From positions 1 through 64,000 of IMG/VR virus record IMGVR_UViG_3300020165_003419: a DNA stretch of 64,000 nt; one strand, written 5' to 3'. Both the position numbers and the translations under genes were made by a program. Below the pieces are notes generated by a model. It saw nothing but the letters and a program-made list of their open reading frames with translations, was not told the DNA's origin and searched no databases. This document shows, in pieces, positions 1 to 64,000 of the stretch. Within the stretch, counting starts at the first letter, position 1, and the number at the start of each line of letters is the position of its first letter. Source of the stretch: a virus.

Positions 1-453
1 GAATAACCAATCAACTTTACCGAGTTTGATACGCAGGGCATCTTCAACAATCGCACCATTTTGACTTAAAACCTCTTTTCCATATTCTACGTTTTTTCCA
101 ATCCCATCTGAATCGGGGATGAGGACAACGTGATCCTCTTCTACATTCTTTGGAATATCTTTACCTGTTGAATTTACGAGTAGCGTCTTATTGAAGCCTA
201 GTTCAATAAACGCATTCGCCATTTTATTGCCTCCACCGCCGACACCAACAAAACCAATATTAATCGAAGAGGGTGCTGTGTTTTCTGGCAAGAGGTCTTC
301 ATCAGAGTATTCCATCTGGAGTCCAAAGTCTTCTACCATACCGAAATCTTCAGCATCTACCTGTTCGTGATAGTGGTCTTTCTCCTGATTGAAGGAGGGT
401 GGTGGTTCTGCGGGAGGCAGAAAATCAAATTCGTTGTTATCGTTGTCGTTCAT
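1..453 (-). CDS. FtsZ/tubulin-superfamily GTPase-like protein, N-terminal part (runs off window)
   Basis: The frame is open from an ATG at 451-453 to the window edge, so 151 N-terminal residues are visible. Residues 1-60 are acidic and probably disordered. Residues 67-82 (GFVGVGGGGNKMANAF) look like the first strand and glycine-rich T1 loop of FtsZ, and 116-128 (DGIGKNVEYGKEV) resemble the FtsZ T3 region that reads GLGAGxNPEVGR in bacteria. The diagnostic GGGTGSG loop would lie just beyond the visible end, after KVDWLF. Members of this superfamily polymerise with GTP; phage relatives (PhuZ, TubZ) position or segregate DNA. The start has an AAGGA-type ribosome site (461-465) and lies 3 bases after the stop of the 457-1431 gene. 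Another Rossmann-like nucleotide-binding protein is possible. The reading frame is certain, the family assignment moderate. Confidence 0.55.
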   Translation of the reverse strand, partial: MNDNDNNEFDFLPPAEPPPSFNQEKDHYHEQVDAEDFGMVEDFGLQMEYSDEDLLPENTAPSSINIGFVGVGGGGNKMANAFIELGFNKTLLVNSTGKDIPKNVEEDHVVLIPDSDGIGKNVEYGKEVLSQNGAIVEDALRIKLGKVDWLF

Positions 454-456
454 TGT

Positions 457-1431
457 TTATTCCTTCGATGCTACAGATTCTCTTGTAAACTGTGGCGGCT
501 TGCTGGATTTCTTCTTGGCGGTCTTAAGGTGACCTCGACGAGAACCAGTCTTGTTAGCCAACGCCAGTGCATCGACGAGAGAGACGATTCGGCGGCCCAA
601 ACGATCGTTTTCAACAGCCAACTTTATATTATCCATATATTTTTCTAGAGATATATCAAGGCCTGCGTCTTCAAGAAACTGGGCTATCGTTGGCTTGTCA
701 AAAACGCTGAGGGCGCCGCCGGCTGCTTTCCATGCAGCTTTTTCTTGAGCGTCAGGTCTTCTTTCGGCGCCGTGCTTCTCTAGATCTGGGTTGGGTATCT
801 TGGTAAATGTGTCTTTAAATTTTCCACGAACCTTTGGTGGGACTAAGTCTCGCATCCGAAAGCCTTCGTCATCTCCAAATTCCTCGGCCAATGTCGCTTC
901 AATTTCTTCTTTGACAATTTCCTCAAGACCAGCATAGCCGCTGCGTTGGTTATAACGATCACCGACTTGTTGGGCAACCGCATTGCGGCGCCTTCTCTCG
1001 GCGTTCGCATTTTTCTTTTTCAGCTTGTCGTATTCCCGGTCGTCACGGCGCCGGCGAATGTTATCTGGATGATCAGGATCGTCCGGGCTTATACCCGTTG
1101 AGCGTCGTTTCGAACCCGTATCGCGTGGACCAACCTCTCTATTGGTTGGTGTAGTGCTCACTATCTTTTTAAGATTAGCTATCAAACTAAGCAAGTCGGG
1201 ATCATTTCCCTCGTCGTGGCTCTCTAATGTTTCGATAGCATCATTGATCGAGTCGATATCCACGCCGCCAGATGATGGCGGTCCGCTAGTCTTCCAACCG
1301 GGCAGACTTGCAGCTATTTGTTTCATGTCTTTTGATTTTTGAGAAAAACCTAACATGTCCATAAAGCCTTCATCAAGTCCGGATAATTCTTCTGCGATAA
1401 TATCTTTAAGTTCTGATCTTTTGATTTTCAT
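457..1431 (-). CDS. putative head-internal (ejected) protein with capsid-targeting-like leader
   Basis: This 324-residue protein has no family I recognise. It begins MKIKRSELKDIIAE-E, an amphipathic 14-residue leader shared with three other proteins in this region and ending in Ile-x-Glu, the type of site cut by T4-like prohead proteases. The middle (about 100-160) is highly charged, with runs of Arg, Asp and Lys, and a second amphipathic acidic helix (LEEIVKEEIEATLAEE) lies near 170-185. The C-terminus is basic and Ser/Lys-rich. Its ATG overlaps the stop of the upstream ParB-motif gene by 4 bases, so the two are translationally coupled. Because the leader group lies away from the virion genes, packaging inside the head is an inference, not shown. 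Confidence 0.6.
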   Translation of the reverse strand: MKIKRSELKDIIAEELSGLDEGFMDMLGFSQKSKDMKQIAASLPGWKTSGPPSSGGVDIDSINDAIETLESHDEGNDPDLLSLIANLKKIVSTTPTNREVGPRDTGSKRRSTGISPDDPDHPDNIRRRRDDREYDKLKKKNANAERRRRNAVAQQVGDRYNQRSGYAGLEEIVKEEIEATLAEEFGDDEGFRMRDLVPPKVRGKFKDTFTKIPNPDLEKHGAERRPDAQEKAAWKAAGGALSVFDKPTIAQFLEDAGLDISLEKYMDNIKLAVENDRLGRRIVSLVDALALANKTGSRRGHLKTAKKKSSKPPQFTRESVASKE

Positions 1432-2345
1432 TTTTCTGTTCCGGGCTTGGCAGCTTTGTAAGCTGCTTTGTAATTAACCCCGCCAGATTGCATTTTTTTA
1501 ACCACACTTCCAAGATTAACTTGTCCGTCATGAGTTTCACCACCGTCGAACTGTGGCATATAACTTCTTTCTGGACCTTGTGGGGGTGGAAGTTGTGATA
1601 GATTGTTGGAGATAACATTAACAATTTGATTCATAGTGTCTTCGGGGGACATACCGGGCTTGACTCCCCACAATTTTTGAGCAGCAGGCACTTCAACAAT
1701 TTTTTGCAAATATTCGTCTCCCAACAAAATACCGCCTTCTGTTTTTTGTCCACGGCGCTCAAGGATCATTGATTTTATTTCGCCAGCACTTTTGCCCAGA
1801 ATATTATCGGTTGCATCAGCGGTCGCTTTGGGAACATTTCCGGCATCTGGTGGCATCGTAGCGACGATTGCTACTTGGGCAGACGCCAACTTATTCAACG
1901 GTCCGTCGCCCGGAAGATCAATATTTAATGCATTAATTTTTGCTTTGCTGCCGGCAGTCGCCCATGTCGATGACCACCGGTGATGACCATCGATAACAAG
2001 ATCTCCAGATGAAACAATGCTTTTTCCTCTACCGGTAATATCTCCTGTTAAGGAGTTCGTTACTGAGTTTAAGGTAGACAGTGGCCAGCCGACAGATTTC
2101 ATCAAACTAATTTGGTTTTGCGTAGGTTTCAAACCTCCCACTGGTGGCTGAGCTTTTGAAACGCTGATAGCCTCATCGTTAGGGCGTCCGTCACCCTCGC
2201 CGGATCCAAGCATAGCTCTGACTTTTGGATCTTTTCCTTCTGGTGAATTTAAAAAGTCCACGACAGGCACCACTTGCGCTTTGGAGAAATCTGGTGGCAG
2301 TTCCTCATTTACAAACTTTTTCCAGCTTTCCATTAACAGTTTCAT
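1428..2345 (-). CDS. ParB/sulfiredoxin-motif protein with capsid-targeting-like leader
   Basis: The 305-residue protein carries LVIDGHHRWSSTWA at residues 116-129, the DGHHRW motif of the ParB/Srx-like fold (nucleotide-binding clamp or nuclease families). The N-terminus, MKLLMESWKKFVNE-E, has the same length and Val-x-Glu-Glu ending as the leaders of three neighbours, which suggests a cleaved propeptide. The region before the motif (75-110) is rich in Ser, Thr and Gly. The C-terminal third is helical and ends in a short Lys/Ala segment. A helpful ribosome site (AAGGAG) precedes the ATG in the 15-base gap after the recombination nuclease gene. It may be a DNA- or nucleotide-acting protein delivered with the genome; the catalytic activity is not established. 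Confidence 0.6.
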   Translation of the reverse strand: MKLLMESWKKFVNEELPPDFSKAQVVPVVDFLNSPEGKDPKVRAMLGSGEGDGRPNDEAISVSKAQPPVGGLKPTQNQISLMKSVGWPLSTLNSVTNSLTGDITGRGKSIVSSGDLVIDGHHRWSSTWATAGSKAKINALNIDLPGDGPLNKLASAQVAIVATMPPDAGNVPKATADATDNILGKSAGEIKSMILERRGQKTEGGILLGDEYLQKIVEVPAAQKLWGVKPGMSPEDTMNQIVNVISNNLSQLPPPQGPERSYMPQFDGGETHDGQVNLGSVVKKMQSGGVNYKAAYKAAKPGTEK

Positions 2346-2360
2346 TTGGTTGCAATCTCC

Positions 2361-5300
2361 TTATTGATTTACTCTTGCGTATCCGTTTTTCTTTTCAATC
2401 ACGATTTGCATATCAACACAGTCTTTGAGTGAATCAAGGTGGGAGATCAACAAAACGTTCTTAAAATACACTTTAATTAGTTCTAAGATCCGAATAAAAC
2501 CCTCCATATTTTCCTCGTCTAATGCTGTGCCGGGTTCGTCAAGGATAAACAAGTCGCCCTTTGGCAAAGAAGAAACAGACAATAGCGACAATCGAATTGC
2601 CATGGCCGCCATTGTTTTTTCTGCGCCGGATGCCATCTCAATTGGGCGTTCATTGTAAAGAGGGTGCTTAATGAAGATGTCAAATTTGTTGCCAGAGCTT
2701 TCAAAGAATATTTCAAAATCTACAATATTAGCAAGAACCTTGGCGATCTCTTCGTTGATCACTGGAATTTTCTTCTTAATCACGTCATATGCAATTCCGT
2801 TCGGGTGCATCGCCTGCATGAACAGGTCGTATGCTGCATATGAATTCTGCAAGTCTATGTGTTCTTTCTTTTGTTCTTCTAATGTTTCAATCTTTTGCTC
2901 GCAGGAGCCAAGCATTTTGACAACCTCTAATGTGTCAGATTCGCAGGCATCAAGATTACCTACCATGATTGTCACCTGATTGCTGAAGTTAGTGCGAGCA
3001 GTCATAAGTTCTTCAAGGTTTTCAATAGCATCTTTGTTTTCATCGTATTCCTTGATCATATTCGTAATATCTTTTAAATCAAGTTCTATCTTAGCTTGAG
3101 AGTTTTTATTTTTTTCTCTAAACAGCTTTAGTTCTGACAATTCTTTTTCGACTACCACCAACTCTGATGTAACCGATTCATATCTTGTTATGCTATTCTT
3201 AACATGTTCTGGTTTTAAACTGCTTAATTGCGTCTTTTTATCCTCAAGGACAACGATGTTCTCTTCGCGATAGGCTGCGGCTTTATGAGCATCTTTTACA
3301 AATGTGTTTTCAGAACAGAATCGACAATCTGGATCATACTCGTGGTTCTCCAGCATCTTTATCTTCTTGTTGGATTCAGCGATGTTTCGATTTAAGGATG
3401 TGATCTTCTTTGTAAGGGTATCAATTTTTGTTTTATCCTCTATGAAGCTCCCTATATCGACCGAGTCTATAATCTCATTGAGAGTATCGAGTTTGACCTG
3501 CTTTAGCCTAACCAAACTGTTTTGCTCAGAAATAGTAGTTGCTAACGAAACCAACATTCGTGACTTACTTTTCTGCTGCTCTCTTACGTTTCTAATGTCA
3601 ATTAGCTCTGCTGGGATTGCAGAAATTTGCTCATCTACGAGCATTAACGCTGTCTTGGTGGCTTCAATCTTTGCCTTAAGCTTGGTGCAGTTCGACTGAT
3701 TGGTTTCTGATTTTTCAATTTGCCGTGATAATAGTTCTCTTGTTTCTTCTATTTCTTCGTCATAACTTCTGTCTTCGTGCTTTTTAATTAAAACTTTAGC
3801 TTCAACAGAATTTTCCTTAGCCATCCTAAATTTCTTTTCAAATATCTCAAGATCCAAAAACTTTGCAATTATCTCTTTTCGGCGGGTAGAACCCTCATCG
3901 ATAAAAGCTAAAGCGCCGTGTTGAGAGGCTAAAGAAGATACCATGAAATCGTCAATCGTACCAAAATGCTTACGAATATTTGCGTCTGTTTGGTTACGAG
4001 TGGTGCCGTTAAGCGATGTAGTTTCCTCTGTGACTGGGTCATACACCTCAAAGTTGAGATCCGTCTTAGCTTCCATGGTCTCTTCACCCTTTAAGCGCTT
4101 GACGTATTTTTCAGATTCTCGCTCAATAGTGTATATCTTATTATTGCATTCAATAGTCAGTGTGCCCTTGCCGATTTCCCTGTTTTGATTAATGACATTA
4201 AGGTTCTTGCGCTCGTTCTTTGACGTTGTATTAAACAAAGTGTAAAGAGCAGCATCAATAATGGAGCTTTTACCGCTAAAGTTCTTTCCGAAAATTCCAA
4301 CAATACCACCAAGAGAACCAAAATTGACAACGTTATCTTCACCATAATTAAAAAGATTATCAAATTCAAACTTTGTCAGCTTCCAATTAACATTGCGCGA
4401 GACTTCCTCTTTCTCCTCAATAATTTTATTGTAAGTACGATTAAGCTCATAAACTTTTTCTAGAGTGTCAGAAGGAACCTGATGGTCCTTAAGGTACTCT
4501 GAGATAAGCTCCTCTTGTATCTTCGGATCTCGCAGGTTTTCGGAGCGTAATCCGTCTGTAATTTCCTCTACATTTCCGCGTTCTCCGCTAGCGCGGTTTA
4601 AGAAGGAGATACTCTCCGGTTTAAATCTGTGCTTAGCAATATCCATTGCTCGTTTCATTACATTGAGCGGCAGATTATTAGTGCTCACCAGCCGAAGGCG
4701 TGCGTTCATTGGAACATCAATCTTCTTTGGCATGCGCCCACGCAAGGTTAGTGGGATTGTGAAGAACGGCTTGGGGTTCTGCAATACAACAGGTTCAATC
4801 TCCCAGTCGTCCTTTGACTTAATATCCCAAATAAGAATTCCCTTATCGTTAGTCTCACCATGATTCTGTTGGACCGTCGAACCTGCGTACCAGATACGGC
4901 CGGCTTCATCTAAGAATTGGCGTCTGTGAATGTCGCCAAGCATTGCAAAATCAAAATCATCAAAGATCGTAATCTCGTCTTCACCAAAACTCATTGTCCA
5001 GTTGGTGTCAGTTTGGCAGCGACTAATCGAACCATGATACAAAGCAATATTGATCTTGTCTGTGTTGCTTGGCTTTACCCAGTTGTCTCTATCAAAGACT
5101 GACAGGACATTTAAACAGAAGTCATCGTTTAGGTGTGTTTCTCCTGAGTCCTTGAGCAAATGCAACCTAGGAAGGTTTAACGCATCTACGATGGGTGTAA
5201 GCGCATCTTGGCGGCTACTATTCTTTAGATTGCCGTCGTGGTTGCCCAAGATAATATATGTTGGTGCAATCTCTGCTAAGCTGCGAAAGAAGTCAGAACA

Positions 5301-5477
5301 CATCTCGACAAACTCAGGTGAGATTTGTGTCTTCGTGTGGGCGATGTCGCCGCAGTGGACAATATAGTCTACTTCTTGCTCTCGCAATGATTGGTATAGT
5401 TGGTCGAATACAATTCGGTATTCGTAATGATACTTTAGGTTTTTAATGTGAGTATCACTAATGTGTGCAAATTTCAA
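2361..5477 (-). CDS. recombination nuclease, fused Mre11-like and Rad50/SbcC-like (gp47-gp46 type)
   Basis: One chain of about 1038 residues joins the two subunits that T4 encodes separately. The N-terminal calcineurin-like phosphoesterase has FAHISDTH, HCGDIAH and LGNHD. The ATPase half begins near residue 380 with Walker A GKNFSGKSS (about 397-405), followed by coiled coil, a zinc hook CRFC (about 712-716), a second coiled coil, the ABC signature region MASGAEKT (about 946) and Walker B LFILDEPGTALDE (about 975-987). Such complexes process DNA ends for recombination-dependent replication and host DNA degradation. I chose the TTG at 5475-5477, because GGAGG lies 5 bases ahead and translation then opens at KFAHISDTH; a TTG at 5493-5495 with GAGG is the alternative. 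A sigma70-type promoter lies just upstream. Confidence 0.9.
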   Translation of the reverse strand: MKFAHISDTHIKNLKYHYEYRIVFDQLYQSLREQEVDYIVHCGDIAHTKTQISPEFVEMCSDFFRSLAEIAPTYIILGNHDGNLKNSSRQDALTPIVDALNLPRLHLLKDSGETHLNDDFCLNVLSVFDRDNWVKPSNTDKINIALYHGSISRCQTDTNWTMSFGEDEITIFDDFDFAMLGDIHRRQFLDEAGRIWYAGSTVQQNHGETNDKGILIWDIKSKDDWEIEPVVLQNPKPFFTIPLTLRGRMPKKIDVPMNARLRLVSTNNLPLNVMKRAMDIAKHRFKPESISFLNRASGERGNVEEITDGLRSENLRDPKIQEELISEYLKDHQVPSDTLEKVYELNRTYNKIIEEKEEVSRNVNWKLTKFEFDNLFNYGEDNVVNFGSLGGIVGIFGKNFSGKSSIIDAALYTLFNTTSKNERKNLNVINQNREIGKGTLTIECNNKIYTIERESEKYVKRLKGEETMEAKTDLNFEVYDPVTEETTSLNGTTRNQTDANIRKHFGTIDDFMVSSLASQHGALAFIDEGSTRRKEIIAKFLDLEIFEKKFRMAKENSVEAKVLIKKHEDRSYDEEIEETRELLSRQIEKSETNQSNCTKLKAKIEATKTALMLVDEQISAIPAELIDIRNVREQQKSKSRMLVSLATTISEQNSLVRLKQVKLDTLNEIIDSVDIGSFIEDKTKIDTLTKKITSLNRNIAESNKKIKMLENHEYDPDCRFCSENTFVKDAHKAAAYREENIVVLEDKKTQLSSLKPEHVKNSITRYESVTSELVVVEKELSELKLFREKNKNSQAKIELDLKDITNMIKEYDENKDAIENLEELMTARTNFSNQVTIMVGNLDACESDTLEVVKMLGSCEQKIETLEEQKKEHIDLQNSYAAYDLFMQAMHPNGIAYDVIKKKIPVINEEIAKVLANIVDFEIFFESSGNKFDIFIKHPLYNERPIEMASGAEKTMAAMAIRLSLLSVSSLPKGDLFILDEPGTALDEENMEGFIRILELIKVYFKNVLLISHLDSLKDCVDMQIVIEKKNGYARVNQ

Positions 5478-5483
5478 GGGTGC

Positions 5484-5488
5484 CTCCA
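5484..5488 (-). promoter_or_regulatory. Shine-Dalgarno GGAGG deciding the nuclease start
   Basis: Read on the minus strand, GGAGG is followed by CACCC and then TTG (5477-5475). A second, similar box (GAGG then CACAT then TTG) sits 18 bases upstream at 5501-5504, so the two start sites are near-duplicates in phase. The downstream one has the stronger ribosome site and gives the usual family N-terminus. Confidence 0.65.
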
Positions 5489-5513
5489 GATACAAATGTG
5501 CCTCTACTATACA

Positions 5514-5542
5514 AGTATATCTTGTTCAGTAGAGGCTGTCAA
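5514..5542 (-). promoter_or_regulatory. sigma70-type promoter for the recombination nuclease
   Basis: On the minus strand TTGACA (5542-5537) and TATACT (5519-5514) are separated by exactly 17 bases. Transcription should begin near 5507, leaving a leader of about 30 bases before the TTG start. The 11-base stretch TTGACAGCCTC at the -35 end recurs at the primase promoter. The match to the consensus makes this an early or middle promoter read by host RNA polymerase. Confidence 0.72.
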
Positions 5543-5556
5543 GTGTTTTTTTGCTA

Positions 5557-5889
5557 TTATGAATTTTTTACTATTGTGAGGATAGTGCGGAAATTGTGGG
5601 AGACACGAGGTGTCATCGAATTTCCAGTGTCTCGGTGGTATTGAACCAGATCAGTCCACATTCTGTTGTGGTCTGAACGAATAGTCTCGTAGTCGCGGGC
5701 TTTGATAAGGTCAATCATTTCTTGTAGAGCAGGCGGAACTTCATCGGCATATGCGGAGAGCATTCTATCTGCCATGTAATCCAGCTGCATACCGATGGCG
5801 TCTGCAGAATTATCGGTAGGAGGGCTTTCCAGAGTGCTCTCAAGCTCTTCCTTGATAATCTGTTTAAGCTGGGATTTTGTGATTTTCAT
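5557..5889 (-). CDS. small putative head-internal protein with capsid-targeting-like leader
   Basis: This 110-residue protein starts MKITKSQLKQIIKE-E. An in-frame ATG 51 bases upstream would add 17 residues that run back through the preceding gene, so the start at 5889, right after that gene's stop, is preferred. After the leader there is a Ser/Pro/Asp-rich stretch (17-30) and then an acidic helical body ending RTILTIVKNS. I recognise no enzymatic motif. The leader matches that of the next gene upstream almost residue for residue (MKITKKQLRKIIME-E), which suggests a common sorting signal on unrelated bodies. Synthesis is probably coupled to the 5891-6124 gene, whose stop is 1 base away. Confidence 0.65.
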   Translation of the reverse strand: MKITKSQLKQIIKEELESTLESPPTDNSADAIGMQLDYMADRMLSAYADEVPPALQEMIDLIKARDYETIRSDHNRMWTDLVQYHRDTGNSMTPRVSHNFRTILTIVKNS

Positions 5890-5890
5890 T

Positions 5891-6124
5891 TTATCTAAGT
5901 GCGTCGAGCATATCTTGAACTTTGCGAAGAGGTTCTGCAAGGTCTTCTCGCTCTTGGCTCACAAGATACTGGATTACATCCTCAAGGCGTGCTGCTCCGC
6001 GAGCTTCGTCAGATGCATCGCCGTCGGGTCCGGTAACAATCGTCTCACCGTCCATTTCCATGTGACCTTCGGAAGTAATCTCTTCCATAATAATTTTTCT
6101 AAGTTGTTTTTTTGTGATTTTCAC
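5891..6124 (-). CDS. very small protein with capsid-targeting-like leader (GTG start)
   Basis: A 77-residue protein translated from GTG at 6122-6124, supported by an AAGGAG ribosome site 6 bases ahead that overlaps the primase stop codon. The leader MKITKKQLRKIIME-E is followed by an acidic, Gly-rich linker (residues 15-40) and a short helical C-terminus (ARLEDVIQYLVSQEREDLAE). If cleaved after Glu14 the mature peptide would be about 63 residues. It has no recognised family. The gene is 10 bases downstream of the primase and belongs to the same transcript. Confidence 0.65.
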   Translation of the reverse strand: MKITKKQLRKIIMEEITSEGHMEMDGETIVTGPDGDASDEARGAARLEDVIQYLVSQEREDLAEPLRKVQDMLDALR

Positions 6125-6130
6125 GGGGTT

Positions 6131-6136
6131 CTCCTT
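6131..6136 (-). promoter_or_regulatory. Shine-Dalgarno AAGGAG fixing a GTG start
   Basis: AAGGAG on the minus strand lies 6 bases before GTG (6124-6122) and overlaps the TAA of the primase. No other plausible start is nearby in frame, so it supports GTG initiation and translational coupling. Confidence 0.6.
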
Positions 6137-7073
6137 ATACAGCCGACAATAAATCTAACAATAAATAGTCGTCATTGTCGATAAATGCAGCATTGTTTTT
6201 TCTTTCATTAAACACAGCCTTCGGCATCGAGCCTACGTCTTCGTATCCAGACACATCAATTTTGTAAAGTTCGATATCATACTTAAGTAATGTTTTAATA
6301 ACCCGACGTTCTTTGTCGGCTGCATCGGGGTCGAGGGCAATGTAGACTGGCGTGTCATTTCTAACGATCTCTCTGATGAGATCCGAATCTGTACGTAACG
6401 TTGAACCCAAAATGGGAACAGCATTTCCTGCGACCAGTGCATCAAAGATTCCCTCTACTATAGTTAGGTCTTTGTTCCAGTCTACATACAAATGATTGAA
6501 CACAATATTCTTGGATGCTTTTGGGTTCTTATATTTATATGAGTCTCCATTATACGATCGGCCAACAAAATAATTCACATCGCCATCATTATCGAAAGAG
6601 GGAAAGATGATCCTATTTCTATATTCTCCGCTAAAGCAGTACCCAATCTTCCATCGTACGATGTCTTCTTTGGTGATGCCGCGGCTTCTTAAATATCGAA
6701 GTGCGTACATGCCTGTAGCCGGGATCTTGTCGTGACAAAGACTTATGAATTCCGGCGGGAGTTCAAGTTTCTGCGCGCTTGTTCCAGACTCTGGTTCCAT
6801 AAAGAGGTCAGCAAATCTCTCAAGATCTGTCCGGTTCGTAATTGCGTCCCATTTCTGTAGTTGGATATACGAACCAAAACGTCTAACAACGCGCCTAATA
6901 TTACGACCCCGATAATCACAAATCCAACACTTATAAGCATTTTTATCCAAGTTAACAGAGAACTTACGCTTGTGGTGACCGCATTCCGGACACGCGAAAA
7001 GTAGCTCGTTGCCTTTGTCTGAGTAGTTTCCAAGCGTTTCATATAAAATCTTCTTTGCTTCTCTTTTGTTCAT
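6135..7073 (-). CDS. DNA primase (zinc finger plus TOPRIM)
   Basis: The 312-residue protein has an N-terminal zinc-binding domain with CPEC (C28, C31) and CWIC (C49, C52), a central region (YLRSRGITKEDIVRWKIGYC, about 128-147) typical of DnaG-type primases, and a TOPRIM core with VEGIFDAL (about 203-210) and ALDPDAADKE (about 244-253). It would make RNA primers at the replication fork. It is shorter than bacterial DnaG because the C-terminal helicase-binding domain is absent, as in phage primases. No helicase lies in the window. A terminator and a TTGACA-type promoter lie between it and the isomerase gene upstream, so it heads a separate transcript with the two small leader proteins. Confidence 0.9.
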   Translation of the reverse strand: MNKREAKKILYETLGNYSDKGNELLFACPECGHHKRKFSVNLDKNAYKCWICDYRGRNIRRVVRRFGSYIQLQKWDAITNRTDLERFADLFMEPESGTSAQKLELPPEFISLCHDKIPATGMYALRYLRSRGITKEDIVRWKIGYCFSGEYRNRIIFPSFDNDGDVNYFVGRSYNGDSYKYKNPKASKNIVFNHLYVDWNKDLTIVEGIFDALVAGNAVPILGSTLRTDSDLIREIVRNDTPVYIALDPDAADKERRVIKTLLKYDIELYKIDVSGYEDVGSMPKAVFNERKNNAAFIDNDDYLLLDLLSAV

Positions 7074-7087
7074 GTGCCCTCATGTAT

Positions 7088-7116
7088 AAGGTAACACATA
7101 CTAATGAGGCTGTCAA
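7088..7116 (-). promoter_or_regulatory. probable promoter for the primase operon
   Basis: TTGACA (7116-7111) is followed after 17 bases by TACCTT (7093-7088), a weak -10 that matches the consensus at three of six positions. The -35 end TTGACAGCCTC is identical to that of the nuclease promoter, and both leaders contain GAGG(G)CAC just before the start codon. It lies immediately behind the terminator at 7119-7144. Confidence 0.5.
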
Positions 7117-7118
7117 GC

Positions 7119-7144
7119 AAAAAAACCCCGCCGGGATGGCGGGG
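7119..7144 (-). terminator. rho-independent terminator after the isomerase gene
   Basis: On the minus strand CCCCGCC (7144-7138) pairs with GGCGGGG (7132-7126) around a 5-base loop, followed by seven T residues (7125-7119). It lies about 22 bases beyond the stop of the SlyD-type gene. It is the only strong hairpin with a T-run that I found in the window. Confidence 0.85.
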
Positions 7145-7166
7145 CTTAAATATAACAAAGCAGCTA

Positions 7167-7730
7167 TTATCCCTGCAATGCAGCAATAAGTTGCGCTTTG
7201 GTTGTGCGAGTGTTGACGTCAAGACCCTTATCGCGGGCGAACTCAAGAAGCTCAGACTTCTTCATCTTGGGACTCCAAGTGCCACCTGAAACAGAAACAG
7301 AACCGTTGTCTGTAGACACCAACTCAATCTCAAAGCTCAGTGTTTCGCCGGCTAGTGGGTGATTCATGTCGAGCAAGACGTTATCGTCTGATACTTCTAC
7401 AATCTTTGCCAAGAATGGACCCATTGGACCATTACCTTGTACTGTTCCGCCGATTTCAAATTCGAAACCTTCACCAAATGCGGTGCGCGGGACGTTTTGT
7501 ATAGCCTTTTCGTTACGATATCCGTAAGCGTTTTCGGGAGTCAATGTTACTGACTTGGTTTCCCCAACTGACATACCCACCACAGCATCATTAAACCCAC
7601 TGATCATGCGTCCGGAGCCAATCTCAAAATTAAGAGCTTGTCCACGAACACGCGAGTTATCAAATTCTGTCCCATCTGTGAGGGTGCCTTTATAATGGAC
7701 ATTTACATTTTGTCCGGTTGTTACTTTCAT
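7167..7730 (-). CDS. SlyD-type FKBP peptidyl-prolyl isomerase with C-terminal SAP/HeH-like tail
   Basis: Residues 1-140 form an FKBP domain with the SlyD insert: VHYKGTLTDGTEFDNS, FEIGSGRMISGF, the insert from about residue 85 to 125 and MNHPLAGETLSFEIELV. Such proteins catalyse proline isomerisation and act as folding helpers. The last 35 residues (MKKSELLEFARDKGLDV, then KAQLIAALQG) look like a helix-extension-helix SAP/LEM-type unit, which usually binds nucleic acid or protein; SlyD normally ends in a His-rich metal tail instead, and that tail is absent. ATG 7730 has AGGAG 5 bases ahead and a promoter upstream; a strong terminator follows, so the gene can be a single-gene transcript. A role in folding virion proteins is only inferred. 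Confidence 0.85.
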   Translation of the reverse strand: MKVTTGQNVNVHYKGTLTDGTEFDNSRVRGQALNFEIGSGRMISGFNDAVVGMSVGETKSVTLTPENAYGYRNEKAIQNVPRTAFGEGFEFEIGGTVQGNGPMGPFLAKIVEVSDDNVLLDMNHPLAGETLSFEIELVSTDNGSVSVSGGTWSPKMKKSELLEFARDKGLDVNTRTTKAQLIAALQG

Positions 7731-7766
7731 TTTATCTCCTAGGTATGATGAAAGATCATCTTAAGT

Positions 7767-7795
7767 ATATTAACATGTGTGTTGATTGTTGTCAA
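7767..7795 (-). promoter_or_regulatory. sigma70-type promoter for the isomerase gene
   Basis: TTGACA (7795-7790), 17 bases, TAATAT (7772-7767). The -35 element falls in the last codons of the small membrane-protein gene. The expected leader is about 30 bases, ending in AGGAG (7740-7736) before ATG 7730. Confidence 0.65.
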
Positions 7796-8075
7796 CATCT
7801 TTTTTAGAAATTTTAATCCACCAGCCCCACATAATCGGGACTGCTAACCAGTGAAGGCACACCACCCACGCTACCGGAATTCCAGAATAAAATATTGGGT
7901 GTACGTACTTCCCTAAGCCCGCGAATAAAAGCGGAAAAAGAACGTCCTCTATTATTTCCCAAGCCACAATTATAATAACTAAAGCTAACCCATGCTCTTT
8001 CATAGTCTTCTTGAGAGAATTTATGCTTACATGACTAAGCTTGTGGCTTACTCTGTGCTTAATCCATTTCCACAT
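7770..8075 (-). CDS. small integral membrane protein
   Basis: This 101-residue protein has a basic amphipathic N-terminus (residues 1-27), a long hydrophobic stretch about 29-55 that is interrupted by acidic EIIED, and a second hydrophobic segment about 64-87 rich in Trp. It ends in a Lys-rich tail, so two membrane passes with both ends on the cytoplasmic side are likely. I do not recognise the family. It starts within the last codons of the RuvC-like gene (17-base overlap). It might be a holin-like or superinfection protein, but nothing in the sequence decides this. Confidence 0.7.
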   Translation of the reverse strand: MWKWIKHRVSHKLSHVSINSLKKTMKEHGLALVIIIVAWEIIEDVLFPLLFAGLGKYVHPIFYSGIPVAWVVCLHWLAVPIMWGWWIKISKKDVDNNQHTC

Positions 8076-8619
8076 TTTCTAATCTCCATCCTGCTTTAGC
8101 AACAACAATTGCGTCAGCTTTATCATATGAGTCTGGCTTGGGGTTTCCGTGCTTGGTATATTCTACCTTAAATGCTGGCTCGTTGTCAAGCAAATGTTTC
8201 AGTACGACTTGTTTTGCTTTTTGTCCTCTTGGAACTTTAATACCGGCTTGCTTACGGGCAGAAGTGGCGCCGATGAATTTTGGTTTAATTTCAAACAATT
8301 CATATATAAGCCAAGATGCGATACCGTTAAACCTTGTTAGGGTTGATAAGGTCTTGGCCGAAGATTTGCCACCCATGAACATATGGAGAGATTGCTCTAT
8401 GTAGATATGCTCTATAGGGTAGTCTGAATCCCCCCATCTATATTCGTTATCCAATTGATACATTTCGTATATATCCAATAACTTCTCTTTGAACGCGGCT
8501 GTCTTGTCAAACACGTCTTTATATTTACGAAGATCAATTGAATCGTAATAAACCAATTCACCTTCAGCTACGATTGCAACACCAGTTATACTGGTGCTGA
8601 CGTCAAATCCAATAATCAT
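8059..8619 (-). CDS. RuvC-like Holliday junction resolvase
   Basis: The 186-residue protein has the RNase H-like fold markers of RuvC-type resolvases: IGFDVSTSITG with D6, HIYIEQS with E75, and SYDKADAIVVAKAGW with D166 and D169. A Lys-rich segment with PRGQKAKQ (about 125-133) could contact DNA. Such enzymes cut four-way junctions so that branched replication products can be packaged. T4 uses the unrelated gp49 for this job, so this phage probably replaces it. It lies between an HExxH membrane protein gene (1-base gap) and a small membrane protein (17-base overlap). Confidence 0.82.
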   Translation of the reverse strand: MIIGFDVSTSITGVAIVAEGELVYYDSIDLRKYKDVFDKTAAFKEKLLDIYEMYQLDNEYRWGDSDYPIEHIYIEQSLHMFMGGKSSAKTLSTLTRFNGIASWLIYELFEIKPKFIGATSARKQAGIKVPRGQKAKQVVLKHLLDNEPAFKVEYTKHGNPKPDSYDKADAIVVAKAGWRLENVEMD

Positions 8620-8620
8620 T

Positions 8621-8965
8621 TTAAACCTTGTAGTTTCGCCAACTAAACTTTTTTCTTTCCGTTAAGTAGTTTTCTTTATACATTTGGTCATAAGCTTCTT
8701 GCTCAAATCTAATTTGAAAATAAGCTTTTTGTCTGTCGCGATATTTTATTAATCCGACAAGCCAATCCCATACATACAATATATAAAAGAATACCACAAA
8801 AAGTTCTTTTTGTTGAAGAATATGTATAGTTTCATGCTGAAGAGTGTCTGCGGACATCTCGTCGCGAGATATTATAAACGGATACAAAGTTATTGCCCAC
8901 ACGTCTATAACCCAGGAAATAGCGCGTGTGAACCGGGGTGCCACTATGGTAACTGGAATTTTCAT
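8621..8965 (-). CDS. membrane-associated protein with HExxH zinc motif
   Basis: The 114-residue protein contains HETIHILQQKEL at residues 44-55, a zincin-type HExxH motif, followed directly by a hydrophobic segment (about 56-75, FVVFFYILYVWDWLVGLIKY) and a charged tail with FEQEAYDQ. The pattern 'HE.IH..QQ.E' followed by a membrane helix is known from uncharacterised bacterial proteins. The glutamate in FEQEAYD could be the third zinc ligand. Peptidase activity is inferred from the motif alone. Its start overlaps the end of the tail-protein gene upstream by 4 bases (ATGA). Confidence 0.65.
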   Translation of the reverse strand: MKIPVTIVAPRFTRAISWVIDVWAITLYPFIISRDEMSADTLQHETIHILQQKELFVVFFYILYVWDWLVGLIKYRDRQKAYFQIRFEQEAYDQMYKENYLTERKKFSWRNYKV

Positions 8966-10257
8966 ATATCTAATTTTAGTTTGAATGCAATTTCTTGATC
9001 GTCTTGTTTTAACACAGGGGATCCTAAAGTCGCGACACCAATAAGGTTTTTGTTCTTGTCATAAATTCCAACTTTGGAAATATAAACTTGTCTTTTGAAC
9101 GGTGCGTTATACTCTGTGTAACTGGAACTGACGAAGTTTACAAGTTTTAAGTCCGAGCTTTCTTCATAAACCGACGAGCCAGTGGAAAATATTTTAGTTT
9201 GTCCAAACTGCAAAAACGAGGGGTTATTAGAATAGTTTACTTCTCCCTTCTTCGCCTTGGCAAACATTGTCAATACTTGAGTCTCGGTAACTCCCTTGAA
9301 AGAAAGTTTGTATGAACCGTTTCCAAACGAAGCGGCGGATGCTGCCCGAGTGTTTCCGTCATTTGCGCCGGCGCCAAAATAAATCCATTTCGGTTTCTTA
9401 AGTCCTATCGGAGCGGTTCCCACTCTCATGGTTTCTTCGTTGAGATCCCACGAGCCTGTCAGTAATATAATACCTTCTTCATACAAAACAACACCGGCCA
9501 CTTTGTTATCGTATGTGCTGTGAACCGATGAGGAGAACTGCCGCAATTCTCCATTTTGCTTTGTGTCTGCCACAACTGATACCAGTGAGCCGGTGTAGTA
9601 CCACTCTAACCTCACGCTTCCAGGCTTAATCTTTGTACCATAAAATATTGATGGTATATGGATCATATTTAGCTCTTGAGAGTCTTTGTTCCAATTTCCA
9701 CTTGATAAAACAGCATAGTGTTCGCTTCGTATACGATGATGGTTTAAGGTATTTCTAATTGCCATGTAGTTTGTGTTGTATTCACCGATGCCGTGTGGGG
9801 TGACGGCGCCGGCTGCTAATGAAGAAGACGGAGTTGCAACATATTCTCTCGTAATTGATGCAGAGAGGGGGTACTTTGATCTTAATATATCTCCATATCT
9901 AAACTCGTTATTATAACTAAGAGCCCCAACTGTTTTAAAGCTTGCGCCGGCAGAATCTTTTGATATCCATGGGTAGATTCTGCCATTATTGGGGACTCTA
10001 GTATCTACTTCGCCTTCTTCGGGCTCCGCTTCAGGTCCGATATATCGACCAGTAGCTACCTCTGGTCTGTCAATATTGAGTTCGTATAAACTTATGAAAC
10101 CATTTGCGACATTTCTAACTCTAGTGTTTCTTGTGCCGATTTGGTCAGGTCTTTGGTTATAATAAACATTACTATCATAAATAAGAAAATCACTATGAGG
10201 ATAAGCCCTCATAGTGTTTCTTAGAATATCATTCTTGTCGAACTTTTTGAACGACAT
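8962..10257 (-). CDS. virion tail/adhesion protein, paralogue of the next gene upstream
   Basis: The 431-residue protein ends in YISKVGIYDKNKNLIGVATL and then a Lys/Asp-rich tail, which parallels the C-terminus of the 351-residue protein at 10259-11314 (YITTVGLYNDANQLVAVAKL). The body is rich in Ser, Tyr and Gly and has no signal peptide or enzyme motif. The paired C-terminal module probably belongs to a beta-rich assembly or fibre domain. It closes the run of virion genes. The ATG lies 1 base beyond the stop of its paralogue, so the two arose by tandem duplication and diverged. Confidence 0.65.
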   Translation of the reverse strand: MSFKKFDKNDILRNTMRAYPHSDFLIYDSNVYYNQRPDQIGTRNTRVRNVANGFISLYELNIDRPEVATGRYIGPEAEPEEGEVDTRVPNNGRIYPWISKDSAGASFKTVGALSYNNEFRYGDILRSKYPLSASITREYVATPSSSLAAGAVTPHGIGEYNTNYMAIRNTLNHHRIRSEHYAVLSSGNWNKDSQELNMIHIPSIFYGTKIKPGSVRLEWYYTGSLVSVVADTKQNGELRQFSSSVHSTYDNKVAGVVLYEEGIILLTGSWDLNEETMRVGTAPIGLKKPKWIYFGAGANDGNTRAASAASFGNGSYKLSFKGVTETQVLTMFAKAKKGEVNYSNNPSFLQFGQTKIFSTGSSVYEESSDLKLVNFVSSSYTEYNAPFKRQVYISKVGIYDKNKNLIGVATLGSPVLKQDDQEIAFKLKLDI

Positions 10258-10258
10258 A

Positions 10259-11314
10259 TTAGTAATCCAATCGGACGCGCAGTGTAATATCGTTTGTAGG
10301 ATCTTTCTTAAGTGGTTCGGACAGCTTTGCGACTGCTACTAATTGATTAGCGTCGTTGTACAGACCGACCGTAGTAATGTAAGAAACTGGATTGTCAGTG
10401 GATTGGTTTTTGACTACTATCTTGCTAGCACTCACATAAGTTGGGTTAGCACTATAGTTAAATTTATTGTGTGGAACTCTGCAGAAGAAAATTCTTGAAT
10501 TAATCTGCGTAGTATTATTGAATGACAGGTTTTTGACTCTGCGCCTAAATGCATCGCAAGATGAACTAATAGTTGAACCAGTAAGTGACTGGTCAATATC
10601 TCTGGTTGGGAGAGCAGCTTCTTTGTTGAATTCACCCTGCTGATTGCTAAACACTGACGCAGTTATGACTGCAACACCTGCTTGGTAGAATATCGCGCCA
10701 AGACCATTCGGGTATCCAGGTCCCCCATATAATACGCCATAATCGCCACCATCGGTGTTTAGGGTACCTTCTCCATTAACAGAGGCGCTGCGATCAGAAA
10801 GCGTAAGCTGCTTTGCAAATGATGTGGCATATGAACCGGTACCAAGGACTAATGAGAATGTTCCTTTTTTAATCTGGTCTTTTGTGAGTAGTCTCGAAAA
10901 GCTTAAGAAGAAACATTCCTTCATGTATCCCAATCCGTCAAGCGTTAGGTCACGTTCGAATTTTCTAATACCATCACCAGTGGACGAGGTATACCCTAAA
11001 AGCACTTGTGCAAACTGATTGTACATATTTATTTTTTTAGTGTTCTGAACGCTAGTGGAACCCGAAAGAGGGGACTTTTCGTCGTATCCCAATGTAATGT
11101 CAAATATGTGGTTAGCAGAAGAACTTAAGAAAGGATAATCATATACACTCTGAAACTGTCCATGTGTGTAATTTTTAATATTTCTTTCGCTTCTGTATAC
11201 TCCATATGTACCACTTACAATTGTACCCGTTAAAGGTATTGCTTCGTGTAACATTGTTGTGGTATTAGTAACATCGTTTGTTGAATCGATTGATTCGTAA
11301 TTTCTGACTGCCAT
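10259..11314 (-). CDS. virion tail/adhesion protein, paralogue of 8962-10257
   Basis: This 351-residue protein shares the C-terminal module of its downstream neighbour (YITTVGLYNDANQLVAVAKL, then acidic-basic residues ending LRVRLDY). The N-terminal two thirds contain many Ser/Thr/Tyr residues and short repeats of 'TLNTDGGDYGVLYGGPG' type loops, in keeping with a beta-structured surface protein. AGGAG stands 7 bases before ATG 11314. It is 81 residues shorter than its paralogue, mostly in the N-terminal part. The exact tail position is unknown. Confidence 0.65.
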   Translation of the reverse strand: MAVRNYESIDSTNDVTNTTTMLHEAIPLTGTIVSGTYGVYRSERNIKNYTHGQFQSVYDYPFLSSSANHIFDITLGYDEKSPLSGSTSVQNTKKINMYNQFAQVLLGYTSSTGDGIRKFERDLTLDGLGYMKECFFLSFSRLLTKDQIKKGTFSLVLGTGSYATSFAKQLTLSDRSASVNGEGTLNTDGGDYGVLYGGPGYPNGLGAIFYQAGVAVITASVFSNQQGEFNKEAALPTRDIDQSLTGSTISSSCDAFRRRVKNLSFNNTTQINSRIFFCRVPHNKFNYSANPTYVSASKIVVKNQSTDNPVSYITTVGLYNDANQLVAVAKLSEPLKKDPTNDITLRVRLDY

Positions 11315-11329
11315 TATATAACTCCTAAA

Positions 11330-12382
11330 TTATGATGCGCGCCGAATGAGTCTAACCGGTATTGAAATCTGAGCACCGGAAGTGTTGGCTTGCAAATACA
11401 CTGTAGTATCGATATAATCGTACGTGTTGCCATCGCTCCCTGCAGACCCAAAAGCCGCTTGAGCTGTCTGGCTTGTTTTACCGTATTCGGTATATTTTCT
11501 ATCTCTAACTCCAGCTTTAGAATGATCTAAGCCGGCTTGAACTGCAACGTTTAACATTACGATTGAATTCGAGGGTCCGGAGATCACACTATATGTGCTA
11601 GCTGTACTCGATGCATTATTCGGTTCGTATATATTAGAAGAAACTCCTCTTATCTGGTAATCGGTATAGTTGGTTCTGTTTCTAGAACCAAGAGACCTTC
11701 CAATGCTGGCTAAGTCTCTTGTCGCGGGATACGATGTTAATTTGTTATCGCTGAGATCGTTCACGTAGCTGTCGGCTTGCCGTCCAAGGGACATCACGCC
11801 GCCGATAAACAGGTTGTTAACCGAGACTAAATAGCTCATGTCTTTTATACCTGTGTTGTTGATATATTGTATTTTTGTTTGTTGATTTTTAGCAATTTCG
11901 GATGAATTGATTCCTAATTCATAGGCTATTGACCTGTGTGCAGTAGAGCCGGCTTGAATAATTTTTTCTGGATTTGCCGAGAAAAGTTGAGCAGATTTTT
12001 GCATCGCATCAACAGTTTCTGTATTAACAGCAACGTAGTACAGCTTCTGGTGTGTGGTAGCGAAGCCGGCTGAATTATCTTTTGTGTTTTGAACAAACGA
12101 TGGCATATACAAAATATTTGGATTAGCAAACGTAAGAAGCCCGTAATTAATATTTGCATTAATTTGCGTGGTTGCTTCAAAAACGGGTGTCTGCAATACT
12201 TCTAGATCATAGTAAGCTGAGCCACTGGGGTGTCCTTTATCGTATGATCCGTAATTAATCTCGTCATCGCCGAGCGCAAATTTACTAATAGTAATCCCGC
12301 GGCCGTTTGACATTAACCTTCTACCGACGTCGGTTAAAACAGCGTCGAGAATAATATCTCCTGAGTTATCTAAAAAAGCCAT
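11330..12382 (-). CDS. virion structural protein of the 'LTDVGRR' family, copy A
   Basis: The 350-residue protein begins with the block DAVLTDVGRRLMSNG (residues 12-26) and FALGDDEINYG (about 35-45). The same block opens the next gene upstream (325 residues) and, more distantly, the gene at 21680-22744. The rest is mainly beta-type sequence ending SIPVRLIRR. I know this kind of protein from T4-like phage structural gene runs but cannot name its place. Ribosome site AGGAG lies about 10 bases from the ATG, in the 15-base gap. Confidence 0.7.
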   Translation of the reverse strand: MAFLDNSGDIILDAVLTDVGRRLMSNGRGITISKFALGDDEINYGSYDKGHPSGSAYYDLEVLQTPVFEATTQINANINYGLLTFANPNILYMPSFVQNTKDNSAGFATTHQKLYYVAVNTETVDAMQKSAQLFSANPEKIIQAGSTAHRSIAYELGINSSEIAKNQQTKIQYINNTGIKDMSYLVSVNNLFIGGVMSLGRQADSYVNDLSDNKLTSYPATRDLASIGRSLGSRNRTNYTDYQIRGVSSNIYEPNNASSTASTYSVISGPSNSIVMLNVAVQAGLDHSKAGVRDRKYTEYGKTSQTAQAAFGSAGSDGNTYDYIDTTVYLQANTSGAQISIPVRLIRRAS

Positions 12383-12441
12383 TTATTTGTTTCTCCTGAT
12401 ATAAATAGTTAATATTTTATTTCTATTCCAATTATTGATTT

Positions 12442-13419
12442 TTATGTTCCAGAAAAGCGTATAATTCTAATTCTAGCTTGATGGGTACGAACAGTAGATG
12501 TTCCTTCGATCATAATGTTGGTATCAACATAATCATATAAATTTCCATCTGAGAATACATTCTGTGCTGTTTCGCCAAACTTGGTATATCTAACATCTGC
12601 ACTACCATTTGATTTGGATCTCATTTTCTGGTTCACTATAAAATTTAGCGGTAGAAAACAACTACGAGGTCCATTGAAAGCAGATATACTGATTCCGTCC
12701 TCGCGATCATAGATGTTGTTCATAACTGATGTGCAATAATACGTATCGTAATTAGCTACTGGGGCGGCTAAAGAGATACTTTTAACTTGTGATAAAGCTT
12801 GGAAATCAGACTTTTCGTTTCCGGCTGCGTCTACGCTAACCGCAGTAGCTGTTGGTGGTGTTGACAATAAGCCTTCAAAAAATCTCGAATCTAGATAAAC
12901 AAAGTAATATCTATCGTGTAAGTCTAAATTGTGAATAAATCGCTCTTGAGTTTCTTTGGTTCCAGGGATAGTGTGATACTCTATGCCGGACTCAAAAAGT
13001 AAAACATTTTTAATTACCGCGTTATTTTCAAGAAGATATACTTGATTATCAAAGGCAGTCGCAATTTTTTTTGTAGTTTCATCATTTACGGAAAGATAGA
13101 TAATATTATTATATTCGCTGACTGCATTTTTTAAAGCTACATTTAGTTTGTGGTATGGCAGCAATAAGATATCGGCTCTATTATAATCCACCAGCCCGTG
13201 AATAATTGCTGAAGTATCTACTGCAAGTGCTTCTAACGTTGGGGGGGCATTATCTAACAAAAACTCTCCAGAATTTCTGTTTCCTAAAGAATAATCAACT
13301 TCATCATCGCCTAAAGAAAATTTAGTAATTCTTAACTTACCTTGTGAAGCTTGCCTTCTGCCAACGTCTGTCAATGTTGCGTCCAGAATAATACTACCTG
13401 CTTTGTTTTGAAATCCCAC
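12442..13419 (-). CDS. virion structural protein of the 'LTDVGRR' family, copy B
   Basis: Translation starts at GTG (13417-13419), since no ATG is available in the right frame. DATLTDVGRRQASQG (12-26) and FSLGDDEVDY mirror copy A, and both end in a short basic strand (ARIRIIRF here). The 59-base gap between the two copies holds only the AGGAG ribosome site of copy A; I see no promoter or terminator there on the coding strand. The copies are clearly paralogous in the first 50 residues but little alike afterwards, so a common N-terminal docking module with variable bodies is likely. Confidence 0.7.
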   Translation of the reverse strand: MGFQNKAGSIILDATLTDVGRRQASQGKLRITKFSLGDDEVDYSLGNRNSGEFLLDNAPPTLEALAVDTSAIIHGLVDYNRADILLLPYHKLNVALKNAVSEYNNIIYLSVNDETTKKIATAFDNQVYLLENNAVIKNVLLFESGIEYHTIPGTKETQERFIHNLDLHDRYYFVYLDSRFFEGLLSTPPTATAVSVDAAGNEKSDFQALSQVKSISLAAPVANYDTYYCTSVMNNIYDREDGISISAFNGPRSCFLPLNFIVNQKMRSKSNGSADVRYTKFGETAQNVFSDGNLYDYVDTNIMIEGTSTVRTHQARIRIIRFSGT

Positions 13420-13422
13420 TTT

Positions 13423-16323
13423 TTATGCATCCTCTAACAGCTTATAATTTACGTTTAAATCTATTTTTTTGCCTGTCTTTTTAGAAGTTAATCTAATTTT
13501 GTATTTCTTGTTCCAAAGGTTGTCACTAAGAGTGTTGCCTATTTCCGCAGTTGTATATTGATCTTCAGAGTTTTCATTAAAATCTAGATCTGCTAAGTTA
13601 AAATCTATCTGGGGAATCGCTGGTCGTAACATAAGCAACTTTTTAAATTGAGTAGATGGGCTATCATATTCAACCCCTGTGGCTAATTCACTTTCTATTA
13701 TAGTATTGAAATTAGAATATTTGTAGCCTCCATCATCAATTAGTTCAGCTTCGATAATATTGCTCCAAGGTGAAGGCACATTGTTTTCATTTAAAAACCT
13801 GAAAGCATAGTAAAATTTGTGGCCGGTGGCTACTCTTTCTTCATAAAAACATGTAGGTGTGATATATGTCCTGCTGTTCTCATTATTTTTATCGCTAATT
13901 ATTAGACTCTTGGTTGCTGCTAAATTTCCATCAAAATCTGATATAGCCGTAGGTTTAGCACTTAAGCGGTATATTTCCACGATTGCTGGTCTCGATACCG
14001 TTCCAAATTTAAGATTATCTGTACTTAGCATATTCTGAGAAGTTAAGTATTTGGCATAATTCATCTCTTCAGTAATATTTTTTGGAGTAGGATATGATTC
14101 AGAGCGAGTGAGTGTTTCTTTCACTGGGGGGCTTTCTAATTTAATAAAAAAACCTATTCTTTGGCTTTGGTCTTTAACTTGATATGGCTGGACATCTATT
14201 TTAGGAGGCGGATTATCTAAAACTGTCAACTGCTTTGGCGCAAAGGAGTACTCAAATATTTTGATTGTTGGTTCAATGCTGATGTTGAAGTCAGCGTAGT
14301 TTATATGTGAGCCGGCTACTAATTCTTGAGCAGCTGTAGCGTATCCCACATTTTCCGCCTCATTGAGTAAATTTATTCTCATTGGTTCTAAAAGACGACT
14401 ATCTGAAGTTCTCATTGGTGATGGTTTAGTTTGACCAGTGCTTGGATCATAGAATTCAATGCACGTGAACTCTGTGTAGGGTCCAGAGTCTGCTCTGATG
14501 TTACTTTCATCATATTGTCCATATTCACTGATTCTCCTACTCAGTGTCAAGTCGGAATATTTGTATTGGTACCCAACAACCATAAAATACGCATGTGTGG
14601 TGTATTCGTAGGTCTCTCCGTACTTTACCTGCGTGTCATAATAACTCCACTGCTCTCTGTCAACATCGTCGGCACTGAAATATCCATCAGAATTTGCAAT
14701 ACTTGGTTGGTTTTGTATTATAATATTGGACTCTCTACCAGAGACAACGTTTCTTTTATTAATCCTAAGTGCTACACACTCTGCTCTATTGTTAAGGTCG
14801 CCATCCGCCATAGACAAAAAATCATTAATCTTAAAATTATCTAAATTCGACCATGGCATATAGCTATCTGGTGTAATCTCTGATGGCAAGGTGCCTACGG
14901 GGTCTACGGATAGCAAACCTTTCTGTATTCCGTCGAGCATGTGGGTTGCGGTTTTTTTATTAATATGTGCCATAACAGTGTTATTATCGAGGATAGCGCG
15001 CTTGGCATAATTGGCTTCTCCAATAAAACGACAATCAGTAGCAACAGTAGCCACAGCCGGATTATTAGTTATGCCGGCTAACACTCTTTTAAAATCAACA
15101 TATTTTAAAGAAATATTATCTGTGGTATGTGCTTCATATAAATTTCCGTCACCGTTAAGTGAGTTAAATTCTGCTGCTTGCACAAAACCGTTCTCTGCCG
15201 TTTCGTACACTCCGGCTACGAATATGTCATTTATTGATTTTAATAAAAGATCATCAAATTCTTGTGTAACAATTAGTGAATTCAGAGGTCCTCCATCGAA
15301 TGTTGGCAAGCCAATCTTATTATAGAATGGGTAAAAAGCGGAGTTGTCTCCGTCACCATAAGTGTGCGCTAACCCAAATAAATCTGAGACTGCTTTTTTA
15401 TTAAATAATGCGTTGTTGACTCCACCTATCGCTCCAAAAGCGCCACTAAGAGCAAGACTATAATAGTATTCTCGTATGGGCTGATATGAGTCAACATATT
15501 TTCTAGTGTCCGTAGGAGTTGTTTCAGGCGTTTCGTTTGCTGTTTTTATTAATGCAGGAACCTCTTGTTCCAATGATGCAAAAACTGAGTCCACATCATG
15601 ATTATACAATTCGCTTAGAGTAATTCGTTCTTTAACATCAGCAAAAACTTCATACTGACTGTACACAGAACAATATAATAAATCGTAAATATTTAACAAA
15701 GTTGCTTCTTCGTTTGCTGCGATTTGAGATTGATATTGCGGTAAGTACATGTTATAAACAGATTTTGACTCTATTGTTTCATAGGAACTTTGATTTTCTT
15801 CATCAATTGCTTTTACTGATAATAACTCGTATGGAGCGCTAAATGATAGGTTATTAACATTGTAAGTACCGACCTGATATACACCTGGATATTCTACTTC
15901 GTTAAAAGTGCCACCCATAATATATTTTTTCCATTTTTCATCGGAATTTAAAATAATTGCGTCGTCGGTCAAGGCATGGGCTTCTCCGGGTGCCGGGCTC
16001 GGACCGACGCCGATTATAGACATTGGTATAGTGTAGTATGGAAACATTGACTCTGGCGAAATGGTTGTGGCTAATTCAGTATTCGCCACTACCGCACTAA
16101 TCATAGCTGTTTGTATAGTGTCTATGACAGGTTCTGCGTCAAAACCAAAGTCTTCTGATGGCGTGCCCGCTTCGTCGGGTGGCGTGTAGTCTAACGTACG
16201 TTGAAGACCGGTTGTATCAAACGTAGAATTTTTAATTTGGTAATATCCCCCAAGAGATAATCTCAATCTATCACTTGAGCCAGTGATTAAGTTGGAATCA
16301 CGGAGTTGAACGCTTATTTTCAT
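13423..16323 (-). CDS. large virion structural protein, function unknown
   Basis: This 966-residue protein starts MKISVQLRDSNLITGSSDRL and has no signal peptide or membrane segment. It is rich in Tyr, Asn, Ser and acidic residues, with a Pro-rich patch around residues 700-715 (DNPPPKIDVQPYQV) and a C-terminal part with fibronectin-like strand spacing (FYYAFRFLNENNVPSPWSNI). Fibronectin-type folds are common in phage tails, but I cannot confirm one. Its ATG overlaps the stop of the preceding gene by 4 bases. Its place between two blocks of tail proteins makes it a tail or baseplate component. Confidence 0.6.
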   Translation of the reverse strand: MKISVQLRDSNLITGSSDRLRLSLGGYYQIKNSTFDTTGLQRTLDYTPPDEAGTPSEDFGFDAEPVIDTIQTAMISAVVANTELATTISPESMFPYYTIPMSIIGVGPSPAPGEAHALTDDAIILNSDEKWKKYIMGGTFNEVEYPGVYQVGTYNVNNLSFSAPYELLSVKAIDEENQSSYETIESKSVYNMYLPQYQSQIAANEEATLLNIYDLLYCSVYSQYEVFADVKERITLSELYNHDVDSVFASLEQEVPALIKTANETPETTPTDTRKYVDSYQPIREYYYSLALSGAFGAIGGVNNALFNKKAVSDLFGLAHTYGDGDNSAFYPFYNKIGLPTFDGGPLNSLIVTQEFDDLLLKSINDIFVAGVYETAENGFVQAAEFNSLNGDGNLYEAHTTDNISLKYVDFKRVLAGITNNPAVATVATDCRFIGEANYAKRAILDNNTVMAHINKKTATHMLDGIQKGLLSVDPVGTLPSEITPDSYMPWSNLDNFKINDFLSMADGDLNNRAECVALRINKRNVVSGRESNIIIQNQPSIANSDGYFSADDVDREQWSYYDTQVKYGETYEYTTHAYFMVVGYQYKYSDLTLSRRISEYGQYDESNIRADSGPYTEFTCIEFYDPSTGQTKPSPMRTSDSRLLEPMRINLLNEAENVGYATAAQELVAGSHINYADFNISIEPTIKIFEYSFAPKQLTVLDNPPPKIDVQPYQVKDQSQRIGFFIKLESPPVKETLTRSESYPTPKNITEEMNYAKYLTSQNMLSTDNLKFGTVSRPAIVEIYRLSAKPTAISDFDGNLAATKSLIISDKNNENSRTYITPTCFYEERVATGHKFYYAFRFLNENNVPSPWSNIIEAELIDDGGYKYSNFNTIIESELATGVEYDSPSTQFKKLLMLRPAIPQIDFNLADLDFNENSEDQYTTAEIGNTLSDNLWNKKYKIRLTSKKTGKKIDLNVNYKLLEDA

Positions 16324-17300
16324 GATCCATATACCGCGGTGAAGTCAGGAGACATTTCAAAACCAGACGGATCGGGTGCTTCAGTGTATTCGTCAATCAA
16401 CACTGCCTCTGCACCATCAGATAAGTTAGTGTTAACTGATGCCGAAAATGCAGATTCAATATTTGGGATTTCTCTTAAATTACTTTGTCTTATCTGCTTA
16501 GTTCCGTTGACCGCGAAAATGTTTTTTGTCAACATTGATGAATTATAGATTTGTAACGCATATTTGTCTATTTGCGCGGTCATAAATTCTGCAGTAGATG
16601 CTCCACCAATTGTTTCAAACTGGTCATTAATAAATGCTGCTTCTGCTGAAGAAATCGAGGTTATTACTGCATGAGTGCGGTCTTCGCCAAACACCTCTTC
16701 TTCAGTGTATTCATAGTAATCGTGTGTTATTAGCGGATTATCCGTGTAAGTCTGTTCTTGTGTATGTGAGTCAAATCCATCGGAGTCCCCTACTGGCGAA
16801 CTATGTGGATATATAAACCTGTCTGTTTCACTAACTATACCAACTGATGAAGGTTGTACATACAGTTCTTCAACATTTTGAGATACCTCGACAGACGGCG
16901 TTACTTCTCTGGTAACCCACTCATAGACGTCAGTGGAGGTGGTCTCTTCGAAGTCGCCAAAGCCTATTATAGTGTGATTAATTACACCGGTTTTGGTGTA
17001 AACTTTTTGTCTGCTGTACGTAGTAGTTTGGTTTGCATAAACATACACGTGGTCAGACCACCTAAAATTGTCTTGATAACCGTACTGCATATAAGAAACT
17101 TGATCAATAATTGATCCAGAATAATATAAATATGTTTTATTATATGTCATGCTGGAGGCGGACTCAACATCACCTTCTCTGAGTTCGCTAGTGGGGGGGT
17201 CCACCGACTCGGCACTCGTATCACCGTCTACGCTGTAGAGTGACCGAGTCTTCCATTTGATACCGCCTTGCGCAGTACTGCTTATTTGAGGGTCAGACAT
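16320..17300 (-). CDS. virion structural protein, function unknown
   Basis: The 326-residue protein is very rich in Ser, Thr, Tyr and Asp/Glu. Its first 200 residues have alternating polar and aromatic residues, as in a beta-fibre; the C-terminal third is more helical (EAAFINDQFETIGGASTAEF) and ends with an acidic Pro/Asp segment. It has no recognisable catalytic motif. It lies directly after the 181-residue gene (no gap) and overlaps the 966-residue gene by 4 bases, so the three are co-translated. Confidence 0.55.
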   Translation of the reverse strand: MSDPQISSTAQGGIKWKTRSLYSVDGDTSAESVDPPTSELREGDVESASSMTYNKTYLYYSGSIIDQVSYMQYGYQDNFRWSDHVYVYANQTTTYSRQKVYTKTGVINHTIIGFGDFEETTSTDVYEWVTREVTPSVEVSQNVEELYVQPSSVGIVSETDRFIYPHSSPVGDSDGFDSHTQEQTYTDNPLITHDYYEYTEEEVFGEDRTHAVITSISSAEAAFINDQFETIGGASTAEFMTAQIDKYALQIYNSSMLTKNIFAVNGTKQIRQSNLREIPNIESAFSASVNTNLSDGAEAVLIDEYTEAPDPSGFEMSPDFTAVYGS

Positions 17301-17846
17301 TTATTTGTTCTCCACAAGTTGTTTTAATCTATATGCATCCGGCGTAGCTAGATTTACCATACCTATTCTTGTGATAAGTTCTACGATGGACCTATTGTCA
17401 TTATCTTTAGAAGACCGCTTAGCTTTTTCATTTCTGTCTTTAACATAATCTGGTGGGCTTTTATCCATCTCGTAGTATGGATCATTTTGGTTTGGAAAAG
17501 TGTCGTTGGTATAGTTTTTTCTTTGCGCTTCATTATTTTTGTCTGCTTCGTTTTGAGGTTTTTTATTAGTTTCTTTAAATGTCATACTGTTTTCCTCAGA
17601 ATCTATAGTCTCAACTGTGATAGCCATAGCAGACAAGCATAGACCTGCAACATCCACATAAGAAGCACCCTCTCCTGTGTCTTGAGGCATATATCCATTT
17701 TTTGATAATATTGAAACTAATTTGTTCATCGCTAACCCTGCACTATCTGGTCGGGTTGGGATGCCATTTATAATTCTTTTTCTTGGCACAGGGCTATTAG
17801 CCATGGCTTGCGCGTTAAATTTCGATGCTTTTATTGAAGATGCCAT
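17301..17846 (-). CDS. small virion-region protein, function unknown
   Basis: The 181-residue protein has a predominantly polar N-terminus, a hydrophobic helix (YVDVAGLCLSAMAITVE, about 64-80), a long charged and disordered middle rich in Lys, Asn, Glu and Asp (about 90-150), and a C-terminal helix (IVELITRIGMVNLATPDAYRL). Such a layout would suit an assembly chaperone or a connector between larger tail parts, but that is a guess. AAGGAAAT lies before the ATG in the 45-base gap after the 1265-residue gene; that gap shows no convincing promoter. Confidence 0.55.
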   Translation of the reverse strand: MASSIKASKFNAQAMANSPVPRKRIINGIPTRPDSAGLAMNKLVSILSKNGYMPQDTGEGASYVDVAGLCLSAMAITVETIDSEENSMTFKETNKKPQNEADKNNEAQRKNYTNDTFPNQNDPYYEMDKSPPDYVKDRNEKAKRSSKDNDNRSIVELITRIGMVNLATPDAYRLKQLVENK

Positions 17847-17891
17847 TTTAATTTCCTTCTTTACTAAATATATGCTATTAGTAATTTATTG

Positions 17892-20800
17892 CTATAACCA
17901 CGAAAAGTTATTCATTTGCATTGGTGCCATCGCGCCGCGCATTGAAAGGATCGACATTTGCAAAGATTGGATGTTTTGTAAGCTGTCACTGTTCCCGGAC
18001 ATATAATCACTAACCGATGCTGTGGCGCTGTAGGCGCCGGAACTGAACATGTTGCCAATGGCCTCAGGTACCAGAGTGGCTAATTCAGAAGGGGTTGAGC
18101 TATTAAGAAAACTCATCATGTCTCCGAATATGTTAGCAATGGTTGAAAAATTTTCTATCATATACAGATGAGAAGAAGCGGCTGAGGCTCCCATATTCCC
18201 GTATGGATCTGTATAATTATTGATATCATCCATATCCGGGAACGTACTGCCTATCTTCCAGGACAGATTATTTAGAATATCGATATTATCCCATTGGAAA
18301 TAGTCAAATCCATATCGACCTTCTATATCCCACATGGTCTCCAGGAACGCGTCAATCATGGCTTCTAAGACGCTGTTACTGAGTTCGTAGGCGTCTTGAA
18401 GTTCCTGTAGCTTAAGAGCCAACGGTTCGTCTGTTACGTCCGGAGTGCCTACCAAATCCTGGTCTGGCGGATCAGGAAGCTCATATTGGCTTGTGGTGAT
18501 CGTCAGGTCAGCAGGGTACAAAGGATAATTATCATATCCAGCATCAGGAGTATAACAATTGTACTCATAGGTGTCAGGCATCAAGGTTTCGTCAGCCCCT
18601 TCACGGACTTTGACGGAGGCATCAAGGGCACCCACGTTAAAGGTAGTTTCTGCGGCGCTGTAATCTTCATCATAAAGAGGGGCATGTCCATAAATGTGTC
18701 CTGCGGTTATAAGCACTTCCCCAACATCGGTAACCATACTGTCAAGAGCTTCTTCAATAAACCCAAATCGACCCCAAGCGTTCTCAATCCCACTAACTGT
18801 GCCCGTATTTGGAGATACACTGTATGTTAATACTTTAATCTCTTCTAATATTAATTCTGAATCTCCACCGTATGTGCCAAAGAAAATGTCTTCAAAAATT
18901 ATTAACTCTACAATTGATTTAAAATATGGAGCATCGGCAGAATCTGGCCAATTTGATAACACGGTATCAATAAAAAATTGATTAAAAAATCCGGTGGTCT
19001 CATTAAAAGAACATTTATCATTGGCTGCGGAGCGGTATTGCTCAAACATAAAAATTGTATTTTCTAATTTATATTTCATATCAAGTATCACTTGGTGGGT
19101 CTTATCTTTCACCAATATAGCTGTTCTAAATGCCCCGCCGCGGCTAGATTCATCTACTTCTTGTGCTAAATCAGCAACAATACTCATGCTATGGGCTCCC
19201 TCGAATCCGTCATAAGCATCACATTTTTGAAATTCAATACACGCTAATCTATAATTTATAGGGTTTTCATCAAAAAAAGTCTCACTAACGTGGAAAGGGT
19301 CTACTCCATCTTGCACTGTAACCGGGCTGAACCCTCTGAGTGCCAAAAACGAATATTCAGTACTTCTGGTCATGGCGTCGGCGCCGCCAAACTCATTGGC
19401 TATCTTAATGCCGTCGTCGCTCTTCATCATCCCTTCTGCTGATTCGTAGACGAGCCCTGCAGCCTCGGGTAATGCATTTTCTACAGTGACATCAAATTTA
19501 TCAAGATTCATGCCCCCGTCGGCATTTCCTCCAACAGTGACAAGATCGGTACCGACAAATTCGGTCCACTGACTGGACCAATCAGTTCTTGTGAGATCAG
19601 GCATGTTTAACACCATAGTTCCTATTGAATATACTGCGTCCATAGCTTCGATGGTTTCGCCGAGTCCAGCCTCCAGGGTAATGGGATATGGATCATCGGG
19701 ATCTCCCCAATATGCTTTAAAGTAACACTGCTCCATTGTAAATAAGCTATTAAGAGTAGCAGAACCAAAGTATTTTTCATATGCTGTAATGTTCAAGTAC
19801 CTAGATGCGATGCTAGTTGTCTTGAGGGCTTTTTCGTAATTAAAAAACATAAAGCCATGGTCGATAAAATTATAATTCCACTGTCCACCTGTACGGGTAT
19901 ATTCCTCATATGCCCAGCTATCGTCGTTTAAACCCACAGCGCCCATAACAATGGGATTGCCCGCTGAGCCGAAGTCTGCGTCAGTGACTTCTGAAATATT
20001 GGCTTCTTCTGGATCGTGCCCCGTTACTTCGGTGTATCTGCTCCACAACGCATTTTCGAGACTAAACAGCTCATAATATGCTTGCTGGTAATCGTCGCCT
20101 ACGTGAGTGCTGGTACCCCCAGAACCATATATGTTGGTCCTCCAATCTTTCACAATTGGATTGGTCATCAATACCTTAGATAATTGTGTTCCTCTTTTTA
20201 ATGTTGTGTTCGTATTATATAGAATTTCAGCAAAAGCATTATAAAATTGCCCTTCAGAAGTAGTCGTACTTTTATCGGGAAATGCTTTTCTGTATTTATT
20301 TATTACTGGTAATATATCTGTAGGGTTTAGTGTTCCTTGCGATAATATATACTGAAAAGAAAGGGTTGTATCTGCGGAGATTGCAGAATCTGTTACTGCG
20401 GTTGTCATGCTCGATATCACAGACTCAAGAGGGGTACTTGTTGAATCATAGTAAGTCCCGTCTAAGGATCTCATCGCTTCCTGGTAAACTCTGCCATTAG
20501 CATCGACGTAAGCCACCGCGGGATCCCGTGCGACTTCATCGTTTGTAATAACTAATATATGGTTGGTGGCTGAAATACTGTTTTCCCAATACACTACTTC
20601 TGAACTTTCTGAAATAACAGCATCGCGAATTTCGTGATGAATATTTTCAATTGAGCGACCGCGGTCGCCAAACCATGGAGCAGTGAATGCTACAAATCCC
20701 ATATTTTTAATTCCAATTTGATTTTCTCTTCCATATACTGCAGGCGAAAACTGGCTACCGTTAATAGTGTGCTCTGCAGAAAGTTTTAAGATTACTGAGC

Positions 20801-21689
20801 CATCTTCTTTTTGTAGCACATCCGTTATATTGGCTGCGAAATCGGTGAAGTGCTTTGATACCGGCGCTGTTTTTGCGTGTATTTTCACTATTTGCATATT
20901 TGGTATTAATCCCGACTCATTAACGGGTGTTGGGAAGAAATCTGCTGGGTATGTGAGGTGCCCAAACAATGCGATAACTAAAGGGTAGTCATTATTTTCT
21001 ATTGCTTGATTGATTAAATCGATAATGACCGATCTAAGTTTAGAGTCGTAGGCGGTGGAATCCGCATCTGCCCACTCACCAGTAGTCATACCCGAAGGGA
21101 TGGCGCCGCCGGCTGACGCTACCGAATCTTCTACATAGTCAATTATTTGGGGAAATGTGGCGGAGTGTTGTTCCCCCTCCGAGTTCAATGGGAGCGAGTA
21201 TTCGGCAAAAAGATTCGTGTAAACTGCCATATGAGTATACACTTCAGACAGATCGGCTTCGCCCTGATTAAACACAAAATTAGTTACTATTTCTGTAAAC
21301 TCACTTTCATACGACGGATCGGACATCGTAGAAGTGTTTTCACCGTAAAAGTATCTAATAGGTGATACTTTGTGTTGAGTGTAATCTGTCCACGCAGAAG
21401 TAGATAAGTCTGTGAATAAGTTTTCTGTGAATTCGGGAGCTATCCCGCATGCGTCTGTATTTGAATTTCTATCAAATAATGCCATTATAACTATAGCTAA
21501 ATTATTAAAAGTTTCAAGATAGGCTGCCCCCTGATCAAAAGCGTAGTCTTGTTTCTGAACAGGTATATACATGGACGTCATTATTACTATTTTGTTGTCA
21601 TGTATTTCTACACTCTCCATATAAGGCACAGGAAGCGGAGTGTTTATACTTTCTTCCCCCATTGAGGCGATAAATTGTTTTATGGACAT
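17892..21689 (-). CDS. very large virion structural protein, function unknown
   Basis: This 1265-residue acidic protein begins MSIKQFIASMGEESINTPLP. It has no membrane helix or signal peptide. Aromatic and acidic residues are spread evenly, and the C-terminal 120 residues (from about 1140) contain a helix followed by Ser/Ala/Met-rich sequence (SLQNIQSLQMSILSMRGAMA). A tape-measure role is unlikely, because there are few long helical repeats and no hydrophobic core stretch. It overlaps the 354-residue gene by 10 bases. It is most likely part of the baseplate or of side fibres; I recognise no relative. Confidence 0.6.
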   Translation of the reverse strand: MSIKQFIASMGEESINTPLPVPYMESVEIHDNKIVIMTSMYIPVQKQDYAFDQGAAYLETFNNLAIVIMALFDRNSNTDACGIAPEFTENLFTDLSTSAWTDYTQHKVSPIRYFYGENTSTMSDPSYESEFTEIVTNFVFNQGEADLSEVYTHMAVYTNLFAEYSLPLNSEGEQHSATFPQIIDYVEDSVASAGGAIPSGMTTGEWADADSTAYDSKLRSVIIDLINQAIENNDYPLVIALFGHLTYPADFFPTPVNESGLIPNMQIVKIHAKTAPVSKHFTDFAANITDVLQKEDGSVILKLSAEHTINGSQFSPAVYGRENQIGIKNMGFVAFTAPWFGDRGRSIENIHHEIRDAVISESSEVVYWENSISATNHILVITNDEVARDPAVAYVDANGRVYQEAMRSLDGTYYDSTSTPLESVISSMTTAVTDSAISADTTLSFQYILSQGTLNPTDILPVINKYRKAFPDKSTTTSEGQFYNAFAEILYNTNTTLKRGTQLSKVLMTNPIVKDWRTNIYGSGGTSTHVGDDYQQAYYELFSLENALWSRYTEVTGHDPEEANISEVTDADFGSAGNPIVMGAVGLNDDSWAYEEYTRTGGQWNYNFIDHGFMFFNYEKALKTTSIASRYLNITAYEKYFGSATLNSLFTMEQCYFKAYWGDPDDPYPITLEAGLGETIEAMDAVYSIGTMVLNMPDLTRTDWSSQWTEFVGTDLVTVGGNADGGMNLDKFDVTVENALPEAAGLVYESAEGMMKSDDGIKIANEFGGADAMTRSTEYSFLALRGFSPVTVQDGVDPFHVSETFFDENPINYRLACIEFQKCDAYDGFEGAHSMSIVADLAQEVDESSRGGAFRTAILVKDKTHQVILDMKYKLENTIFMFEQYRSAANDKCSFNETTGFFNQFFIDTVLSNWPDSADAPYFKSIVELIIFEDIFFGTYGGDSELILEEIKVLTYSVSPNTGTVSGIENAWGRFGFIEEALDSMVTDVGEVLITAGHIYGHAPLYDEDYSAAETTFNVGALDASVKVREGADETLMPDTYEYNCYTPDAGYDNYPLYPADLTITTSQYELPDPPDQDLVGTPDVTDEPLALKLQELQDAYELSNSVLEAMIDAFLETMWDIEGRYGFDYFQWDNIDILNNLSWKIGSTFPDMDDINNYTDPYGNMGASAASSHLYMIENFSTIANIFGDMMSFLNSSTPSELATLVPEAIGNMFSSGAYSATASVSDYMSGNSDSLQNIQSLQMSILSMRGAMAPMQMNNFSWL

Positions 21690-22744
21690 ATTTCTGGCTC
21701 CGTTACAGGACCGTAAAGGTCTACGTAGATATTTGAGTCTTCATTCGTCTCAGTACAGTCGAAATCTAAATCAACATAATAGCTTTCTCTATTAAAAATT
21801 TCCGCATTTTTGCATGCGATTTCAGGATCAATTTGATGATCTTTGAGCATATCAAAATAATACCCAACACTGGACGTTGTGTAGTTTAAATCAATATTTC
21901 TTATATCATCATCAATTGGATCAAATGCGTTCAATGACTCTTCCGTCATCATTGAGCCCATAATTCTTTGATGATCTTCTTTAAAGTATTTTCTCTTAAA
22001 CGCATCTCTTTTTTCAAGATGAGAACCGCCCAATGAGGCTCCATCATCTTCAATTTCAAAAATTTCAATATCAAAGTTTTCAGTAAGCATGTCTGTGTTT
22101 AGTTCTTCAACATAAACTAACAAATCATCACTAATAAGTTCAATTATTTTATTGTCTCTGAATGTTCTGGTTCGAGAAATTGCTTTCCTAAGACTCTGCT
22201 CTCTCAGCTCAACGCCATAATTTGCGGCTGCTATTGTTTTTTCATAATTCAATTCGATATTTACTTGTGGTATTTTAATATCATTTTTGTGGTCCGACGG
22301 TTCTGTGCTGGTTATTTTTCCGTTCAGTGTTACTACCTTCCATCCGGGAGCAATTTGCTGCTCTCCATCTAGGTGAGCATCTCCGATCATAGACGTATAA
22401 CGATAAGAATCTTTTTTAGGAGTTATCTGTATTGGGCTAACATCAACTTCAAAGTAATTTATATCAGAACCCTCTTGTGTAATTGGTGGATTTGTATTAG
22501 TCAAGACATCTTCGATATTCTCAAATAGCACCAAGCCTTCCATATATTGAGTATCTTTTTTAATTCTTTGCCCTATTTCACTTTGAGCCTCAGTTATTCC
22601 TGCATAATTTCCATCATAGATAATATTATCATCAAAAAAAGCATAGTAACTTGGCTGGAATGTTCCTAAAGACATCAAGTGTCGACCGTACGGTGTCAAT
22701 TGTATATCAAAAACTTGTTCTTTTTTGTTTATAAATTTAGCCAT
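21680..22744 (-). CDS. virion structural protein with 'LTPYGRHLMS' N-terminal module
   Basis: The 354-residue protein opens MAKFINKKEQVFDIQLTPYGRHLMSLG followed by YYAFFDDNIIYD. The first block repeats the layout of the LTDVGRR proteins (D..LT..GR..S.G, then an aromatic-acidic segment), so it is a third, more distant member of that family. The middle has a long acidic and helical region (about 190-260). Its stop overlaps the start of the 1265-residue gene by 10 bases and its ATG overlaps the stop of the giant LamG gene by 1 base. It may dock to the same ring as the other two copies. Confidence 0.65.
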   Translation of the reverse strand: MAKFINKKEQVFDIQLTPYGRHLMSLGTFQPSYYAFFDDNIIYDGNYAGITEAQSEIGQRIKKDTQYMEGLVLFENIEDVLTNTNPPITQEGSDINYFEVDVSPIQITPKKDSYRYTSMIGDAHLDGEQQIAPGWKVVTLNGKITSTEPSDHKNDIKIPQVNIELNYEKTIAAANYGVELREQSLRKAISRTRTFRDNKIIELISDDLLVYVEELNTDMLTENFDIEIFEIEDDGASLGGSHLEKRDAFKRKYFKEDHQRIMGSMMTEESLNAFDPIDDDIRNIDLNYTTSSVGYYFDMLKDHQIDPEIACKNAEIFNRESYYVDLDFDCTETNEDSNIYVDLYGPVTEPEICP

Positions 22745-25700
22745 CAGTAATTTCCTATATTATTACCACTGGGCGCCCCGGCGGTGGCCGCTGGTGCCGC
22801 GGCTTGTGTTGGTGCCGAAGACATCTGTGTTCGAGTGGCGGATACATTTGTATTTAGGACTTGCCCACTTGGAATTGTTGCAAGACTTTGCGTCGGAGAT
22901 GCCGTATATGTAGCAGCACTAGCAGCAGTTATATTGCCTTCAGAACTAATTGAACCGCCGTAATTTACCGAGGTATTTTTACCCGAGTTTTCGGGTCTGT
23001 TATTAAAGAGTACCTCTGTGTCCATATTAATTGACTCGATTATGGAACAGAAATCATACGGCCAATTAAACTGCATTGGGCTATCATCATCCCTGCTGAT
23101 TGTCTCCGAAGAGCCGGCTTGACGATTAACATAGTCATAGTAATCTGCCTGGGAACGTTGTTTTACTTTGAAAACCATCCATCTCATGTTCGTATTATTT
23201 AAAATGTCGCCGGCTTCTAAGGGATAGCCAGCAGATAACCTGTGTTCTGCGACTGCAGTTTTAAAGAATCCTTTCTCGTGGTTTCTCGGCATTAAATTTT
23301 GCCACATATACGATAAGTCATCTTTATCAAAGGTATAGCTAAATTCAAAGAAATACATCACAACCGGGGCGGCATTATCAGGATAGTTAATAAAGTCGAA
23401 CTGCGGAGGCAAAATATATTTGTTCATTGTTTGCGTTTGTTTGTTGATAACTGCTGCAGCGTCTGGTGAGGTTGACTCGCCGGCGGCAGGTAGCCTAAAC
23501 AAGTATTTTCCATTAAAGTTGCTGAATGTTTGCGAATCTTTTAAATTTTCGCTCGTAGATTCAACCACATAGGGAATCGCGACGATAGCTTCGTTTATAG
23601 TATGAGAGTCTTTCAGTTCTCCAATTCTAGAGTTTGTTTTGGTTTTCTTAAACCCGCACAGATCGCGAAGAGAGCCGACTTGCCCTTCTTTCGCTAATGC
23701 ACCGGCGTAATCAGGAATACCATCGTTATAAATACTACCAGACAACCTTACTTGGTAATGGTTTCTAAGCCAGTTTTTAGGCATGTCATCGATTTCAACA
23801 AACACCCCTGTTTTCTTATCACGCGGAATTTCGCCGAATTGATGCCACATTCCGTTAGGAGCAGAAGCGCTTCCAAATGTTGGCAACGTCTTAGTAGATG
23901 TTCGATAATTTAATAAAACATTACCTTTCGTTCGATCAATAGAAGAACTAACCGGCATCTGCTGATACTTGTCGCTAAAGTTGAGCATTGGGGTTTCAAA
24001 TTTTGTACTAATGATCCATCGCTTACCAACAACTTCATTGGTTTGTTCGGCTGCAACATCACTTTTTAGACCATTTGCGTTGTTTGCCGAATTTGCCGAA
24101 GTGCCGGTAGTTTCTTTAAACACCCTTTCAACACCAAATAAGTTGAGGCTCGCACTAAGTTGCATTGAATTGCCATTAATGCTGGATCCAGCGTACGGGG
24201 CTGTACTCACTACTTCTCCCTGACCTTTATATTTTGGATCATGGATAAGACTTGTGTATTCTTGATTTGCTATATATCCATATTTAGGACGGTAACTTGT
24301 GTTGCTCCCGATTGAACCAGAGGCGCCGACTTGAGATGAAATATGATTAGCAGAATAGGTAATACCATAGCCTTTTAATTTCGGTCCAGGATCCACTCTC
24401 CAATAGTTAACCGTTGTCTCAGCCAAGATTCTTTCAAGATCGTAAGCGACGTCGCCTTTAGGTCGGAATATTAAATCTGCCCACGATTCACCGTGATAGT
24501 ATGGCGGAGTGAAGGACCAGTTATATCCTTTAACAGAGTCCATAATCTGATATGTGTCTCCAGAACCAGATCTGTGTGCACTGCTAGTGTATGCTGAGAT
24601 TGGGGTAAGACCCTGTGACGTAGTCGGAAAATAGCTGTGACTAGATGTTACGTTTCCAGCATGACCAGCGACCGGCGGACCAAACGCGGTAGGTCGACTA
24701 TACATTGTAAATGTTTCATTAAAGTTCGGCGCAAACATTGGATCCTGCGGCAACTCGAAATAAGAGCCTTGGTCATACATAATTGCAGCAGTGTCAGTGG
24801 GACCGGTAGATAGTCTAGGTAACAGCGCTGTTCCACCGCCTTGAGTGTATGACTCAGGCATGAAGGAACCACTTTCGAAACTATAATCTCTTGAGCCGGT
24901 CACCGAACGACGCATTTTTACTCTAGCCATGAAAACAGAACCGGTTTCAAATCGGTAGTCGTCTTTGTACACAGTTTCTGATTTTAACGAGGTAAACTCC
25001 GAGTTCTTTAAGTAAAAATCAGCCACCCCTCCAAAGAAGTTTTTAGCCATCAAGGTATAAGTTGGATCCGAACTTGCTTCATAGGATGCCACTGCGTTTA
25101 TAGTAGCCGAAGGGTGAGCTTCACAGTCAGCAAACTGTGTATTGGCCATCATATTGGGTTCGATAATTGCTTCAAATGGGACTCTTTGATCCCAAAACGA
25201 TCCATACCCACGATCAAGTCTGTTTGCCGGCACTACGCCTTTTTCTAAACTTCCAGATGAACTGGCAGTCATAAATTCTTCAGTTCTTGTATTGATCATA
25301 TAATCTGACATAATCGGCACGTGCGGACCACAGTTTGTGGTTGTGGCTGCATAGTCGCCTGTTGATGCAGTGTATGATGTATTTATATAATGGCTCCCAA
25401 CCAGCATTTTATATCTGTTGTATAAAATAGGATAGTCTACAGCTATTCCGGACTTAATTGTGTTATATAAGATACCGGGAGCAAAGTATGTTTGCATTAC
25501 TGGTCTAAATCCGCCGGGTACTACATTAAATACATTTTTTCCAGCATAAGCGTTGGAGCCGGCAGCTGCAGCAATTTTAACTTTAGTTCTTGCGTGGTTT
25601 TCGTAAGAGTTTTTAAATTCGGACACCAAATCCATTGTTCTTTGAGAGGGGAAGAATCCCTTGTATGGATGGAATTTTATAGATGCGGAGCACACTAATC

Positions 25701-28700
25701 TTATTTCTGCCGGATTAAGTCCAGAATTGCTTCCTACTTCTGCAAAATATTTCAGGAAATCTGAGTTCGAGTAATCGATGTAGAAGCCTTGCTGCGAACT
25801 ATTAATTGAAGATCCTGGGATATCAAAATAATCTTGTTTGCCTTCAGAAAATGGACTGCCGTAACTCAAGTAGTCCGGTAAGTTCCTACTGATCCTGTAC
25901 TCTGGTACTATTGATCTGCCTCTAGATTGCAACCTAATTGATTCAACAAACTTAGCATATGAGTCGTACGCCGGCGCTGTGGGGGTAAACTTGCCGCGGT
26001 ACCGAGTCCGTCCCTGATCCTTATAGTTGGGTAGAACATCTGAAATTATCACCGCATTCTTATTGGCTTCCCACAGAGCCTCTCCTGCAAATATCTCGGA
26101 GGCGGAGGAGATAAGCCATGGCGTGGCTGCTGGACCTGCAGCCCGACTAAATCCCAATCTAGCAGTTTGCGAGTTTGGCGCAACGCCATTACGTCCGGCT
26201 AATGTATTGGTTATTGAGTTTGGATTAATGACCGATAACGGTGAACTAAGTAGATGCTTTCTTGCGTACAAAGGTGATGCTACAGCATTATAAGCTCGAT
26301 ATACATCTCTTGCAAAAAAAGTACCCTGACCGGTGGGGGCGCCAGGATATTTATTAGATTCGATAAAGAATGATTGCCAGTCATTTTGAAGTTCGCCGGC
26401 GGAACCGGTCCCGAGCCAATCGTAATTACGTTGAGGCGCTTCACCCCATCGAGCTATGATTTGTGCAGTATTTTTATTTTCAGCCGAGGGTCCTCTTCTG
26501 GTTAAGAAGTGTGTTGGTGCGTCCAAAGCCCAGGCACTCGCAGAAACTTTATATCCAAGTGCACTTGTCCGGACGTAAGCACCAGTGACTTGAGTGAAGT
26601 AAGTGCCAGTATAAAGGTCAGCACCCAATATGTTTCTTTGTTCTCGGTTGCTGTGCCAGTAATCATTTGAATAGTTGAGTCGCTGTGTAGAATGGCTAAC
26701 AAACTCATTTCTTGATGCGGGGTAAGAAGCTTCAGAATATTTAATATAGTTAATATTCGTGATTGAAGGTGCTTGATACGATGCTATAACAACAGCTTGC
26801 AACGGCGTTACTCTTTCGTTAGCAGTGACACTTATTAATCTATTGTCTAACTCTGTTGTAGCAAAATATTGAGGCTGGTGAGTAGTTTTTAACTTGTGTC
26901 GTTGACCGGTAACATCTTGAATACCTATTTCTTGTATTTTCTGTCGGAAAGATACTGGTTGCATGTTATAGGTTCTTGGCGCCTGATCAATCATGATCTG
27001 CAGTTTGTTTTCTTTTCTCTGCTCTCTGATAATCGGATGTTGTGCTTGTCGCGTTTGTTTCCAGGAGGGGAAACCGTACTGGTTGCCACGCTTAAACATA
27101 AGATTGTTGAAAGCATTAGGAGAACGTGAAAGTGGGACAACTTTTACGAGTGCATCAGCATTGTTGATATAATCAATGATATGAGTTGTCCCTTGTCCCA
27201 AAGTGTTAGTAGAGGAGGTAAGCGGCTCATAAATATTTAAGTTTAAATCGCTAACTTGTTGCAAGTAGCCGGCGCCGTTGGAAGCTCGATACCCAAATCT
27301 GCGCGCTGCCATGGTTGGGTCATAACTGCCGATCTCACTGGCACTGACAAAGTTGTATGCATCGATATACCCAGCTGAGCTTGAAATCTTAAAGTCTGTG
27401 GGGACAAAACCAACATGTCCGTTAGTGGAGACTAAGGATGCGGTAATCCAGGCATATTGTCTTGAAGAACGTGGAATTTGATGTTTAACAAAGAAGTTAT
27501 CATACAATGAACTAGATTTGAACGTGCGCTGGGTTTCGTATCTAGATATTGGAGGAGTACAGCCAGCCAATGGTGCTGGAATTTCATTCCTGTATGCATT
27601 TGACATAGTTAATGTGTTGAAATTTGTATTAACAGCCGACATCGGAAACAAGTTCCTAGAGTTTTCTGGCTTCCAGTCCCAAACTACATTCGATCCACTA
27701 ACAAATACGCCAGTGTTTGAAGTGTTGAGTTTATCATCCCTCTCTGCACCACCCATTTTATACCAAGCGTACAGTGTAGCGCTTGAACTAACGTATGGAG
27801 CCGAGGAAGTAACATCACAGGGAGTTCCGCCATTATATAAAGCAGCAACGTCTGTAGCCCTTAAAGAGCCAACCCACAGAGTAACTTGATCCATCGAGCC
27901 AGTAAATATACTGCTACCGCCTCCGGTACCGGTGCCGTCTGATTGCCCACCTATAACCAGTGCTGTTTGTCCGTCTCTTTTTACCTTTGAGCGAACTTGA
28001 TATGTACCGACAACCCTTTTTGCGTCGAATCGGTTATTTGGAGATGTGCCTGTTATAACATTCAATGCGGCGCCGTCGATGTACATAGCGACATCCGTGC
28101 CAATGTATCCGGCGCCATTGGTGCTTGATGTTGGACAAACGACTGCAAGATGATGCCAGTTTCCATCGTCGAGAACACTAGACGTTATATAATACTGTGC
28201 GAGTGCCGCGGTGCCGCCATGAGGATCCGTTGCTCTTGTTCGTGCAAAAAGTTCCAATCGATGAGCATTAGAAACATAATTTTTCTTTATTTCAAAAAAC
28301 GGATCGCCGCCGGCGCCTGATTTTCCGAGATTGTATAGGTGCCCTTGATTAAAGGCGGGACTAAATCTAATCCACGCTGCGTAGCTGAACCCGCTGGCTC
28401 TTGAAGACGTTAAAAAAGTGCTTGCCGAGGCTGAGTCTGCATTAATTAATTGCATGCCGCGGCTGGCGTCTGTGCCCCAGTAAAGAGATTTGTCATTAAT
28501 CAGGCGTGGTCCGGTTCGAACCCCGACTACAGTTTCGGTAAGCACCTTATCTCTTTGTAAATTATTGCGGTGTACTTTGTGCATTCCGGGTAATTCTGCG
28601 TATGATGCCCCGGGATTTAATGCAAGATTCGAGTCGCGACCGAACCGAGCTGTATGGCGTGCGAGGTGTGAACGGAGTCCAAAGTCTAGATTGTGTATAT

Positions 28701-31700
28701 CGTTGACTCTGATTCCGTATGTTTCAGAGATAGTTCCGCTCGGACCTTGAGATGGCTTGAGAACTGAAAGATTCTTATAGTTCAAAGCGTTATAAACCGA
28801 GAACTCATCTGCTCTAAAGTCGGTGTATCCGGGTGTCATTACCTCAATGCCACCAGGGGCCGAGAATTTTGTTTTAATGACAGATTTGTTAGCTGTGCCG
28901 GTTAAGTATCCAACGTTGTATTCATTAACAAAGTTGAAATGTTCTCGGTCAACTGTATCATAATCTCTTGTTGGTTTTGTGTCTAAGAACGTACGTACTG
29001 ATGTTGAGCTTGTTGCAGCGCCTTGAAATACGTTAGTCGGAAGCACTGGTAGATTTTCAATAAACTGCCTTGGGTTGGAGTGGGCTCCAAACGTGCTAAC
29101 AATTTCGTATGTGTTTGTATAGTTACCGAGTTTTGTCGAACCCGTAATCCTAATATTCTTAAAGTTAAAAGGTCTTTTTGCAACCATATCGCGATAGTGT
29201 GTTGCTCTCGGATAATCAGCGTGAGGGTATGGCTGGTTTGCGCCTGGAGGCGCGACATAATCTGGTGACATCGGATAGTCTGCACCGACCATACCGATGG
29301 CTCCGGAAACACTGGCTGCACAGGCACCCAGCAAAATTCTCCACGCTTCAGGGCGATTGTTATTATTATCTGTACCTGTATTTAAGGGAGTATGCCTGTG
29401 TTGATTTCCTCCGACATTGTGTTCCGTAAAAATTCCTTGTAATGGCTTTTCTTGATCCTCGCCATATACATCGTTGTGTAAGTTCGTGATTTCTATATTA
29501 AGCCCAAGACCAGCTTGGACATCAGACTGATATCCACTGTTTAAAGAGGAGCTAATTATATTAAACGGAAACGCTTTACTCGATTTAACATGGTAATAAC
29601 CGTCTTTGTCGTCATGGTGTCGACCGTAATCAACAGGAACTACTCTTTTAATTTTCTTAGCAGGAGTCTTGCTGGGATCTTTAAAATCAGTGATCGCTAG
29701 GAAATCGTCGTTAAAAGACAGCAGTATGTTTTGAGGAACAAAGACTCCGCCTTTTTGATTAACTGGTCCGCCGGGATATAACGCTGCTTTTGAGAATTCA
29801 ATATTTTTATCTATAGAAAAGTTTGTACCACCTTTATAAGTTCTTGCGTTAGGTATATCAGATGAAAAAATATTCGTTTGTTGGAAATTCTTGTTTGCAA
29901 ATTTCTTTGGTGTGTATTTGGTAGAAGCGTTGCTGACAATTATGTTATCTCTGCTGGAAGACAATACTGGTCTTGAGTTGATAACCTCTCTGAATTTCTC
30001 TCTCTGGTTATCGATATTTGCATCGCCCGAACTAATTTCGACTGAACTACGTTCAGCGCGCATTTTCCAATAATCAACTTGTTTAGTGGTCTTACGTGGA
30101 GAAGTTGGTAGCGTTGTAAACCCAGTTTCATATGGATAATTCTTTTCGCCAACACCATACATGGCTGCTTCTGGATCGGGCTGCTTCGCTTCCAAAGTAG
30201 GGAATGGTGTTCTGTATTTGTTTCTTTCTAAGACATGACTCTCAACCAAGTTAGTGATGCCATCTACAAAATTAGCGGAAGCGGGCACTAATTGAGAAAA
30301 TATTTCAGTTATTGCAGTATCAAACCACTTGTAATAATTGATGAATTTTTCAATATCCTTTGTGTCTTTTACGCGACGGAAAAAAGCTTCACGCAATTTT
30401 TCTAAATCTTTGTAACGACCGCGATATCTATTAACAGGGGCGCCTATTGTGTTGTTAAAGTCTACGATTCCAGAGAAAAAGATCAACATTTCTTCAGAGA
30501 TTGCGCGGTACATACTTTTCTCTGCTGTAATGACATAATTTGGAATTGTCTGTTCGAAGCCTAAAAGCTCGTCATCATCATTCAAAATACTGATCATTTC
30601 AGAAGAAACAACTTCTTCGGGATCTACAAACTTAAAAGAATTAACTCTTTCTCTGTCTATCACATTAGTCGATGAAGCATCAAAGAAATTTCCATAGCCA
30701 CTGTATTGATACCCTGTTAGTTTACCAAGCCAACCATAATTTTCTCTAATAACTGAGGAGCCTGAACTAAAGTCTTGAGTTACAAAATTGCCTGCTGCGT
30801 TTGAGCTTGTGAGAGCATCGAAATTCCATTCTAATACCAAGGTATCTTTGTTTAAGTTGTCAACCATGTTGGTTGAAGTATCGAGGGCAGAAATATTTTT
30901 ATAAGAACCAGAAACACCAGAGTTGTTTACATCGTATAAATGAAGCTCTAAATCTGAATTTTCAAGATGTTTGGCCCAATATTTAACATTTGAAATTTTA
31001 ACATCTGAATTGGAAACTAAAGTACCTGTAAGGTTGTTTCTATAAGCACCTGCATAAAGTCTTTTATGGTTTGTTAAGAAGTTAGAACCAGTTGTTGCAG
31101 ATATCGAACTACTAACTTGGAATGAATCTTTAATCGTGCCCAATACAGAGTGGACACCTCGGAATATCAAATCATAGCCCAGACTTGAACCACTAACAAA
31201 GCCGGTCAATCCCACAGACTTGGGCTTTAAGCGGACAGAAAGGTTCCATCTATTGTTATCATAGACACCCTTGAAAAGACTACTCGTTAAAGTCGGAAAA
31301 GGGTTGGCTGAGCCTGACGACTCTAGTTTGAAACGTACGTTTTTTGAATTTGAAGCGTCTCGAACAGCATAGACTTGAAAGTTTGCTAAACGACTTATCG
31401 AACCAGTGCGTGGTGTGGAAGTGTTCGTTCCTTTTTGGTGAGCCGGGTTAACCGGGTGTGCTAACTGTACAGCGCCGAATAACGATACTTGGGTGAAGGA
31501 ACGGTCGACTCGATCTTTCGTATTAAAAAACTTAGGAAAGATAACATCGGCTTCTGCTGTAAACCCGTAGTTTTTTTCGTAGGCACCGCCGGTGTAGCCT
31601 TGAATCGATGAACCTGATATGAATCCTCTCGAATCTTGATTAGTTGAGGCACTTCTCTGGTAAACAACTGCACTGGTTTGGGACGCTTTATTGAAGTTTG

Positions 31701-34464
31701 CGGATTTATTAATCGAAACTATTTGTTTTAAGTTATTTTTAACCTCGTAGATGTTGTTATCAGAATAGATTTTTAACTGCACAAGATCGTCATCAATATT
31801 GAAACACCTAAGAACGTTTTTAAATGCGTTTTCGGTACCCTTGGCTTTATAGATGTTAGCAAGGTTGTTATATAAATTTTGATAAATTAAGTTTTTAGTA
31901 TCAAATAAATTATTCTCAAATATTCTTGTGTCGTTTCTGTTTAACAACTGTTCTTGTACTGACGCATCTACAAAAATATCAGGTACGTACATACCCAAAG
32001 ATTGCGGAAGATGATTGGCGAAGGGTATAGCTGATCCTGATTCGCCTACATAATTTACTTGTTTAAACTTTGGAAACTCTTTTGTCAACAAGTGGACATT
32101 ATCAAAATATGAGCCCACAATATGAGAAATAACGTCAAGATTGTTGTTTTCCGTATCTTCGTGAGCTTCAAGAACCCAACTTGGTGCGTGATTTACGAAT
32201 GCTGAATGGTTAGTCGAGTCGTAAAATTTACCAACATCTAATAAATCTTGTCGGACGGATATATAGTTCGGGTGATTTGATCTTATGATCGGTTCTTCAT
32301 ATTCTGATATAGCTGCCGAGGCTGACAAAATCGCAGAACCTGTGTTTCTAGACTGAGCAGCATATCCTGTCCATGCTCCGTTGGATATTCGTCCGGAATA
32401 ATCTGATACTATACTGTCAGTCGCGGTGACACCAGTGATTCCTTCATTAAATTTAAAATAGACACCCAATGTAGTGTTTGAGATATCTGTATTAGAGCCG
32501 CCGCCAACTCTGTCGAAGTGATTTTCTGCTACTTGTGCAGCGTTTCGTTCTGCTTTCCAAAACCTAAACTCGTCAATAGAGCCGGAAAGCTTGCCGGCGC
32601 CGGGAGCGCCAGAAGTTCCGACCGGGGCGGTCTGCAAAGCTCCAATTCGTCCGATGGCAGATTTATTGTTTAGATCAGCTATCAGGGCTGTCGTTTTAGC
32701 CGGCATAGCAGTAGCACTGTAAATTGTTTTTATATCTGCTGCCGACACCGGTGTGTTCCATACAGCAACATCTGCGATATTTCCTTTGAAGGGTCCGGTG
32801 CCAGACGTGCTGTCTCCGATTAAACAATCATCTGAATCGCCGGCGCCGATGATCCCATAATAAGCACCCGTTCTCGAACTGGGAGAAGAAGCCCATGCAA
32901 CTACTGCCCCATTCACGTATACTACTGGATTATTGGACGTTGAGTTAGCATCGTAAGTGACGGCTACGTGTGTCCAGGTACTTAAGGGTATGACACTATT
33001 TGCTGTTGACCAAGTATAGCTGGTTCCGGCGCCCCATTTAACATTAAAGTTTAATTTTTCATCTGCATCAGTCCAGAATCCTATGTCTGTGTCAGCAAAG
33101 TCTATAATTCTGTCTCTAGTTGTTGTGCCCGATGTACCATCTGTCTTGTAAATCCAAGCAGCAAATGACATTTGTTGTGTCGAACCTTCTGCGTTCCCAA
33201 TCAATGAATCCCATAAACTGTCAGTGCCAATTTCAATATGATCATTAGAACCATCGAAAGTTGCACTACCAGAAGGTGAAATATAAAGATGTGGTCTCAA
33301 GCTTGTGCTAACTGTTGGAAGGTCTGCTCCGTCGCAGATACCATTTCGATTTTTACCGCTGCTATCAGGCCACTGGAGTCCCACGACATCGTTGAGGCGC
33401 CACCAACCTTGCAAACTTTCTTCCGAGCTATATGAGGAAGTAACGGTAGATGAGTTGTATGAGCGGAACGCGGCGGACAAATCATATGCTCGCCTGGATT
33501 CATCGTCTAATTTTCCATTAACGTATAATTTTGTCTTAAAAAGAGAGCCACTGTTGACCATGGAGATAGCGTAGTGTTTCCAATCTGACATTTCGTAATG
33601 CAGTTTACTACTTCCAAGACTAATAAAGTTTCTTGTTGTTGTAGTGCCAGACATCACAGTGACAACAAAAGGCTTTTGTGCGGCGCCGTTTCTACTAGTT
33701 GAGCTGGTTAATTCTACTAGAATGCGACCGTAGCTATTACTAGATGCCGCTTCTTGGTTCCACCAATCAAAAAGAACTTGTTTCTCTGTCAGTGATGTGC
33801 TGATTGAGCCAGTGTTTAACCAAAATTCAACTGTTACTCCAGTATCAAAGTCTGCGTGTAAGTTAGACTGCCTGGTACCTTTGCCATAGTCTGTGGGTAA
33901 CCCAGCAGTCTCATAGATACTCTCATCATAGATGTTGCTACGATCTATCTTAGAGGAGTGTTCGTCTGGGGATTGATCTTTTAAGGAGGTGCCTTGTGAG
34001 CCAGTATGGGGACCACCCTTGAAAGTTATGTATTCCAATTTACTTGGTAAGCCATATCCGTCAGCCGTTGAAGTCTGTGTTCCCCAACCCACTTCTCCAA
34101 CTGAATTTGGATTTGCTGATATTACAGCGTAACCAGTAGATCTGGGGTATTTCTTATTAAAGATATACTTTTCTACTGGCAGCAGCTTATTGTAGAATGC
34201 GTTTTGTTCTGCTAATGAACCATCATAAGGATAAAAATCTGAGACATGGTCGAACCCAGACTTGTAATAAAGATAGGCTGATCCGTAGAATACAAATTTT
34301 TCTGGATTTGAGTAGTCAATATCTGGAACAAAAGTTCGTTGTTCTTCTATTATATTAATTGCATTATCTGACGACTCAACTGACGCATATGCACCTTTCT
34401 CGGTTTCATAATCGCTATATTGTGTTGTCTTGTTTGATGCGTCAAAAAGTTTTTTAATGCTCAT
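22744..34464 (-). CDS. giant LamG-domain virion protein (3906 residues)
   Basis: At 11.7 kb this is the longest gene in the window. Three stretches look like LamG/concanavalin A-type jelly rolls: about 190-345 (VTVEFWLNTGS near 208), about 350-590 (SFAAWIYKTDG near 431 and WTHVAVTYDA) and about 2000-2250 (SYAAWIRFSP near 2025 and WHHLAVVCP). These domains often bind sugars. The remainder is rich in Ser, Tyr, Asn and Thr, and the last 40 residues are Ala/Pro/Thr-rich and probably flexible. There is no signal peptide. Its position after gp6/J and the 519-residue gene corresponds to T4 gp7, but T4 gp7 has 1032 residues, so this would be a greatly enlarged wedge or a fibre. Start is ATG with an AGAGAG site. 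Confidence 0.75.
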   Translation of the reverse strand: MSIKKLFDASNKTTQYSDYETEKGAYASVESSDNAINIIEEQRTFVPDIDYSNPEKFVFYGSAYLYYKSGFDHVSDFYPYDGSLAEQNAFYNKLLPVEKYIFNKKYPRSTGYAVISANPNSVGEVGWGTQTSTADGYGLPSKLEYITFKGGPHTGSQGTSLKDQSPDEHSSKIDRSNIYDESIYETAGLPTDYGKGTRQSNLHADFDTGVTVEFWLNTGSISTSLTEKQVLFDWWNQEAASSNSYGRILVELTSSTSRNGAAQKPFVVTVMSGTTTTRNFISLGSSKLHYEMSDWKHYAISMVNSGSLFKTKLYVNGKLDDESRRAYDLSAAFRSYNSSTVTSSYSSEESLQGWWRLNDVVGLQWPDSSGKNRNGICDGADLPTVSTSLRPHLYISPSGSATFDGSNDHIEIGTDSLWDSLIGNAEGSTQQMSFAAWIYKTDGTSGTTTRDRIIDFADTDIGFWTDADEKLNFNVKWGAGTSYTWSTANSVIPLSTWTHVAVTYDANSTSNNPVVYVNGAVVAWASSPSSRTGAYYGIIGAGDSDDCLIGDSTSGTGPFKGNIADVAVWNTPVSAADIKTIYSATAMPAKTTALIADLNNKSAIGRIGALQTAPVGTSGAPGAGKLSGSIDEFRFWKAERNAAQVAENHFDRVGGGSNTDISNTTLGVYFKFNEGITGVTATDSIVSDYSGRISNGAWTGYAAQSRNTGSAILSASAAISEYEEPIIRSNHPNYISVRQDLLDVGKFYDSTNHSAFVNHAPSWVLEAHEDTENNNLDVISHIVGSYFDNVHLLTKEFPKFKQVNYVGESGSAIPFANHLPQSLGMYVPDIFVDASVQEQLLNRNDTRIFENNLFDTKNLIYQNLYNNLANIYKAKGTENAFKNVLRCFNIDDDLVQLKIYSDNNIYEVKNNLKQIVSINKSANFNKASQTSAVVYQRSASTNQDSRGFISGSSIQGYTGGAYEKNYGFTAEADVIFPKFFNTKDRVDRSFTQVSLFGAVQLAHPVNPAHQKGTNTSTPRTGSISRLANFQVYAVRDASNSKNVRFKLESSGSANPFPTLTSSLFKGVYDNNRWNLSVRLKPKSVGLTGFVSGSSLGYDLIFRGVHSVLGTIKDSFQVSSSISATTGSNFLTNHKRLYAGAYRNNLTGTLVSNSDVKISNVKYWAKHLENSDLELHLYDVNNSGVSGSYKNISALDTSTNMVDNLNKDTLVLEWNFDALTSSNAAGNFVTQDFSSGSSVIRENYGWLGKLTGYQYSGYGNFFDASSTNVIDRERVNSFKFVDPEEVVSSEMISILNDDDELLGFEQTIPNYVITAEKSMYRAISEEMLIFFSGIVDFNNTIGAPVNRYRGRYKDLEKLREAFFRRVKDTKDIEKFINYYKWFDTAITEIFSQLVPASANFVDGITNLVESHVLERNKYRTPFPTLEAKQPDPEAAMYGVGEKNYPYETGFTTLPTSPRKTTKQVDYWKMRAERSSVEISSGDANIDNQREKFREVINSRPVLSSSRDNIIVSNASTKYTPKKFANKNFQQTNIFSSDIPNARTYKGGTNFSIDKNIEFSKAALYPGGPVNQKGGVFVPQNILLSFNDDFLAITDFKDPSKTPAKKIKRVVPVDYGRHHDDKDGYYHVKSSKAFPFNIISSSLNSGYQSDVQAGLGLNIEITNLHNDVYGEDQEKPLQGIFTEHNVGGNQHRHTPLNTGTDNNNNRPEAWRILLGACAASVSGAIGMVGADYPMSPDYVAPPGANQPYPHADYPRATHYRDMVAKRPFNFKNIRITGSTKLGNYTNTYEIVSTFGAHSNPRQFIENLPVLPTNVFQGAATSSTSVRTFLDTKPTRDYDTVDREHFNFVNEYNVGYLTGTANKSVIKTKFSAPGGIEVMTPGYTDFRADEFSVYNALNYKNLSVLKPSQGPSGTISETYGIRVNDIHNLDFGLRSHLARHTARFGRDSNLALNPGASYAELPGMHKVHRNNLQRDKVLTETVVGVRTGPRLINDKSLYWGTDASRGMQLINADSASASTFLTSSRASGFSYAAWIRFSPAFNQGHLYNLGKSGAGGDPFFEIKKNYVSNAHRLELFARTRATDPHGGTAALAQYYITSSVLDDGNWHHLAVVCPTSSTNGAGYIGTDVAMYIDGAALNVITGTSPNNRFDAKRVVGTYQVRSKVKRDGQTALVIGGQSDGTGTGGGSSIFTGSMDQVTLWVGSLRATDVAALYNGGTPCDVTSSAPYVSSSATLYAWYKMGGAERDDKLNTSNTGVFVSGSNVVWDWKPENSRNLFPMSAVNTNFNTLTMSNAYRNEIPAPLAGCTPPISRYETQRTFKSSSLYDNFFVKHQIPRSSRQYAWITASLVSTNGHVGFVPTDFKISSSAGYIDAYNFVSASEIGSYDPTMAARRFGYRASNGAGYLQQVSDLNLNIYEPLTSSTNTLGQGTTHIIDYINNADALVKVVPLSRSPNAFNNLMFKRGNQYGFPSWKQTRQAQHPIIREQRKENKLQIMIDQAPRTYNMQPVSFRQKIQEIGIQDVTGQRHKLKTTHQPQYFATTELDNRLISVTANERVTPLQAVVIASYQAPSITNINYIKYSEASYPASRNEFVSHSTQRLNYSNDYWHSNREQRNILGADLYTGTYFTQVTGAYVRTSALGYKVSASAWALDAPTHFLTRRGPSAENKNTAQIIARWGEAPQRNYDWLGTGSAGELQNDWQSFFIESNKYPGAPTGQGTFFARDVYRAYNAVASPLYARKHLLSSPLSVINPNSITNTLAGRNGVAPNSQTARLGFSRAAGPAATPWLISSASEIFAGEALWEANKNAVIISDVLPNYKDQGRTRYRGKFTPTAPAYDSYAKFVESIRLQSRGRSIVPEYRISRNLPDYLSYGSPFSEGKQDYFDIPGSSINSSQQGFYIDYSNSDFLKYFAEVGSNSGLNPAEIRLVCSASIKFHPYKGFFPSQRTMDLVSEFKNSYENHARTKVKIAAAAGSNAYAGKNVFNVVPGGFRPVMQTYFAPGILYNTIKSGIAVDYPILYNRYKMLVGSHYINTSYTASTGDYAATTTNCGPHVPIMSDYMINTRTEEFMTASSSGSLEKGVVPANRLDRGYGSFWDQRVPFEAIIEPNMMANTQFADCEAHPSATINAVASYEASSDPTYTLMAKNFFGGVADFYLKNSEFTSLKSETVYKDDYRFETGSVFMARVKMRRSVTGSRDYSFESGSFMPESYTQGGGTALLPRLSTGPTDTAAIMYDQGSYFELPQDPMFAPNFNETFTMYSRPTAFGPPVAGHAGNVTSSHSYFPTTSQGLTPISAYTSSAHRSGSGDTYQIMDSVKGYNWSFTPPYYHGESWADLIFRPKGDVAYDLERILAETTVNYWRVDPGPKLKGYGITYSANHISSQVGASGSIGSNTSYRPKYGYIANQEYTSLIHDPKYKGQGEVVSTAPYAGSSINGNSMQLSASLNLFGVERVFKETTGTSANSANNANGLKSDVAAEQTNEVVGKRWIISTKFETPMLNFSDKYQQMPVSSSIDRTKGNVLLNYRTSTKTLPTFGSASAPNGMWHQFGEIPRDKKTGVFVEIDDMPKNWLRNHYQVRLSGSIYNDGIPDYAGALAKEGQVGSLRDLCGFKKTKTNSRIGELKDSHTINEAIVAIPYVVESTSENLKDSQTFSNFNGKYLFRLPAAGESTSPDAAAVINKQTQTMNKYILPPQFDFINYPDNAAPVVMYFFEFSYTFDKDDLSYMWQNLMPRNHEKGFFKTAVAEHRLSAGYPLEAGDILNNTNMRWMVFKVKQRSQADYYDYVNRQAGSSETISRDDDSPMQFNWPYDFCSIIESINMDTEVLFNNRPENSGKNTSVNYGGSISSEGNITAASAATYTASPTQSLATIPSGQVLNTNVSATRTQMSSAPTQAAAPAATAGAPSGNNIGNY

Positions 34465-34465
34465 T

Positions 34466-36025
34466 TTAGCTCTCTTTCACCCTAAATTTAAAAGCCTTAT
34501 CTTGTTCGACCCATGAATTAAGTCTATCATCATAAAACACAAATTTAAAGGCGTAAGAGTAACCTTTTTCAAGAAGGCTCATATCAAAATCAAAATAATT
34601 GCCAGAAACATTGTACGACAGCGCTGTGTGTAAATCACTTCCGGTTCCATAAGGAACAACCATTTGGTCATCAATTATGCGCATCACCCCATATGAAGCG
34701 CTGCGGATGCCGACAGATTCTATATCATTGTTCGCCACATTATAGATTGTAGGGCTCCAATTTTTCTCTCGGACATAAAGGTTAAGTCTTACTTTTTCCT
34801 TGTCAGAATACCCATTCTTGAGGTTTGAGATGTTAAGATAGTAGGTTGGCTCATTTGATGTAACACCGCCGGCAGTGTTGAAGTTTTCTGGCGTTAACGT
34901 GCCAGTAAAATATTGTTTGGCTGATGCGGACGCATTAACAACAGTGTTAGAACCACTAAACCATACATCATAAAGTGTATCAAGATTTTCTGACGAGGTA
35001 AAGCACACTGAGCATGAGTAAATACCGGTTGAAACCCAGCCTCCCGTAACAACTGTTTTCGCGGTACTGGTATTATTTAAGAATATTGCTGATCCCGAAG
35101 GTCCAGTATTATCGATTGAGCCCGAGAACAAGCTAACACACACATCTCCACCAGAAGGAATTCCAGGAAGGTTTACAAGTCTTCCTCGAACAATATTATA
35201 AAAATAAATCTTGTTTAAGTTATCTGCTGCGGGTGCGCGAGAACTGCTGAAATAAACATTTGCCCTATCATCTTTAATAGAGGAATCCCAGCGGGCTTCA
35301 ATCATCGGCCTCTTAAAGAAATATTGTGTGCCTCTTCCAAAAAATCTTTTGGTGTAATAAGAATCTTTGGCTCCAAGAGAATTCGTTACAACTGAAGTAT
35401 CTGTTCTTCCGTATGTCTCTGATGCGGAAGCTTCGTAAGACGCACTCAAGCGGATGCCTACACCATAGTTTGTCTGATCTCCAGCCAACCATCGCTCAAC
35501 AAGTGGTGTTATGTTAACATCGATGTCTTCTAATCCACCGGATAAATGCGTGGTATATAAATAATCTGAGTGTTCCCTATAGGTTCCTCCACGATCGAAC
35601 CAGCTAGCGCCCTTCTTTCTCTGTATCCAGTTTGAGCCTATCTGTCCGCTGGTATCATCGGCATAGTTTTCTAAATCTAGTCCAATACCTTCTTCCCAGT
35701 CTTGACTTATAGCGGCAATATTTAATTTATATTCGATTGGTACCGTTTTAGAGTGAGGTGCATTAAACATTTTTAGATAAAAACTTACACTGCCGCTCGC
35801 CGGAATTGTGCCGGCAGTGCGATCAGCGGCAATACCAGTTGTTGGAAACTTGATAATTGCTCTCGATAATTCTTGCGACGCTGACGTTATACGACCGTAA
35901 ATTGAAAATACTTCTAACACGTCCGCCATACCAGCGTTTGAGCCAGTCGCTCGTTTATTGAGCGCAGGTTTATAAGCACTAACAATTGTATTATCAGCTG
36001 ATGCTGTGTACCTAAAGAGACCCAT
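34466..36025 (-). CDS. virion baseplate-region protein, function unknown
   Basis: The 519-residue protein is Ser/Thr/Tyr-rich with a beta-type pattern, for example TPLVERWLAGDQTNYGVGIRL near 175-195, and ends in YAFKFVFYDDRLNSWVEQDKA before a short basic tail. Four Gly/Ser loops of the 'SGSA' type are spread through it. No membrane or catalytic motif is visible. It sits between the gp6/J-like wedge gene (1-base overlap) and the LamG giant (1-base gap), so all three are likely translated together and assemble into the same baseplate wedge. Confidence 0.6.
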   Translation of the reverse strand: MGLFRYTASADNTIVSAYKPALNKRATGSNAGMADVLEVFSIYGRITSASQELSRAIIKFPTTGIAADRTAGTIPASGSVSFYLKMFNAPHSKTVPIEYKLNIAAISQDWEEGIGLDLENYADDTSGQIGSNWIQRKKGASWFDRGGTYREHSDYLYTTHLSGGLEDIDVNITPLVERWLAGDQTNYGVGIRLSASYEASASETYGRTDTSVVTNSLGAKDSYYTKRFFGRGTQYFFKRPMIEARWDSSIKDDRANVYFSSSRAPAADNLNKIYFYNIVRGRLVNLPGIPSGGDVCVSLFSGSIDNTGPSGSAIFLNNTSTAKTVVTGGWVSTGIYSCSVCFTSSENLDTLYDVWFSGSNTVVNASASAKQYFTGTLTPENFNTAGGVTSNEPTYYLNISNLKNGYSDKEKVRLNLYVREKNWSPTIYNVANNDIESVGIRSASYGVMRIIDDQMVVPYGTGSDLHTALSYNVSGNYFDFDMSLLEKGYSYAFKFVFYDDRLNSWVEQDKAFKFRVKES

Positions 36026-37821
36026 TATCTAATCTTACCTCTAATATCTACTTCTGGAAATTTTAATTCAAAAATTGCGTTAGCTGGACATAGCAACTGG
36101 CTACCATCTGGAGACATATTTTTGTTTATTACAAACGTTGTAGCCGAATACTGACCACCAGTTTTATTATTTATTTTTACACTCACAACATCTAACACTG
36201 CGTCCAAGTCTTTTAGAGCAGTATAGATGCTACTAACATACATTGGCTCGCCAATAAAAAACCCTTCTGAAAATATACTTTTGATTTTCGCCACTGCCAT
36301 GGCTTGGATATCTGAGCGCGCATGTCCGGGCTTAAGCTTTAATACAAAATCAACTCCTAAATTAATTATATAAGGATCTAAAATGTCGATTGTGTCATTA
36401 ACCATTCGATAATTGTTTAACCAAGTCTGCAGGTTTTTCTTAATTGTGTTATTGGTAGTGGTCAGTTTACGAAAACTGTCCTCAGATACAACATACATAT
36501 TTAAGTTTCTTTTCATAGAGTCTTGGTCTTTGACCACAAGACATCTTTTAATTGAACCATACTTTCCTGGCATTCTGTATGCTATGTTTTCATAATCTGC
36601 CTGCGTAACCGCTCGATTTTGAGTTGGAAACGTATCGTATATTCTTCTTTTAATTTCAGACGTTGATGGGCTTGTTACATCACCTGTTATTGGCTTACTG
36701 TTTGAAACTTCCAAGCTATTTGTTAATGTATTTATTTCGTTGTTACTTAATACTGTTCTATCTTCAAATTCTAATATAGGAGAGGCAACTACGTTTACAG
36801 CATTGGATGCAACGTTAGAGTTCGTATTATTTGTAGTCCGGTAAACAATGAACAGAGAAGTATTAGATGGTACGATCCCATAGCTAATATTTTGTGATAG
36901 CCTAGTTGGATCAAAAGAAGTGTTAGTGACGTAATCTTTACCAAAAACGTCTATTGCAACTGACTGCGGTGATGCCACTACGTCTGTTTGGTTCGCATCA
37001 CCGGATCCAAATTGTAAAAAATATCCATCTCTACTAAATTCTGACACAAACTTTCGTGATACCAGCATTGGCTTCAATACAGACGGCACATTGTCATTTT
37101 TAAAATTTTCATTGGGTAGCTCTTTATAAACCATATCTTGAGCCAGATAGTCAACTTCGTAATATTGATTACCTTCTGCATCGAAAACTGAAATAATTTC
37201 TACAATGTTTCGATTAGTCAGCTTCACTTTCTTAAATCGTTCAAAAGCTCCGACCTTAACTGTTTGCTGCCCTAACTTTCCAGAAACTACGCGGCCGGTT
37301 GCACGTATAGCGTAATAAGTGGGGGCGCCGGTGGTATTATCAACTTGAGCCACAATAACTGGGTTTGAGGGGTCATTAAAATCTGTATTTTCTATTAACA
37401 TAAAAGACAAGCCATTCCTAGAGGTAAATCTTGTTCCTCTTTTTAAAATTGGAATGTATCGTGTGTCCGGTCCTAAACCGCTCGAAGCTGCGGGTATTTG
37501 AACATAAAGGTTAACTTCTCCAAAAGTAGAAGAGCGCCCAGGGGCTTTGTACCCTAATGCTCTTCCGTGGCGGACCACATTACTATATTGAAACGAGGTA
37601 TCTAAAAAAGATTCATTGATATTGTAATCTAAATAGAAATTAAGCTGATCGCCGACGTAGGCAACCGCATCTAACATCATGGCTCCAAACGAAGCCTCAC
37701 TAAAGTCTTGGAAGGTATCGGGGTAGAATCGCTCTGCCATTTCCAAGAGATCTTGGCGAATTTCTGTAAATTCTCTATTAGTGTAGTTTATTGGTATGAA
37801 TTTTTTTTGGTCTTCTGCCAT
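36025..37821 (-). CDS. baseplate wedge protein, gp6/J-like
   Basis: The 598-residue protein has the features of the gp6/J family: an N-terminal helical region with IRQDLLEMAERFYPDTFQDF (about 20-40), FGAMMLDAVAYVGDQLNFYL, then RAVTQADYENIAYRMPGKYG (about 395-415), which is the signature of baseplate J-like proteins, and a C-terminal part with DAVLDVVSVKINNKTGG. Members form the ring of wedges around the hub of contractile tails. GAGGAAAT precedes the ATG. It lies next to the gp25-like gene with a 14-base gap, the order also seen in T4-like and P2-like phages. Confident family call. Confidence 0.88.
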   Translation of the reverse strand: MAEDQKKFIPINYTNREFTEIRQDLLEMAERFYPDTFQDFSEASFGAMMLDAVAYVGDQLNFYLDYNINESFLDTSFQYSNVVRHGRALGYKAPGRSSTFGEVNLYVQIPAASSGLGPDTRYIPILKRGTRFTSRNGLSFMLIENTDFNDPSNPVIVAQVDNTTGAPTYYAIRATGRVVSGKLGQQTVKVGAFERFKKVKLTNRNIVEIISVFDAEGNQYYEVDYLAQDMVYKELPNENFKNDNVPSVLKPMLVSRKFVSEFSRDGYFLQFGSGDANQTDVVASPQSVAIDVFGKDYVTNTSFDPTRLSQNISYGIVPSNTSLFIVYRTTNNTNSNVASNAVNVVASPILEFEDRTVLSNNEINTLTNSLEVSNSKPITGDVTSPSTSEIKRRIYDTFPTQNRAVTQADYENIAYRMPGKYGSIKRCLVVKDQDSMKRNLNMYVVSEDSFRKLTTTNNTIKKNLQTWLNNYRMVNDTIDILDPYIINLGVDFVLKLKPGHARSDIQAMAVAKIKSIFSEGFFIGEPMYVSSIYTALKDLDAVLDVVSVKINNKTGGQYSATTFVINKNMSPDGSQLLCPANAIFELKFPEVDIRGKIR

Positions 37822-37835
37822 TTTATTTCCTCACA

Positions 37836-38201
37836 TTAAATAGTAAGTTCAAGTAAATCTTTTATACCCATATCAGGGATCGAATAGGTTATTCTGATAG
37901 ATATGGTATTTGGAGCTTGAGCCGGTTCGGCAAAGTCGATGGCACCAACAATGATGGCTGGCATATATCTTCTAACTTGCTGGTTGATTTTTGCTATAAT
38001 TGCTGATCGGTAATCCGTTGATTTGTTGGTAAACAAAAATGTTTTGATTCCAACTCCGAATCCGGGCTCCATAACCCTCTCTCCCGGATTGGTAAGTATC
38101 AACATAATAAAATTTTGACGCAGCGTCTCCTTGACGGTATAATTCATAGCGAATCCGTCGGAAGAGTCTCTGTTAATTGGTAGTGATACGCCAAGTGCCA
38201 T
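37836..38201 (-). CDS. baseplate protein, GPW/gp25 family
   Basis: The 121-residue length and the core TVKETLRQNFIMLILTNPGE followed by RVMEPGFGVGIKTFLF (together about 23-58) identify the GPW/gp25 (tail sheath-initiating baseplate) family. T4 gp25 sits at the inner baseplate and nucleates sheath growth. Here the protein begins directly at the conserved region, with only a short polar N-terminus, and ends ISIRITYSIPDMGIKDLLEL. The gap of 31 bases before it contains a short inverted repeat, GTTATAA..TTATAAC, at the ribosome site, which is too short to call a structure. Confidence 0.88.
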   Translation of the reverse strand: MALGVSLPINRDSSDGFAMNYTVKETLRQNFIMLILTNPGERVMEPGFGVGIKTFLFTNKSTDYRSAIIAKINQQVRRYMPAIIVGAIDFAEPAQAPNTISIRITYSIPDMGIKDLLELTI

Positions 38202-38232
38202 AGTTATAACCTGTTATAATTATCTCGTTAAT

Positions 38233-41200
38233 TTAATTTTCTGGTTTTTTACACAAATCTCCATTAGCATTAAATGGATTATCGCGTAATTTGCTTCTTC
38301 TAAACCAGGGTAATATTCGGGCGCCCTTCGTGGGCTGTAGTGAAGCTTTTAGATTTTTAACGACCAGTGCAGCGTAATCTGTTGACTCGCCGTCGTCAGG
38401 CTCAAAATTAAACTTCCTGTTATAATAGTGGCTCTTAAATAGTTTTTTAATTCTACTTTTTGAGCTTTTAAGTAATGTTTGATCCCAATCATCCCAATCT
38501 AAATTAAATGGTGTAAAAACCTGCCTGTCGCTATACGATGCCCAAAGTGCATTGGATTCCGAATAATCGGCATCCCAATTCTCGGGTGCTCTTGGGAATG
38601 TAACTTTTATTCCGGGCTTAGATTCGAAAGTAGGTTTGGTCGAGTCGAGCATTCCGAGGAGAGTCGGGAAAGATTCGGCGTCTGCAACGGTCTGTTCTCC
38701 AATAGATGGCAGAAAACCCAGATCGTTATAAATTGCCAAAATCGATGGCACTTTTTTGGCAGAATACACTCCATTTAATACATATTGCATTTCTGGAACT
38801 TCTCTAAGCTGGTTAATCATGCAAAGTAATAGTTTGCTATTAGCTTCAATCGGAGCCGCGGCACCAACTGATAGATCTAGCATATCCATTTCTGTTGTTA
38901 CTAAAGTATATTTTTTGCCTGAAACTACTGCAGAGAACATCAATCCATATCTAGCTCCTAACTGCCCCGTGGTTCCTATGGGCGGCAGCGTTGTGTTCTG
39001 TTCGCCGTCTTGCCCAATTGGGTATACTAATTGCATATCTCCCGGATAAACTTCTGAAATATTAAGCGATAACTCATTACTTTTAATCCTTAATATAGCA
39101 TCGCTCGGGTTCATTTTTATTCCGTTAAGAGAGATATACTTCTCGATTACAAACGGGTGTGATTCTACAGTTGTGTAGCTCACCCCTGACGCATATTCAT
39201 TTATATCCCCAATAGGTACGACTAACTTGTTTGCGAAAGGAGTTAAGATATCATGTTGATCTTCAACGTGAAACTCTCCAGCCATATATATCACATTTCC
39301 ATCTTGATCTGTATGATTGTGGTAATAACCAACATATTCGCCACCTTCTGGCATTGAAAGCTCTCCGCCGGCTGTATAATGTTCCTCGCCTTCGGTGGGA
39401 AGACCAATTGGCTCTTCAACTATTTTCTTATCTAGATCCAACGTTTCGCCACCTTGGGTCATGTTTGACAAGATATAATAAAATATGTCATTAATTTTTG
39501 GTTCTACGCCGGCGTGTGCCATGTTTGTTAGGAATTTGTCACTAAGGAATTTCAATTCTTCTAATACAAATTCTTTTAAAACAATTTTCGCGTCTTCTTC
39601 AGTTGCTTGAACTGCTTCGAAATTCTTTTCGTCCCTGTATGTCCTCAGACCTCTTGTTTTAAGCGGCCAACGGTATGGTGCTTGTGTTTCATCTAAAACA
39701 TTTGCAATTTTGACGTCGTTTCTTTTATCAGTGATTCTTGGATATTTATAATTTTCTTGAGCGTCATTAATTCTAAATAAAGCTTGTAAGACTGCTTCCG
39801 GTGGATCTACAATTGTACCAGCGTCGACCAATCTGCCATAAGTTTGTACTGCCTGCTCTAGAAAAGCATACCAAAATTCGTCATCTTTAAAGGTGTTGAA
39901 GAATTCCCAGCCGGCGCCTTGAGCATCTCTAAAAGACCTCTCCATATTCTCAACTATATATTGTGGATATATTGTACTAAACACATTCTCAAAATCTGGT
40001 TTGAATATTGAAAATGTTGCGTATGTCTTCAAGTAATGCACACTAGCATAAATTCTACACGCGGATTTTATCAACCCTTGGATTCCTGCTTTGCCAGCGC
40101 GGGTTAATATTCTGTTGTATGGTACCTCTGTTACACAATCTGGATCTGATTGCAGTCTTTGATCTTCTGGAATTTCATTATACGTATCTGATATTTCTTT
40201 TGAGATAGAGCCAAAATCTACCAAGTCTGTATTGTGCGGCTTACACGGAGTAAACTCGGGGAACATTATGTTGACCATTCCCAGATATCCTTCGTGTTGT
40301 AAAGGTTTTATGTAGACTCCGGGGTTTGTATAAGACCCACCATAAGTGGTCGGATCAAGGTAGTAAACGCGGGCGTCATCTCCTCTTTCTAGTTGGTCCC
40401 TACTAACACCCATAATCATATCAGAATTTCTTATGGATCTTATCTCATTATCGTCGTCAAGAATGATCGCCTCTTCATATGGGGTGCCTGCTGCCGAGAG
40501 AGTTTGATCTTTTGCTACAACATATTCAGCATCTTCCTCAACCAGCGTGTCGTATTTTGCTCCATACATAAAAGCAAAATCATTCATTGCTATTTCTGTT
40601 TTAAACCTTTCAAATAGCTGGGTAACTACTTTACTGATATGTTCGTTTATAACTTGCTTAGACGGGATCACATCTAACACAGCGTTGTTGTTGATGAGAT
40701 CGTAAAGAAGAGCGACTGAAGGATTGTTTTCTGATTTTGATGAATAACATTCTGCAAATGTCGGATATTGTAGGGGATCTATTTCTCCAAAAGTATTGTC
40801 AATTGCGACAAACTCATAAAGCCTCTCATACATGAGAGGATCTCCATCAGAACTTGCTTTGTCTGATTTGTAATCTTTCCACTCGTCCGGACTCATCATA
40901 GCTCTTAGATCTGCACGATACATTGCTTTTAAATTAAATATGTTATTAATATTTATTCTTGTTGTGTCAAGTGGTTCAAACGCAGTTCCTAGGTTCGATA
41001 TTACTCCACCGGTTTCCATTAAATCTCCAAAATATGCGTCTATATCAAAACCGTATGCGAAACTCGTTCCCTCAAGGCTGCGGCGACCCTTGTTATTATC
41101 TCTAAATTTAAGTTTTATATCTTCGTCTGCTTTACGACCATTGCGAACAATTCTCATAGTCTCAGTGCCCAAGTTTGTTCTAAGTGACACGTTAAAGCCC

Positions 41201-44200
41201 ATATCGGGAATTGATATTCTGTCTATATCCACTCCTCCGAATAAGCCAGTAAAACCCAAATCGCTAAAACTCTTAGTAATTGAGGTTGAGGGTTTCCATG
41301 TATTATTCAATTCAACTGTCGTATCAACTGACAGGATCTCTTGTTGCAAATATGCTGCAACTTTTTCTGGAAAATTACCTTTTTGTAGCTCGGTTGAAGC
41401 GGGGTCAGAGAAAAAGAACAGAAATTGCGAGGAGTCAGGCGCCTCTCCGTCGGTGACAAAATCGACATATCTTGGGTTTGTGGCGCTTTTTCTCCAGTGA
41501 GCCGTTAATGGTTGACCCATTGTATCAGACAACACCATGTTGAGCAGTCCCCATTCGCCAAATCCAAATGCACCACCATTGCCTATTATGTCTTCTGCAT
41601 AATCTTTCTTAAGAGATTTTAAGCTACCAGCAAGACTTGTTGATGCTGCAGCTTGTTGTTGTGGTGATTCAAATGGAACCAAACCATCGTCACAACCGGG
41701 TTGCGATACCATCGGCGGCATGCCAATTGCCTCCGGATCAACAAACCCTTGCTGCATTACAGTAGCGAGACTTTCTAAATCATCTTGTAAGTCATCCTGC
41801 AAGTTGTTAAACATGGTGTCACACTGTTCCGGAGTTGCTCTACCCTCAAGCAAAGCGCAGCGCATTTCTTTAAATTTATCTAACTGATCAGGGGTTGCAC
41901 ATAACGTTGGGTTTGCCGGTAAATCATCATCTTCTGGCAAATCTGCCATAAAGTCTCTCATTCCTTGTTTCACATCTTCTGGCATCAATGTTCCGCAATT
42001 GGCCATAAAGTCGCCAATCGATGCTTGAGTTGGAAATGCTTCTGAAAACTGCGGGTATTCATATTGAACCAAATTATAAGCTGCCGCTCCCATCTCTGCA
42101 GACATATCACCCAGAAAAGCATTCATCATCTCGCTGCGAGTAACTGCAGAAGACAAGTCGCCAGCAAACGATACTACAGCATCCTTATCCGCTAGCGCGG
42201 CACCACCGACGCCAAGTTTTTCGAACATATCGGCGATTGTGTCGTCTATTTGACTGTCACTAGCAGAGTCTTCTCCACAAATTGCATCTTTGACAACGTC
42301 TCTAAATGTCGTGCTACCGTCTAATAATCCAGCTATGGAACCGACGAGCGATCCCAATGCTTCAAGCGCTTTACATATCGCAGAACCCAGTAGCTCACAA
42401 ATTTTGATCATTATCTTAACGATAATCATAATAAGTATTTTTTGTAACACAATCTTTAAAAGTTGGAATATGATCCAAGGGAGGTCAGATAGCTTAGGGA
42501 TCCATCCAAATGGATTAAAAAGCTTTGGCATCTTCATATCACGAAGAGAGCGACACCATGGTAAATCAATATCTTTAATAAAGTCTAAAAGGTTTGGCTG
42601 CAAAATCGGCGGTCTTGGGCAATCGAGCATCATGATCATCTTAGCAACCATTTGTGCGCCTGGATATTTATTGAGCATATCAGTTACTGACAATAAATCG
42701 TCAGCATATACTTCAATGAGAGCCTTAATATATGCTTCTATTATAACGTTATCGCTTAATTCATTTTCAGCATTACTTTGCACATCGAATTGTTGCGCCA
42801 ATGTTCTTCTTGTTAGTTCTGAAGATCCTGTTGCTGAATCGTATCCAGGTGCTTTGGAAAAAGCGGGGCGTTTACTCTTGTTTAATGTCGTTGGATCACC
42901 TTCCGGGGACCCTGAAGTGTTTGCCGGGGTTCTCTTCCAAGGTGGAGTATACTTTAATTTTCCAGATGTTACATCTGAGGCTACTGCCATTCCGCCCTCA
43001 AGGGCGGCACCAGATGCATTTTTCAGGATGTCTTGTTCCGCGAGCTTTTTGTTTACTAATTTCTCCATTTCTGCTTGTCTTTCGGGAGGTAGACCAATAA
43101 AGAAGTCTCCAAGATTTTCTATAGACATACCTCGGAGAGCCGCAGCAATAATACTAGATAAAGAGGCTTCAAGACTAAGTCCAGAAAGAAGACATCCTAT
43201 CGCTTCCATTACCAAATCGAACAAGCCGCAGATTTTTAGTCTGTCTAATCCATCAGCAAACAAATTATCTAAAATAGTATCGGCGCCGGGGATGGATATC
43301 CCACTAAATCCTGATAGAAAGTTTGCGCAAATCATCACGAAGATTTGTTCGTCGTCGTTCATCTGTTGGAACGCTTGTTCTGTAGCCATCTCCATTAGCT
43401 TTTTTGGTCGACCGAGCATTCCAGTTTCCGGATCAAAGTCGTTTGGGTCTATTACGACCCCCATTTTTATATTCTTCTTCTGGAACGAGTCAAAGGTCTT
43501 CGAACAGACGTCTTTGTTGAATTGGTAAGCCAATGCATCACCAATGCTGAAAAACTCATCTAATATTTCTTGTCCTAGGTTGAGCCCTTCGGTAGCTATC
43601 TTGTCTTGTATACAACTTGCTATAGTATCTGTTGTCTGCTCTTCGGGCCACTTTAGTGTACTATATACTTTAGGATAAGTAAACTCAGTAACCACATCAA
43701 GCCATTGGGGAGCTTCTCTTGCTTGCAGTTTTTGATCTATCCTGTTCATATTCGCAAAATACGCAACTGCAGTACGGTCCTTCCACGCTTGAGTAGAGAT
43801 AAGAGGCTTTAACCTTTTCTTCTTGTAAACATAAGGCTTTCCACCACAACCAAGAGTCCAGACTCTTAGTCTTTTTAGTTCGTATTTCGCAGAAAACTTA
43901 AACTCTATCTTGGTAATTCTATCCATCCCAAAAGCTATTTTGCCCACACCAAATATATTAAGACCTTTATCGTTTAAAAATCCATCTAAAGATGTAAGCA
44001 GTTGTGCAAGAGTGCTGGTTGGGAACAAACCTGCATCGCCATAACGACTGAATTGTTTAATAGAATACAATTTGTTTGATTCTTCAAACACAATTTTACC
44101 GCGTTCTATGGCAGTATACACTCTATAAAATCTTGAGTAAAGATTAAATGCCTTTCGAACCCTAATTAAGCGAGATTGCATAAGGTCGGCTTCCATCTCA

Positions 44201-44697
44201 ACAACGATTGGATTTCCGGGCGTTTCTTCTTCGTCTTCTTCTTCGTCTTCATCCTCTGTCTCCATGGACGGAAGATTAGCTAATATATCAAATGGTACAG
44301 AATATAATAATTTAGCGTATGACAATGGACGTGGGTCAAGGTCATATGCTTGGCTCTCAATCGATTCTTCGAGAGCACTTCGTGTTTCATCGGTGTCAGC
44401 TTTATTGAACCCGATTAGAAGACCTTCAATTGCTTCGGCTTTATATTCGGAATAAATTTCTTCTATATTTACGATGTTTTGATGACTTGTTTGTACAGAA
44501 ACTTGGTACGTACAGAACTTTTCATTGAACCATGGTTCAGTAGACTCTCGGGTTCTCCAGCTTGGCGTAATAAAATTTGGATTTGGTACGCATGTAGGGC
44601 ATTTTTTTCCAGGAACAACATCAATGATATCATCGCACTTGTCATTTAAACCATCACCGGTTTTATCTTGAAATTGTAAAAATTTAGATTCAGCCAT
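38233..44697 (-). CDS. 2154-residue virion structural protein, probably baseplate or tail
   Basis: The protein starts MAESKFLQFQDKTGDGLNDK with a Cys pair (CPTC) near residue 34. Residues about 148-158 are a nearly pure Asp/Glu run. Around 735-790 there are long hydrophobic stretches (LKIVLQKILIMIIVKIMIKI), which is unusual for a soluble tail protein. Around 1789-1815 a His-rich motif, GYYHNHTDQDG then YMAGEFHVEDQHD, could bind metal. There is no signal peptide. It precedes gp25 and gp6/J in the transcript, so it probably belongs to the hub or wedge, and the hydrophobic part could enter the host membrane; both are inferences. Confidence 0.6.
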   Translation of the reverse strand: MAESKFLQFQDKTGDGLNDKCDDIIDVVPGKKCPTCVPNPNFITPSWRTRESTEPWFNEKFCTYQVSVQTSHQNIVNIEEIYSEYKAEAIEGLLIGFNKADTDETRSALEESIESQAYDLDPRPLSYAKLLYSVPFDILANLPSMETEDEDEEEDEEETPGNPIVVEMEADLMQSRLIRVRKAFNLYSRFYRVYTAIERGKIVFEESNKLYSIKQFSRYGDAGLFPTSTLAQLLTSLDGFLNDKGLNIFGVGKIAFGMDRITKIEFKFSAKYELKRLRVWTLGCGGKPYVYKKKRLKPLISTQAWKDRTAVAYFANMNRIDQKLQAREAPQWLDVVTEFTYPKVYSTLKWPEEQTTDTIASCIQDKIATEGLNLGQEILDEFFSIGDALAYQFNKDVCSKTFDSFQKKNIKMGVVIDPNDFDPETGMLGRPKKLMEMATEQAFQQMNDDEQIFVMICANFLSGFSGISIPGADTILDNLFADGLDRLKICGLFDLVMEAIGCLLSGLSLEASLSSIIAAALRGMSIENLGDFFIGLPPERQAEMEKLVNKKLAEQDILKNASGAALEGGMAVASDVTSGKLKYTPPWKRTPANTSGSPEGDPTTLNKSKRPAFSKAPGYDSATGSSELTRRTLAQQFDVQSNAENELSDNVIIEAYIKALIEVYADDLLSVTDMLNKYPGAQMVAKMIMMLDCPRPPILQPNLLDFIKDIDLPWCRSLRDMKMPKLFNPFGWIPKLSDLPWIIFQLLKIVLQKILIMIIVKIMIKICELLGSAICKALEALGSLVGSIAGLLDGSTTFRDVVKDAICGEDSASDSQIDDTIADMFEKLGVGGAALADKDAVVSFAGDLSSAVTRSEMMNAFLGDMSAEMGAAAYNLVQYEYPQFSEAFPTQASIGDFMANCGTLMPEDVKQGMRDFMADLPEDDDLPANPTLCATPDQLDKFKEMRCALLEGRATPEQCDTMFNNLQDDLQDDLESLATVMQQGFVDPEAIGMPPMVSQPGCDDGLVPFESPQQQAAASTSLAGSLKSLKKDYAEDIIGNGGAFGFGEWGLLNMVLSDTMGQPLTAHWRKSATNPRYVDFVTDGEAPDSSQFLFFFSDPASTELQKGNFPEKVAAYLQQEILSVDTTVELNNTWKPSTSITKSFSDLGFTGLFGGVDIDRISIPDMGFNVSLRTNLGTETMRIVRNGRKADEDIKLKFRDNNKGRRSLEGTSFAYGFDIDAYFGDLMETGGVISNLGTAFEPLDTTRININNIFNLKAMYRADLRAMMSPDEWKDYKSDKASSDGDPLMYERLYEFVAIDNTFGEIDPLQYPTFAECYSSKSENNPSVALLYDLINNNAVLDVIPSKQVINEHISKVVTQLFERFKTEIAMNDFAFMYGAKYDTLVEEDAEYVVAKDQTLSAAGTPYEEAIILDDDNEIRSIRNSDMIMGVSRDQLERGDDARVYYLDPTTYGGSYTNPGVYIKPLQHEGYLGMVNIMFPEFTPCKPHNTDLVDFGSISKEISDTYNEIPEDQRLQSDPDCVTEVPYNRILTRAGKAGIQGLIKSACRIYASVHYLKTYATFSIFKPDFENVFSTIYPQYIVENMERSFRDAQGAGWEFFNTFKDDEFWYAFLEQAVQTYGRLVDAGTIVDPPEAVLQALFRINDAQENYKYPRITDKRNDVKIANVLDETQAPYRWPLKTRGLRTYRDEKNFEAVQATEEDAKIVLKEFVLEELKFLSDKFLTNMAHAGVEPKINDIFYYILSNMTQGGETLDLDKKIVEEPIGLPTEGEEHYTAGGELSMPEGGEYVGYYHNHTDQDGNVIYMAGEFHVEDQHDILTPFANKLVVPIGDINEYASGVSYTTVESHPFVIEKYISLNGIKMNPSDAILRIKSNELSLNISEVYPGDMQLVYPIGQDGEQNTTLPPIGTTGQLGARYGLMFSAVVSGKKYTLVTTEMDMLDLSVGAAAPIEANSKLLLCMINQLREVPEMQYVLNGVYSAKKVPSILAIYNDLGFLPSIGEQTVADAESFPTLLGMLDSTKPTFESKPGIKVTFPRAPENWDADYSESNALWASYSDRQVFTPFNLDWDDWDQTLLKSSKSRIKKLFKSHYYNRKFNFEPDDGESTDYAALVVKNLKASLQPTKGARILPWFRRSKLRDNPFNANGDLCKKPEN

Positions 44698-44711
44698 TTT
44701 TAATTCATTCC

Positions 44712-45695
44712 TTACGTAGAGAACACGTTTGTGCTAACCACGTATTTATCTCCAAAAGGTTTAGTATAATTAACATCCCACAAAGTCTTGTTAACTCTGC
44801 TGTGGTATAAACTCGGTAAAACCCAAGCTATAGTCTGAGAGGAAGCGAATGCGCATGGTGCAGCATGCCACGGAATTGGAGTAACACTAAGCGAAGCAAA
44901 TGTCGTAACATTTAATAATGCTAAATTGAATACTGAAGACCACAATTCATCTACAACTTCAGACAAATCTCGAAGAGCGTCTCTCACGTGTTCACCTTTT
45001 GCCACACCTTGTAAAATTCTGTGGGTTGGTCCAAGACCTAAAAAGCCAGATTCCTGTTTTACATTTCCAGCGATCAATTCAATTGGGGGTGCGGGCTGTA
45101 TTATCTTACCTCCGCGCGCGTTCTGTTCACCGTTAAAGCCATGACCTTTAAATGCGTGGGCACGACCGGTGACTATTTTTACACCTTCGCGACCAATGAC
45201 TCGTACAGCATCAGCTTTAATTCCAATACCGCTACGACCTTTGATTTTTCCAGCTTGTCCGGGGTCGATGCCAAAGTTTAAGTCGATATCCGTCAGTTGG
45301 CTTATATAGATTCTTGCAGCATCACCACTAAATGAGTTATTGACTGCCATTCCATCTTTTAGTTTTGAATTGGACGCTATTCGACCCACCACTAAATCAA
45401 TTGTGTTCGCCTTTTGAGCACCTTTTCCGCCATAACCAGAAGCTAAGTGTGAGGGTCTATCTGATCCAATCACGATGCCGCAGTTTTTGGAACTGTCAGT
45501 TAGTAACACATTGTTAGCAGCTGCCACAAAGTTTACTCTCGGCTCCTCAACTACAGTGTTAAACAATCCAGAATGACTGCCAACTACATTCATTGTTTGA
45601 TTCTGCTCATCGAGAGTTTGAGCAGGAGGAACTACAATTGTTTGTCTCAACGCACCCAATAAAGAGTGGTCATATAATTTTGATTTTTTTGCCAT
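44712..45695 (-). CDS. putative baseplate spike/hub protein
   Basis: The 327-residue protein contains DRPSHLASGYGGKGAQKAN (about 80-98) and, near 155-180, KADAVRVIGREGVKIVTGRA, a strand pattern like those of spike proteins made of beta-helices. The C-terminal third (from about 230) is helical and then aromatic. The gene follows the M15 peptidase protein with a 17-base gap, and the 2154-residue gene follows it after 14 bases. This is in keeping with a central spike or hub component, but I cannot assign a T4 counterpart. The ribosome site is weak. Confidence 0.5.
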   Translation of the reverse strand: MAKKSKLYDHSLLGALRQTIVVPPAQTLDEQNQTMNVVGSHSGLFNTVVEEPRVNFVAAANNVLLTDSSKNCGIVIGSDRPSHLASGYGGKGAQKANTIDLVVGRIASNSKLKDGMAVNNSFSGDAARIYISQLTDIDLNFGIDPGQAGKIKGRSGIGIKADAVRVIGREGVKIVTGRAHAFKGHGFNGEQNARGGKIIQPAPPIELIAGNVKQESGFLGLGPTHRILQGVAKGEHVRDALRDLSEVVDELWSSVFNLALLNVTTFASLSVTPIPWHAAPCAFASSQTIAWVLPSLYHSRVNKTLWDVNYTKPFGDKYVVSTNVFST

Positions 45696-45712
45696 TTTTA
45701 CTAACCGATTTA

Positions 45713-46987
45713 TTAAGAACCGTCAACACTCCAGTGCCACGCTTCGTCTTGATAATTTTTAATTTTAAGAGTGCCGTTTCCGCGCAGTCCGATGCTTTTA
45801 AGCCACAAGTGTGCTTCTGAGGAGAATGAAGCTCCAAGTGAGCCTCCAAAATCTATTGCAAGCCCCACATTATGTCTAGACTTTCCTGGGCGAGCAGTCG
45901 GAGGTGTGCACTTTGGACGCGTTGGACTGCTCATGACTTCATTAAAATTTCTGTGTCCACAGTTTGCCATTCTAAGATATATTTGTGTTTCAATTGAACG
46001 ATATCCGCTTGAAAAGCAGATAGGATCAACTCCATTTTCTTCAACGTATGGATCCCACCATGATTGCTGCGTTGCTAATCGGTATACTTCCCGAAGTGTC
46101 GCGACCCACGTTGGGTGACCAGTAACACTAGTTTGTTTGTTATGTTTATTCCTACCAATTTGTTCTGTACGACAATTGGCTACAGGATACTGCGCGATAA
46201 GAGCTTGTTCAGCAGCAGAGGGACTTGCACCAAAAAAATCAGCCGGGAAGCCACATTGCCCGCTTGCTAGCTTAGTATAGCCCAGCTTCGAAGGGTCATC
46301 AATCAATTGTCTAGAAACTTCATCAATTAAAGGTTGAGCTTGTGCTCGGGTAATATCTGGTATCCGGGGTCCTTCGAAATCAAAAGATGCATACGCAATT
46401 GTAAGGTCACCAAGATCTTGATCCGGATCGAAATCATCAAATCTAGAAGCTAGATTGGTACACTCGGTTGCCATAGCATTTGCTACTACAGAAGACGATG
46501 ATGCATCAAAAATTTCTGTAAAGATCGCATTCTGAAGGTTAAGTTTTATATCTCCTGCTTGCAACTTCACTATTACCGTGTCTCCAATAGTTGGAATGCG
46601 GCCGGAATAGCCTGCTACTGAAGTAAAGGTAGTATGCATGTTAATAATTTTAATTGCTATGCCAGGAGAGGAGTGCATTTCTAAATTGCAAGGATTGGGA
46701 ATAGAAGCATGCGGCGAGATAAACCCATTACCTATAATCCTTCCTTTGAAAGATATACCACCTTCAAGGGTATTATCGTTCCATAAATCACTGGCGCCCG
46801 TAAACACAGCGTTGGCATCTGCTGCAGATTGTGGGATTGGTTTAGTTAATACAATAACAGAAAATTCTGTTTGAGTTCCATACGCATCGTAAGCCAAGGA
46901 CTCTCTAAGCGAGTTAGCCTCTAATTCGGACGCGCCTTGAGCATCTGTAAAAAGATCTGGGTCTATCGCTCTTCTATTCTGTCCCAT
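45713..46987 (-). CDS. baseplate spike/hub protein with C-terminal M15 (VanY-like) peptidase
   Basis: The 424-residue protein has an N-terminal region with GYSGRIPTIGDTVIVKLQAG (about 122-141), similar to the OB-type segment of gp5/VgrG-like hub proteins. The C-terminal domain is an M15 peptidase: SSGYRSIETQ, SRHNVGLAIDFGG (H372, D379) and DEAWHW (H418) supply the zinc and catalytic residues. VanY-like enzymes cut peptidoglycan crosslinks. T4 gp5 joins an OB domain with a lysozyme for the same purpose, so here a peptidase seems to replace the lysozyme and open the wall during infection. The OB call is weaker than the peptidase call. Confidence 0.8.
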   Translation of the reverse strand: MGQNRRAIDPDLFTDAQGASELEANSLRESLAYDAYGTQTEFSVIVLTKPIPQSAADANAVFTGASDLWNDNTLEGGISFKGRIIGNGFISPHASIPNPCNLEMHSSPGIAIKIINMHTTFTSVAGYSGRIPTIGDTVIVKLQAGDIKLNLQNAIFTEIFDASSSSVVANAMATECTNLASRFDDFDPDQDLGDLTIAYASFDFEGPRIPDITRAQAQPLIDEVSRQLIDDPSKLGYTKLASGQCGFPADFFGASPSAAEQALIAQYPVANCRTEQIGRNKHNKQTSVTGHPTWVATLREVYRLATQQSWWDPYVEENGVDPICFSSGYRSIETQIYLRMANCGHRNFNEVMSSPTRPKCTPPTARPGKSRHNVGLAIDFGGSLGASFSSEAHLWLKSIGLRGNGTLKIKNYQDEAWHWSVDGS

Positions 46988-47276
46988 TTAGATCTCCTTG
47001 AATTAAATCAAATAGTTCATCTTTTTCTTTTTGATTCAATTCGACCGGTCCTACTGAGGTTTTTTGTTTTAAATTAATAATTTTAACCAACTGTTCATTG
47101 GACCTTTGCATAGTTTCGATATGTTTTGCAGCGACAGGGCTAAGATACTTATTTTCTTCTGAGTTGTTGGCGATCTGATTTGCAATCTCGTTCAAAAACT
47201 CTTTTGCAACTTTTCGATCACTTCGAATATTATCTAACGCTTCAGAAATCAATGTATCTATTCTGCTGTCACTCAT
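46974..47276 (-). CDS. small helical protein, function unknown
   Basis: This 100-residue protein is almost wholly helical, with heptad-like spacing in FLNEIANQIANN and HIETMQRSNEQLVKIINLKQ (about 25-70), and an acidic C-terminus. It overlaps the sigma-factor gene by 4 bases (ATGA) and the peptidase gene by 14. Its place beside the late sigma factor would allow a role as a co-activator like T4 gp33, but the sequence has no motif to support that, and it could equally be a virion or terminase-related protein. Confidence 0.6.
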   Translation of the reverse strand: MSDSRIDTLISEALDNIRSDRKVAKEFLNEIANQIANNSEENKYLSPVAAKHIETMQRSNEQLVKIINLKQKTSVGPVELNQKEKDELFDLIQGDLNGTE

Positions 47277-47995
47277 AACATACCACCTTCCCAGTCACCT
47301 TTAAATGAATAATACTTCTTTCGAAATTTCTTTAAAGAGTTGACGATCTGTTTTGTATTAAGACCGGTTAATTCTCTCAGATATAAATAAATAGCTTTTT
47401 TGTTAAAAATTTCGATATCTTCTTTTGATTCAAAGAGCACAACTATAGCTTTATATACTTTTAAGTCGTTTTCTTTCATTTGTGTTTCATCCCAAGATGT
47501 CATTTCTTGATAGAATGATTTCCAGAATTCTTCTTCCTCTCTTATCGTAAGATATGATTCGCTAGTAGACAGATATTCTTCCTCAAATCTTTTGGAAATA
47601 TTATCATAATCAATTTCTCTTTTATTTCTTTTTTGTTGCCTCTTTACCTTATGAATAAACCAATTTTTAGTAATAACCGAGAAGTACGAGAAGGCTTTTG
47701 AGCCTTTGCTTTGATCATATTTGTCTAAGATGGTCATTAGCCAAATTTTGCACTCATCTCTTAGGGAGTCACAATTTGGTAAATTTGTAAATTTATAAGT
47801 AAAAACAATCTTATCAACCATTTGGTCAAATGCTGGTTGTATAAAACTTACGTAAAGCTCTGTTCTTTCGCGAATGCATTGTGTTTGTGAATATCTCACT
47901 ATTGCATCTTCATGAACTTGAGTAAAGTAATGGTTTTTTGTTCTCTTTTTTCTACGTCTCTTGATAGTTGGCTTCTTCGGCGTCGTCGTCGTCAT
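47273..47995 (-). CDS. late sigma factor, T4 gp55-like
   Basis: The 240-residue protein starts with a basic tract (KKPTIKRRRKKRTK) and contains a region-2-like core: ECKIWLMTILDKYDQSKGSK followed by AFSYFSVITKNWFIHKVKRQ (about 85-125), the pattern of T4 gp55 and sigma70 region 2. The C-terminal part has a helix pair (YLRELTGLNTKQIVNSLKKF) that could act as a reduced DNA- or clamp-binding element. Such proteins direct host RNA polymerase to late promoters after replication has begun. It lies just ahead of the virion genes, as expected. Its N-terminal coding region overlaps the next gene upstream by 44 bases. Confidence 0.78.
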   Translation of the reverse strand: MTTTTPKKPTIKRRRKKRTKNHYFTQVHEDAIVRYSQTQCIRERTELYVSFIQPAFDQMVDKIVFTYKFTNLPNCDSLRDECKIWLMTILDKYDQSKGSKAFSYFSVITKNWFIHKVKRQQKRNKREIDYDNISKRFEEEYLSTSESYLTIREEEEFWKSFYQEMTSWDETQMKENDLKVYKAIVVLFESKEDIEIFNKKAIYLYLRELTGLNTKQIVNSLKKFRKKYYSFKGDWEGGML

Positions 47996-48293
47996 TATCA
48001 GCGGTTTCCTCTTCTATTAGCGAATATACATATTCGAATGTTTCTAACTGTTCATCGAACGAACGAGCATGGTCGACTAAACTTTTTAAAGTTTCATCTC
48101 CATAAAAAGTATCTGTTTCATACACAGCTTGAATATGGTTTGAAAACGATGAAATCATTCTTTGTAAATCACCTAATTCTTCTGCGACCCACAAAAGTCT
48201 AACTATTGCGGTTCTTGCATATATGAAAACACCTATGTTGAATATAGCCGAGAGCATCAATATGCTCGATAATATAATTTCAAGTCGGCTCAT
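47952..48293 (-). CDS. membrane-anchored small protein
   Basis: The 113-residue protein has one N-terminal membrane helix (residues 5-25, IILSSILMLSAIFNIGVFIY) and then a soluble helical domain (AEELGDLQRMISSFSNHIQA and TLKSLVDHARSF) with an acidic tail (EEETADNDDDD). The orientation is probably N-out, C-in. Its last 44 bases are read in another frame as the start of the sigma factor, so its acidic tail and the basic head of the sigma protein are encoded by the same DNA. It overlaps the zinc-ribbon gene by 14 bases. I do not recognise the family. Confidence 0.6.
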   Translation of the reverse strand: MSRLEIILSSILMLSAIFNIGVFIYARTAIVRLLWVAEELGDLQRMISSFSNHIQAVYETDTFYGDETLKSLVDHARSFDEQLETFEYVYSLIEEETADNDDDDAEEANYQET

Positions 48294-48540
48294 GGGTATC
48301 TCGCTTAGCGTTCTTTTTTTCTTGTTCTAAAATCTCTCTATTTTTCTCAATGTATTCTTTTGTCGTCTCACCGATTTTTTGAATATCAGTGTTTCTGTTC
48401 TTATAGAGAGGAGTCGTTAACAGCTTTACCATTGTACCAAACTCTTGACAATTTGTGCAGAAATCTATTTTATCATTCATTGAATGAACAATAATCATGT
48501 TTACTTCACAACTAGAACACTGGTAGTTATAGCGCGGCAT
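48280..48540 (-). CDS. FmdB-like zinc-ribbon protein
   Basis: The start is ATG 48538-48540 (the codon before it is GTG in frame, but ATG follows the upstream stop as TGATG). The 86-residue protein begins MPRYNYQCSSCEVNMIIVHS and has a second pair, FCTNCQ, so four cysteines (CSSC, CTNC) form a zinc ribbon as in FmdB regulatory-like proteins. A Lys/Glu-rich helix follows. Such small ribbons may bind nucleic acid or partner proteins. Its position next to a sigma factor suggests a role in late transcription, which is only a guess. Confidence 0.7.
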   Translation of the reverse strand: MPRYNYQCSSCEVNMIIVHSMNDKIDFCTNCQEFGTMVKLLTTPLYKNRNTDIQKIGETTKEYIEKNREILEQEKKNAKRDTHEPT

Positions 48541-48764
48541 CACTCAACCATGTTTAGCAAATCTTCTTTTGTGATCTCACTTTCGCTAGAAACACGTACA
48601 GTAGGGGGGTTTGTAACAGTGAGTCCTTCTTCGGTGGCCACTAATTCAAATCCTTTTAGGATTGGAACAATGTCGATTTGATTTAACAAAGATTCTTGTA
48701 ACGCCATCATTACGGCGCCGAGAGCCTGATTTGATAGTTTATAAGTTTCAGTATTATTATCCAT
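48540..48764 (-). CDS. small acidic protein, function unknown
   Basis: I prefer the ATG at 48762-48764 (MDNNTETYKLSNQALGAVMM), because AAGGAAAT stands just upstream, over the longer start at 48800 that would overlap the dehydrogenase gene by 44 bases. This gives 74 residues with a helical N-terminal half and a strand-rich, acidic C-terminal half ending in a short helix (TKEDLLNMVE). It has no recognised family. It overlaps the sugar dehydrogenase by 8 bases and so links the sugar block to the regulator block. Confidence 0.6.
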   Translation of the reverse strand: MDNNTETYKLSNQALGAVMMALQESLLNQIDIVPILKGFELVATEEGLTVTNPPTVRVSSESEITKEDLLNMVE

Positions 48765-49620
48765 TTTTATTTCCTTTGTTGTTTGATGTGGCTCCTTCAA
48801 TTTTGAGCCAATCGTGGTTTTCTCTTACTTCTAAATTCTTTTGCCAAGATGCTGACATAACTGTGGGTTCTATATCGTTGTCTTCGTAATATTTGATAAA
48901 TCCGTTAATATCCTTTGGAAAACATTTTCCACCATAGCCTAGGCTACCGTCGTGTCCTGGGACGTCTGTATGTGAGTTACCTATCCGTCCGTCACTGAGG
49001 AACCCAGTCATTATTGATTGCCAGTTTAAATCTTTCATGTTTGCCATTTGATACATTTCGTTCATGAATGATACTTTAACGGAAAAGAAGCAATTGCACA
49101 TATACTTTATAAATTCAGCTGACTGTGTGTCAGTCTCTATAATCTGAGTTGCTGTGAATCGATCCCGGTACAGCTCTTTAACTCTTTGAGATAACTCTTT
49201 ATGCTCAGCGCCGATTACAATTCTTGAAGTATTAATAAAGTCTAAGCGTGCAGTTCTTTCCGTTAAAAACTCTGGATTAAAGACTATATTCAGAGTAGGA
49301 TAACGTTCAATGTATTTTAAAGTTGTGCCGGGGACTGCTGTTGATTTAACAATAACAATATTGTTCGATTGTTGATTTACTTTCTCTATCTGGTCAAGCA
49401 CTTGATCTAAAATAGATAAGTCAATCTCTCCGCCGTGACCAATGTTCATCGGTGTGGGCACGCTTACAAAAATAAACTCTGATTCATTAACCACTTCTTC
49501 AAATGTGTGAGTAGAACGCCTTTCATCAGCATCATATATTTTTACATTCGCGTGGAGCGTAAATCCAGATGCAATTGCGGAGCCGACAAAGCCATTTCCT
49601 ATAATCCCAACATTCTTCAT
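48757..49620 (-). CDS. UDP-glucose/GDP-mannose dehydrogenase-family protein, short form
   Basis: This 287-residue protein has the NAD site GIIGNGFVGSA (5-15), the NTP-sugar dehydrogenase core TEFVSVPTPMN-like segment (FVSVPTPM, about 50), STAVPGTT, NPEFLTE, and the catalytic GYGGKCFPKD with Cys near 232. Family members oxidise the sugar C6 alcohol to a uronic acid. They usually have 390-430 residues; this one lacks most of the C-terminal sugar-binding domain, yet no frameshift or remnant is seen and the small acidic gene follows directly. It may act on a different substrate, or need a partner. It closes the sugar block. Confidence 0.85.
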   Translation of the reverse strand: MKNVGIIGNGFVGSAIASGFTLHANVKIYDADERRSTHTFEEVVNESEFIFVSVPTPMNIGHGGEIDLSILDQVLDQIEKVNQQSNNIVIVKSTAVPGTTLKYIERYPTLNIVFNPEFLTERTARLDFINTSRIVIGAEHKELSQRVKELYRDRFTATQIIETDTQSAEFIKYMCNCFFSVKVSFMNEMYQMANMKDLNWQSIMTGFLSDGRIGNSHTDVPGHDGSLGYGGKCFPKDINGFIKYYEDNDIEPTVMSASWQKNLEVRENHDWLKIEGATSNNKGNKNG

Positions 49621-49622
49621 GT

Positions 49623-50438
49623 TTATAATTCCTTAAAGTTTAAATATTTTTGGTGCACAAAAGATGCGCTTGGGTGCCAGTCATGTTCACTAAAGAAACA
49701 TGTTTTAGTGTTATGTGGGTTCCAATTTTCTTCGTATCGAATCTTGTTGTTAGGTATGGACCACACAACATGAGGTGTATTACACAAACTCGCTAAATGC
49801 ATAGGACCAGATGAAGGACCAAATGCACACTTAGCATTATACAGCAAATTAAATAAAGTTTGTAACTCGATACCTCTCTTGTCGTCAGTACCTTCAATCC
49901 ATCCAGATTCTGCTTCGGTACCTATACAAGCTATTTTCTTGTCTCCTAACAGGTTACTTAATTCTTTCCAGTTATCAAGACTCCAATTATCTTCTGGGCG
50001 AACTGTTTGTCTATTTCTAATGTGGAATATATAGTCATAGCTCTCATTTTGTTCTGACCCGTATATTTTATATTCTGGCTTAATGGTATGATTTCCAAAA
50101 ATTACCGGCTGAGAGAAGTGCGTAAACGGCGGCAACCCTATTCTTCTGGGTACCACCAATGCAGTTTCTTTATCGAGTTTTATTCCATTATCGACTACCA
50201 ATTTTTTAAAGTCTTTACCAAAGTCTACACCATGCATAAAAAAAGAATCAACAACTCCGCCAACAGGCACATGTTCATAGAAATCATCACAGAAATCATC
50301 ATACAACGGCTTTGAGTTTGGTCGAGAGATTATTGTAGTGTGTTCAAACTTTCTGGATAGTGCACGGATATATCCTTGCCATGCAAAAAGCTCCCAGCCG
50401 AACTCGCCAACCCAAGGTCCCGCAATCAATTTTTTCAT
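49623..50438 (-). CDS. glycosyltransferase family 9-like (heptosyltransferase-type) protein
   Basis: The 271-residue protein begins KKLIAGPWVGEFGWELFAWQ, and the C-terminal half has CAFGPSSGPMHLASLCNTPH (about 205-224), which resembles the GPxSGPxHLA nucleotide-binding motif of GT9 (ADP-heptose:LPS heptosyltransferase). Members add heptose or related sugars to the LPS core. At 271 residues it is shorter than the usual 320-350 and lacks a clear N-terminal membrane segment. It overlaps the glycosyltransferase upstream by 4 bases (ATGA-type). Substrate unknown. Confidence 0.7.
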   Translation of the reverse strand: MKKLIAGPWVGEFGWELFAWQGYIRALSRKFEHTTIISRPNSKPLYDDFCDDFYEHVPVGGVVDSFFMHGVDFGKDFKKLVVDNGIKLDKETALVVPRRIGLPPFTHFSQPVIFGNHTIKPEYKIYGSEQNESYDYIFHIRNRQTVRPEDNWSLDNWKELSNLLGDKKIACIGTEAESGWIEGTDDKRGIELQTLFNLLYNAKCAFGPSSGPMHLASLCNTPHVVWSIPNNKIRYEENWNPHNTKTCFFSEHDWHPSASFVHQKYLNFKEL

Positions 50439-51142
50439 TTATAAAGTCTCTGGTAATCTAGTTTTGCTTGGTGAATTTTGTTTTTAGCCTCGGAAGGATC
50501 AAACACCCCTTGACCAGCATAGTGTATTATATGGGAATCAAATCTATTTGGGGAACCGTTCCATTCCTCAGAAAACATTGTCATGTGATTATAATGATAA
50601 CTCAATTGTTTGACTTTGTAACCATATTTATTTATTAAATAACCAATATGAATATCATCTGTGCCCCAATCAACAAAATATTTACCGTCAATTTTTCGAT
50701 AAATGTCTCGGTGCATTTTTGATGTAACAAAAACACCGGTGTTAATATAGTTATCTCTCCATCCGATATCACCATATTGTGACTGGGCATTCAACATACA
50801 CTGCACTCTTTGACCTTTCCGGGAACCCACATCTTCGTAAATTGAACCAATGTGATCCTCTGGCACTTCTTCAAATAGATTAGGACAGTTAGGCGCCAGA
50901 AGCATATCTGAATCGAGGTGCAGAATTCTATCATATTCTTCGTGAAGATCGTAGTGCTTCATTATTCGATACTGATATACTCCGTTTCCGATGCCACCTA
51001 CAGCTTCCTTACAGTCTACCGCTTCATCCAAGACAATAAAATCTGCTCCAACTCTTTCAGCATATCGACGAATAATCGGATGTGTTAATTCAACCCAATC
51101 TAAACAGACTGCGTCTGCTCTTGTTGTAACCAAAAGACTCAC
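50435..51142 (-). CDS. glycosyltransferase, GT8-like DxD protein
   Basis: Translation begins at GTG (51140-51142) inside the stop of rmlA (GTGA), with an AAAGG site 6 bases ahead. The 235-residue protein has the DxD nucleotide-sugar motif RILHLDSDMLLAPNC (about 70-84) and a later GTDDIHIGYLINKYG segment (about 155-170), in keeping with GT8/GT-A-type transferases that use UDP-sugars. It has no signal peptide, so it acts in the cytoplasm. Together with the GT9-like gene it probably builds part of an oligosaccharide from the sugars made by the upstream genes. Confidence 0.7.
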   Translation of the reverse strand: MSLLVTTRADAVCLDWVELTHPIIRRYAERVGADFIVLDEAVDCKEAVGGIGNGVYQYRIMKHYDLHEEYDRILHLDSDMLLAPNCPNLFEEVPEDHIGSIYEDVGSRKGQRVQCMLNAQSQYGDIGWRDNYINTGVFVTSKMHRDIYRKIDGKYFVDWGTDDIHIGYLINKYGYKVKQLSYHYNHMTMFSEEWNGSPNRFDSHIIHYAGQGVFDPSEAKNKIHQAKLDYQRLYK

Positions 51143-51873
51143 GCATCACCTTTCTTTTCCATATATACTAATGCGTTAGTGGAGTGGTAAGAGTTGAGTG
51201 TGCCGGCATCGGCCCACCTTTCTTCCAAAATAGAATAACCACAGGTCCCTTCTTCAATAAATTTGTTATTAATACTTGTGATCTCATACTCACCGCGGTC
51301 TGACATGTCGGCATGTTCAATAATATCAAATACACCATTGGTGTAGAAATAGATCCCTACACACGCCAATTTGCTTTTTGGGTGTGCTGGTTTCTCTTCT
51401 ATTTCGATGATCTTATCTCCCTCAAAAACGCCAACTCCGTACCTTCTTGGATCATCTACATGTTTAAAAAATACTTTACAGTTATCTTCTGAGCTTAAAA
51501 AGTGCTCTACGTGAGGTCTTAGATCTTCTTTGAAAATGTTATCTCCCAGAATTACAACGCACGAACTATCTCCCACAAATCCCTCACATAAACGCAGGGC
51601 GCCAGCAATTCCATCAGGCTTGTCTTGTACCTTGTAAGTAAAACTACACCCGTGATCTGCTCCAGAGCCAAGGAGAGACATCATATCCCCACAGTGTTCT
51701 ACTCCGGTTACAATCATAATATCTTTTATTCCTGCTTCTACAAGGCGCGCTATCGGATGATAAATCATAGGTACATCCCCAACTGGTAGCAGGTGTTTAT
51801 TTGTTACTTTAGTAAGCGGGTACAGACGAGTGCCCATTCCACCAGCCAGTACTATTCCTTTAATGTTTTTCAT
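51139..51873 (-). CDS. rmlA: sugar-nucleotidyltransferase, RmlA-like (glucose-1-phosphate thymidylyltransferase)
   Basis: KGIVLAGGMGTRLYPLTKVT (4-23) is the nucleotide-binding signature, followed by KHLLPVGDVPMIYHPI and ILGDNIF. The enzyme would join glucose-1-phosphate and dTTP to give dTDP-glucose. The 244-residue length is below the usual 290; the missing part is the C-terminal region that in bacterial RmlA binds the inhibitor dTDP-rhamnose, so the phage form may be free of feedback control. It overlaps rmlB by 14 bases, and the pair gives dTDP-4-keto-6-deoxyglucose. No rmlC or rmlD is seen, so rhamnose is not the evident end product. Confidence 0.85.
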   Translation of the reverse strand: MKNIKGIVLAGGMGTRLYPLTKVTNKHLLPVGDVPMIYHPIARLVEAGIKDIMIVTGVEHCGDMMSLLGSGADHGCSFTYKVQDKPDGIAGALRLCEGFVGDSSCVVILGDNIFKEDLRPHVEHFLSSEDNCKVFFKHVDDPRRYGVGVFEGDKIIEIEEKPAHPKSKLACVGIYFYTNGVFDIIEHADMSDRGEYEITSINNKFIEEGTCGYSILEERWADAGTLNSYHSTNALVYMEKKGDA

Positions 51874-52813
51874 TATACCACTCTATTGTTTTTTTCAATC
51901 CGTCTTCAAAAGTCGTTGAGGGATTCCAACCTAACTCATTAATAATTTTACTACTATCAATTGCATATCTTTGGTCATGACCCAGGCGATCTTTAACATA
52001 TTCAATGCTTTCGGACGGCTTTACATTCATTATAGCACATATTTCTTCAATAACATCAATATTTTTCTTTTCACAATCGGAACCTATACAATAAGTTTCC
52101 CCAGTTCTTCCTTTTGTAAAGACATCCCATATTGCTGCACAGTGATCTTCGACGTAAATCCAGTCTCTGATATTAGTACCGCTGCCGTACAGTGGGATTT
52201 TTCTGCCGTCTAATATACAATTAATGACAGTGGGAATAAATTTTTCACTGTGTTGATTGGGTCCATAATTATTTGAGCAATTCGATATAGTTATAGGCAT
52301 ATCGTATGTGTGGTGGTACGCACGCACAAGCATATCAGACGATGCTTTTGATGCAGAATATGGATTCTTTGGGTTATAAGGGGTATTTTCGTCAAACTTG
52401 CCGGTTGGTCCCAGATCCCCATATACCTCATCAGTCGATACATGATGAAATCTTTGGATATCAAACTCCATGCACATCTTTAACAAATTAAAAGTACCAA
52501 CAATGTTGCTTTGAATAAAAGCACTAGCATCTTTAATTGAGTTATCAACATGACTCTCGGCGGCCAAATGAATTATATGTGTAATCTTATGATTGTATAT
52601 GGTTCCTCTAAGGTTTTCAATGTCGCATAAGTCAATTTTTGCGAAAGAATACTTTGGGTTATTGATAAACTCATCTGTATTCTTTAAATCTGCGGCATAT
52701 GTCAGAGAATCCAAATTAACAATCTTGGAGACTTCGCTTGTTTTCTGTTCTAATATAAATTTTATGAGGTTGGAGCCGATAAAGCCACAACCTCCTGTTA
52801 CAAGTATATTCAT
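51860..52813 (-). CDS. rmlB: dTDP-glucose 4,6-dehydratase
   Basis: The 317-residue SDR enzyme has GGCGFIGSN (7-15), AAESHVDNSI (about 85), the active-site STDEVYGD (about 124-131) and YSASKASSDM (about 150-159). Asp-Glu of the STDEVYG motif marks 4,6-dehydratases within the family. It converts dTDP-glucose to dTDP-4-keto-6-deoxyglucose, a branch point for amino, fucose-like and rhamnose-type sugars. The aminotransferase genes in this block (54808 and 60339) are natural partners. It overlaps both neighbours and so is cotranslated with rmlA. Confidence 0.9.
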   Translation of the reverse strand: MNILVTGGCGFIGSNLIKFILEQKTSEVSKIVNLDSLTYAADLKNTDEFINNPKYSFAKIDLCDIENLRGTIYNHKITHIIHLAAESHVDNSIKDASAFIQSNIVGTFNLLKMCMEFDIQRFHHVSTDEVYGDLGPTGKFDENTPYNPKNPYSASKASSDMLVRAYHHTYDMPITISNCSNNYGPNQHSEKFIPTVINCILDGRKIPLYGSGTNIRDWIYVEDHCAAIWDVFTKGRTGETYCIGSDCEKKNIDVIEEICAIMNVKPSESIEYVKDRLGHDQRYAIDSSKIINELGWNPSTTFEDGLKKTIEWYNEKH

Positions 52814-53460
52814 TATTTTCTAAACCCATATAGTTCATTACTATAATAACTTGTTTCAAAACCTAATGCAACTAATTTATTTGATAAACCGTCTATTAAT
52901 CGCTGTAATAAACCCGGGTCACTTGGATCCTGAATATAATGAACTTCCATTGACAACTGTTTTATTTTTTCTGCTACTTCAAGAGTCATAGTCTCCACTA
53001 AATCAAATTCAGCGCCTTCAATATCTAACTTTAGGTAATCTATTTGTCCCAATTCATATAAATCAAATATCTTTTTTAAGGTAATTGTTTCAACTATTGT
53101 TTCTTTTCTTTTTTTTCCACGTTCAGCAGCAAATGGGTCGTACATCCCGTTCATATTGCCCCACTCTGGGAGGTCTTCATATTCAATAAATTTTTCGTGG
53201 GTGTTACTGCTTTCTCCCACTAAGATTTTGTTGTATATTTTTACGTCCGAAACTCCTTTAAATTCAGCAGGCATGTTTGCGCTGTTTAGTGAAGAAGCTT
53301 CGAAACCTATGATCTTAAATTTTTCTGGATTTGTGTAGCAATGCAATTCATTAATAAAATCACCTTGACATACTCCTCCATCAATTATAGTTGCATTTTC
53401 TGGCAACATTTCAAAATTAATAATGTGTCCCAGATGTTTGCCTAAATATATGAGCGACAT
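52813..53460 (-). CDS. FkbM-family methyltransferase
   Basis: The 215-residue protein has NATIIDGGVCQGDFINEL (about 22-39) as the SAM-binding strand-loop, FKIIGFEAS, and LDIEGAEFDLVETM (about 145-158), the acidic motif typical of the FkbM family, which mostly methylates oxygen atoms, often on sugars. It has no membrane segment. It follows the B12-radical SAM gene with a 9-base gap and overlaps rmlB by 1 base. A candidate TATAAATA lies upstream within the radical SAM gene, but such strings are expected by chance. Methylating a sugar of the phage-made glycan is the likely task. Confidence 0.8.
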   Translation of the reverse strand: MSLIYLGKHLGHIINFEMLPENATIIDGGVCQGDFINELHCYTNPEKFKIIGFEASSLNSANMPAEFKGVSDVKIYNKILVGESSNTHEKFIEYEDLPEWGNMNGMYDPFAAERGKKRKETIVETITLKKIFDLYELGQIDYLKLDIEGAEFDLVETMTLEVAEKIKQLSMEVHYIQDPSDPGLLQRLIDGLSNKLVALGFETSYYSNELYGFRK

Positions 53461-53469
53461 GTTCCTGCT

Positions 53470-54807
53470 TTATTTTTTAACGTTATTTATATTTGTGCCA
53501 ATTGGCGTTGATGTTGATTGGGCTTCTAATTCTCTCATATCCCCAAATCCACCAAATTGCGATGAATCTTCTTGTCTTTCGCATAACAACAAATCATACT
53601 TAGTCTTAAAATATGCTTGCTGGGCTTTTAATTCGATGTTCGTAAAATGTTCTGTGGACCAGAAATCATTTGAATATTCATCTGCTGTTTCCCAGTTTAC
53701 GTTCTCGTGCAACTTTGGATCGTATAATTGTGTTCCGGGATACGGGCATAAAATTGTAAACCCAACCACATCTGGTCTAATCTCATCAATTAATTTTTCA
53801 GTGAGCAGTAGGTCTTCTCTTGTTTCATTAGGCATACCAAACAAGAAGAAGCCGCGTCTTTCTACTCCATATTTCTTAGCCCAAGCAAATACATTCTTGA
53901 TTGTTTTAACCTGTAGACCCTTGCCAACGTCGCGGAGGATTCTATCACTACCGCTTTCACATCCAATATTTACTTGGTGACACTGGGATTCTTTAAGCCA
54001 TTTAAACATCTCTTCGCTTGCAAAGCTAGCATGAATAAGGCACTCCCATTCTGTGGTGATTCCTCTCTTGATTTTTTCTTTGCAAAACTCAATAACAAAA
54101 GCAGCTGAGATATCAAAGGTTGCATCTACAAACTTAAAGTAAGTCAAGTCAAGTTCTTCGATTACTGATTCTATTTCATCACAAAGCTCGCTAACATCTC
54201 TGCTTCTGATCGGATTGTTGCGGCGGTGAAACCTGCCCGACACAATTCGTTCTGCACAAAAAGCGCAGTTAACAGGACATACCCTGTTACATTGAAAGGA
54301 TGCTGTGCGCTTACCATTCATGGACTCGCACAAATCAACGGTTCTGTAATTTTTGATTATACTACGGTCTGGCCATGGCAATTCTTGCATTGGCGGCTTG
54401 GTTCCTTGTATAACAGGGTCTGTTCGACCATTTACAATTTCTAAGAACACCTCTTCACCTTCGCCAATAACAACTTGATCAACATAAGGATGTGCAGCGC
54501 ACTCTTGTGGGAGTGCTGATGGATGGAAGCCACCAAATACTGTTCGTATTTCAGGATTTCTTTTCTTCATTGCCTCTGCTAATCTTAGGGCATGCGGCCA
54601 TGCAGGAGAGGTGCAAGAAAACCCTACAACATCTGCGTCAATTGAGCCTTCAATAATCACTTCATCTGTATCAAAGTTTCCCTGGTAGCATTCTACCTCA
54701 AGATCTCCAACAAAATGTTTCTTCAAATACCCCGCAATGAAGCCTAAACCAATTGGTTCCCAGATATTTTCATAATATGGTTGTACTAATACTACTTTTG
54801 TTGTCAT
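53470..54807 (-). CDS. B12-binding radical SAM protein
   Basis: The 445-residue protein begins with a B12-binding-like Rossmann domain (KVVLVQPYYENIWEPIGLGF, then VVGFSCTSPAWPHALRLAEA and TVFGGFHPSALP). The radical SAM cluster motif CPVNCAFC is at about residues 178-185, and the protein continues with a TIM-barrel (VNIGCESGSDRIL, GFFLFGMPNETREDLL). Such enzymes perform difficult C-methylations, epimerisations or dehydrations. In this block a C-methyl sugar or a related modification is plausible. The gene directly precedes FkbM and follows the short aminotransferase with no gap. The substrate is unknown. Confidence 0.85.
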   Translation of the reverse strand: MTTKVVLVQPYYENIWEPIGLGFIAGYLKKHFVGDLEVECYQGNFDTDEVIIEGSIDADVVGFSCTSPAWPHALRLAEAMKKRNPEIRTVFGGFHPSALPQECAAHPYVDQVVIGEGEEVFLEIVNGRTDPVIQGTKPPMQELPWPDRSIIKNYRTVDLCESMNGKRTASFQCNRVCPVNCAFCAERIVSGRFHRRNNPIRSRDVSELCDEIESVIEELDLTYFKFVDATFDISAAFVIEFCKEKIKRGITTEWECLIHASFASEEMFKWLKESQCHQVNIGCESGSDRILRDVGKGLQVKTIKNVFAWAKKYGVERRGFFLFGMPNETREDLLLTEKLIDEIRPDVVGFTILCPYPGTQLYDPKLHENVNWETADEYSNDFWSTEHFTNIELKAQQAYFKTKYDLLLCERQEDSSQFGGFGDMRELEAQSTSTPIGTNINNVKK

Positions 54808-55437
54808 TTATCGACCCTCCTTATATACATCATATATAGATAAGTCTTGGTATTCTCGCTCTAAATCATCGTTGTGATCTGCAATGCCGAGCATTAAAAC
54901 AAGACCTTTTGCAGCAATCTCCGGTAACATGTAATAATTCCAACCTAACATATCAAAGTGATCTACCATGTGATCTACCGGATTTCTACCAAAATAGCGA
55001 GCCCTCTTAAGCCACTCATACGCTTCTTTATCATCGGTTAGAATCATACCGCCCTTACCAAGCTTCAAGAACTTGTGGGGTCCACTAAACGAAATACATT
55101 GCATTTGTCCCGGTCGGTACATATCCTTAGTAAATCTTAAGGCACTGTCCCAAACTGGCAATGGAGAAAGTTGGTATTCTCCTTTTAATTTATTTCCGGC
55201 GAGAGCTGGGTGTTCTTTATCAAACTTTACGTGATTACCAGACTGTATGATAGCGCAGGGTACCGACATAAAGGTTCTTGCAGGAATAGTTAATTCTTGT
55301 CCTTGGGTTTTCAGATACTTAAGACACAAGAACATACCATTAGTTGCGTTGTCCACTGCGACGGCATATTTGGCGCCGGTGTACTCGGCTACTGTTTCTT
55401 CAAACATGTGCGTAACTTCGTATGGGTTGTGTTTCAT
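54808..55437 (-). CDS. short DegT/DnrJ/EryC1-type aminotransferase-like protein
   Basis: The 209-residue protein is about half the usual length of 370. The visible part matches the PLP-binding half: YAVAVDNATNGMFLCLKYL (about 25-43), WDSALRF in place of the usual EDAAHA, and CISFSGPHKFLKLGKGGMIL (about 113-132), where Lys near 121 is the likely PLP lysine. The C-terminal domain that closes the active site is absent, and the next gene starts at once, so no remnant is left. It may work as a dimer with another subunit, act as a PLP-binding regulator, or be a dehydratase-like variant. It follows the NeuA-like gene with a 4-base overlap. Confidence 0.65.
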   Translation of the reverse strand: MKHNPYEVTHMFEETVAEYTGAKYAVAVDNATNGMFLCLKYLKTQGQELTIPARTFMSVPCAIIQSGNHVKFDKEHPALAGNKLKGEYQLSPLPVWDSALRFTKDMYRPGQMQCISFSGPHKFLKLGKGGMILTDDKEAYEWLKRARYFGRNPVDHMVDHFDMLGWNYYMLPEIAAKGLVLMLGIADHNDDLEREYQDLSIYDVYKEGR

Positions 55438-56096
55438 TTGATACCTCGTAACTTCTTGTATATCATTTCAGCAACCATAAAATCAAATTCTGTATCAATA
55501 TCAATTGATTCAATTTCATCTAACACTTTAAAAGTGGGGTTATCTGTCACTACGTTTCTATATTTTATCATATCTTTTTTAGAGATTATGCAGATTCCAT
55601 AAGTTACTGCGTTAATATCTGGTAAATCTTGGCTGTTGGGCGACTCTGCAATGTCGTAGTTTAATGGTTTACCATCTAACCACATGTGATGTTTAATTTG
55701 AGACACTGTTACAAGATTTTCTAACTCATCATCTTGTTTAAATTTCTGAATACAGTCATGATATGTCTCTAACGATATCATTGGACACGTAACCGGGCTG
55801 TACATAAGATACTCTGCATCCATGCAGTGAGCTAGATTTTCAAAAAATTCAGAATTAGAAGCTTCGGAACTAGCGTGATACTGGTCACGAGTGTGAGTTT
55901 TTACTCCATGTTCTCTGGCAATAGAAAGCATTTTTTCACAATCGGAACTTACCACGATATCGTCTACAAGTTTGACTTGCTTAAGTTGATTAATTTTTAA
56001 TTCTAATAAGTTCGTATCTGCAAATGGCTTAAGGTTTTTGTTTTTAACTCTTACTGAGCCTTTACGCACTGGGATTACTGCTGTTATTTTTCTCAC
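55434..56096 (-). CDS. CMP-sugar (NeuA-like) cytidylyltransferase
   Basis: The 220-residue protein begins MRKITAVIPVRKGSVRVKNK, where RKGSVRVKNKNLKPF corresponds to the RxGSKGIPxKN signature of CMP-acylneuraminate and CMP-KDO synthetases. VVSSDCEKMLSIAREHG, and IDIDTEFDFMVAE near the C-terminus, fit the family. The enzyme would activate a nonulosonic or KDO-like acid with CTP. No NeuB/condensing synthase is visible in the window, so the acid must come from the host or from genes outside. A GT42/DUF115-like gene downstream on the transcript (57082 lies before it) could be the matching transferase. Confidence 0.75.
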   Translation of the reverse strand: MRKITAVIPVRKGSVRVKNKNLKPFADTNLLELKINQLKQVKLVDDIVVSSDCEKMLSIAREHGVKTHTRDQYHASSEASNSEFFENLAHCMDAEYLMYSPVTCPMISLETYHDCIQKFKQDDELENLVTVSQIKHHMWLDGKPLNYDIAESPNSQDLPDINAVTYGICIISKKDMIKYRNVVTDNPTFKVLDEIESIDIDTEFDFMVAEMIYKKLRGIK

Positions 56097-57073
56097 TTAA
56101 GCCTCTCAAGGATCTCGCTCCAGTTGTTGGTGAATTCGATTGCTTTATCATCAATATAAAATTTTGCTCTTGGCTTCTCATGTGTGATTTCAGACACGTA
56201 ATCGCGTACACCATGAAATTCCAGCCACTCATCAACCAGTTCATAGCCTGTTTTGCCGTTTACAAACGGTCTGTCCGGGCGTACCTTGGCGGAAAAAATA
56301 ATAATGTTCCAGTCATCCGCCAGAGATTTTATTGCTTCCAGGGCGCCTTCTATGGGCGCCCCATAACACGTGCCATCGTGCCAGCCTTTATCAAATGTAT
56401 GCACGACACCGTCAAAGTCAATAGCTAAGTTTGCCAATTGACTCTCTAGTCCGGGCGGAACCTCTTGATTGTGGGTCTCAACCTCTGACTCGATGCCAAG
56501 TTTTTCAAATCTTCTTTCTTGGGCCTTCTTAGAAATAGTAGGACACATAAACCCTGCATCATGGATTAACTGGTATGTCATCGTTAGCGACAAAATCTCT
56601 GAGGTATGATAATATTTGGCGTGCTGAATAACTTGGATGACCTTGGGGTTTATTCCCTTCTCTTTTGGCTGTGCTGCCCAAAGTGCGCTTGGGATTCCTT
56701 GGTCTGCTGCCCAATTCAGTGCGGTTGCAAGACAATCAGATGATGCTCCATTAGTTGAGCAGGATAACCCAATAGCCAAGCATTCACTTTTGTCGAGGTT
56801 TCTTGTTCTGATCTCCAACCAATTTTGAATCCAATCATTGAAGCTTGTATCTCCCTGAATCGAAGTAACAACTACTCCGCCGCCGGGAGCATATACGTTC
56901 TTATCTGTTAGTCGCGATGCATCAACTGCAGCGTGCTCAGCAATACTCATATTACCGCCGTGACCAAAAAAGAAAACGTGCTTGGCGTCATTGTAAAGTT
57001 CTTGTAGCTGTTGAAATTCATCTGTAGCTACAATCGCTCTGAATTTATTTTCCATTGATTCAATGTCTAACAT
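56093..57073 (-). CDS. SIS-domain (GmhA-like) and HAD-phosphatase fusion
   Basis: Residues about 25-195 are a SIS domain with HVFFFGHGGNMSIAEHAAVD (about 32-51) and GLSCSTNGASSD (the phosphosugar-binding Ser/Thr loop), like sedoheptulose-7-phosphate isomerase GmhA. Residues about 213-326 are HAD-type, with LAIDFDGVVHTFDKG (Asp nucleophile and second Asp) and PRAKFYIDDKAIEF. In LPS heptose synthesis GmhA makes a phosphosugar and GmhB, also a HAD enzyme, removes a phosphate, so the fusion could catalyse two steps of one pathway. The HAD part lacks the Cys-His zinc loop of GmhB, so the substrate may differ. The neighbouring genes lie 4 bases (overlap) and 8 bases away. Confidence 0.75.
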   Translation of the reverse strand: MLDIESMENKFRAIVATDEFQQLQELYNDAKHVFFFGHGGNMSIAEHAAVDASRLTDKNVYAPGGGVVVTSIQGDTSFNDWIQNWLEIRTRNLDKSECLAIGLSCSTNGASSDCLATALNWAADQGIPSALWAAQPKEKGINPKVIQVIQHAKYYHTSEILSLTMTYQLIHDAGFMCPTISKKAQERRFEKLGIESEVETHNQEVPPGLESQLANLAIDFDGVVHTFDKGWHDGTCYGAPIEGALEAIKSLADDWNIIIFSAKVRPDRPFVNGKTGYELVDEWLEFHGVRDYVSEITHEKPRAKFYIDDKAIEFTNNWSEILERLK

Positions 57074-57081
57074 TTTTTAAT

Positions 57082-57801
57082 TTATCCTATATTATTTTGA
57101 TCTGCTGTCGGGAAGATATCTAATGACACTGGGTTTATTGAGTATATTTCAACGTCTGGGTAATTCTCTTCTATCCACCCTTTTACAATTCCCCAGTATC
57201 TAGCTATCCAATAACCGGCTCCTTGATCTTTACCGATCATTATTTTTGCAAATGTGCCGTTATCATAATTACAATCATGCCCAACAAGGTATATTTTTTT
57301 TACACCGCAATATAGCATGAACTGTAGCACCTCAAAAGATATAGAAGCGACTGCCATAAGTGGTCCGATTGTTATATCTTTTTTAAACATACAGGTGTCA
57401 GGATTTCCATCGCTATCACATTCATAATATTTTGCATTTTTAATTCTACCGGGCATTTGACCAGATCGAGGTACAACTCCAATCTCTGGGATCTCTATAA
57501 CTCTGTTGTCTTCCCAAATTGGATGTCTAATAAATTTTTGTATATTCGGTTTATACTCGTTGTATTCTGCATATCTATAATAAAACTTTGCTGGAACCTG
57601 TGGCATTGCATCTCCCATAAACCAATAATCTAAATTTAAATCTAGAAATATTTGATCGTTTACACCATATCTTAACACGTCCGGGGGCAGCTGTCCACTA
57701 TTAAATTCAAGAATTGTTGGTCCTGAACCGAATAATACAGCGCTGGCGCCCTCGTGTTTATTGTGGTACTCGGCAAATGCGTTCCAGTTAAGCACACTCA
57801 T
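57082..57801 (-). CDS. putative glycosyltransferase or MAF-type protein (GT42/DUF115-like)
   Basis: The 239-residue protein begins with a nucleotide-binding-type segment, SAVLFGSGPTILEFNSGQLP (about 19-38), as in DUF115/MAF and sialyltransferase GT42 proteins, and contains KKIYLVGHDCNYDNG (about 170-184), also typical of that group. Such proteins transfer nonulosonic acids from CMP donors. This would suit the NeuA-like gene two genes downstream. The protein lacks the long C-terminal region of MAF proteins. It overlaps the methyltransferase gene upstream by 4 bases. The family link is by pattern only. Confidence 0.55.
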   Translation of the reverse strand: MSVLNWNAFAEYHNKHEGASAVLFGSGPTILEFNSGQLPPDVLRYGVNDQIFLDLNLDYWFMGDAMPQVPAKFYYRYAEYNEYKPNIQKFIRHPIWEDNRVIEIPEIGVVPRSGQMPGRIKNAKYYECDSDGNPDTCMFKKDITIGPLMAVASISFEVLQFMLYCGVKKIYLVGHDCNYDNGTFAKIMIGKDQGAGYWIARYWGIVKGWIEENYPDVEIYSINPVSLDIFPTADQNNIG

Positions 57802-58394
57802 TTTAATTTTCCAATATAAACAGGAATATTTCTTTTGTCTCCACCAAGTAATTTATTATTTGTAAGCCTCTGCCTGTTTTCAAATGTTTTATCAAACCAG
57901 TTTTCAAGTGTGGGCTGAAACGCCGGATCTTCGACTTCGTTGCCATAATCTATAACAAAACAATTTTTTACTCTCAAGTTTTCAAAAATGTCTGTATAAT
58001 AATTTTGTGGAGTTTCTGATAGGCAGTGTGTTTCGATTATCATATCCCATTCTTCGTCAAAAACTTTTTTATATTCGCTAGATTTAAAAAATCTAACATT
58101 ATCGCCAACATTTTGTTTGATGAGATCGAAATGTGCCTCAAGATCTAATATTGCGTAATCCACATTTTTATTTAATTGTAAAATATTTTTTGCCAAAAAT
58201 CCATTACCGGCGCCAATTTCTAATATTTTACCACTAAAATCAGAATAATGTTCTGACCACAGGTTAACATATTCTTGGTCACCGGTGGAAGATATTTTTC
58301 CTACTGGTGAGCTTGAGTTAAACCATGTTGGTTTTACGTTGTTTTCTTTGCTATCATTTGGAACCATTCCAGGTGCTAATTTCCATTTTGACAT
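57798..58394 (-). CDS. SAM-dependent methyltransferase-like protein
   Basis: The 198-residue form starts at ATG 58394 (MSKWKLAPGM), 4 bases beyond the epimerase stop; an ATG at 58451 would add 19 residues read through the epimerase gene and has no better site. ILEIGAGNGFLAKNILQ (about 54-70) is motif I of class I methyltransferases, and WDMIIETHCLSETPQNYYTD is a plausible motif IV region. Likely substrates are sugars of the phage-made glycan; an acceptor cannot be named. AGGAG lies unusually close to the ATG (1 base), which makes the start less certain. Confidence 0.65.
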   Translation of the reverse strand: MSKWKLAPGMVPNDSKENNVKPTWFNSSSPVGKISSTGDQEYVNLWSEHYSDFSGKILEIGAGNGFLAKNILQLNKNVDYAILDLEAHFDLIKQNVGDNVRFFKSSEYKKVFDEEWDMIIETHCLSETPQNYYTDIFENLRVKNCFVIDYGNEVEDPAFQPTLENWFDKTFENRQRLTNNKLLGGDKRNIPVYIGKLK

Positions 58395-58398
58395 ACTC

Positions 58399-59349
58399 CT
58401 ATCCCAATCCTCTTTTAATGTTGACGTATGGATTGACGAAATCGGCAACATTTAGTGCCTTGATTATCTCATCAATTCCCTCTTCAATCGTAACCTCTGT
58501 TTTAAAGCCAAGAGCTTTTATCTTATCATAACTTACGATGTAATTTCTCTTATCTGCGTCTTCACCAATTTCTTCGAAGTGAATGAATCCATTAGTTTTA
58601 TCGGCTACCATGCGGCAGACATCTTCTTTACTGTAGTTCATTGAGTCATCACCAATATTATATACATTGTTGACCATCTTATCAACGTTGTTGACCGCTA
58701 GCATAAAAGCGTTGGCCATGTCTGAAACATGGATAAACGTTCTCATAAAGTGTTTCTCGTAAACAACCAAATACCCATCACGCAAACACTTGTTGGTGAA
58801 GTCATTAATGAGCAAGTCAAGTCGAAGACGAGGAGAAACACCGAATGCGGTAGCAAATCGATACGCGATAACATTACCGCGCGCCATTAGCATGTGCTCT
58901 GCTTCTGTTTTTGTTTCTCCATATAGGCTCAACGGATTAAGAGGCGATTCTTCCGTACAAATATCCGTTACCTTGCCATAGTTGCTTCCAGTCGAACCAT
59001 ATAAGATTATCTGTTCTGGGCTGGTAGCGTCAATTATATTCTGGGTTCCGCCGACGTTAACGTTAGTTGCTAACTCAGGGTTGTTTTTACAGGCAGGGAA
59101 CCCAACAATTGCCGCTAAATGAATAATGATATCCTTATCTTTTACTGCAGCTTCTACGTCCTTCTTGATTGTAACATCTCCGTTAATGAAATGAAAATTC
59201 TTATTCCTGAAAAACGAGAGAAGTTGATTACCTCCTTGCATCAGATTATCAAACACTGTCACCTCATGCCCAGCTTCGATAAGCTTGGGTAACAGTGCGG
59301 TACCTACATACCCGGCGCCCCCGGTGACTAAAATTCTTTTCTTTACCAT
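58399..59349 (-). CDS. NAD-dependent nucleotide-sugar epimerase/dehydratase (SDR)
   Basis: The 316-residue extended SDR has GGAGYVGTALL (10-20), HLAAIVGFPACK, LYGSTGSNYGK (about 118-128) and YGETKTEAEHM (about 143-153) as active-site elements, and RTFIHVSDMANAFMLAV. It acts on an NDP-sugar as an epimerase, reductase or dehydratase; the motif set does not decide which. With the SDR genes at 59623 and 62344 this makes three besides RmlB. It overlaps the DUF962 gene by 7 bases. Confidence 0.8.
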   Translation of the reverse strand: MVKKRILVTGGAGYVGTALLPKLIEAGHEVTVFDNLMQGGNQLLSFFRNKNFHFINGDVTIKKDVEAAVKDKDIIIHLAAIVGFPACKNNPELATNVNVGGTQNIIDATSPEQIILYGSTGSNYGKVTDICTEESPLNPLSLYGETKTEAEHMLMARGNVIAYRFATAFGVSPRLRLDLLINDFTNKCLRDGYLVVYEKHFMRTFIHVSDMANAFMLAVNNVDKMVNNVYNIGDDSMNYSKEDVCRMVADKTNGFIHFEEIGEDADKRNYIVSYDKIKALGFKTEVTIEEGIDEIIKALNVADFVNPYVNIKRGLG

Positions 59350-59630
59350 ATTGATAACCTTCCTAATAAAATATCTTTAAACATAATCCAATCAGCTATT
59401 TTTGCTTTTACTGGATCATTGAATGCTGCTGGTTTGTTTTTTTCGAAAACATAATGTCCTGTCCAAGCAAATGGATATACGACGAATGGCGCGAACAGCA
59501 AACCGAACCATGCGTTATTAACTATTATAACACCTACATACAAAATTGTAAGCCATAAACCAATAAAATGCAATAATCTGCATTTTGGGTGGGTGTGTAA
59601 TTTTAAATAATTTTGATAATACTCATGCAT
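59343..59630 (-). CDS. Mpo1/DUF962-family membrane protein
   Basis: The 95-residue protein carries YLKLHTHPKCRLLHFIGLWL (about 8-27) and GHYVFEKNKPAAF (about 58-70), which are the conserved blocks of DUF962 (yeast Mpo1, YGL010w). It has two to three hydrophobic segments and conserved histidines. Mpo1 is an iron-dependent dioxygenase for alpha-oxidation of 2-hydroxy fatty acids. In a phage sugar cluster the role is unclear; it might alter lipid A acyl chains or an undecaprenyl-linked step, or it may be a passenger. Overlaps of 7 and 8 bases with its neighbours show it is part of the operon. Confidence 0.75.
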   Translation of the reverse strand: MHEYYQNYLKLHTHPKCRLLHFIGLWLTILYVGVIIVNNAWFGLLFAPFVVYPFAWTGHYVFEKNKPAAFNDPVKAKIADWIMFKDILLGRLSIW

Positions 59631-60342
59631 TTTCTTTTATAAACCTCTGGAATCTTTCTATTATCTCATCTTTGCTATACAGATAGGGACCTGTTCTTCC
59701 CCAATGAATCGAATGAGCAGTTAACATATTCTCATGTACAACTTTTTCGGGGTCTGTGCATAAATAGTCTGACTTGAATAACTTAAGTATATCATGAAAA
59801 AGTATCGGCTCTGTAGCTATGTTTAACGTTTTAAGTTTCGCGTTTTGCATTATTATTATGTCTTGCCACAGTAAGTCTAAGCAGTAATATTGAAAAGTTG
59901 AATCTTGGTGTGGTAAATAACTCTCTTCTTTGTTTAACAGATCGTAGATTGCATTCTTTCTCAATCCATCTCCAAACAAAGACGGCAACCGCACAACAGA
60001 GACATCATCAAAATGATTTTTTAAATATGTCTCCAGATAAAGACGATTTTGACCATATGCGTTATCAGCAGGGTTATCGTAAACAGCGATTGTAGAGATA
60101 AGAATTAATTTTTTAAATTTTGTTTTTTCTAAATTTTTAATCAATCTTTGAATTTGTGCAAAGTCTTCTTTTGGCTGCTTATTCGCTTTCCATTTTACGC
60201 TACTTACGCCAGCACACACTATCAACTCAAATTGTTGACCAGAAATCTCTTCAATGTTTTTAGAATTATAGTATCTGTCAAATTGCGTTTGTTCTGATAA
60301 ATTTGAACCAACAAACCCAGTGTGCCCGATAAGTGCTTTCAT
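59623..60342 (-). CDS. short NAD-dependent SDR (epimerase/reductase) protein
   Basis: The 239-residue protein opens MKALIGHTGFVGSNLSEQ with the GxxGFxG nucleotide loop, followed by ILISTIAVYDN (active-site Ser region), AYGQNRLYLE (Tyr-x3-Arg instead of the usual Tyr-x3-Lys), and FQYYCLDLLWQD. At 239 residues it is the smallest SDR here, and the catalytic Lys is replaced by Arg, so activity may be altered. It might reduce or epimerise a nucleotide sugar, or serve as a binding protein. It overlaps the full-length aminotransferase gene by 4 bases. Confidence 0.7.
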   Translation of the reverse strand: MKALIGHTGFVGSNLSEQTQFDRYYNSKNIEEISGQQFELIVCAGVSSVKWKANKQPKEDFAQIQRLIKNLEKTKFKKLILISTIAVYDNPADNAYGQNRLYLETYLKNHFDDVSVVRLPSLFGDGLRKNAIYDLLNKEESYLPHQDSTFQYYCLDLLWQDIIIMQNAKLKTLNIATEPILFHDILKLFKSDYLCTDPEKVVHENMLTAHSIHWGRTGPYLYSKDEIIERFQRFIKENA

Positions 60343-61478
60343 TGATTGTCGTATTCTTTAATGTTTGTAATAATTCTGGTGACGTCGTCTTCAGTCAGAT
60401 CTGAATGTAAAGGGATGAGGATGACATCTTCGTCGGCTCGCTTAAGGTTTGGCAAGTCACAAAGCCCGCCGAACATCTCATATATATCATTTCTTCGATT
60501 ATTAACGTTAACTTGAATATTCCTATCCCACATGTAGTGAGCGAACTCTTCGCGGTCTTCGACATGGATAGGAAAAATCTGATAGTTGGGTGTCCAGTGA
60601 TCTTGGTAGTTTAAAAGCGTAACCTTTGTTAAACCTTGCAGCTCTCTTCGGTATCTTTCTCCAATCTGCTTACGATGTTCCAAGACTCTGTCTAAATGAT
60701 CCATTGCTACACTGGCGAGTGTTGCAGTGATGTCATTCATGTTTGATTTAAATCCAAGCCCATCGGGTGGGACAGGGAGAGGATCCAAAATGCTGGTCTT
60801 CTTGACCTCTCGATCAATCCCATACCAAGACTGCTTGCGAATCTTCTTATATAAAGCTTCATCAGTGGTGGTTATGACTCCGCCATCTCCACAGGTTACA
60901 ATCTTAACGCACTGGAACGAGAATGTTGCCACATCTCCGAAAGATCCAATAGGTTGTCCCTTGTATTCGCATGCCATTGCGTGCGCGCTATCTTCGATAA
61001 TTGGAAGACCATGACGGTCTGCTACTTCACGTAGCTCGTCCATATCAACAGGATTGCCCGCATAGTGAACGCACATGATCGCTTTTGTTTTATTTGTAAT
61101 CTTCTCTTCGACGCTCTTTGGATCAATATTGAGTGTATCATATTGAATATCCGCGAACACGGGTGTGGCGCCAATCTCAAGAATTGAAGTATTAGTCGCA
61201 ATAAAGGTGAATGGTGTACTGACTACTTCGTCGCCGGGGCCGACATCAAGAGCTTTGAGCGCAATTTTAAGAGCGGCGGTTCCGCTCATGCAAGCTGCAG
61301 CATATGGAGCTTTAAACCTTGCTCGAACTTTTGCTCTAAATTCTGCTTCTTTCTTACCGGTATTAAGCCACTTTGACTTAAGTGTCTTAGCTACTTCTTC
61401 ACCAGCTTCGTCTGGAACGTACACACTCCAGCACCTGATGATGGACTCTTCCATTTTAAAATCATTGTCAGTTGTCAT
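60339..61478 (-). CDS. DegT/DnrJ/EryC1-type sugar aminotransferase, full length
   Basis: The 379-residue protein has AACMSGTAALKIALKALD (about 60-77), IIEDSAHAMACEYKG (about 155-169), and SFQCVKIVTCGDGGVITT (about 183-200), in which Lys near 188 binds PLP. It would convert a 4-keto or 3-keto nucleotide sugar to the amino sugar, for instance dTDP-4-keto-6-deoxyglucose made by RmlA and RmlB. AAGGAG stands before the ATG in the overlap with the methyltransferase gene. It is complete, in contrast with the short copy at 54808, so the two are not simple duplicates. Confidence 0.88.
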   Translation of the reverse strand: MTTDNDFKMEESIIRCWSVYVPDEAGEEVAKTLKSKWLNTGKKEAEFRAKVRARFKAPYAAACMSGTAALKIALKALDVGPGDEVVSTPFTFIATNTSILEIGATPVFADIQYDTLNIDPKSVEEKITNKTKAIMCVHYAGNPVDMDELREVADRHGLPIIEDSAHAMACEYKGQPIGSFGDVATFSFQCVKIVTCGDGGVITTTDEALYKKIRKQSWYGIDREVKKTSILDPLPVPPDGLGFKSNMNDITATLASVAMDHLDRVLEHRKQIGERYRRELQGLTKVTLLNYQDHWTPNYQIFPIHVEDREEFAHYMWDRNIQVNVNNRRNDIYEMFGGLCDLPNLKRADEDVILIPLHSDLTEDDVTRIITNIKEYDNQ

Positions 61479-62344
61479 TTACTATTCTCCTTTACTTTTG
61501 TTGCTGTGACGTAATAAACTGAATTGGGTATCTTGCCACTACTGAATGTCAAATCTTCACTTTCAATCGCCCTAATTATTGCATCTCTTTCAAGATATAT
61601 GACGGCGCGGATCTCATCAACCTCATCTCCGAAGAGTCCGCTGGCTTCAAAAGGCATTATAACATGGTCGTCTTCTTTTTCAAAACCAAAATCTTTAAGC
61701 ATACAGTCAATAGTGTCTGGGTGATACATTCTCTGTCGATTAAATTGTATCTCTGTTTTTGCTCCGAATGGAACTGATAAGATAAGCTTTCCTCCAGGCT
61801 TTAAAACTCTATGGAACTCTTTTAAACCTTTTTGATCGCCGTAATAATCTAACTCGTCTCCATAACGACCAAGCCCAAAATGTTCTAAAGCGTGTAGACA
61901 TGTTACTATATCATAACTATTGGCTTTAAACGGCAGCAATTGAGCTTCACTAAGTTTCAACTCAAAAGATGGTATAGTAGCTGCACACCATTCGCCGTTT
62001 GGTTTTAATTCTTTAAATAAACAATTTACTCTAGGCTCCACATATGTAACCTCGCAGGTATGGCTAAAGAACAAAGCCGTTTCAAGTCGGCTGGAAATAT
62101 CAAGCAGTTTAGGCGGAGTTGGTACACCCAATGAGTATTCAAGAACCGCTCTTGTTGCTTGGTAATCTTGATACATATAAACGCTGTCAACGTTCAAAGT
62201 CCCAGCGCAGTCTTTAAAATAACTTCTTTCAATCTCATCTTCATCTTGTTGGAAATAATCAACAAATTTAGAGCTTTCATCTTTTTTCTGTCTAAGCAGA
62301 GCTTTAAGCTCCTCTTTTTCATCTTCGGCTGTCTTTACTGTCAT
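61475..62344 (-). CDS. class I SAM-dependent methyltransferase
   Basis: This 289-residue protein has an acidic helical N-terminus (1-40). SYDIVTCLHALEHFGLGRYG (about 140-159) and FHRVLKPGGKLILSVPFGAK (about 174-193) are the post-I and IV motifs of class I methyltransferases, close to those of sugar and ubiquinone methylases. It lies between the aminotransferase (4-base overlap) and the fucose-synthase-like gene (1-base overlap). N- or O-methylation of the amino sugar is likely, but the acceptor atom cannot be inferred. Confidence 0.8.
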   Translation of the reverse strand: MTVKTAEDEKEELKALLRQKKDESSKFVDYFQQDEDEIERSYFKDCAGTLNVDSVYMYQDYQATRAVLEYSLGVPTPPKLLDISSRLETALFFSHTCEVTYVEPRVNCLFKELKPNGEWCAATIPSFELKLSEAQLLPFKANSYDIVTCLHALEHFGLGRYGDELDYYGDQKGLKEFHRVLKPGGKLILSVPFGAKTEIQFNRQRMYHPDTIDCMLKDFGFEKEDDHVIMPFEASGLFGDEVDEIRAVIYLERDAIIRAIESEDLTFSSGKIPNSVYYVTATKVKENSK

Positions 62345-63267
62345 TACACCAGCCCCCTATAATATTGTACTGTTTGGCTAACACCTTCTTGGTGATCATA
62401 AAAAACGTAATCTTTGAACAAATCTTCAAATTTGCCCATTCCTAAAATCTTAATTGGAGCGCCATCTTGGAAATCTGTATTGAATGTGAGCTTGCCTTGA
62501 TAGCCGGTGGCTTTTGCTATGTTTTGTGCTGTTTCAGCAATTGCAAAGCCCTGCCCTTGAGCTACGTTTACTGGTTCAATAACTTTTTCAAGCTGCAGTG
62601 ACTGCAGTAAAATCTTACACACATCGTCTATGTAGATCCATTCTCTGACTGGCTTACCTGTTCCCCAGATCTCAAACTCTGTGTCATTGTTCTCGATAGA
62701 TTCTAACATTCTAATGATCATACCGTTTAGGGCATGCACCTTATTGGGGTCAGTACTGTCGCCTGGACCATAAATACCCGAAAACATGAGATTAATACTA
62801 TTGATATTATACTGCATTTCATAACACCGAGAGATGTAATACAAAACTCTCTTGAAGTTACCGAACGAAAATACCGAGGGATGAACTGTTCCGTCAAGCC
62901 ACTTTTCTTCTTCTTGGATCTGCGGGCCGTCAACATAACAACAATTAGAGAGCAGATTTACAATCGGTGTCGTTGGGCAGTTCTCTAATACAGCTTTATA
63001 TAAGTTTAGGGCGATATAAGTATTATCTGATATTACATCTCCCGCGAATGCCGTTACATAATGAACACTGCCGACATTTGCTGCACAATTAAAAATAGCA
63101 TCAATTCCGCGGTGTCGAAACTCCAGCAGCTTCTTGCTTAATTGTGTGTAATCTCTTAAATCGCACTGTGCTCTGGATAGTCCAATTACTTCGTGACCTT
63201 CATCGGTCAAATATTTTGTTAGGTTTTTACCGACAAAACCAGTGTGCCCTAATACGATGTATCTCAT
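62344..63267 (-). CDS. GDP-L-fucose synthase-like SDR
   Basis: I chose ATG 63267 (MRYIVLGHTGFVGKNLTKYL), because GGGAGAG lies just ahead and the ATG overlaps the upstream stop by 4 bases; an ATG 15 bases further up is less likely. Motifs are GHTGFVG, NCAANVGSVHYVTAFAGDVI and NLLSNCCYVDGP, followed by SFGNFKRVL in place of the usual Tyr-x3-Lys, and EWIYIDDVC. The 'GSVHxVTAxxxxxxxDN' block resembles GDP-fucose synthase (GER/WcaG). It would epimerise and reduce GDP-4-keto-6-deoxymannose to GDP-fucose; a GDP-mannose dehydratase is not in the window. The Tyr replacement by Phe needs care, since Tyr is normally catalytic. Confidence 0.78.
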   Translation of the reverse strand: MRYIVLGHTGFVGKNLTKYLTDEGHEVIGLSRAQCDLRDYTQLSKKLLEFRHRGIDAIFNCAANVGSVHYVTAFAGDVISDNTYIALNLYKAVLENCPTTPIVNLLSNCCYVDGPQIQEEEKWLDGTVHPSVFSFGNFKRVLYYISRCYEMQYNINSINLMFSGIYGPGDSTDPNKVHALNGMIIRMLESIENNDTEFEIWGTGKPVREWIYIDDVCKILLQSLQLEKVIEPVNVAQGQGFAIAETAQNIAKATGYQGKLTFNTDFQDGAPIKILGMGKFEDLFKDYVFYDHQEGVSQTVQYYRGLV

Positions 63268-64000
63268 TTTGTTCTCTCCCAAATATATTTTATGTCTTCT
63301 TCATTAAAAAATCTAGCTGAAGACTGTTGTGCTATCACCAAGCCATCGGCTGTTTTTGTTGATTTCCTTTCTTTTATGGACTGTTCAAGTTCGGATATAA
63401 TCTCTTTTGATATATGTGGTGTTAATTTAACAATATTGTTTTGTCCTTTTGTATAAAGCTCCAGATATGAATATAAATGTGGCTCGTTGGGATAGCTGTA
63501 GTTGTAATTTAATATAGTTGCGCCATCAAATCGTGCGCGATTATCATTCACAAGTTCAAAATCCCATGATGTCATATTGGGTCGTAGATATTTCAAAAAA
63601 TATTCTTTAGACCATATTGCTGGATGCAACGACATTCGGTACTCGATATGTTGAGCAAACTCAAGCAAGTTTTTGTTATCTTCAAAAGTTTTTGTGGCAC
63701 TTAAAGAAATACCGCCGCCAAGCATTGCTTTTTGTGCTTTCTTATTTATGAGTTGTTCTTCTAATTCAGCTATCTTATTGAGCGGCACTTGATTCATTAA
63801 GATGTGATCATCAAATATTAGAGCGAAGTATTCTTCTTTAACTTCTTTAAAGAATGGGATAAGGGCATTTGTCCACGTTTTGCCATAATCTTCTTGTGTA
63901 CCCACACAAGCAACATTTACGTTATCTGGCAACTCTTTTAATTCTAACACATCTTCATAGCCGACGATCGTTATGTCTTGATTCGGCCAATACTTGTTGA
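63264..64000 (-). CDS. glycan-associated protein of unknown family (N-terminus beyond window)
   Basis: The frame stays open to the window edge through GYEDVLELKELPDNVNVACV, so the GTG at 63948-63950 is not the start and the true start lies outside. The visible 245 residues include VGTQEDYGKTWTNALIPFF, a FALIFDDHILMNQV segment with a DDH motif, and AILNYNYSYPNE-like aromatic strands (TILNYNYSYPNEPHLY). The DDH and overall layout would suit a GT-A-type glycosyltransferase or an unrelated phage glycan protein. The C-terminal 30 residues are charged (QQSSARFFNEEDIKYIWERT). It continues the sugar block upstream. Confidence 0.6.
   Translation of the reverse strand, partial: NKYWPNQDITIVGYEDVLELKELPDNVNVACVGTQEDYGKTWTNALIPFFKEVKEEYFALIFDDHILMNQVPLNKIAELEEQLINKKAQKAMLGGGISLSATKTFEDNKNLLEFAQHIEYRMSLHPAIWSKEYFLKYLRPNMTSWDFELVNDNRARFDGATILNYNYSYPNEPHLYSYLELYTKGQNNIVKLTPHISKEIISELEQSIKERKSTKTADGLVIAQQSSARFFNEEDIKYIWERTK

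Follow-up and report, generated by a model that had tools for sequence, protein, structure and literature searches.

A widespread tubulin/FtsZ-superfamily protein of large T4-like marine phages, with an acidic N-terminal arm and no C-terminal tail

Large uncultured marine viruses of bacteria, on contigs of up to 293 kb, carry a tubulin that, judged from its sequence, forms a distinct and widespread phage family, apparently new, although it may have been described earlier (Sun et al. 2025, likely a PhuZ survey). Its first member came from the window analyzed here, a stretch of 64,000 nucleotides (positions 1 to 64,000 of IMG/VR record IMGVR_UViG_3300020165_003419), in which the gene is truncated. 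The minus-strand open reading frame begins with an ATG at 453 and is still open at position 1 (151 aa); there both the window and the viral contig (G000, 98,299 bp) end, so that the record itself contains no further part of the gene. Taken alone, the fragment has a single Pfam match, Tubulin, at E 0.06, and no match in PHROGs, so the caution of the preliminary description, which had called it a tubulin/FtsZ-like fragment, was justified. The signal is more than chance, because synonymous change between the fragment and its relatives (50–63% per site) far exceeds nonsynonymous change (~3%), and because complete relatives match both Tubulin and FtsZ: the reference protein L003 reaches Pfam Tubulin at E 1.2e-7 (32.7 bits, just missing the curated cut-off of 33) and FtsZ in the PDB at E 3e-9, and with the family profile A4 the FtsZ match reaches 3e-11. 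The T1 loop and the T3 region, the latter placed by alignment with FtsZ, CetZ, and gp138 of Bacillus phage G, occupy the residues that had been claimed for them (Table 1). As the same description had supposed, the tubulin signature lies outside the window, in the rest of the protein, where relatives have the GGGTGSG-type sequence AGGGGGTGSS and the T7-type loop SFDSKD.

Table 1. Features in and around the truncated tubulin gene at the left end of the window
Feature	Position	Strand	Remarks
5' part (residues 1-151) of phage tubulin/FtsZ-family gene	1..453	(-)	Cut by contig end
T3 region DGIGKNVEYGKEV, residues 116-128	70..108	(-)	Equivalent of FtsZ GLGAGANPEVG
T1 glycine loop GFVGVGGGGNKMANAF, residues 67-82	208..255	(-)	Alignment to FtsZ GVGGGG
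Acidic disordered N-terminal arm, residues 1-62	268..453	(-)	Net charge -17, low pLDDT, purifying selection
Upstream neighbor, 324 aa, N-terminus MKIKRSELKDIIAEEL	457..1431	(-)	No confident PHROG match
AAGGA, likely ribosome-binding site	461..465	(-)	8-12 bases before start codon, read from sequence; putative function
SbcD-like phosphoesterase fused to SbcC-like ATPase, 1044 aa	2361..5495	(-)	PHROG 77 and 1649 matches

A complete protein of 378 aa is encoded by L002, a relative whose gene starts at the same place and whose DNA is 88% identical to that of the fragment. Scanning IMG/VR with the fragment gave 121 relatives, and most of the 80 that were kept hold the complete gene. Divergent members were found with a DNA pattern for AGGGGGTG, and profile searches of IMG/VR gave at least 345 matching stretches that carry relatives, and also a second branch on contigs of up to 293, 284, and 281 kb. 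Phage tubulins such as PhuZ and TubZ had been called uncommon; they do exist, but with this family present on several hundred marine viral contigs the word does not fit here. In the complete proteins, 376–400 aa long (mostly about 376–384 aa), VDWLFVLAGGGGGTGSS aligns with the T4 loop of FtsZ and SPIQSFDSKDLETCL with its T7 loop. Across an alignment of 66 diverse members, 49–92% identical to the reference, five residues of T1 (pattern GxGGGG[GN]K) are invariant in all 66, namely G70, G72, G73, G75, and K77. So are the GGGTGS core of the T4 signature AGGGGGTGS, the T6-region residues N222 and E223, and, in the T7-like loop Q-[ST]-F-D-[ST]-K-D, D267 and D270, catalytic-type aspartates that align to NxDFxD of FtsZ. 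After T7, the C-terminal (activation) domain aligns with CetZ down to the last strand, and sequence matches to CetZ cover nearly the whole length (E 4e-9 over most of it). Pfam Tubulin is matched by 65 of the 66 members, and no other family consistently. The reference matches NCBIfam ftsZ at E 2.7e-11, with a score of 43.4 bits against the TIGR00065 cut-off for FtsZ of 295.2.

An AlphaFold2 model built from the 66-sequence alignment has a pLDDT of 87 and a pTM of 0.82; an earlier one from 21 near-identical sequences was poor (pLDDT 55). The better model shows two domains joined by H7, and values below a pLDDT of 50 are confined to residues 1–7, 15–33, and 38–48. Its top PDB matches in Foldseek are CetZ, TubZ, and FtsZ. 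VIA-align, over residues about 61–378, gives Z scores of 26–32 to these proteins, with 32.0 for CetZ2, 31.9 for TubZ, and 28.6 for FtsZ, so that CetZ and TubZ rank equally. When predicted viral structures are searched, two uncultured-phage proteins annotated as FtsZ or cell division proteins come first (16–18% identity), and PhuZ-like proteins rank after them. An unrelated Rossmann GTPase or dehydrogenase, which would have refuted the preliminary description, was rejected: matches to NAD(P)-dependent reductases were weak, and the fold search was unambiguous. Given the T4 signature, the T7 aspartates, the C-terminal domain, and a model that matches CetZ, TubZ, and FtsZ, the family belongs to the tubulin/FtsZ superfamily and is, by family, a predicted GTPase.

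The two ends of the protein set it apart. The N-terminus was expected to be acidic and disordered, and it carries a net charge of -17 over residues 1–62, with low pLDDT in the model. A core motif of this arm (around DF..F, followed by an LPEN-like sequence) is recognizable across divergent branches. When the window fragment is compared with three relatives, dN/dS is 0.02–0.06 in the arm and 0.02–0.03 in the core, so that selection constrains the disordered arm about as tightly as the enzyme; the arm probably binds something. At the other end, the proteins stop a few residues past the last strand, with no C-terminal linker or tail peptide of the FtsZ type, and almost no sequence is left there for a helix H11 and acidic knuckle of the PhuZ type, which are absent. 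FtsZ has a C-terminal linker and tail, PhuZ and TubZ have a C-terminal helix, and PhuZ also has an acidic knuckle (PMC3678025); H11 and the knuckle stabilize the PhuZ filament (PMC3678025).

As a member of this superfamily, the protein would form GTP-dependent protofilaments, with GTP bound in the T1–T6 pocket of one subunit and the active site completed by the T7 loop (D267, D270) of the next, and hydrolysis at the subunit interface would make the filament dynamic. A hydrolyzing polymer is suggested because the pocket and T7, the two halves of one intersubunit active site, are jointly invariant, and polymerization, on the precedent of the family, is highly probable. The acidic arm may take over from the C-terminal tail found in FtsZ, TubZ, and PhuZ as a docking or bundling peptide, and the filament would most likely organize the infected cell late in infection, placing phage genomes and/or carrying proheads and packaging complexes about. 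PhuZ centers the phage nucleus and carries capsids (PMC13282480), and the analogy makes positioning of genomes or proheads the likely kind of role, to which we would nonetheless give a little less than an even chance. A filament that positions the DNA or a replication compartment, as the preliminary description had suggested, is plausible. The proposal as a whole, a dynamic GTP-dependent filament with a docking arm that acts late to position genomes or proheads in T4-like phages, is one that we favor with moderate confidence; what the filament does in the cell and what the arm is for are held less firmly than GTPase activity and polymerization. More tentatively, the family might represent a phage cytoskeleton without a phage nucleus, an independent branch widespread in the sea, in which the arm docks the proheads or genomes of T4-like Flavobacteriales phages.

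The carriers are T4-like tailed phages by their gene content. The relative G001 (195,690 bp) is probably near complete, since the genes at its two ends seem to be pieces of a single gene that the window has intact. It encodes a T4-like terminase and, as recognized by eye in the translations, a portal, a gp23-like capsid protein, and a sheath. Among cultured phages, its terminase is closest to those of Flavobacterium phage immuto (47%) and Microcystis phage Mel-JY01 (44%), from both of which the tubulin gene is absent. Other genes were also seen in these genomes. For example, G001 has a GroEL-like chaperonin gene at 114548–116125 (L162), read by eye from its translation. On the minus strand of the window, ORFs of 3906 and 2154 aa (22744–34464 and 38233–44697) near a baseplate wedge gene probably encode tail or baseplate proteins, and a nucleotide-sugar/surface-glycan block (48757–63998) includes UDP-glucose dehydrogenase, epimerases, aminotransferases, and phosphoheptose isomerase. 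In the part of G000 outside the window, a phage tmRNA with the tag ANNNNHFESVRLAA is predicted by ARAGORN on the minus strand (L167:17299-17635), and genes for tRNA-Thr and tRNA-Asn lie on the same stretch.

The hosts are likely to be marine Flavobacteriales, because a scan of ~85,000 genomes matched only four contigs, all of them short and placed in three Flavobacteriales assemblies by binning; a first scan of genome contigs, with patterns taken from the N-terminal arm, gave no match. The most fully tested of these contigs is viral, given a terminase 90% and a portal 82% identical to those of G001. These assemblies, the probable hosts, encode an ordinary FtsZ of the same superfamily, and division block is a known phage strategy, so one may ask whether the phage protein co-assembles with or caps host FtsZ, blocking division while the cell keeps growing and yields more phage. 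We consider such interference unlikely: the phage proteins are merely ~20% identical to FtsZ of Flavobacteriales and E. coli, they have no FtsZ-type C-terminal peptide, and they keep both halves of the catalytic interface, one of which a cap or poison could lose. A captured host ftsZ is ruled out by the ~20% identity and the missing C-terminal tail. In nine carriers, a search for the phage-nucleus protein chimallin with phiKZ gp54 at E 0.1 found nothing; the query finds itself, and a single-sequence search of this kind may miss remote relatives.

The gene neighborhood is consistent, weakly, with a late or assembly role for the filament. In several lineages the tubulin gene is flanked by capsid and neck genes or sits next to the prohead protease gene, and at some loci it adjoins the major capsid protein gene; in others it is near a PhoH-like gene, and in the G001 lineage it is found between the SbcD/SbcC-like fusion and terminase. 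A core head or tail morphogenesis gene is present in the examined flank at 38 of 93 loci, and at 21 of the 57 with full flanks. None was recognized within about 8 kb at the other 36 of these 57, so an association with virion assembly does not hold throughout the family. The positions among capsid, neck, and protease genes would also suit a GTPase that does not polymerize, or a component of the virion or of head assembly that uses the tubulin fold as a switch. The wide variation in gene location between lineages argues against this, as does the invariant T7 loop, which is most easily explained by head-to-tail stacking of subunits, and we regard it as rather improbable beside a filament.

The position of TubZ structures among the best matches (Z 31.9) raises another explanation, namely TubZ-type partition of the kind known from phage c-st, in which the protein would segregate a plasmid-like phage genome. 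Nothing resembling a tubR/tubC operon was seen: in the 93 loci the tubulin gene has no conserved neighbor that could be TubR, and neither an iteron array nor centromere repeats were found near it in four genomes. In addition, the model ends at the last strand without the C-terminal helix and tail of TubZ, and the T4-like gene content suggests a lytic phage. Partition is thus very unlikely, and a filament acting late in infection is the reading that we retain.

Several further features of the neighborhood were observed. The SbcD/SbcC-like fusion lies upstream of the tubulin gene in both the window and G001; the window copy is 58% identical to the G001 gene, which is two positions upstream of the tubulin gene there. 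SbcD and SbcC are normally two genes. An MKITKxQLKQIIKEE-like N-terminus is common to small proteins encoded at 457–1431 and 5557–5940 in the window and at 179061–179974 and 182216–182698 in G001, where the three strict matches among 237 ORFs are all at most four genes from the tubulin gene; it is possibly a targeting peptide or the result of local duplication. A look-alike of the PrkA serine kinase and SpoVR pair, recognized by eye, lies about 4–7 kb upstream of the tubulin gene at L357, L378, L387, and other loci, and several of the relatives with such a pair (clusters 16 and 21) are among the largest.

Most phage tubulins known so far are either PhuZ, from phiKZ-like phages that form a nucleus, or TubZ, from plasmid-like ones. 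A third and large family, in marine T4-like phages in which no nucleus is detectable, would untie the organization of infected cells by phage-made filaments from the phage nucleus, and suggests that many ordinary-looking large phages build intracellular filaments of their own. It also raises the question of what the filament moves, and could provide a simple test system: a single gene without an obvious partner, whose product has an N-terminal arm where a C-terminal tail is usual.

Sequence identity to the superfamily members compared is low, at ~20% for FtsZ of Flavobacteriales, 19% for E. coli FtsZ, 17% for phiKZ PhuZ, 25% for CetZ, and 22.5% for gp138 of phage G. In a small tree that included one partial CetZ and lacked TubZ, the phage family stood apart from all others with a support of 93, and deeper branches had supports of 42–74. 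The cultured-phage records searched hold no close relative, the nearest being gp138 (22%); tblastn against INPHARED returned only this protein with one query, and nothing with a divergent member. Annotated as FtsZ-like, gp138 is the best cultured-phage sequence match (E 5e-18 with profile A2) and shares the motifs [IL]DNE[KR] and FD-x-x-D with the marine family, but at ~22% identity over 302 positions it is without the N-terminal arm and continues into a long extension at the C-terminus. CetZs, which are encoded on archaeal chromosomes, match both domains in full (PDB 3zid and 4b45, Z 30–32) at ~25% identity, whereas the aligned structures have no counterpart of the acidic arm. With FtsZ, the marine family shares the GTPase motifs, the T7 aspartates, and the fold; it differs in its T7 loop (Q-[ST]-F-D, against N-x-D-F in FtsZ) and in missing both the C-terminal linker and the tail. 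PhuZ of phiKZ-like phages is likewise a phage-encoded tubulin of a large myovirus with conserved T7 aspartates, yet it is 17% identical and has the C-terminal H11 and acidic knuckle that the marine proteins lack, and the match to the PhuZ PHROG (phrog_4733) is weak (E 0.074 for the reference, 4e-4 for the best member). TubZ of plasmids and phage c-st shares the fold (Z 28–32) at 16–20% structural identity, but has a C-terminal tail where the marine family has none. The marine family is neither PhuZ nor TubZ.

Follow-up and report, generated by a model that had tools for sequence, protein, structure and literature searches.

Do the short leaders at the N-termini of otherwise unrelated proteins near one end of a virus record address these proteins to the phage head, as the capsid-targeting sequences (CTS) of T4 do? 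The stretch of DNA analyzed here (the window) comprises bases 1-64000 of the 98,299-base virus record IMGVR_UViG_3300020165_003419, in which the minus strand carries most genes. The original prediction had singled out four leaders of 14 residues, each with an aliphatic residue at position 12, Glu14 and a second Glu directly behind it, and had likened them to T4 head-targeting peptides. All four were found in the sequence with these features, on the minus strand (Table 1), and at the level of sequence the likeness holds with respect to the conserved site, the matching CTS positions, the gp21 protease and capsid site of relatives, and the swapping of leaders.

The observation is thus real, but the leader families are two, not one. 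Type A, MKITKxQLKxIIKEEL, begins three of the four window leader genes (MKIKRSELKDIIAE, MKITKSQLKQIIKE and MKITKKQLRKIIME), and type B, MKLLxENWRKFLxE, begins the fourth (MKLLMESWKKFVNE) as well as four genes in the rest of the record. Compared pairwise over 13 residues, the three A leaders agree at 8, 9 and 6. When the N-termini of this genome were shuffled by column 2,000 times, pairs with at least seven identities averaged 0.09 per set and nine identities were never reached, so that the likeness of the A leaders is not due to chance. On the A-PSSM scale, where the leader at 1390-1431 scores 25.1, the next best gene N-terminus in the same genome scores -12.8. The leader of the gene at 1428-2345, by contrast, has only 3 of 13 residues in common with the other window leaders and belongs to family B, all other members of which in this record lie outside the window. 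A single origin for all four is therefore rejected, and the proposal of one shared leader stands for the three A genes only. A search of the remaining genome for the same leader, which the original prediction had suggested, yielded the four further B-leader genes at 85729-88724, and an adjoining 806-aa gene has a B-like C-terminus (NEQLVGNWRRFIS). For the ORF at 5557-5889, which has an in-frame TTG further upstream, the leader results from the ATG at 5889.

Table 1. Leader genes and their context; positions refer to the window unless marked genome, and ↓ denotes the proposed cut
Feature	Position	Strand	Basis or remark
324-aa protein with type A leader MKIKRSELKDIIAE↓EL	457..1431	-	leader 1390-1431
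Type A leader, 14 codons	1390..1431	-	A-PSSM 25.1
305-aa ParB-like protein (IDGHHRWS) with type B leader MKLLMESWKKFVNE↓E	1428..2345	-	phrog_2859 E 9e-8
Type B leader, 14 codons	2304..2345	-	sequence of the 1428-2345 gene
Fused SbcC/SbcD-like nuclease gene without leader, amid the leader genes (context)	2361..5495	-	Metallophos E 4e-13, AAA_23 E 7e-10
110-aa protein with type A leader MKITKSQLKQIIKE↓EL	5557..5889	-	ORF sequence
Type A leader, 14 codons	5848..5889	-	ORF sequence
77-aa protein, GTG start, with type A leader MKITKKQLRKIIME↓E	5891..6124	-	AAGGAG upstream of start
Type A leader, 14 codons	6083..6124	-	ORF sequence
DnaG-type primase gene upstream of the leader genes (context)	6135..7073	-	DNAG_N E 6e-9
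B-leader gene MKLLLENWRKYLTE, HAD/polynucleotide-kinase-like phosphatase	listed first of four, genome 85729-86295, 86744-87370, 87370-88395, 88395-88724		
B-leader gene MKLLLENWREYLNE	listed second within genome 85729-88724		
B-leader protein kinase MKLLLENWRKFVNE	listed third within genome 85729-88724		
B-leader gene MKLLIENWHRYLGE	listed fourth within genome 85729-88724		

The body of the 324-aa protein had no Pfam or PHROG match and no homologue among the fetched loci. In the alignment, relatives of the ParB-like protein elsewhere in phages start with B or A-like leaders, and the one in Mel-JY01 begins with MGILKQLLKEIEDEKL. The order of primase and leader genes recurs in a related contig, G004. 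Adjoining the leader genes on the other side, at 1-453 on the minus strand and cut at base 1, is the start of a tubulin/FtsZ-family gene; it has a full-length relative at L036:7786-8922, its G004 relative matches PF00091 (E 6e-10), and G028 appears to carry a similar gene directly upstream of gp21, an arrangement that is, to our knowledge, unusual in a T4-type head module. Elsewhere, the window encodes an FKBP-type peptidyl-prolyl isomerase (7167-7730; E 7e-23) and a 3,906-aa protein with Laminin_G_3 domains (22744-34464; E 1e-28) that is probably a tail fibre, and a long gene run at genome 48757-70850 resembles, by eye, sugar-nucleotide and glycosyl-transfer genes. Genome 91131-92978 (L003:9132-10979) encodes a 615-aa protein with internal A-like helices and a VWPSAYASGALVKCRKVGAANWGN domain; this domain is widespread in cyanophages, and the S-SCSM1 relative of the protein is annotated as a virion protein. 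Close to the B leader cluster, at genome 92996-93721 (L003:10997-11722), lies a gene for a trypsin-like serine protease with a hydrophobic N-terminus (PF13365, E 2e-12).

To keep the search pattern from shaping the conservation profile, scans were run with patterns that stop at residue 10 for A and at residue 11 for B, and sites were counted only in loci from these scans, among the matches listed. In this sample, unselected for the site, aliphatic12-x-Glu14 (I, L, V, M or F counted at 12) is present in 107 of 108 A and 88 of 104 B leaders, the full site being missing in 16 of the latter. The residue before x-E is Ile or Leu in most leaders, unlike the small residue of the phiKZ-type S/A-x-E. 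Conservation in B collapses straight behind Glu14: E14 carries 3.3 bits of information, and residues 15, 16 and 17 carry 1.1, 0.65 and 0.38. In A, where Glu14 reaches 99%, it continues beyond the proposed cut (E15 96%, residue 16 hydrophobic), and a second site, aliphatic20-x-E22, is enriched: E22 occurs in 32 of 52 leaders with an aliphatic or aromatic residue 20 and in 10 of 56 otherwise, so that the cut may fall at Glu14 or Glu22.

B aligns with the CTS of T4 IPII and IPIII, MKTYQEFIAE, in which residues 4 and 7 serve targeting and residues 8 and 10 processing (PMC9026906). The corresponding residues are W8, Y/F11, L/I12 and E14 in B, and L8, I11, I12 and E14 in A, which is thus hydrophobic, not aromatic, at the positions of T4 Tyr4 and Phe7. 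By this alignment, B appears to match the T4 CTS position for position and A more loosely; W8 and Y/F11 were both fixed in the search pattern, so the independent tests are positions 12 and 14 only. Some kinase homologues have a degraded site (MKLLFESWRRFYSD), and in those at L427:7667-8773, L451:864-1970 and L359:5684-6790 the Glu14 site is lost (FYSD, FCIS). In T4, Asp at this Glu position blocks processing and leaves targeting unaffected (PMC9026906).

The window is a small sample of a much larger set of leader proteins. At least 119 and at least 120 IMG/VR stretches match the two exact degenerate patterns, and in 35 related long contigs taken from the matches listed, A occurs in 32 and B in 19; reversed control patterns had no match in the same 35. 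The A pattern was absent from 10 neutral long contigs and four isolates (immuto, Mel-JY01, S-SCSM1 and T4), and the B pattern from the same 10 contigs and nine phage records (these four isolates, HTVC008M, P-SSM2, KVP40, Methylophilales phage and one marine single-cell virus). A profile scan found B leaders in contigs fetched for A and the reverse, as well as a few leaders that are internal or C-terminal in proteins, and at a stricter threshold it found no leader in 0.72 Mb of neutral virus loci. Searching phage records by tblastn with the 20-aa leader consensus gave no useful match, the query being too short, and a literature search found no papers quoting these leader peptides.

The bodies of the four window proteins fall into separate clusters at blastp 1e-4, in agreement with the original prediction that they are unrelated, and the 751 leader ORFs of at least 70 aa in the loci from the matches listed form 443 body clusters. 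A short N-terminal leader common to unrelated bodies, as expected of a T4-type CTS, is therefore what we observe. Among 130 representative leader proteins, 24 Pfam families were matched, including protein kinase, zeta-toxin/AAA kinases, HD, GNAT, NUDIX, YkuD, amidase, TseH-like, ParB and tRNA-ligase CPD, to which PHROGs add polynucleotide kinase, DNA methyltransferase and 5'-3' deoxyribonucleotidase; these names are annotations predicted by similarity, and most of the representatives had no match in Pfam or PHROGs. For a leader kinase, the fold obtained with an alignment has a confident body (mean pLDDT 84, against 34 from the single sequence) behind a low-confidence, disordered N-terminal part (residues 1-20). 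The leader kinase has invariant catalytic residues, and a PDB fold search returned kinases (E about 4e-5) with low TM-scores, so this search backs membership in the kinase family only.

For a few sets of homologous bodies, the leader is A in one phage and B in another, and the homology sets in shortly after the leader: L136:1071 (A) and L224:7074 (B) are identical at 41 of 69 residues, the HD-domain proteins L136:1322 (A) and L221 (B) have 146 identities, and the exchange pair L165 and L190 has 72. Judged by these pairs, the leaders are detachable and swappable, and their natural exchange fits the finding that the T4 IPIII leader suffices to enclose a foreign protein (PMC9026906).

Two protein types whose relatives have leaders occur in virions of S-SCSM1, itself a phage without A or B leaders. 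Relatives of the VWPSAYASGALVKC protein have A or B leaders, and the S-SCSM1 protein is annotated as a virion protein; NMN adenylyltransferase was detected in S-SCSM1 virions by mass spectrometry, and NMNAT-like proteins are present in cyanophage virions (PMC9602691). At genome 81070-82467 (L002:18071-19468), the present record encodes a cytidylyltransferase-like protein (PF01467, E 8e-6), relatives of which occur in many leader contigs.

The original prediction also called for a test for a gp21-like protease and its cleavage motif. The record ends before the head genes, so that its own protease would lie beyond window base 1; both protease and motif are present in relatives. G004, whose baseplate protein is 62% identical, has terminase, portal and a T4 gp21 protease (PF03420, E 6e-36); its leader genes lie ahead of terminase and also within the head module, between portal and gp21, and the gene that follows gp21 has the B motif LLVENWRKFLHTE close to its start. 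From this gene order, the window leader genes would lie upstream of a head module situated beyond base 1. PF03420 is present in 26 of 35 leader contigs, among them all 18 of at least 150 kb, but also in 5 of 10 neutral long contigs (3 of the 4 of at least 150 kb). This control led us to reject co-occurrence as strong proof: gp21 is frequent in large phages, and its presence agrees with the proposal without proving it. The capsid protein of the clade bears the same aliphatic-x-Glu↓Ala motif (LLRE↓A), as do those of immuto and Mel-JY01 (IVSE↓A and LISE↓A; T4 counterpart FLTE↓A), and by its position this motif would be the place of the cut.

A conserved gene shortly after gp21 begins, in jumbo relatives, with an A leader (for example MAKITKRMLKGIVKECLVEIL; A-PSSM 15-20, shuffled maximum 3.2), whereas in smaller phages the N-terminus of the gene behind gp21 is weakly A-like; this conserved core protein was not found in phage records. 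Together with the B motif after gp21 in G004, such a start would suit another reading, in which the leader proteins build the prohead core, as gp67, gp68 and gp22 do in T4: they would bind each other by way of the leader helix, help to shape the head and then be degraded, without acting after injection. In T4, gp21 also cleaves the core proteins (PMC9026906). We regard this reading as improbable, since the bodies are optional, vary between phages and are very diverse, including enzymes with intact motifs (kinase, HD, GNAT, NUDIX), unlike scaffold proteins.

Slightly less probable still is that the helix is a targeting or docking signal for a destination other than the head, such as the host membrane, a replication compartment or a shared host partner, with Glu merely a part of the helix. 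Compartment-forming phages encode a tubulin/FtsZ-family protein, one of which is encoded here beside the leader genes; the helix is amphipathic, and the few internal or C-terminal copies of the leader would also fit. The conserved positions are, however, those of the T4 CTS plus the protease site, with conservation in B ending exactly behind Glu14, and leader genes lie inside the head module, one of whose own genes has an A leader. We consider it likely that the A and B leaders are capsid-targeting sequences of the T4 kind.

In the DNA of the B leader, ATGAAACTCCTACTTGAAAATTGGCG, even synonymous sites are frozen among phages that have reached saturation in their other genes. The leucines of MKLLLENWR leaders are spelled CTC-CTA-CTT in 55 of 64 cases, against 0.33% expected from codon use, a spelling that extends over 27 of the 32 body clusters. 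Between homologous bodies, 45% of fourfold sites are identical, against 98% of the 27 nt of their leaders; gp21 genes of six relatives, five of which have B leaders with this spelling, agree at 25-34% of fourfold sites, that is, at saturation. All 154 complete occurrences of the 20-mer CTCCTACTTGAAAATTGGCG among the matches listed are in frame, two codons into an ORF, behind ATG, GTG or TTG (ATC in one); conservation is lacking upstream and falls after nt 26. In the present record, ATGAAACTCCTACTTGAAAATTGGCG, which is common to distant phages, lies at genome 86254-86295, 87329-87370 and 88354-88395 (L003), one copy reading CTC-TTA-CTT. A scan of bacterial and archaeal genomes, aimed at identifying a host, found no 26-nt B leader.

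Such freezing would fit a nucleic-acid element, a translation control or recombination site with an incidental peptide. As the main reason for which the leader is kept, this is very improbable: in A and in the less frozen LLF and LLM forms of B, the peptide is retained while its codons differ, Glu14 is nearly invariant in A, and the 20-mer always stands in frame at an ORF start. A nucleic-acid role could nevertheless exist beside that of the peptide, and the frozen leader may reflect recombination copying between phages at the leader or a role at the RNA level. Tentatively, and at somewhat less than even confidence, we propose that uncultured marine T4-related phages, forming a widespread group, tag a large enzyme payload with two interchangeable head-targeting leaders, one of them DNA-identical even in deeply diverged phages because it serves as a recombination anchor (or RNA element) for acquiring cargo. 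The frozen leader offers a route to testing how phages recruit new cargo.

For the head-targeting reading, we infer the following course. During head assembly, the N-terminal amphipathic helix of A or B would bind the prohead core and so enclose the attached protein in the head; the phage gp21-type protease would cut after aliphatic-x-Glu, at Glu14 and possibly, in many A leaders, at Glu22 too, so that the mature body would be released within the head and would then enter the host along with the DNA. If true, the leader would be a handle for listing, from metagenomes alone, the proteins that uncultured marine phages bring into hosts with their DNA: kinases, acetyltransferases, phosphohydrolases and cell-wall enzymes, with most members lacking an assigned function. 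That many otherwise unrelated proteins, here and in numerous relatives, start with one of two tags resembling that of T4 suggests that these viruses carry a large, swappable enzyme set into infected cells.

Supported from several sides, the system appears to be a much enlarged variant of T4 capsid targeting. As in T4 IPI-III and Alt, a short N-terminal leader stands on unrelated bodies; as in the T4 CTS, an aromatic or hydrophobic, a hydrophobic and an aliphatic residue and Glu appear to occupy equal relative positions; and, as in T4, a gp21-family protease and an aliphatic-x-Glu↓Ala capsid site are present, here in relatives. Unlike in T4, the leaders have 14 residues instead of 10, come in two families, one of which (A) is without aromatic residues, and in relatives number up to 15 A copies per genome, against three CTS-pattern matches in T4. 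T4 ipII and ipIII likewise share leader DNA, but including part of the upstream region, whereas here it is common to distant phages without that region. Repoila et al. 1994 reportedly described a polymorphism of T-even internal proteins; module exchange at T4 leaders would parallel the exchange seen here. In T4, the proteins carried in this way comprise anti-restriction factors as well as a modifier of RNA polymerase (PMC12373910, PMC9026906); some of the enzyme families in the present cargo have not been reported among internal proteins of T4. T4-like cyanophages, KVP40 and other isolates have CTS-like leaders at 1-2 per genome, without A or B in those tested; MKx[FY]xxFxxE matches twice in S-SCSM1, twice in P-SSM2 and once each in KVP40 and the marine single-cell virus (control 0). 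In phiKZ and SPN3US, propeptides occur on head and ejection proteins, and a protease distantly related to gp21 cleaves the head-enclosed cargo behind Glu (PMC9026906, PMC7411985), but the phiKZ motif is S/A-x-E (PMC9026906), against mostly Ile or Leu before x-E in A and B, and the SPN3US gp47 propeptide has 111 residues (PMC7411985), against the 14 of the leaders described here.
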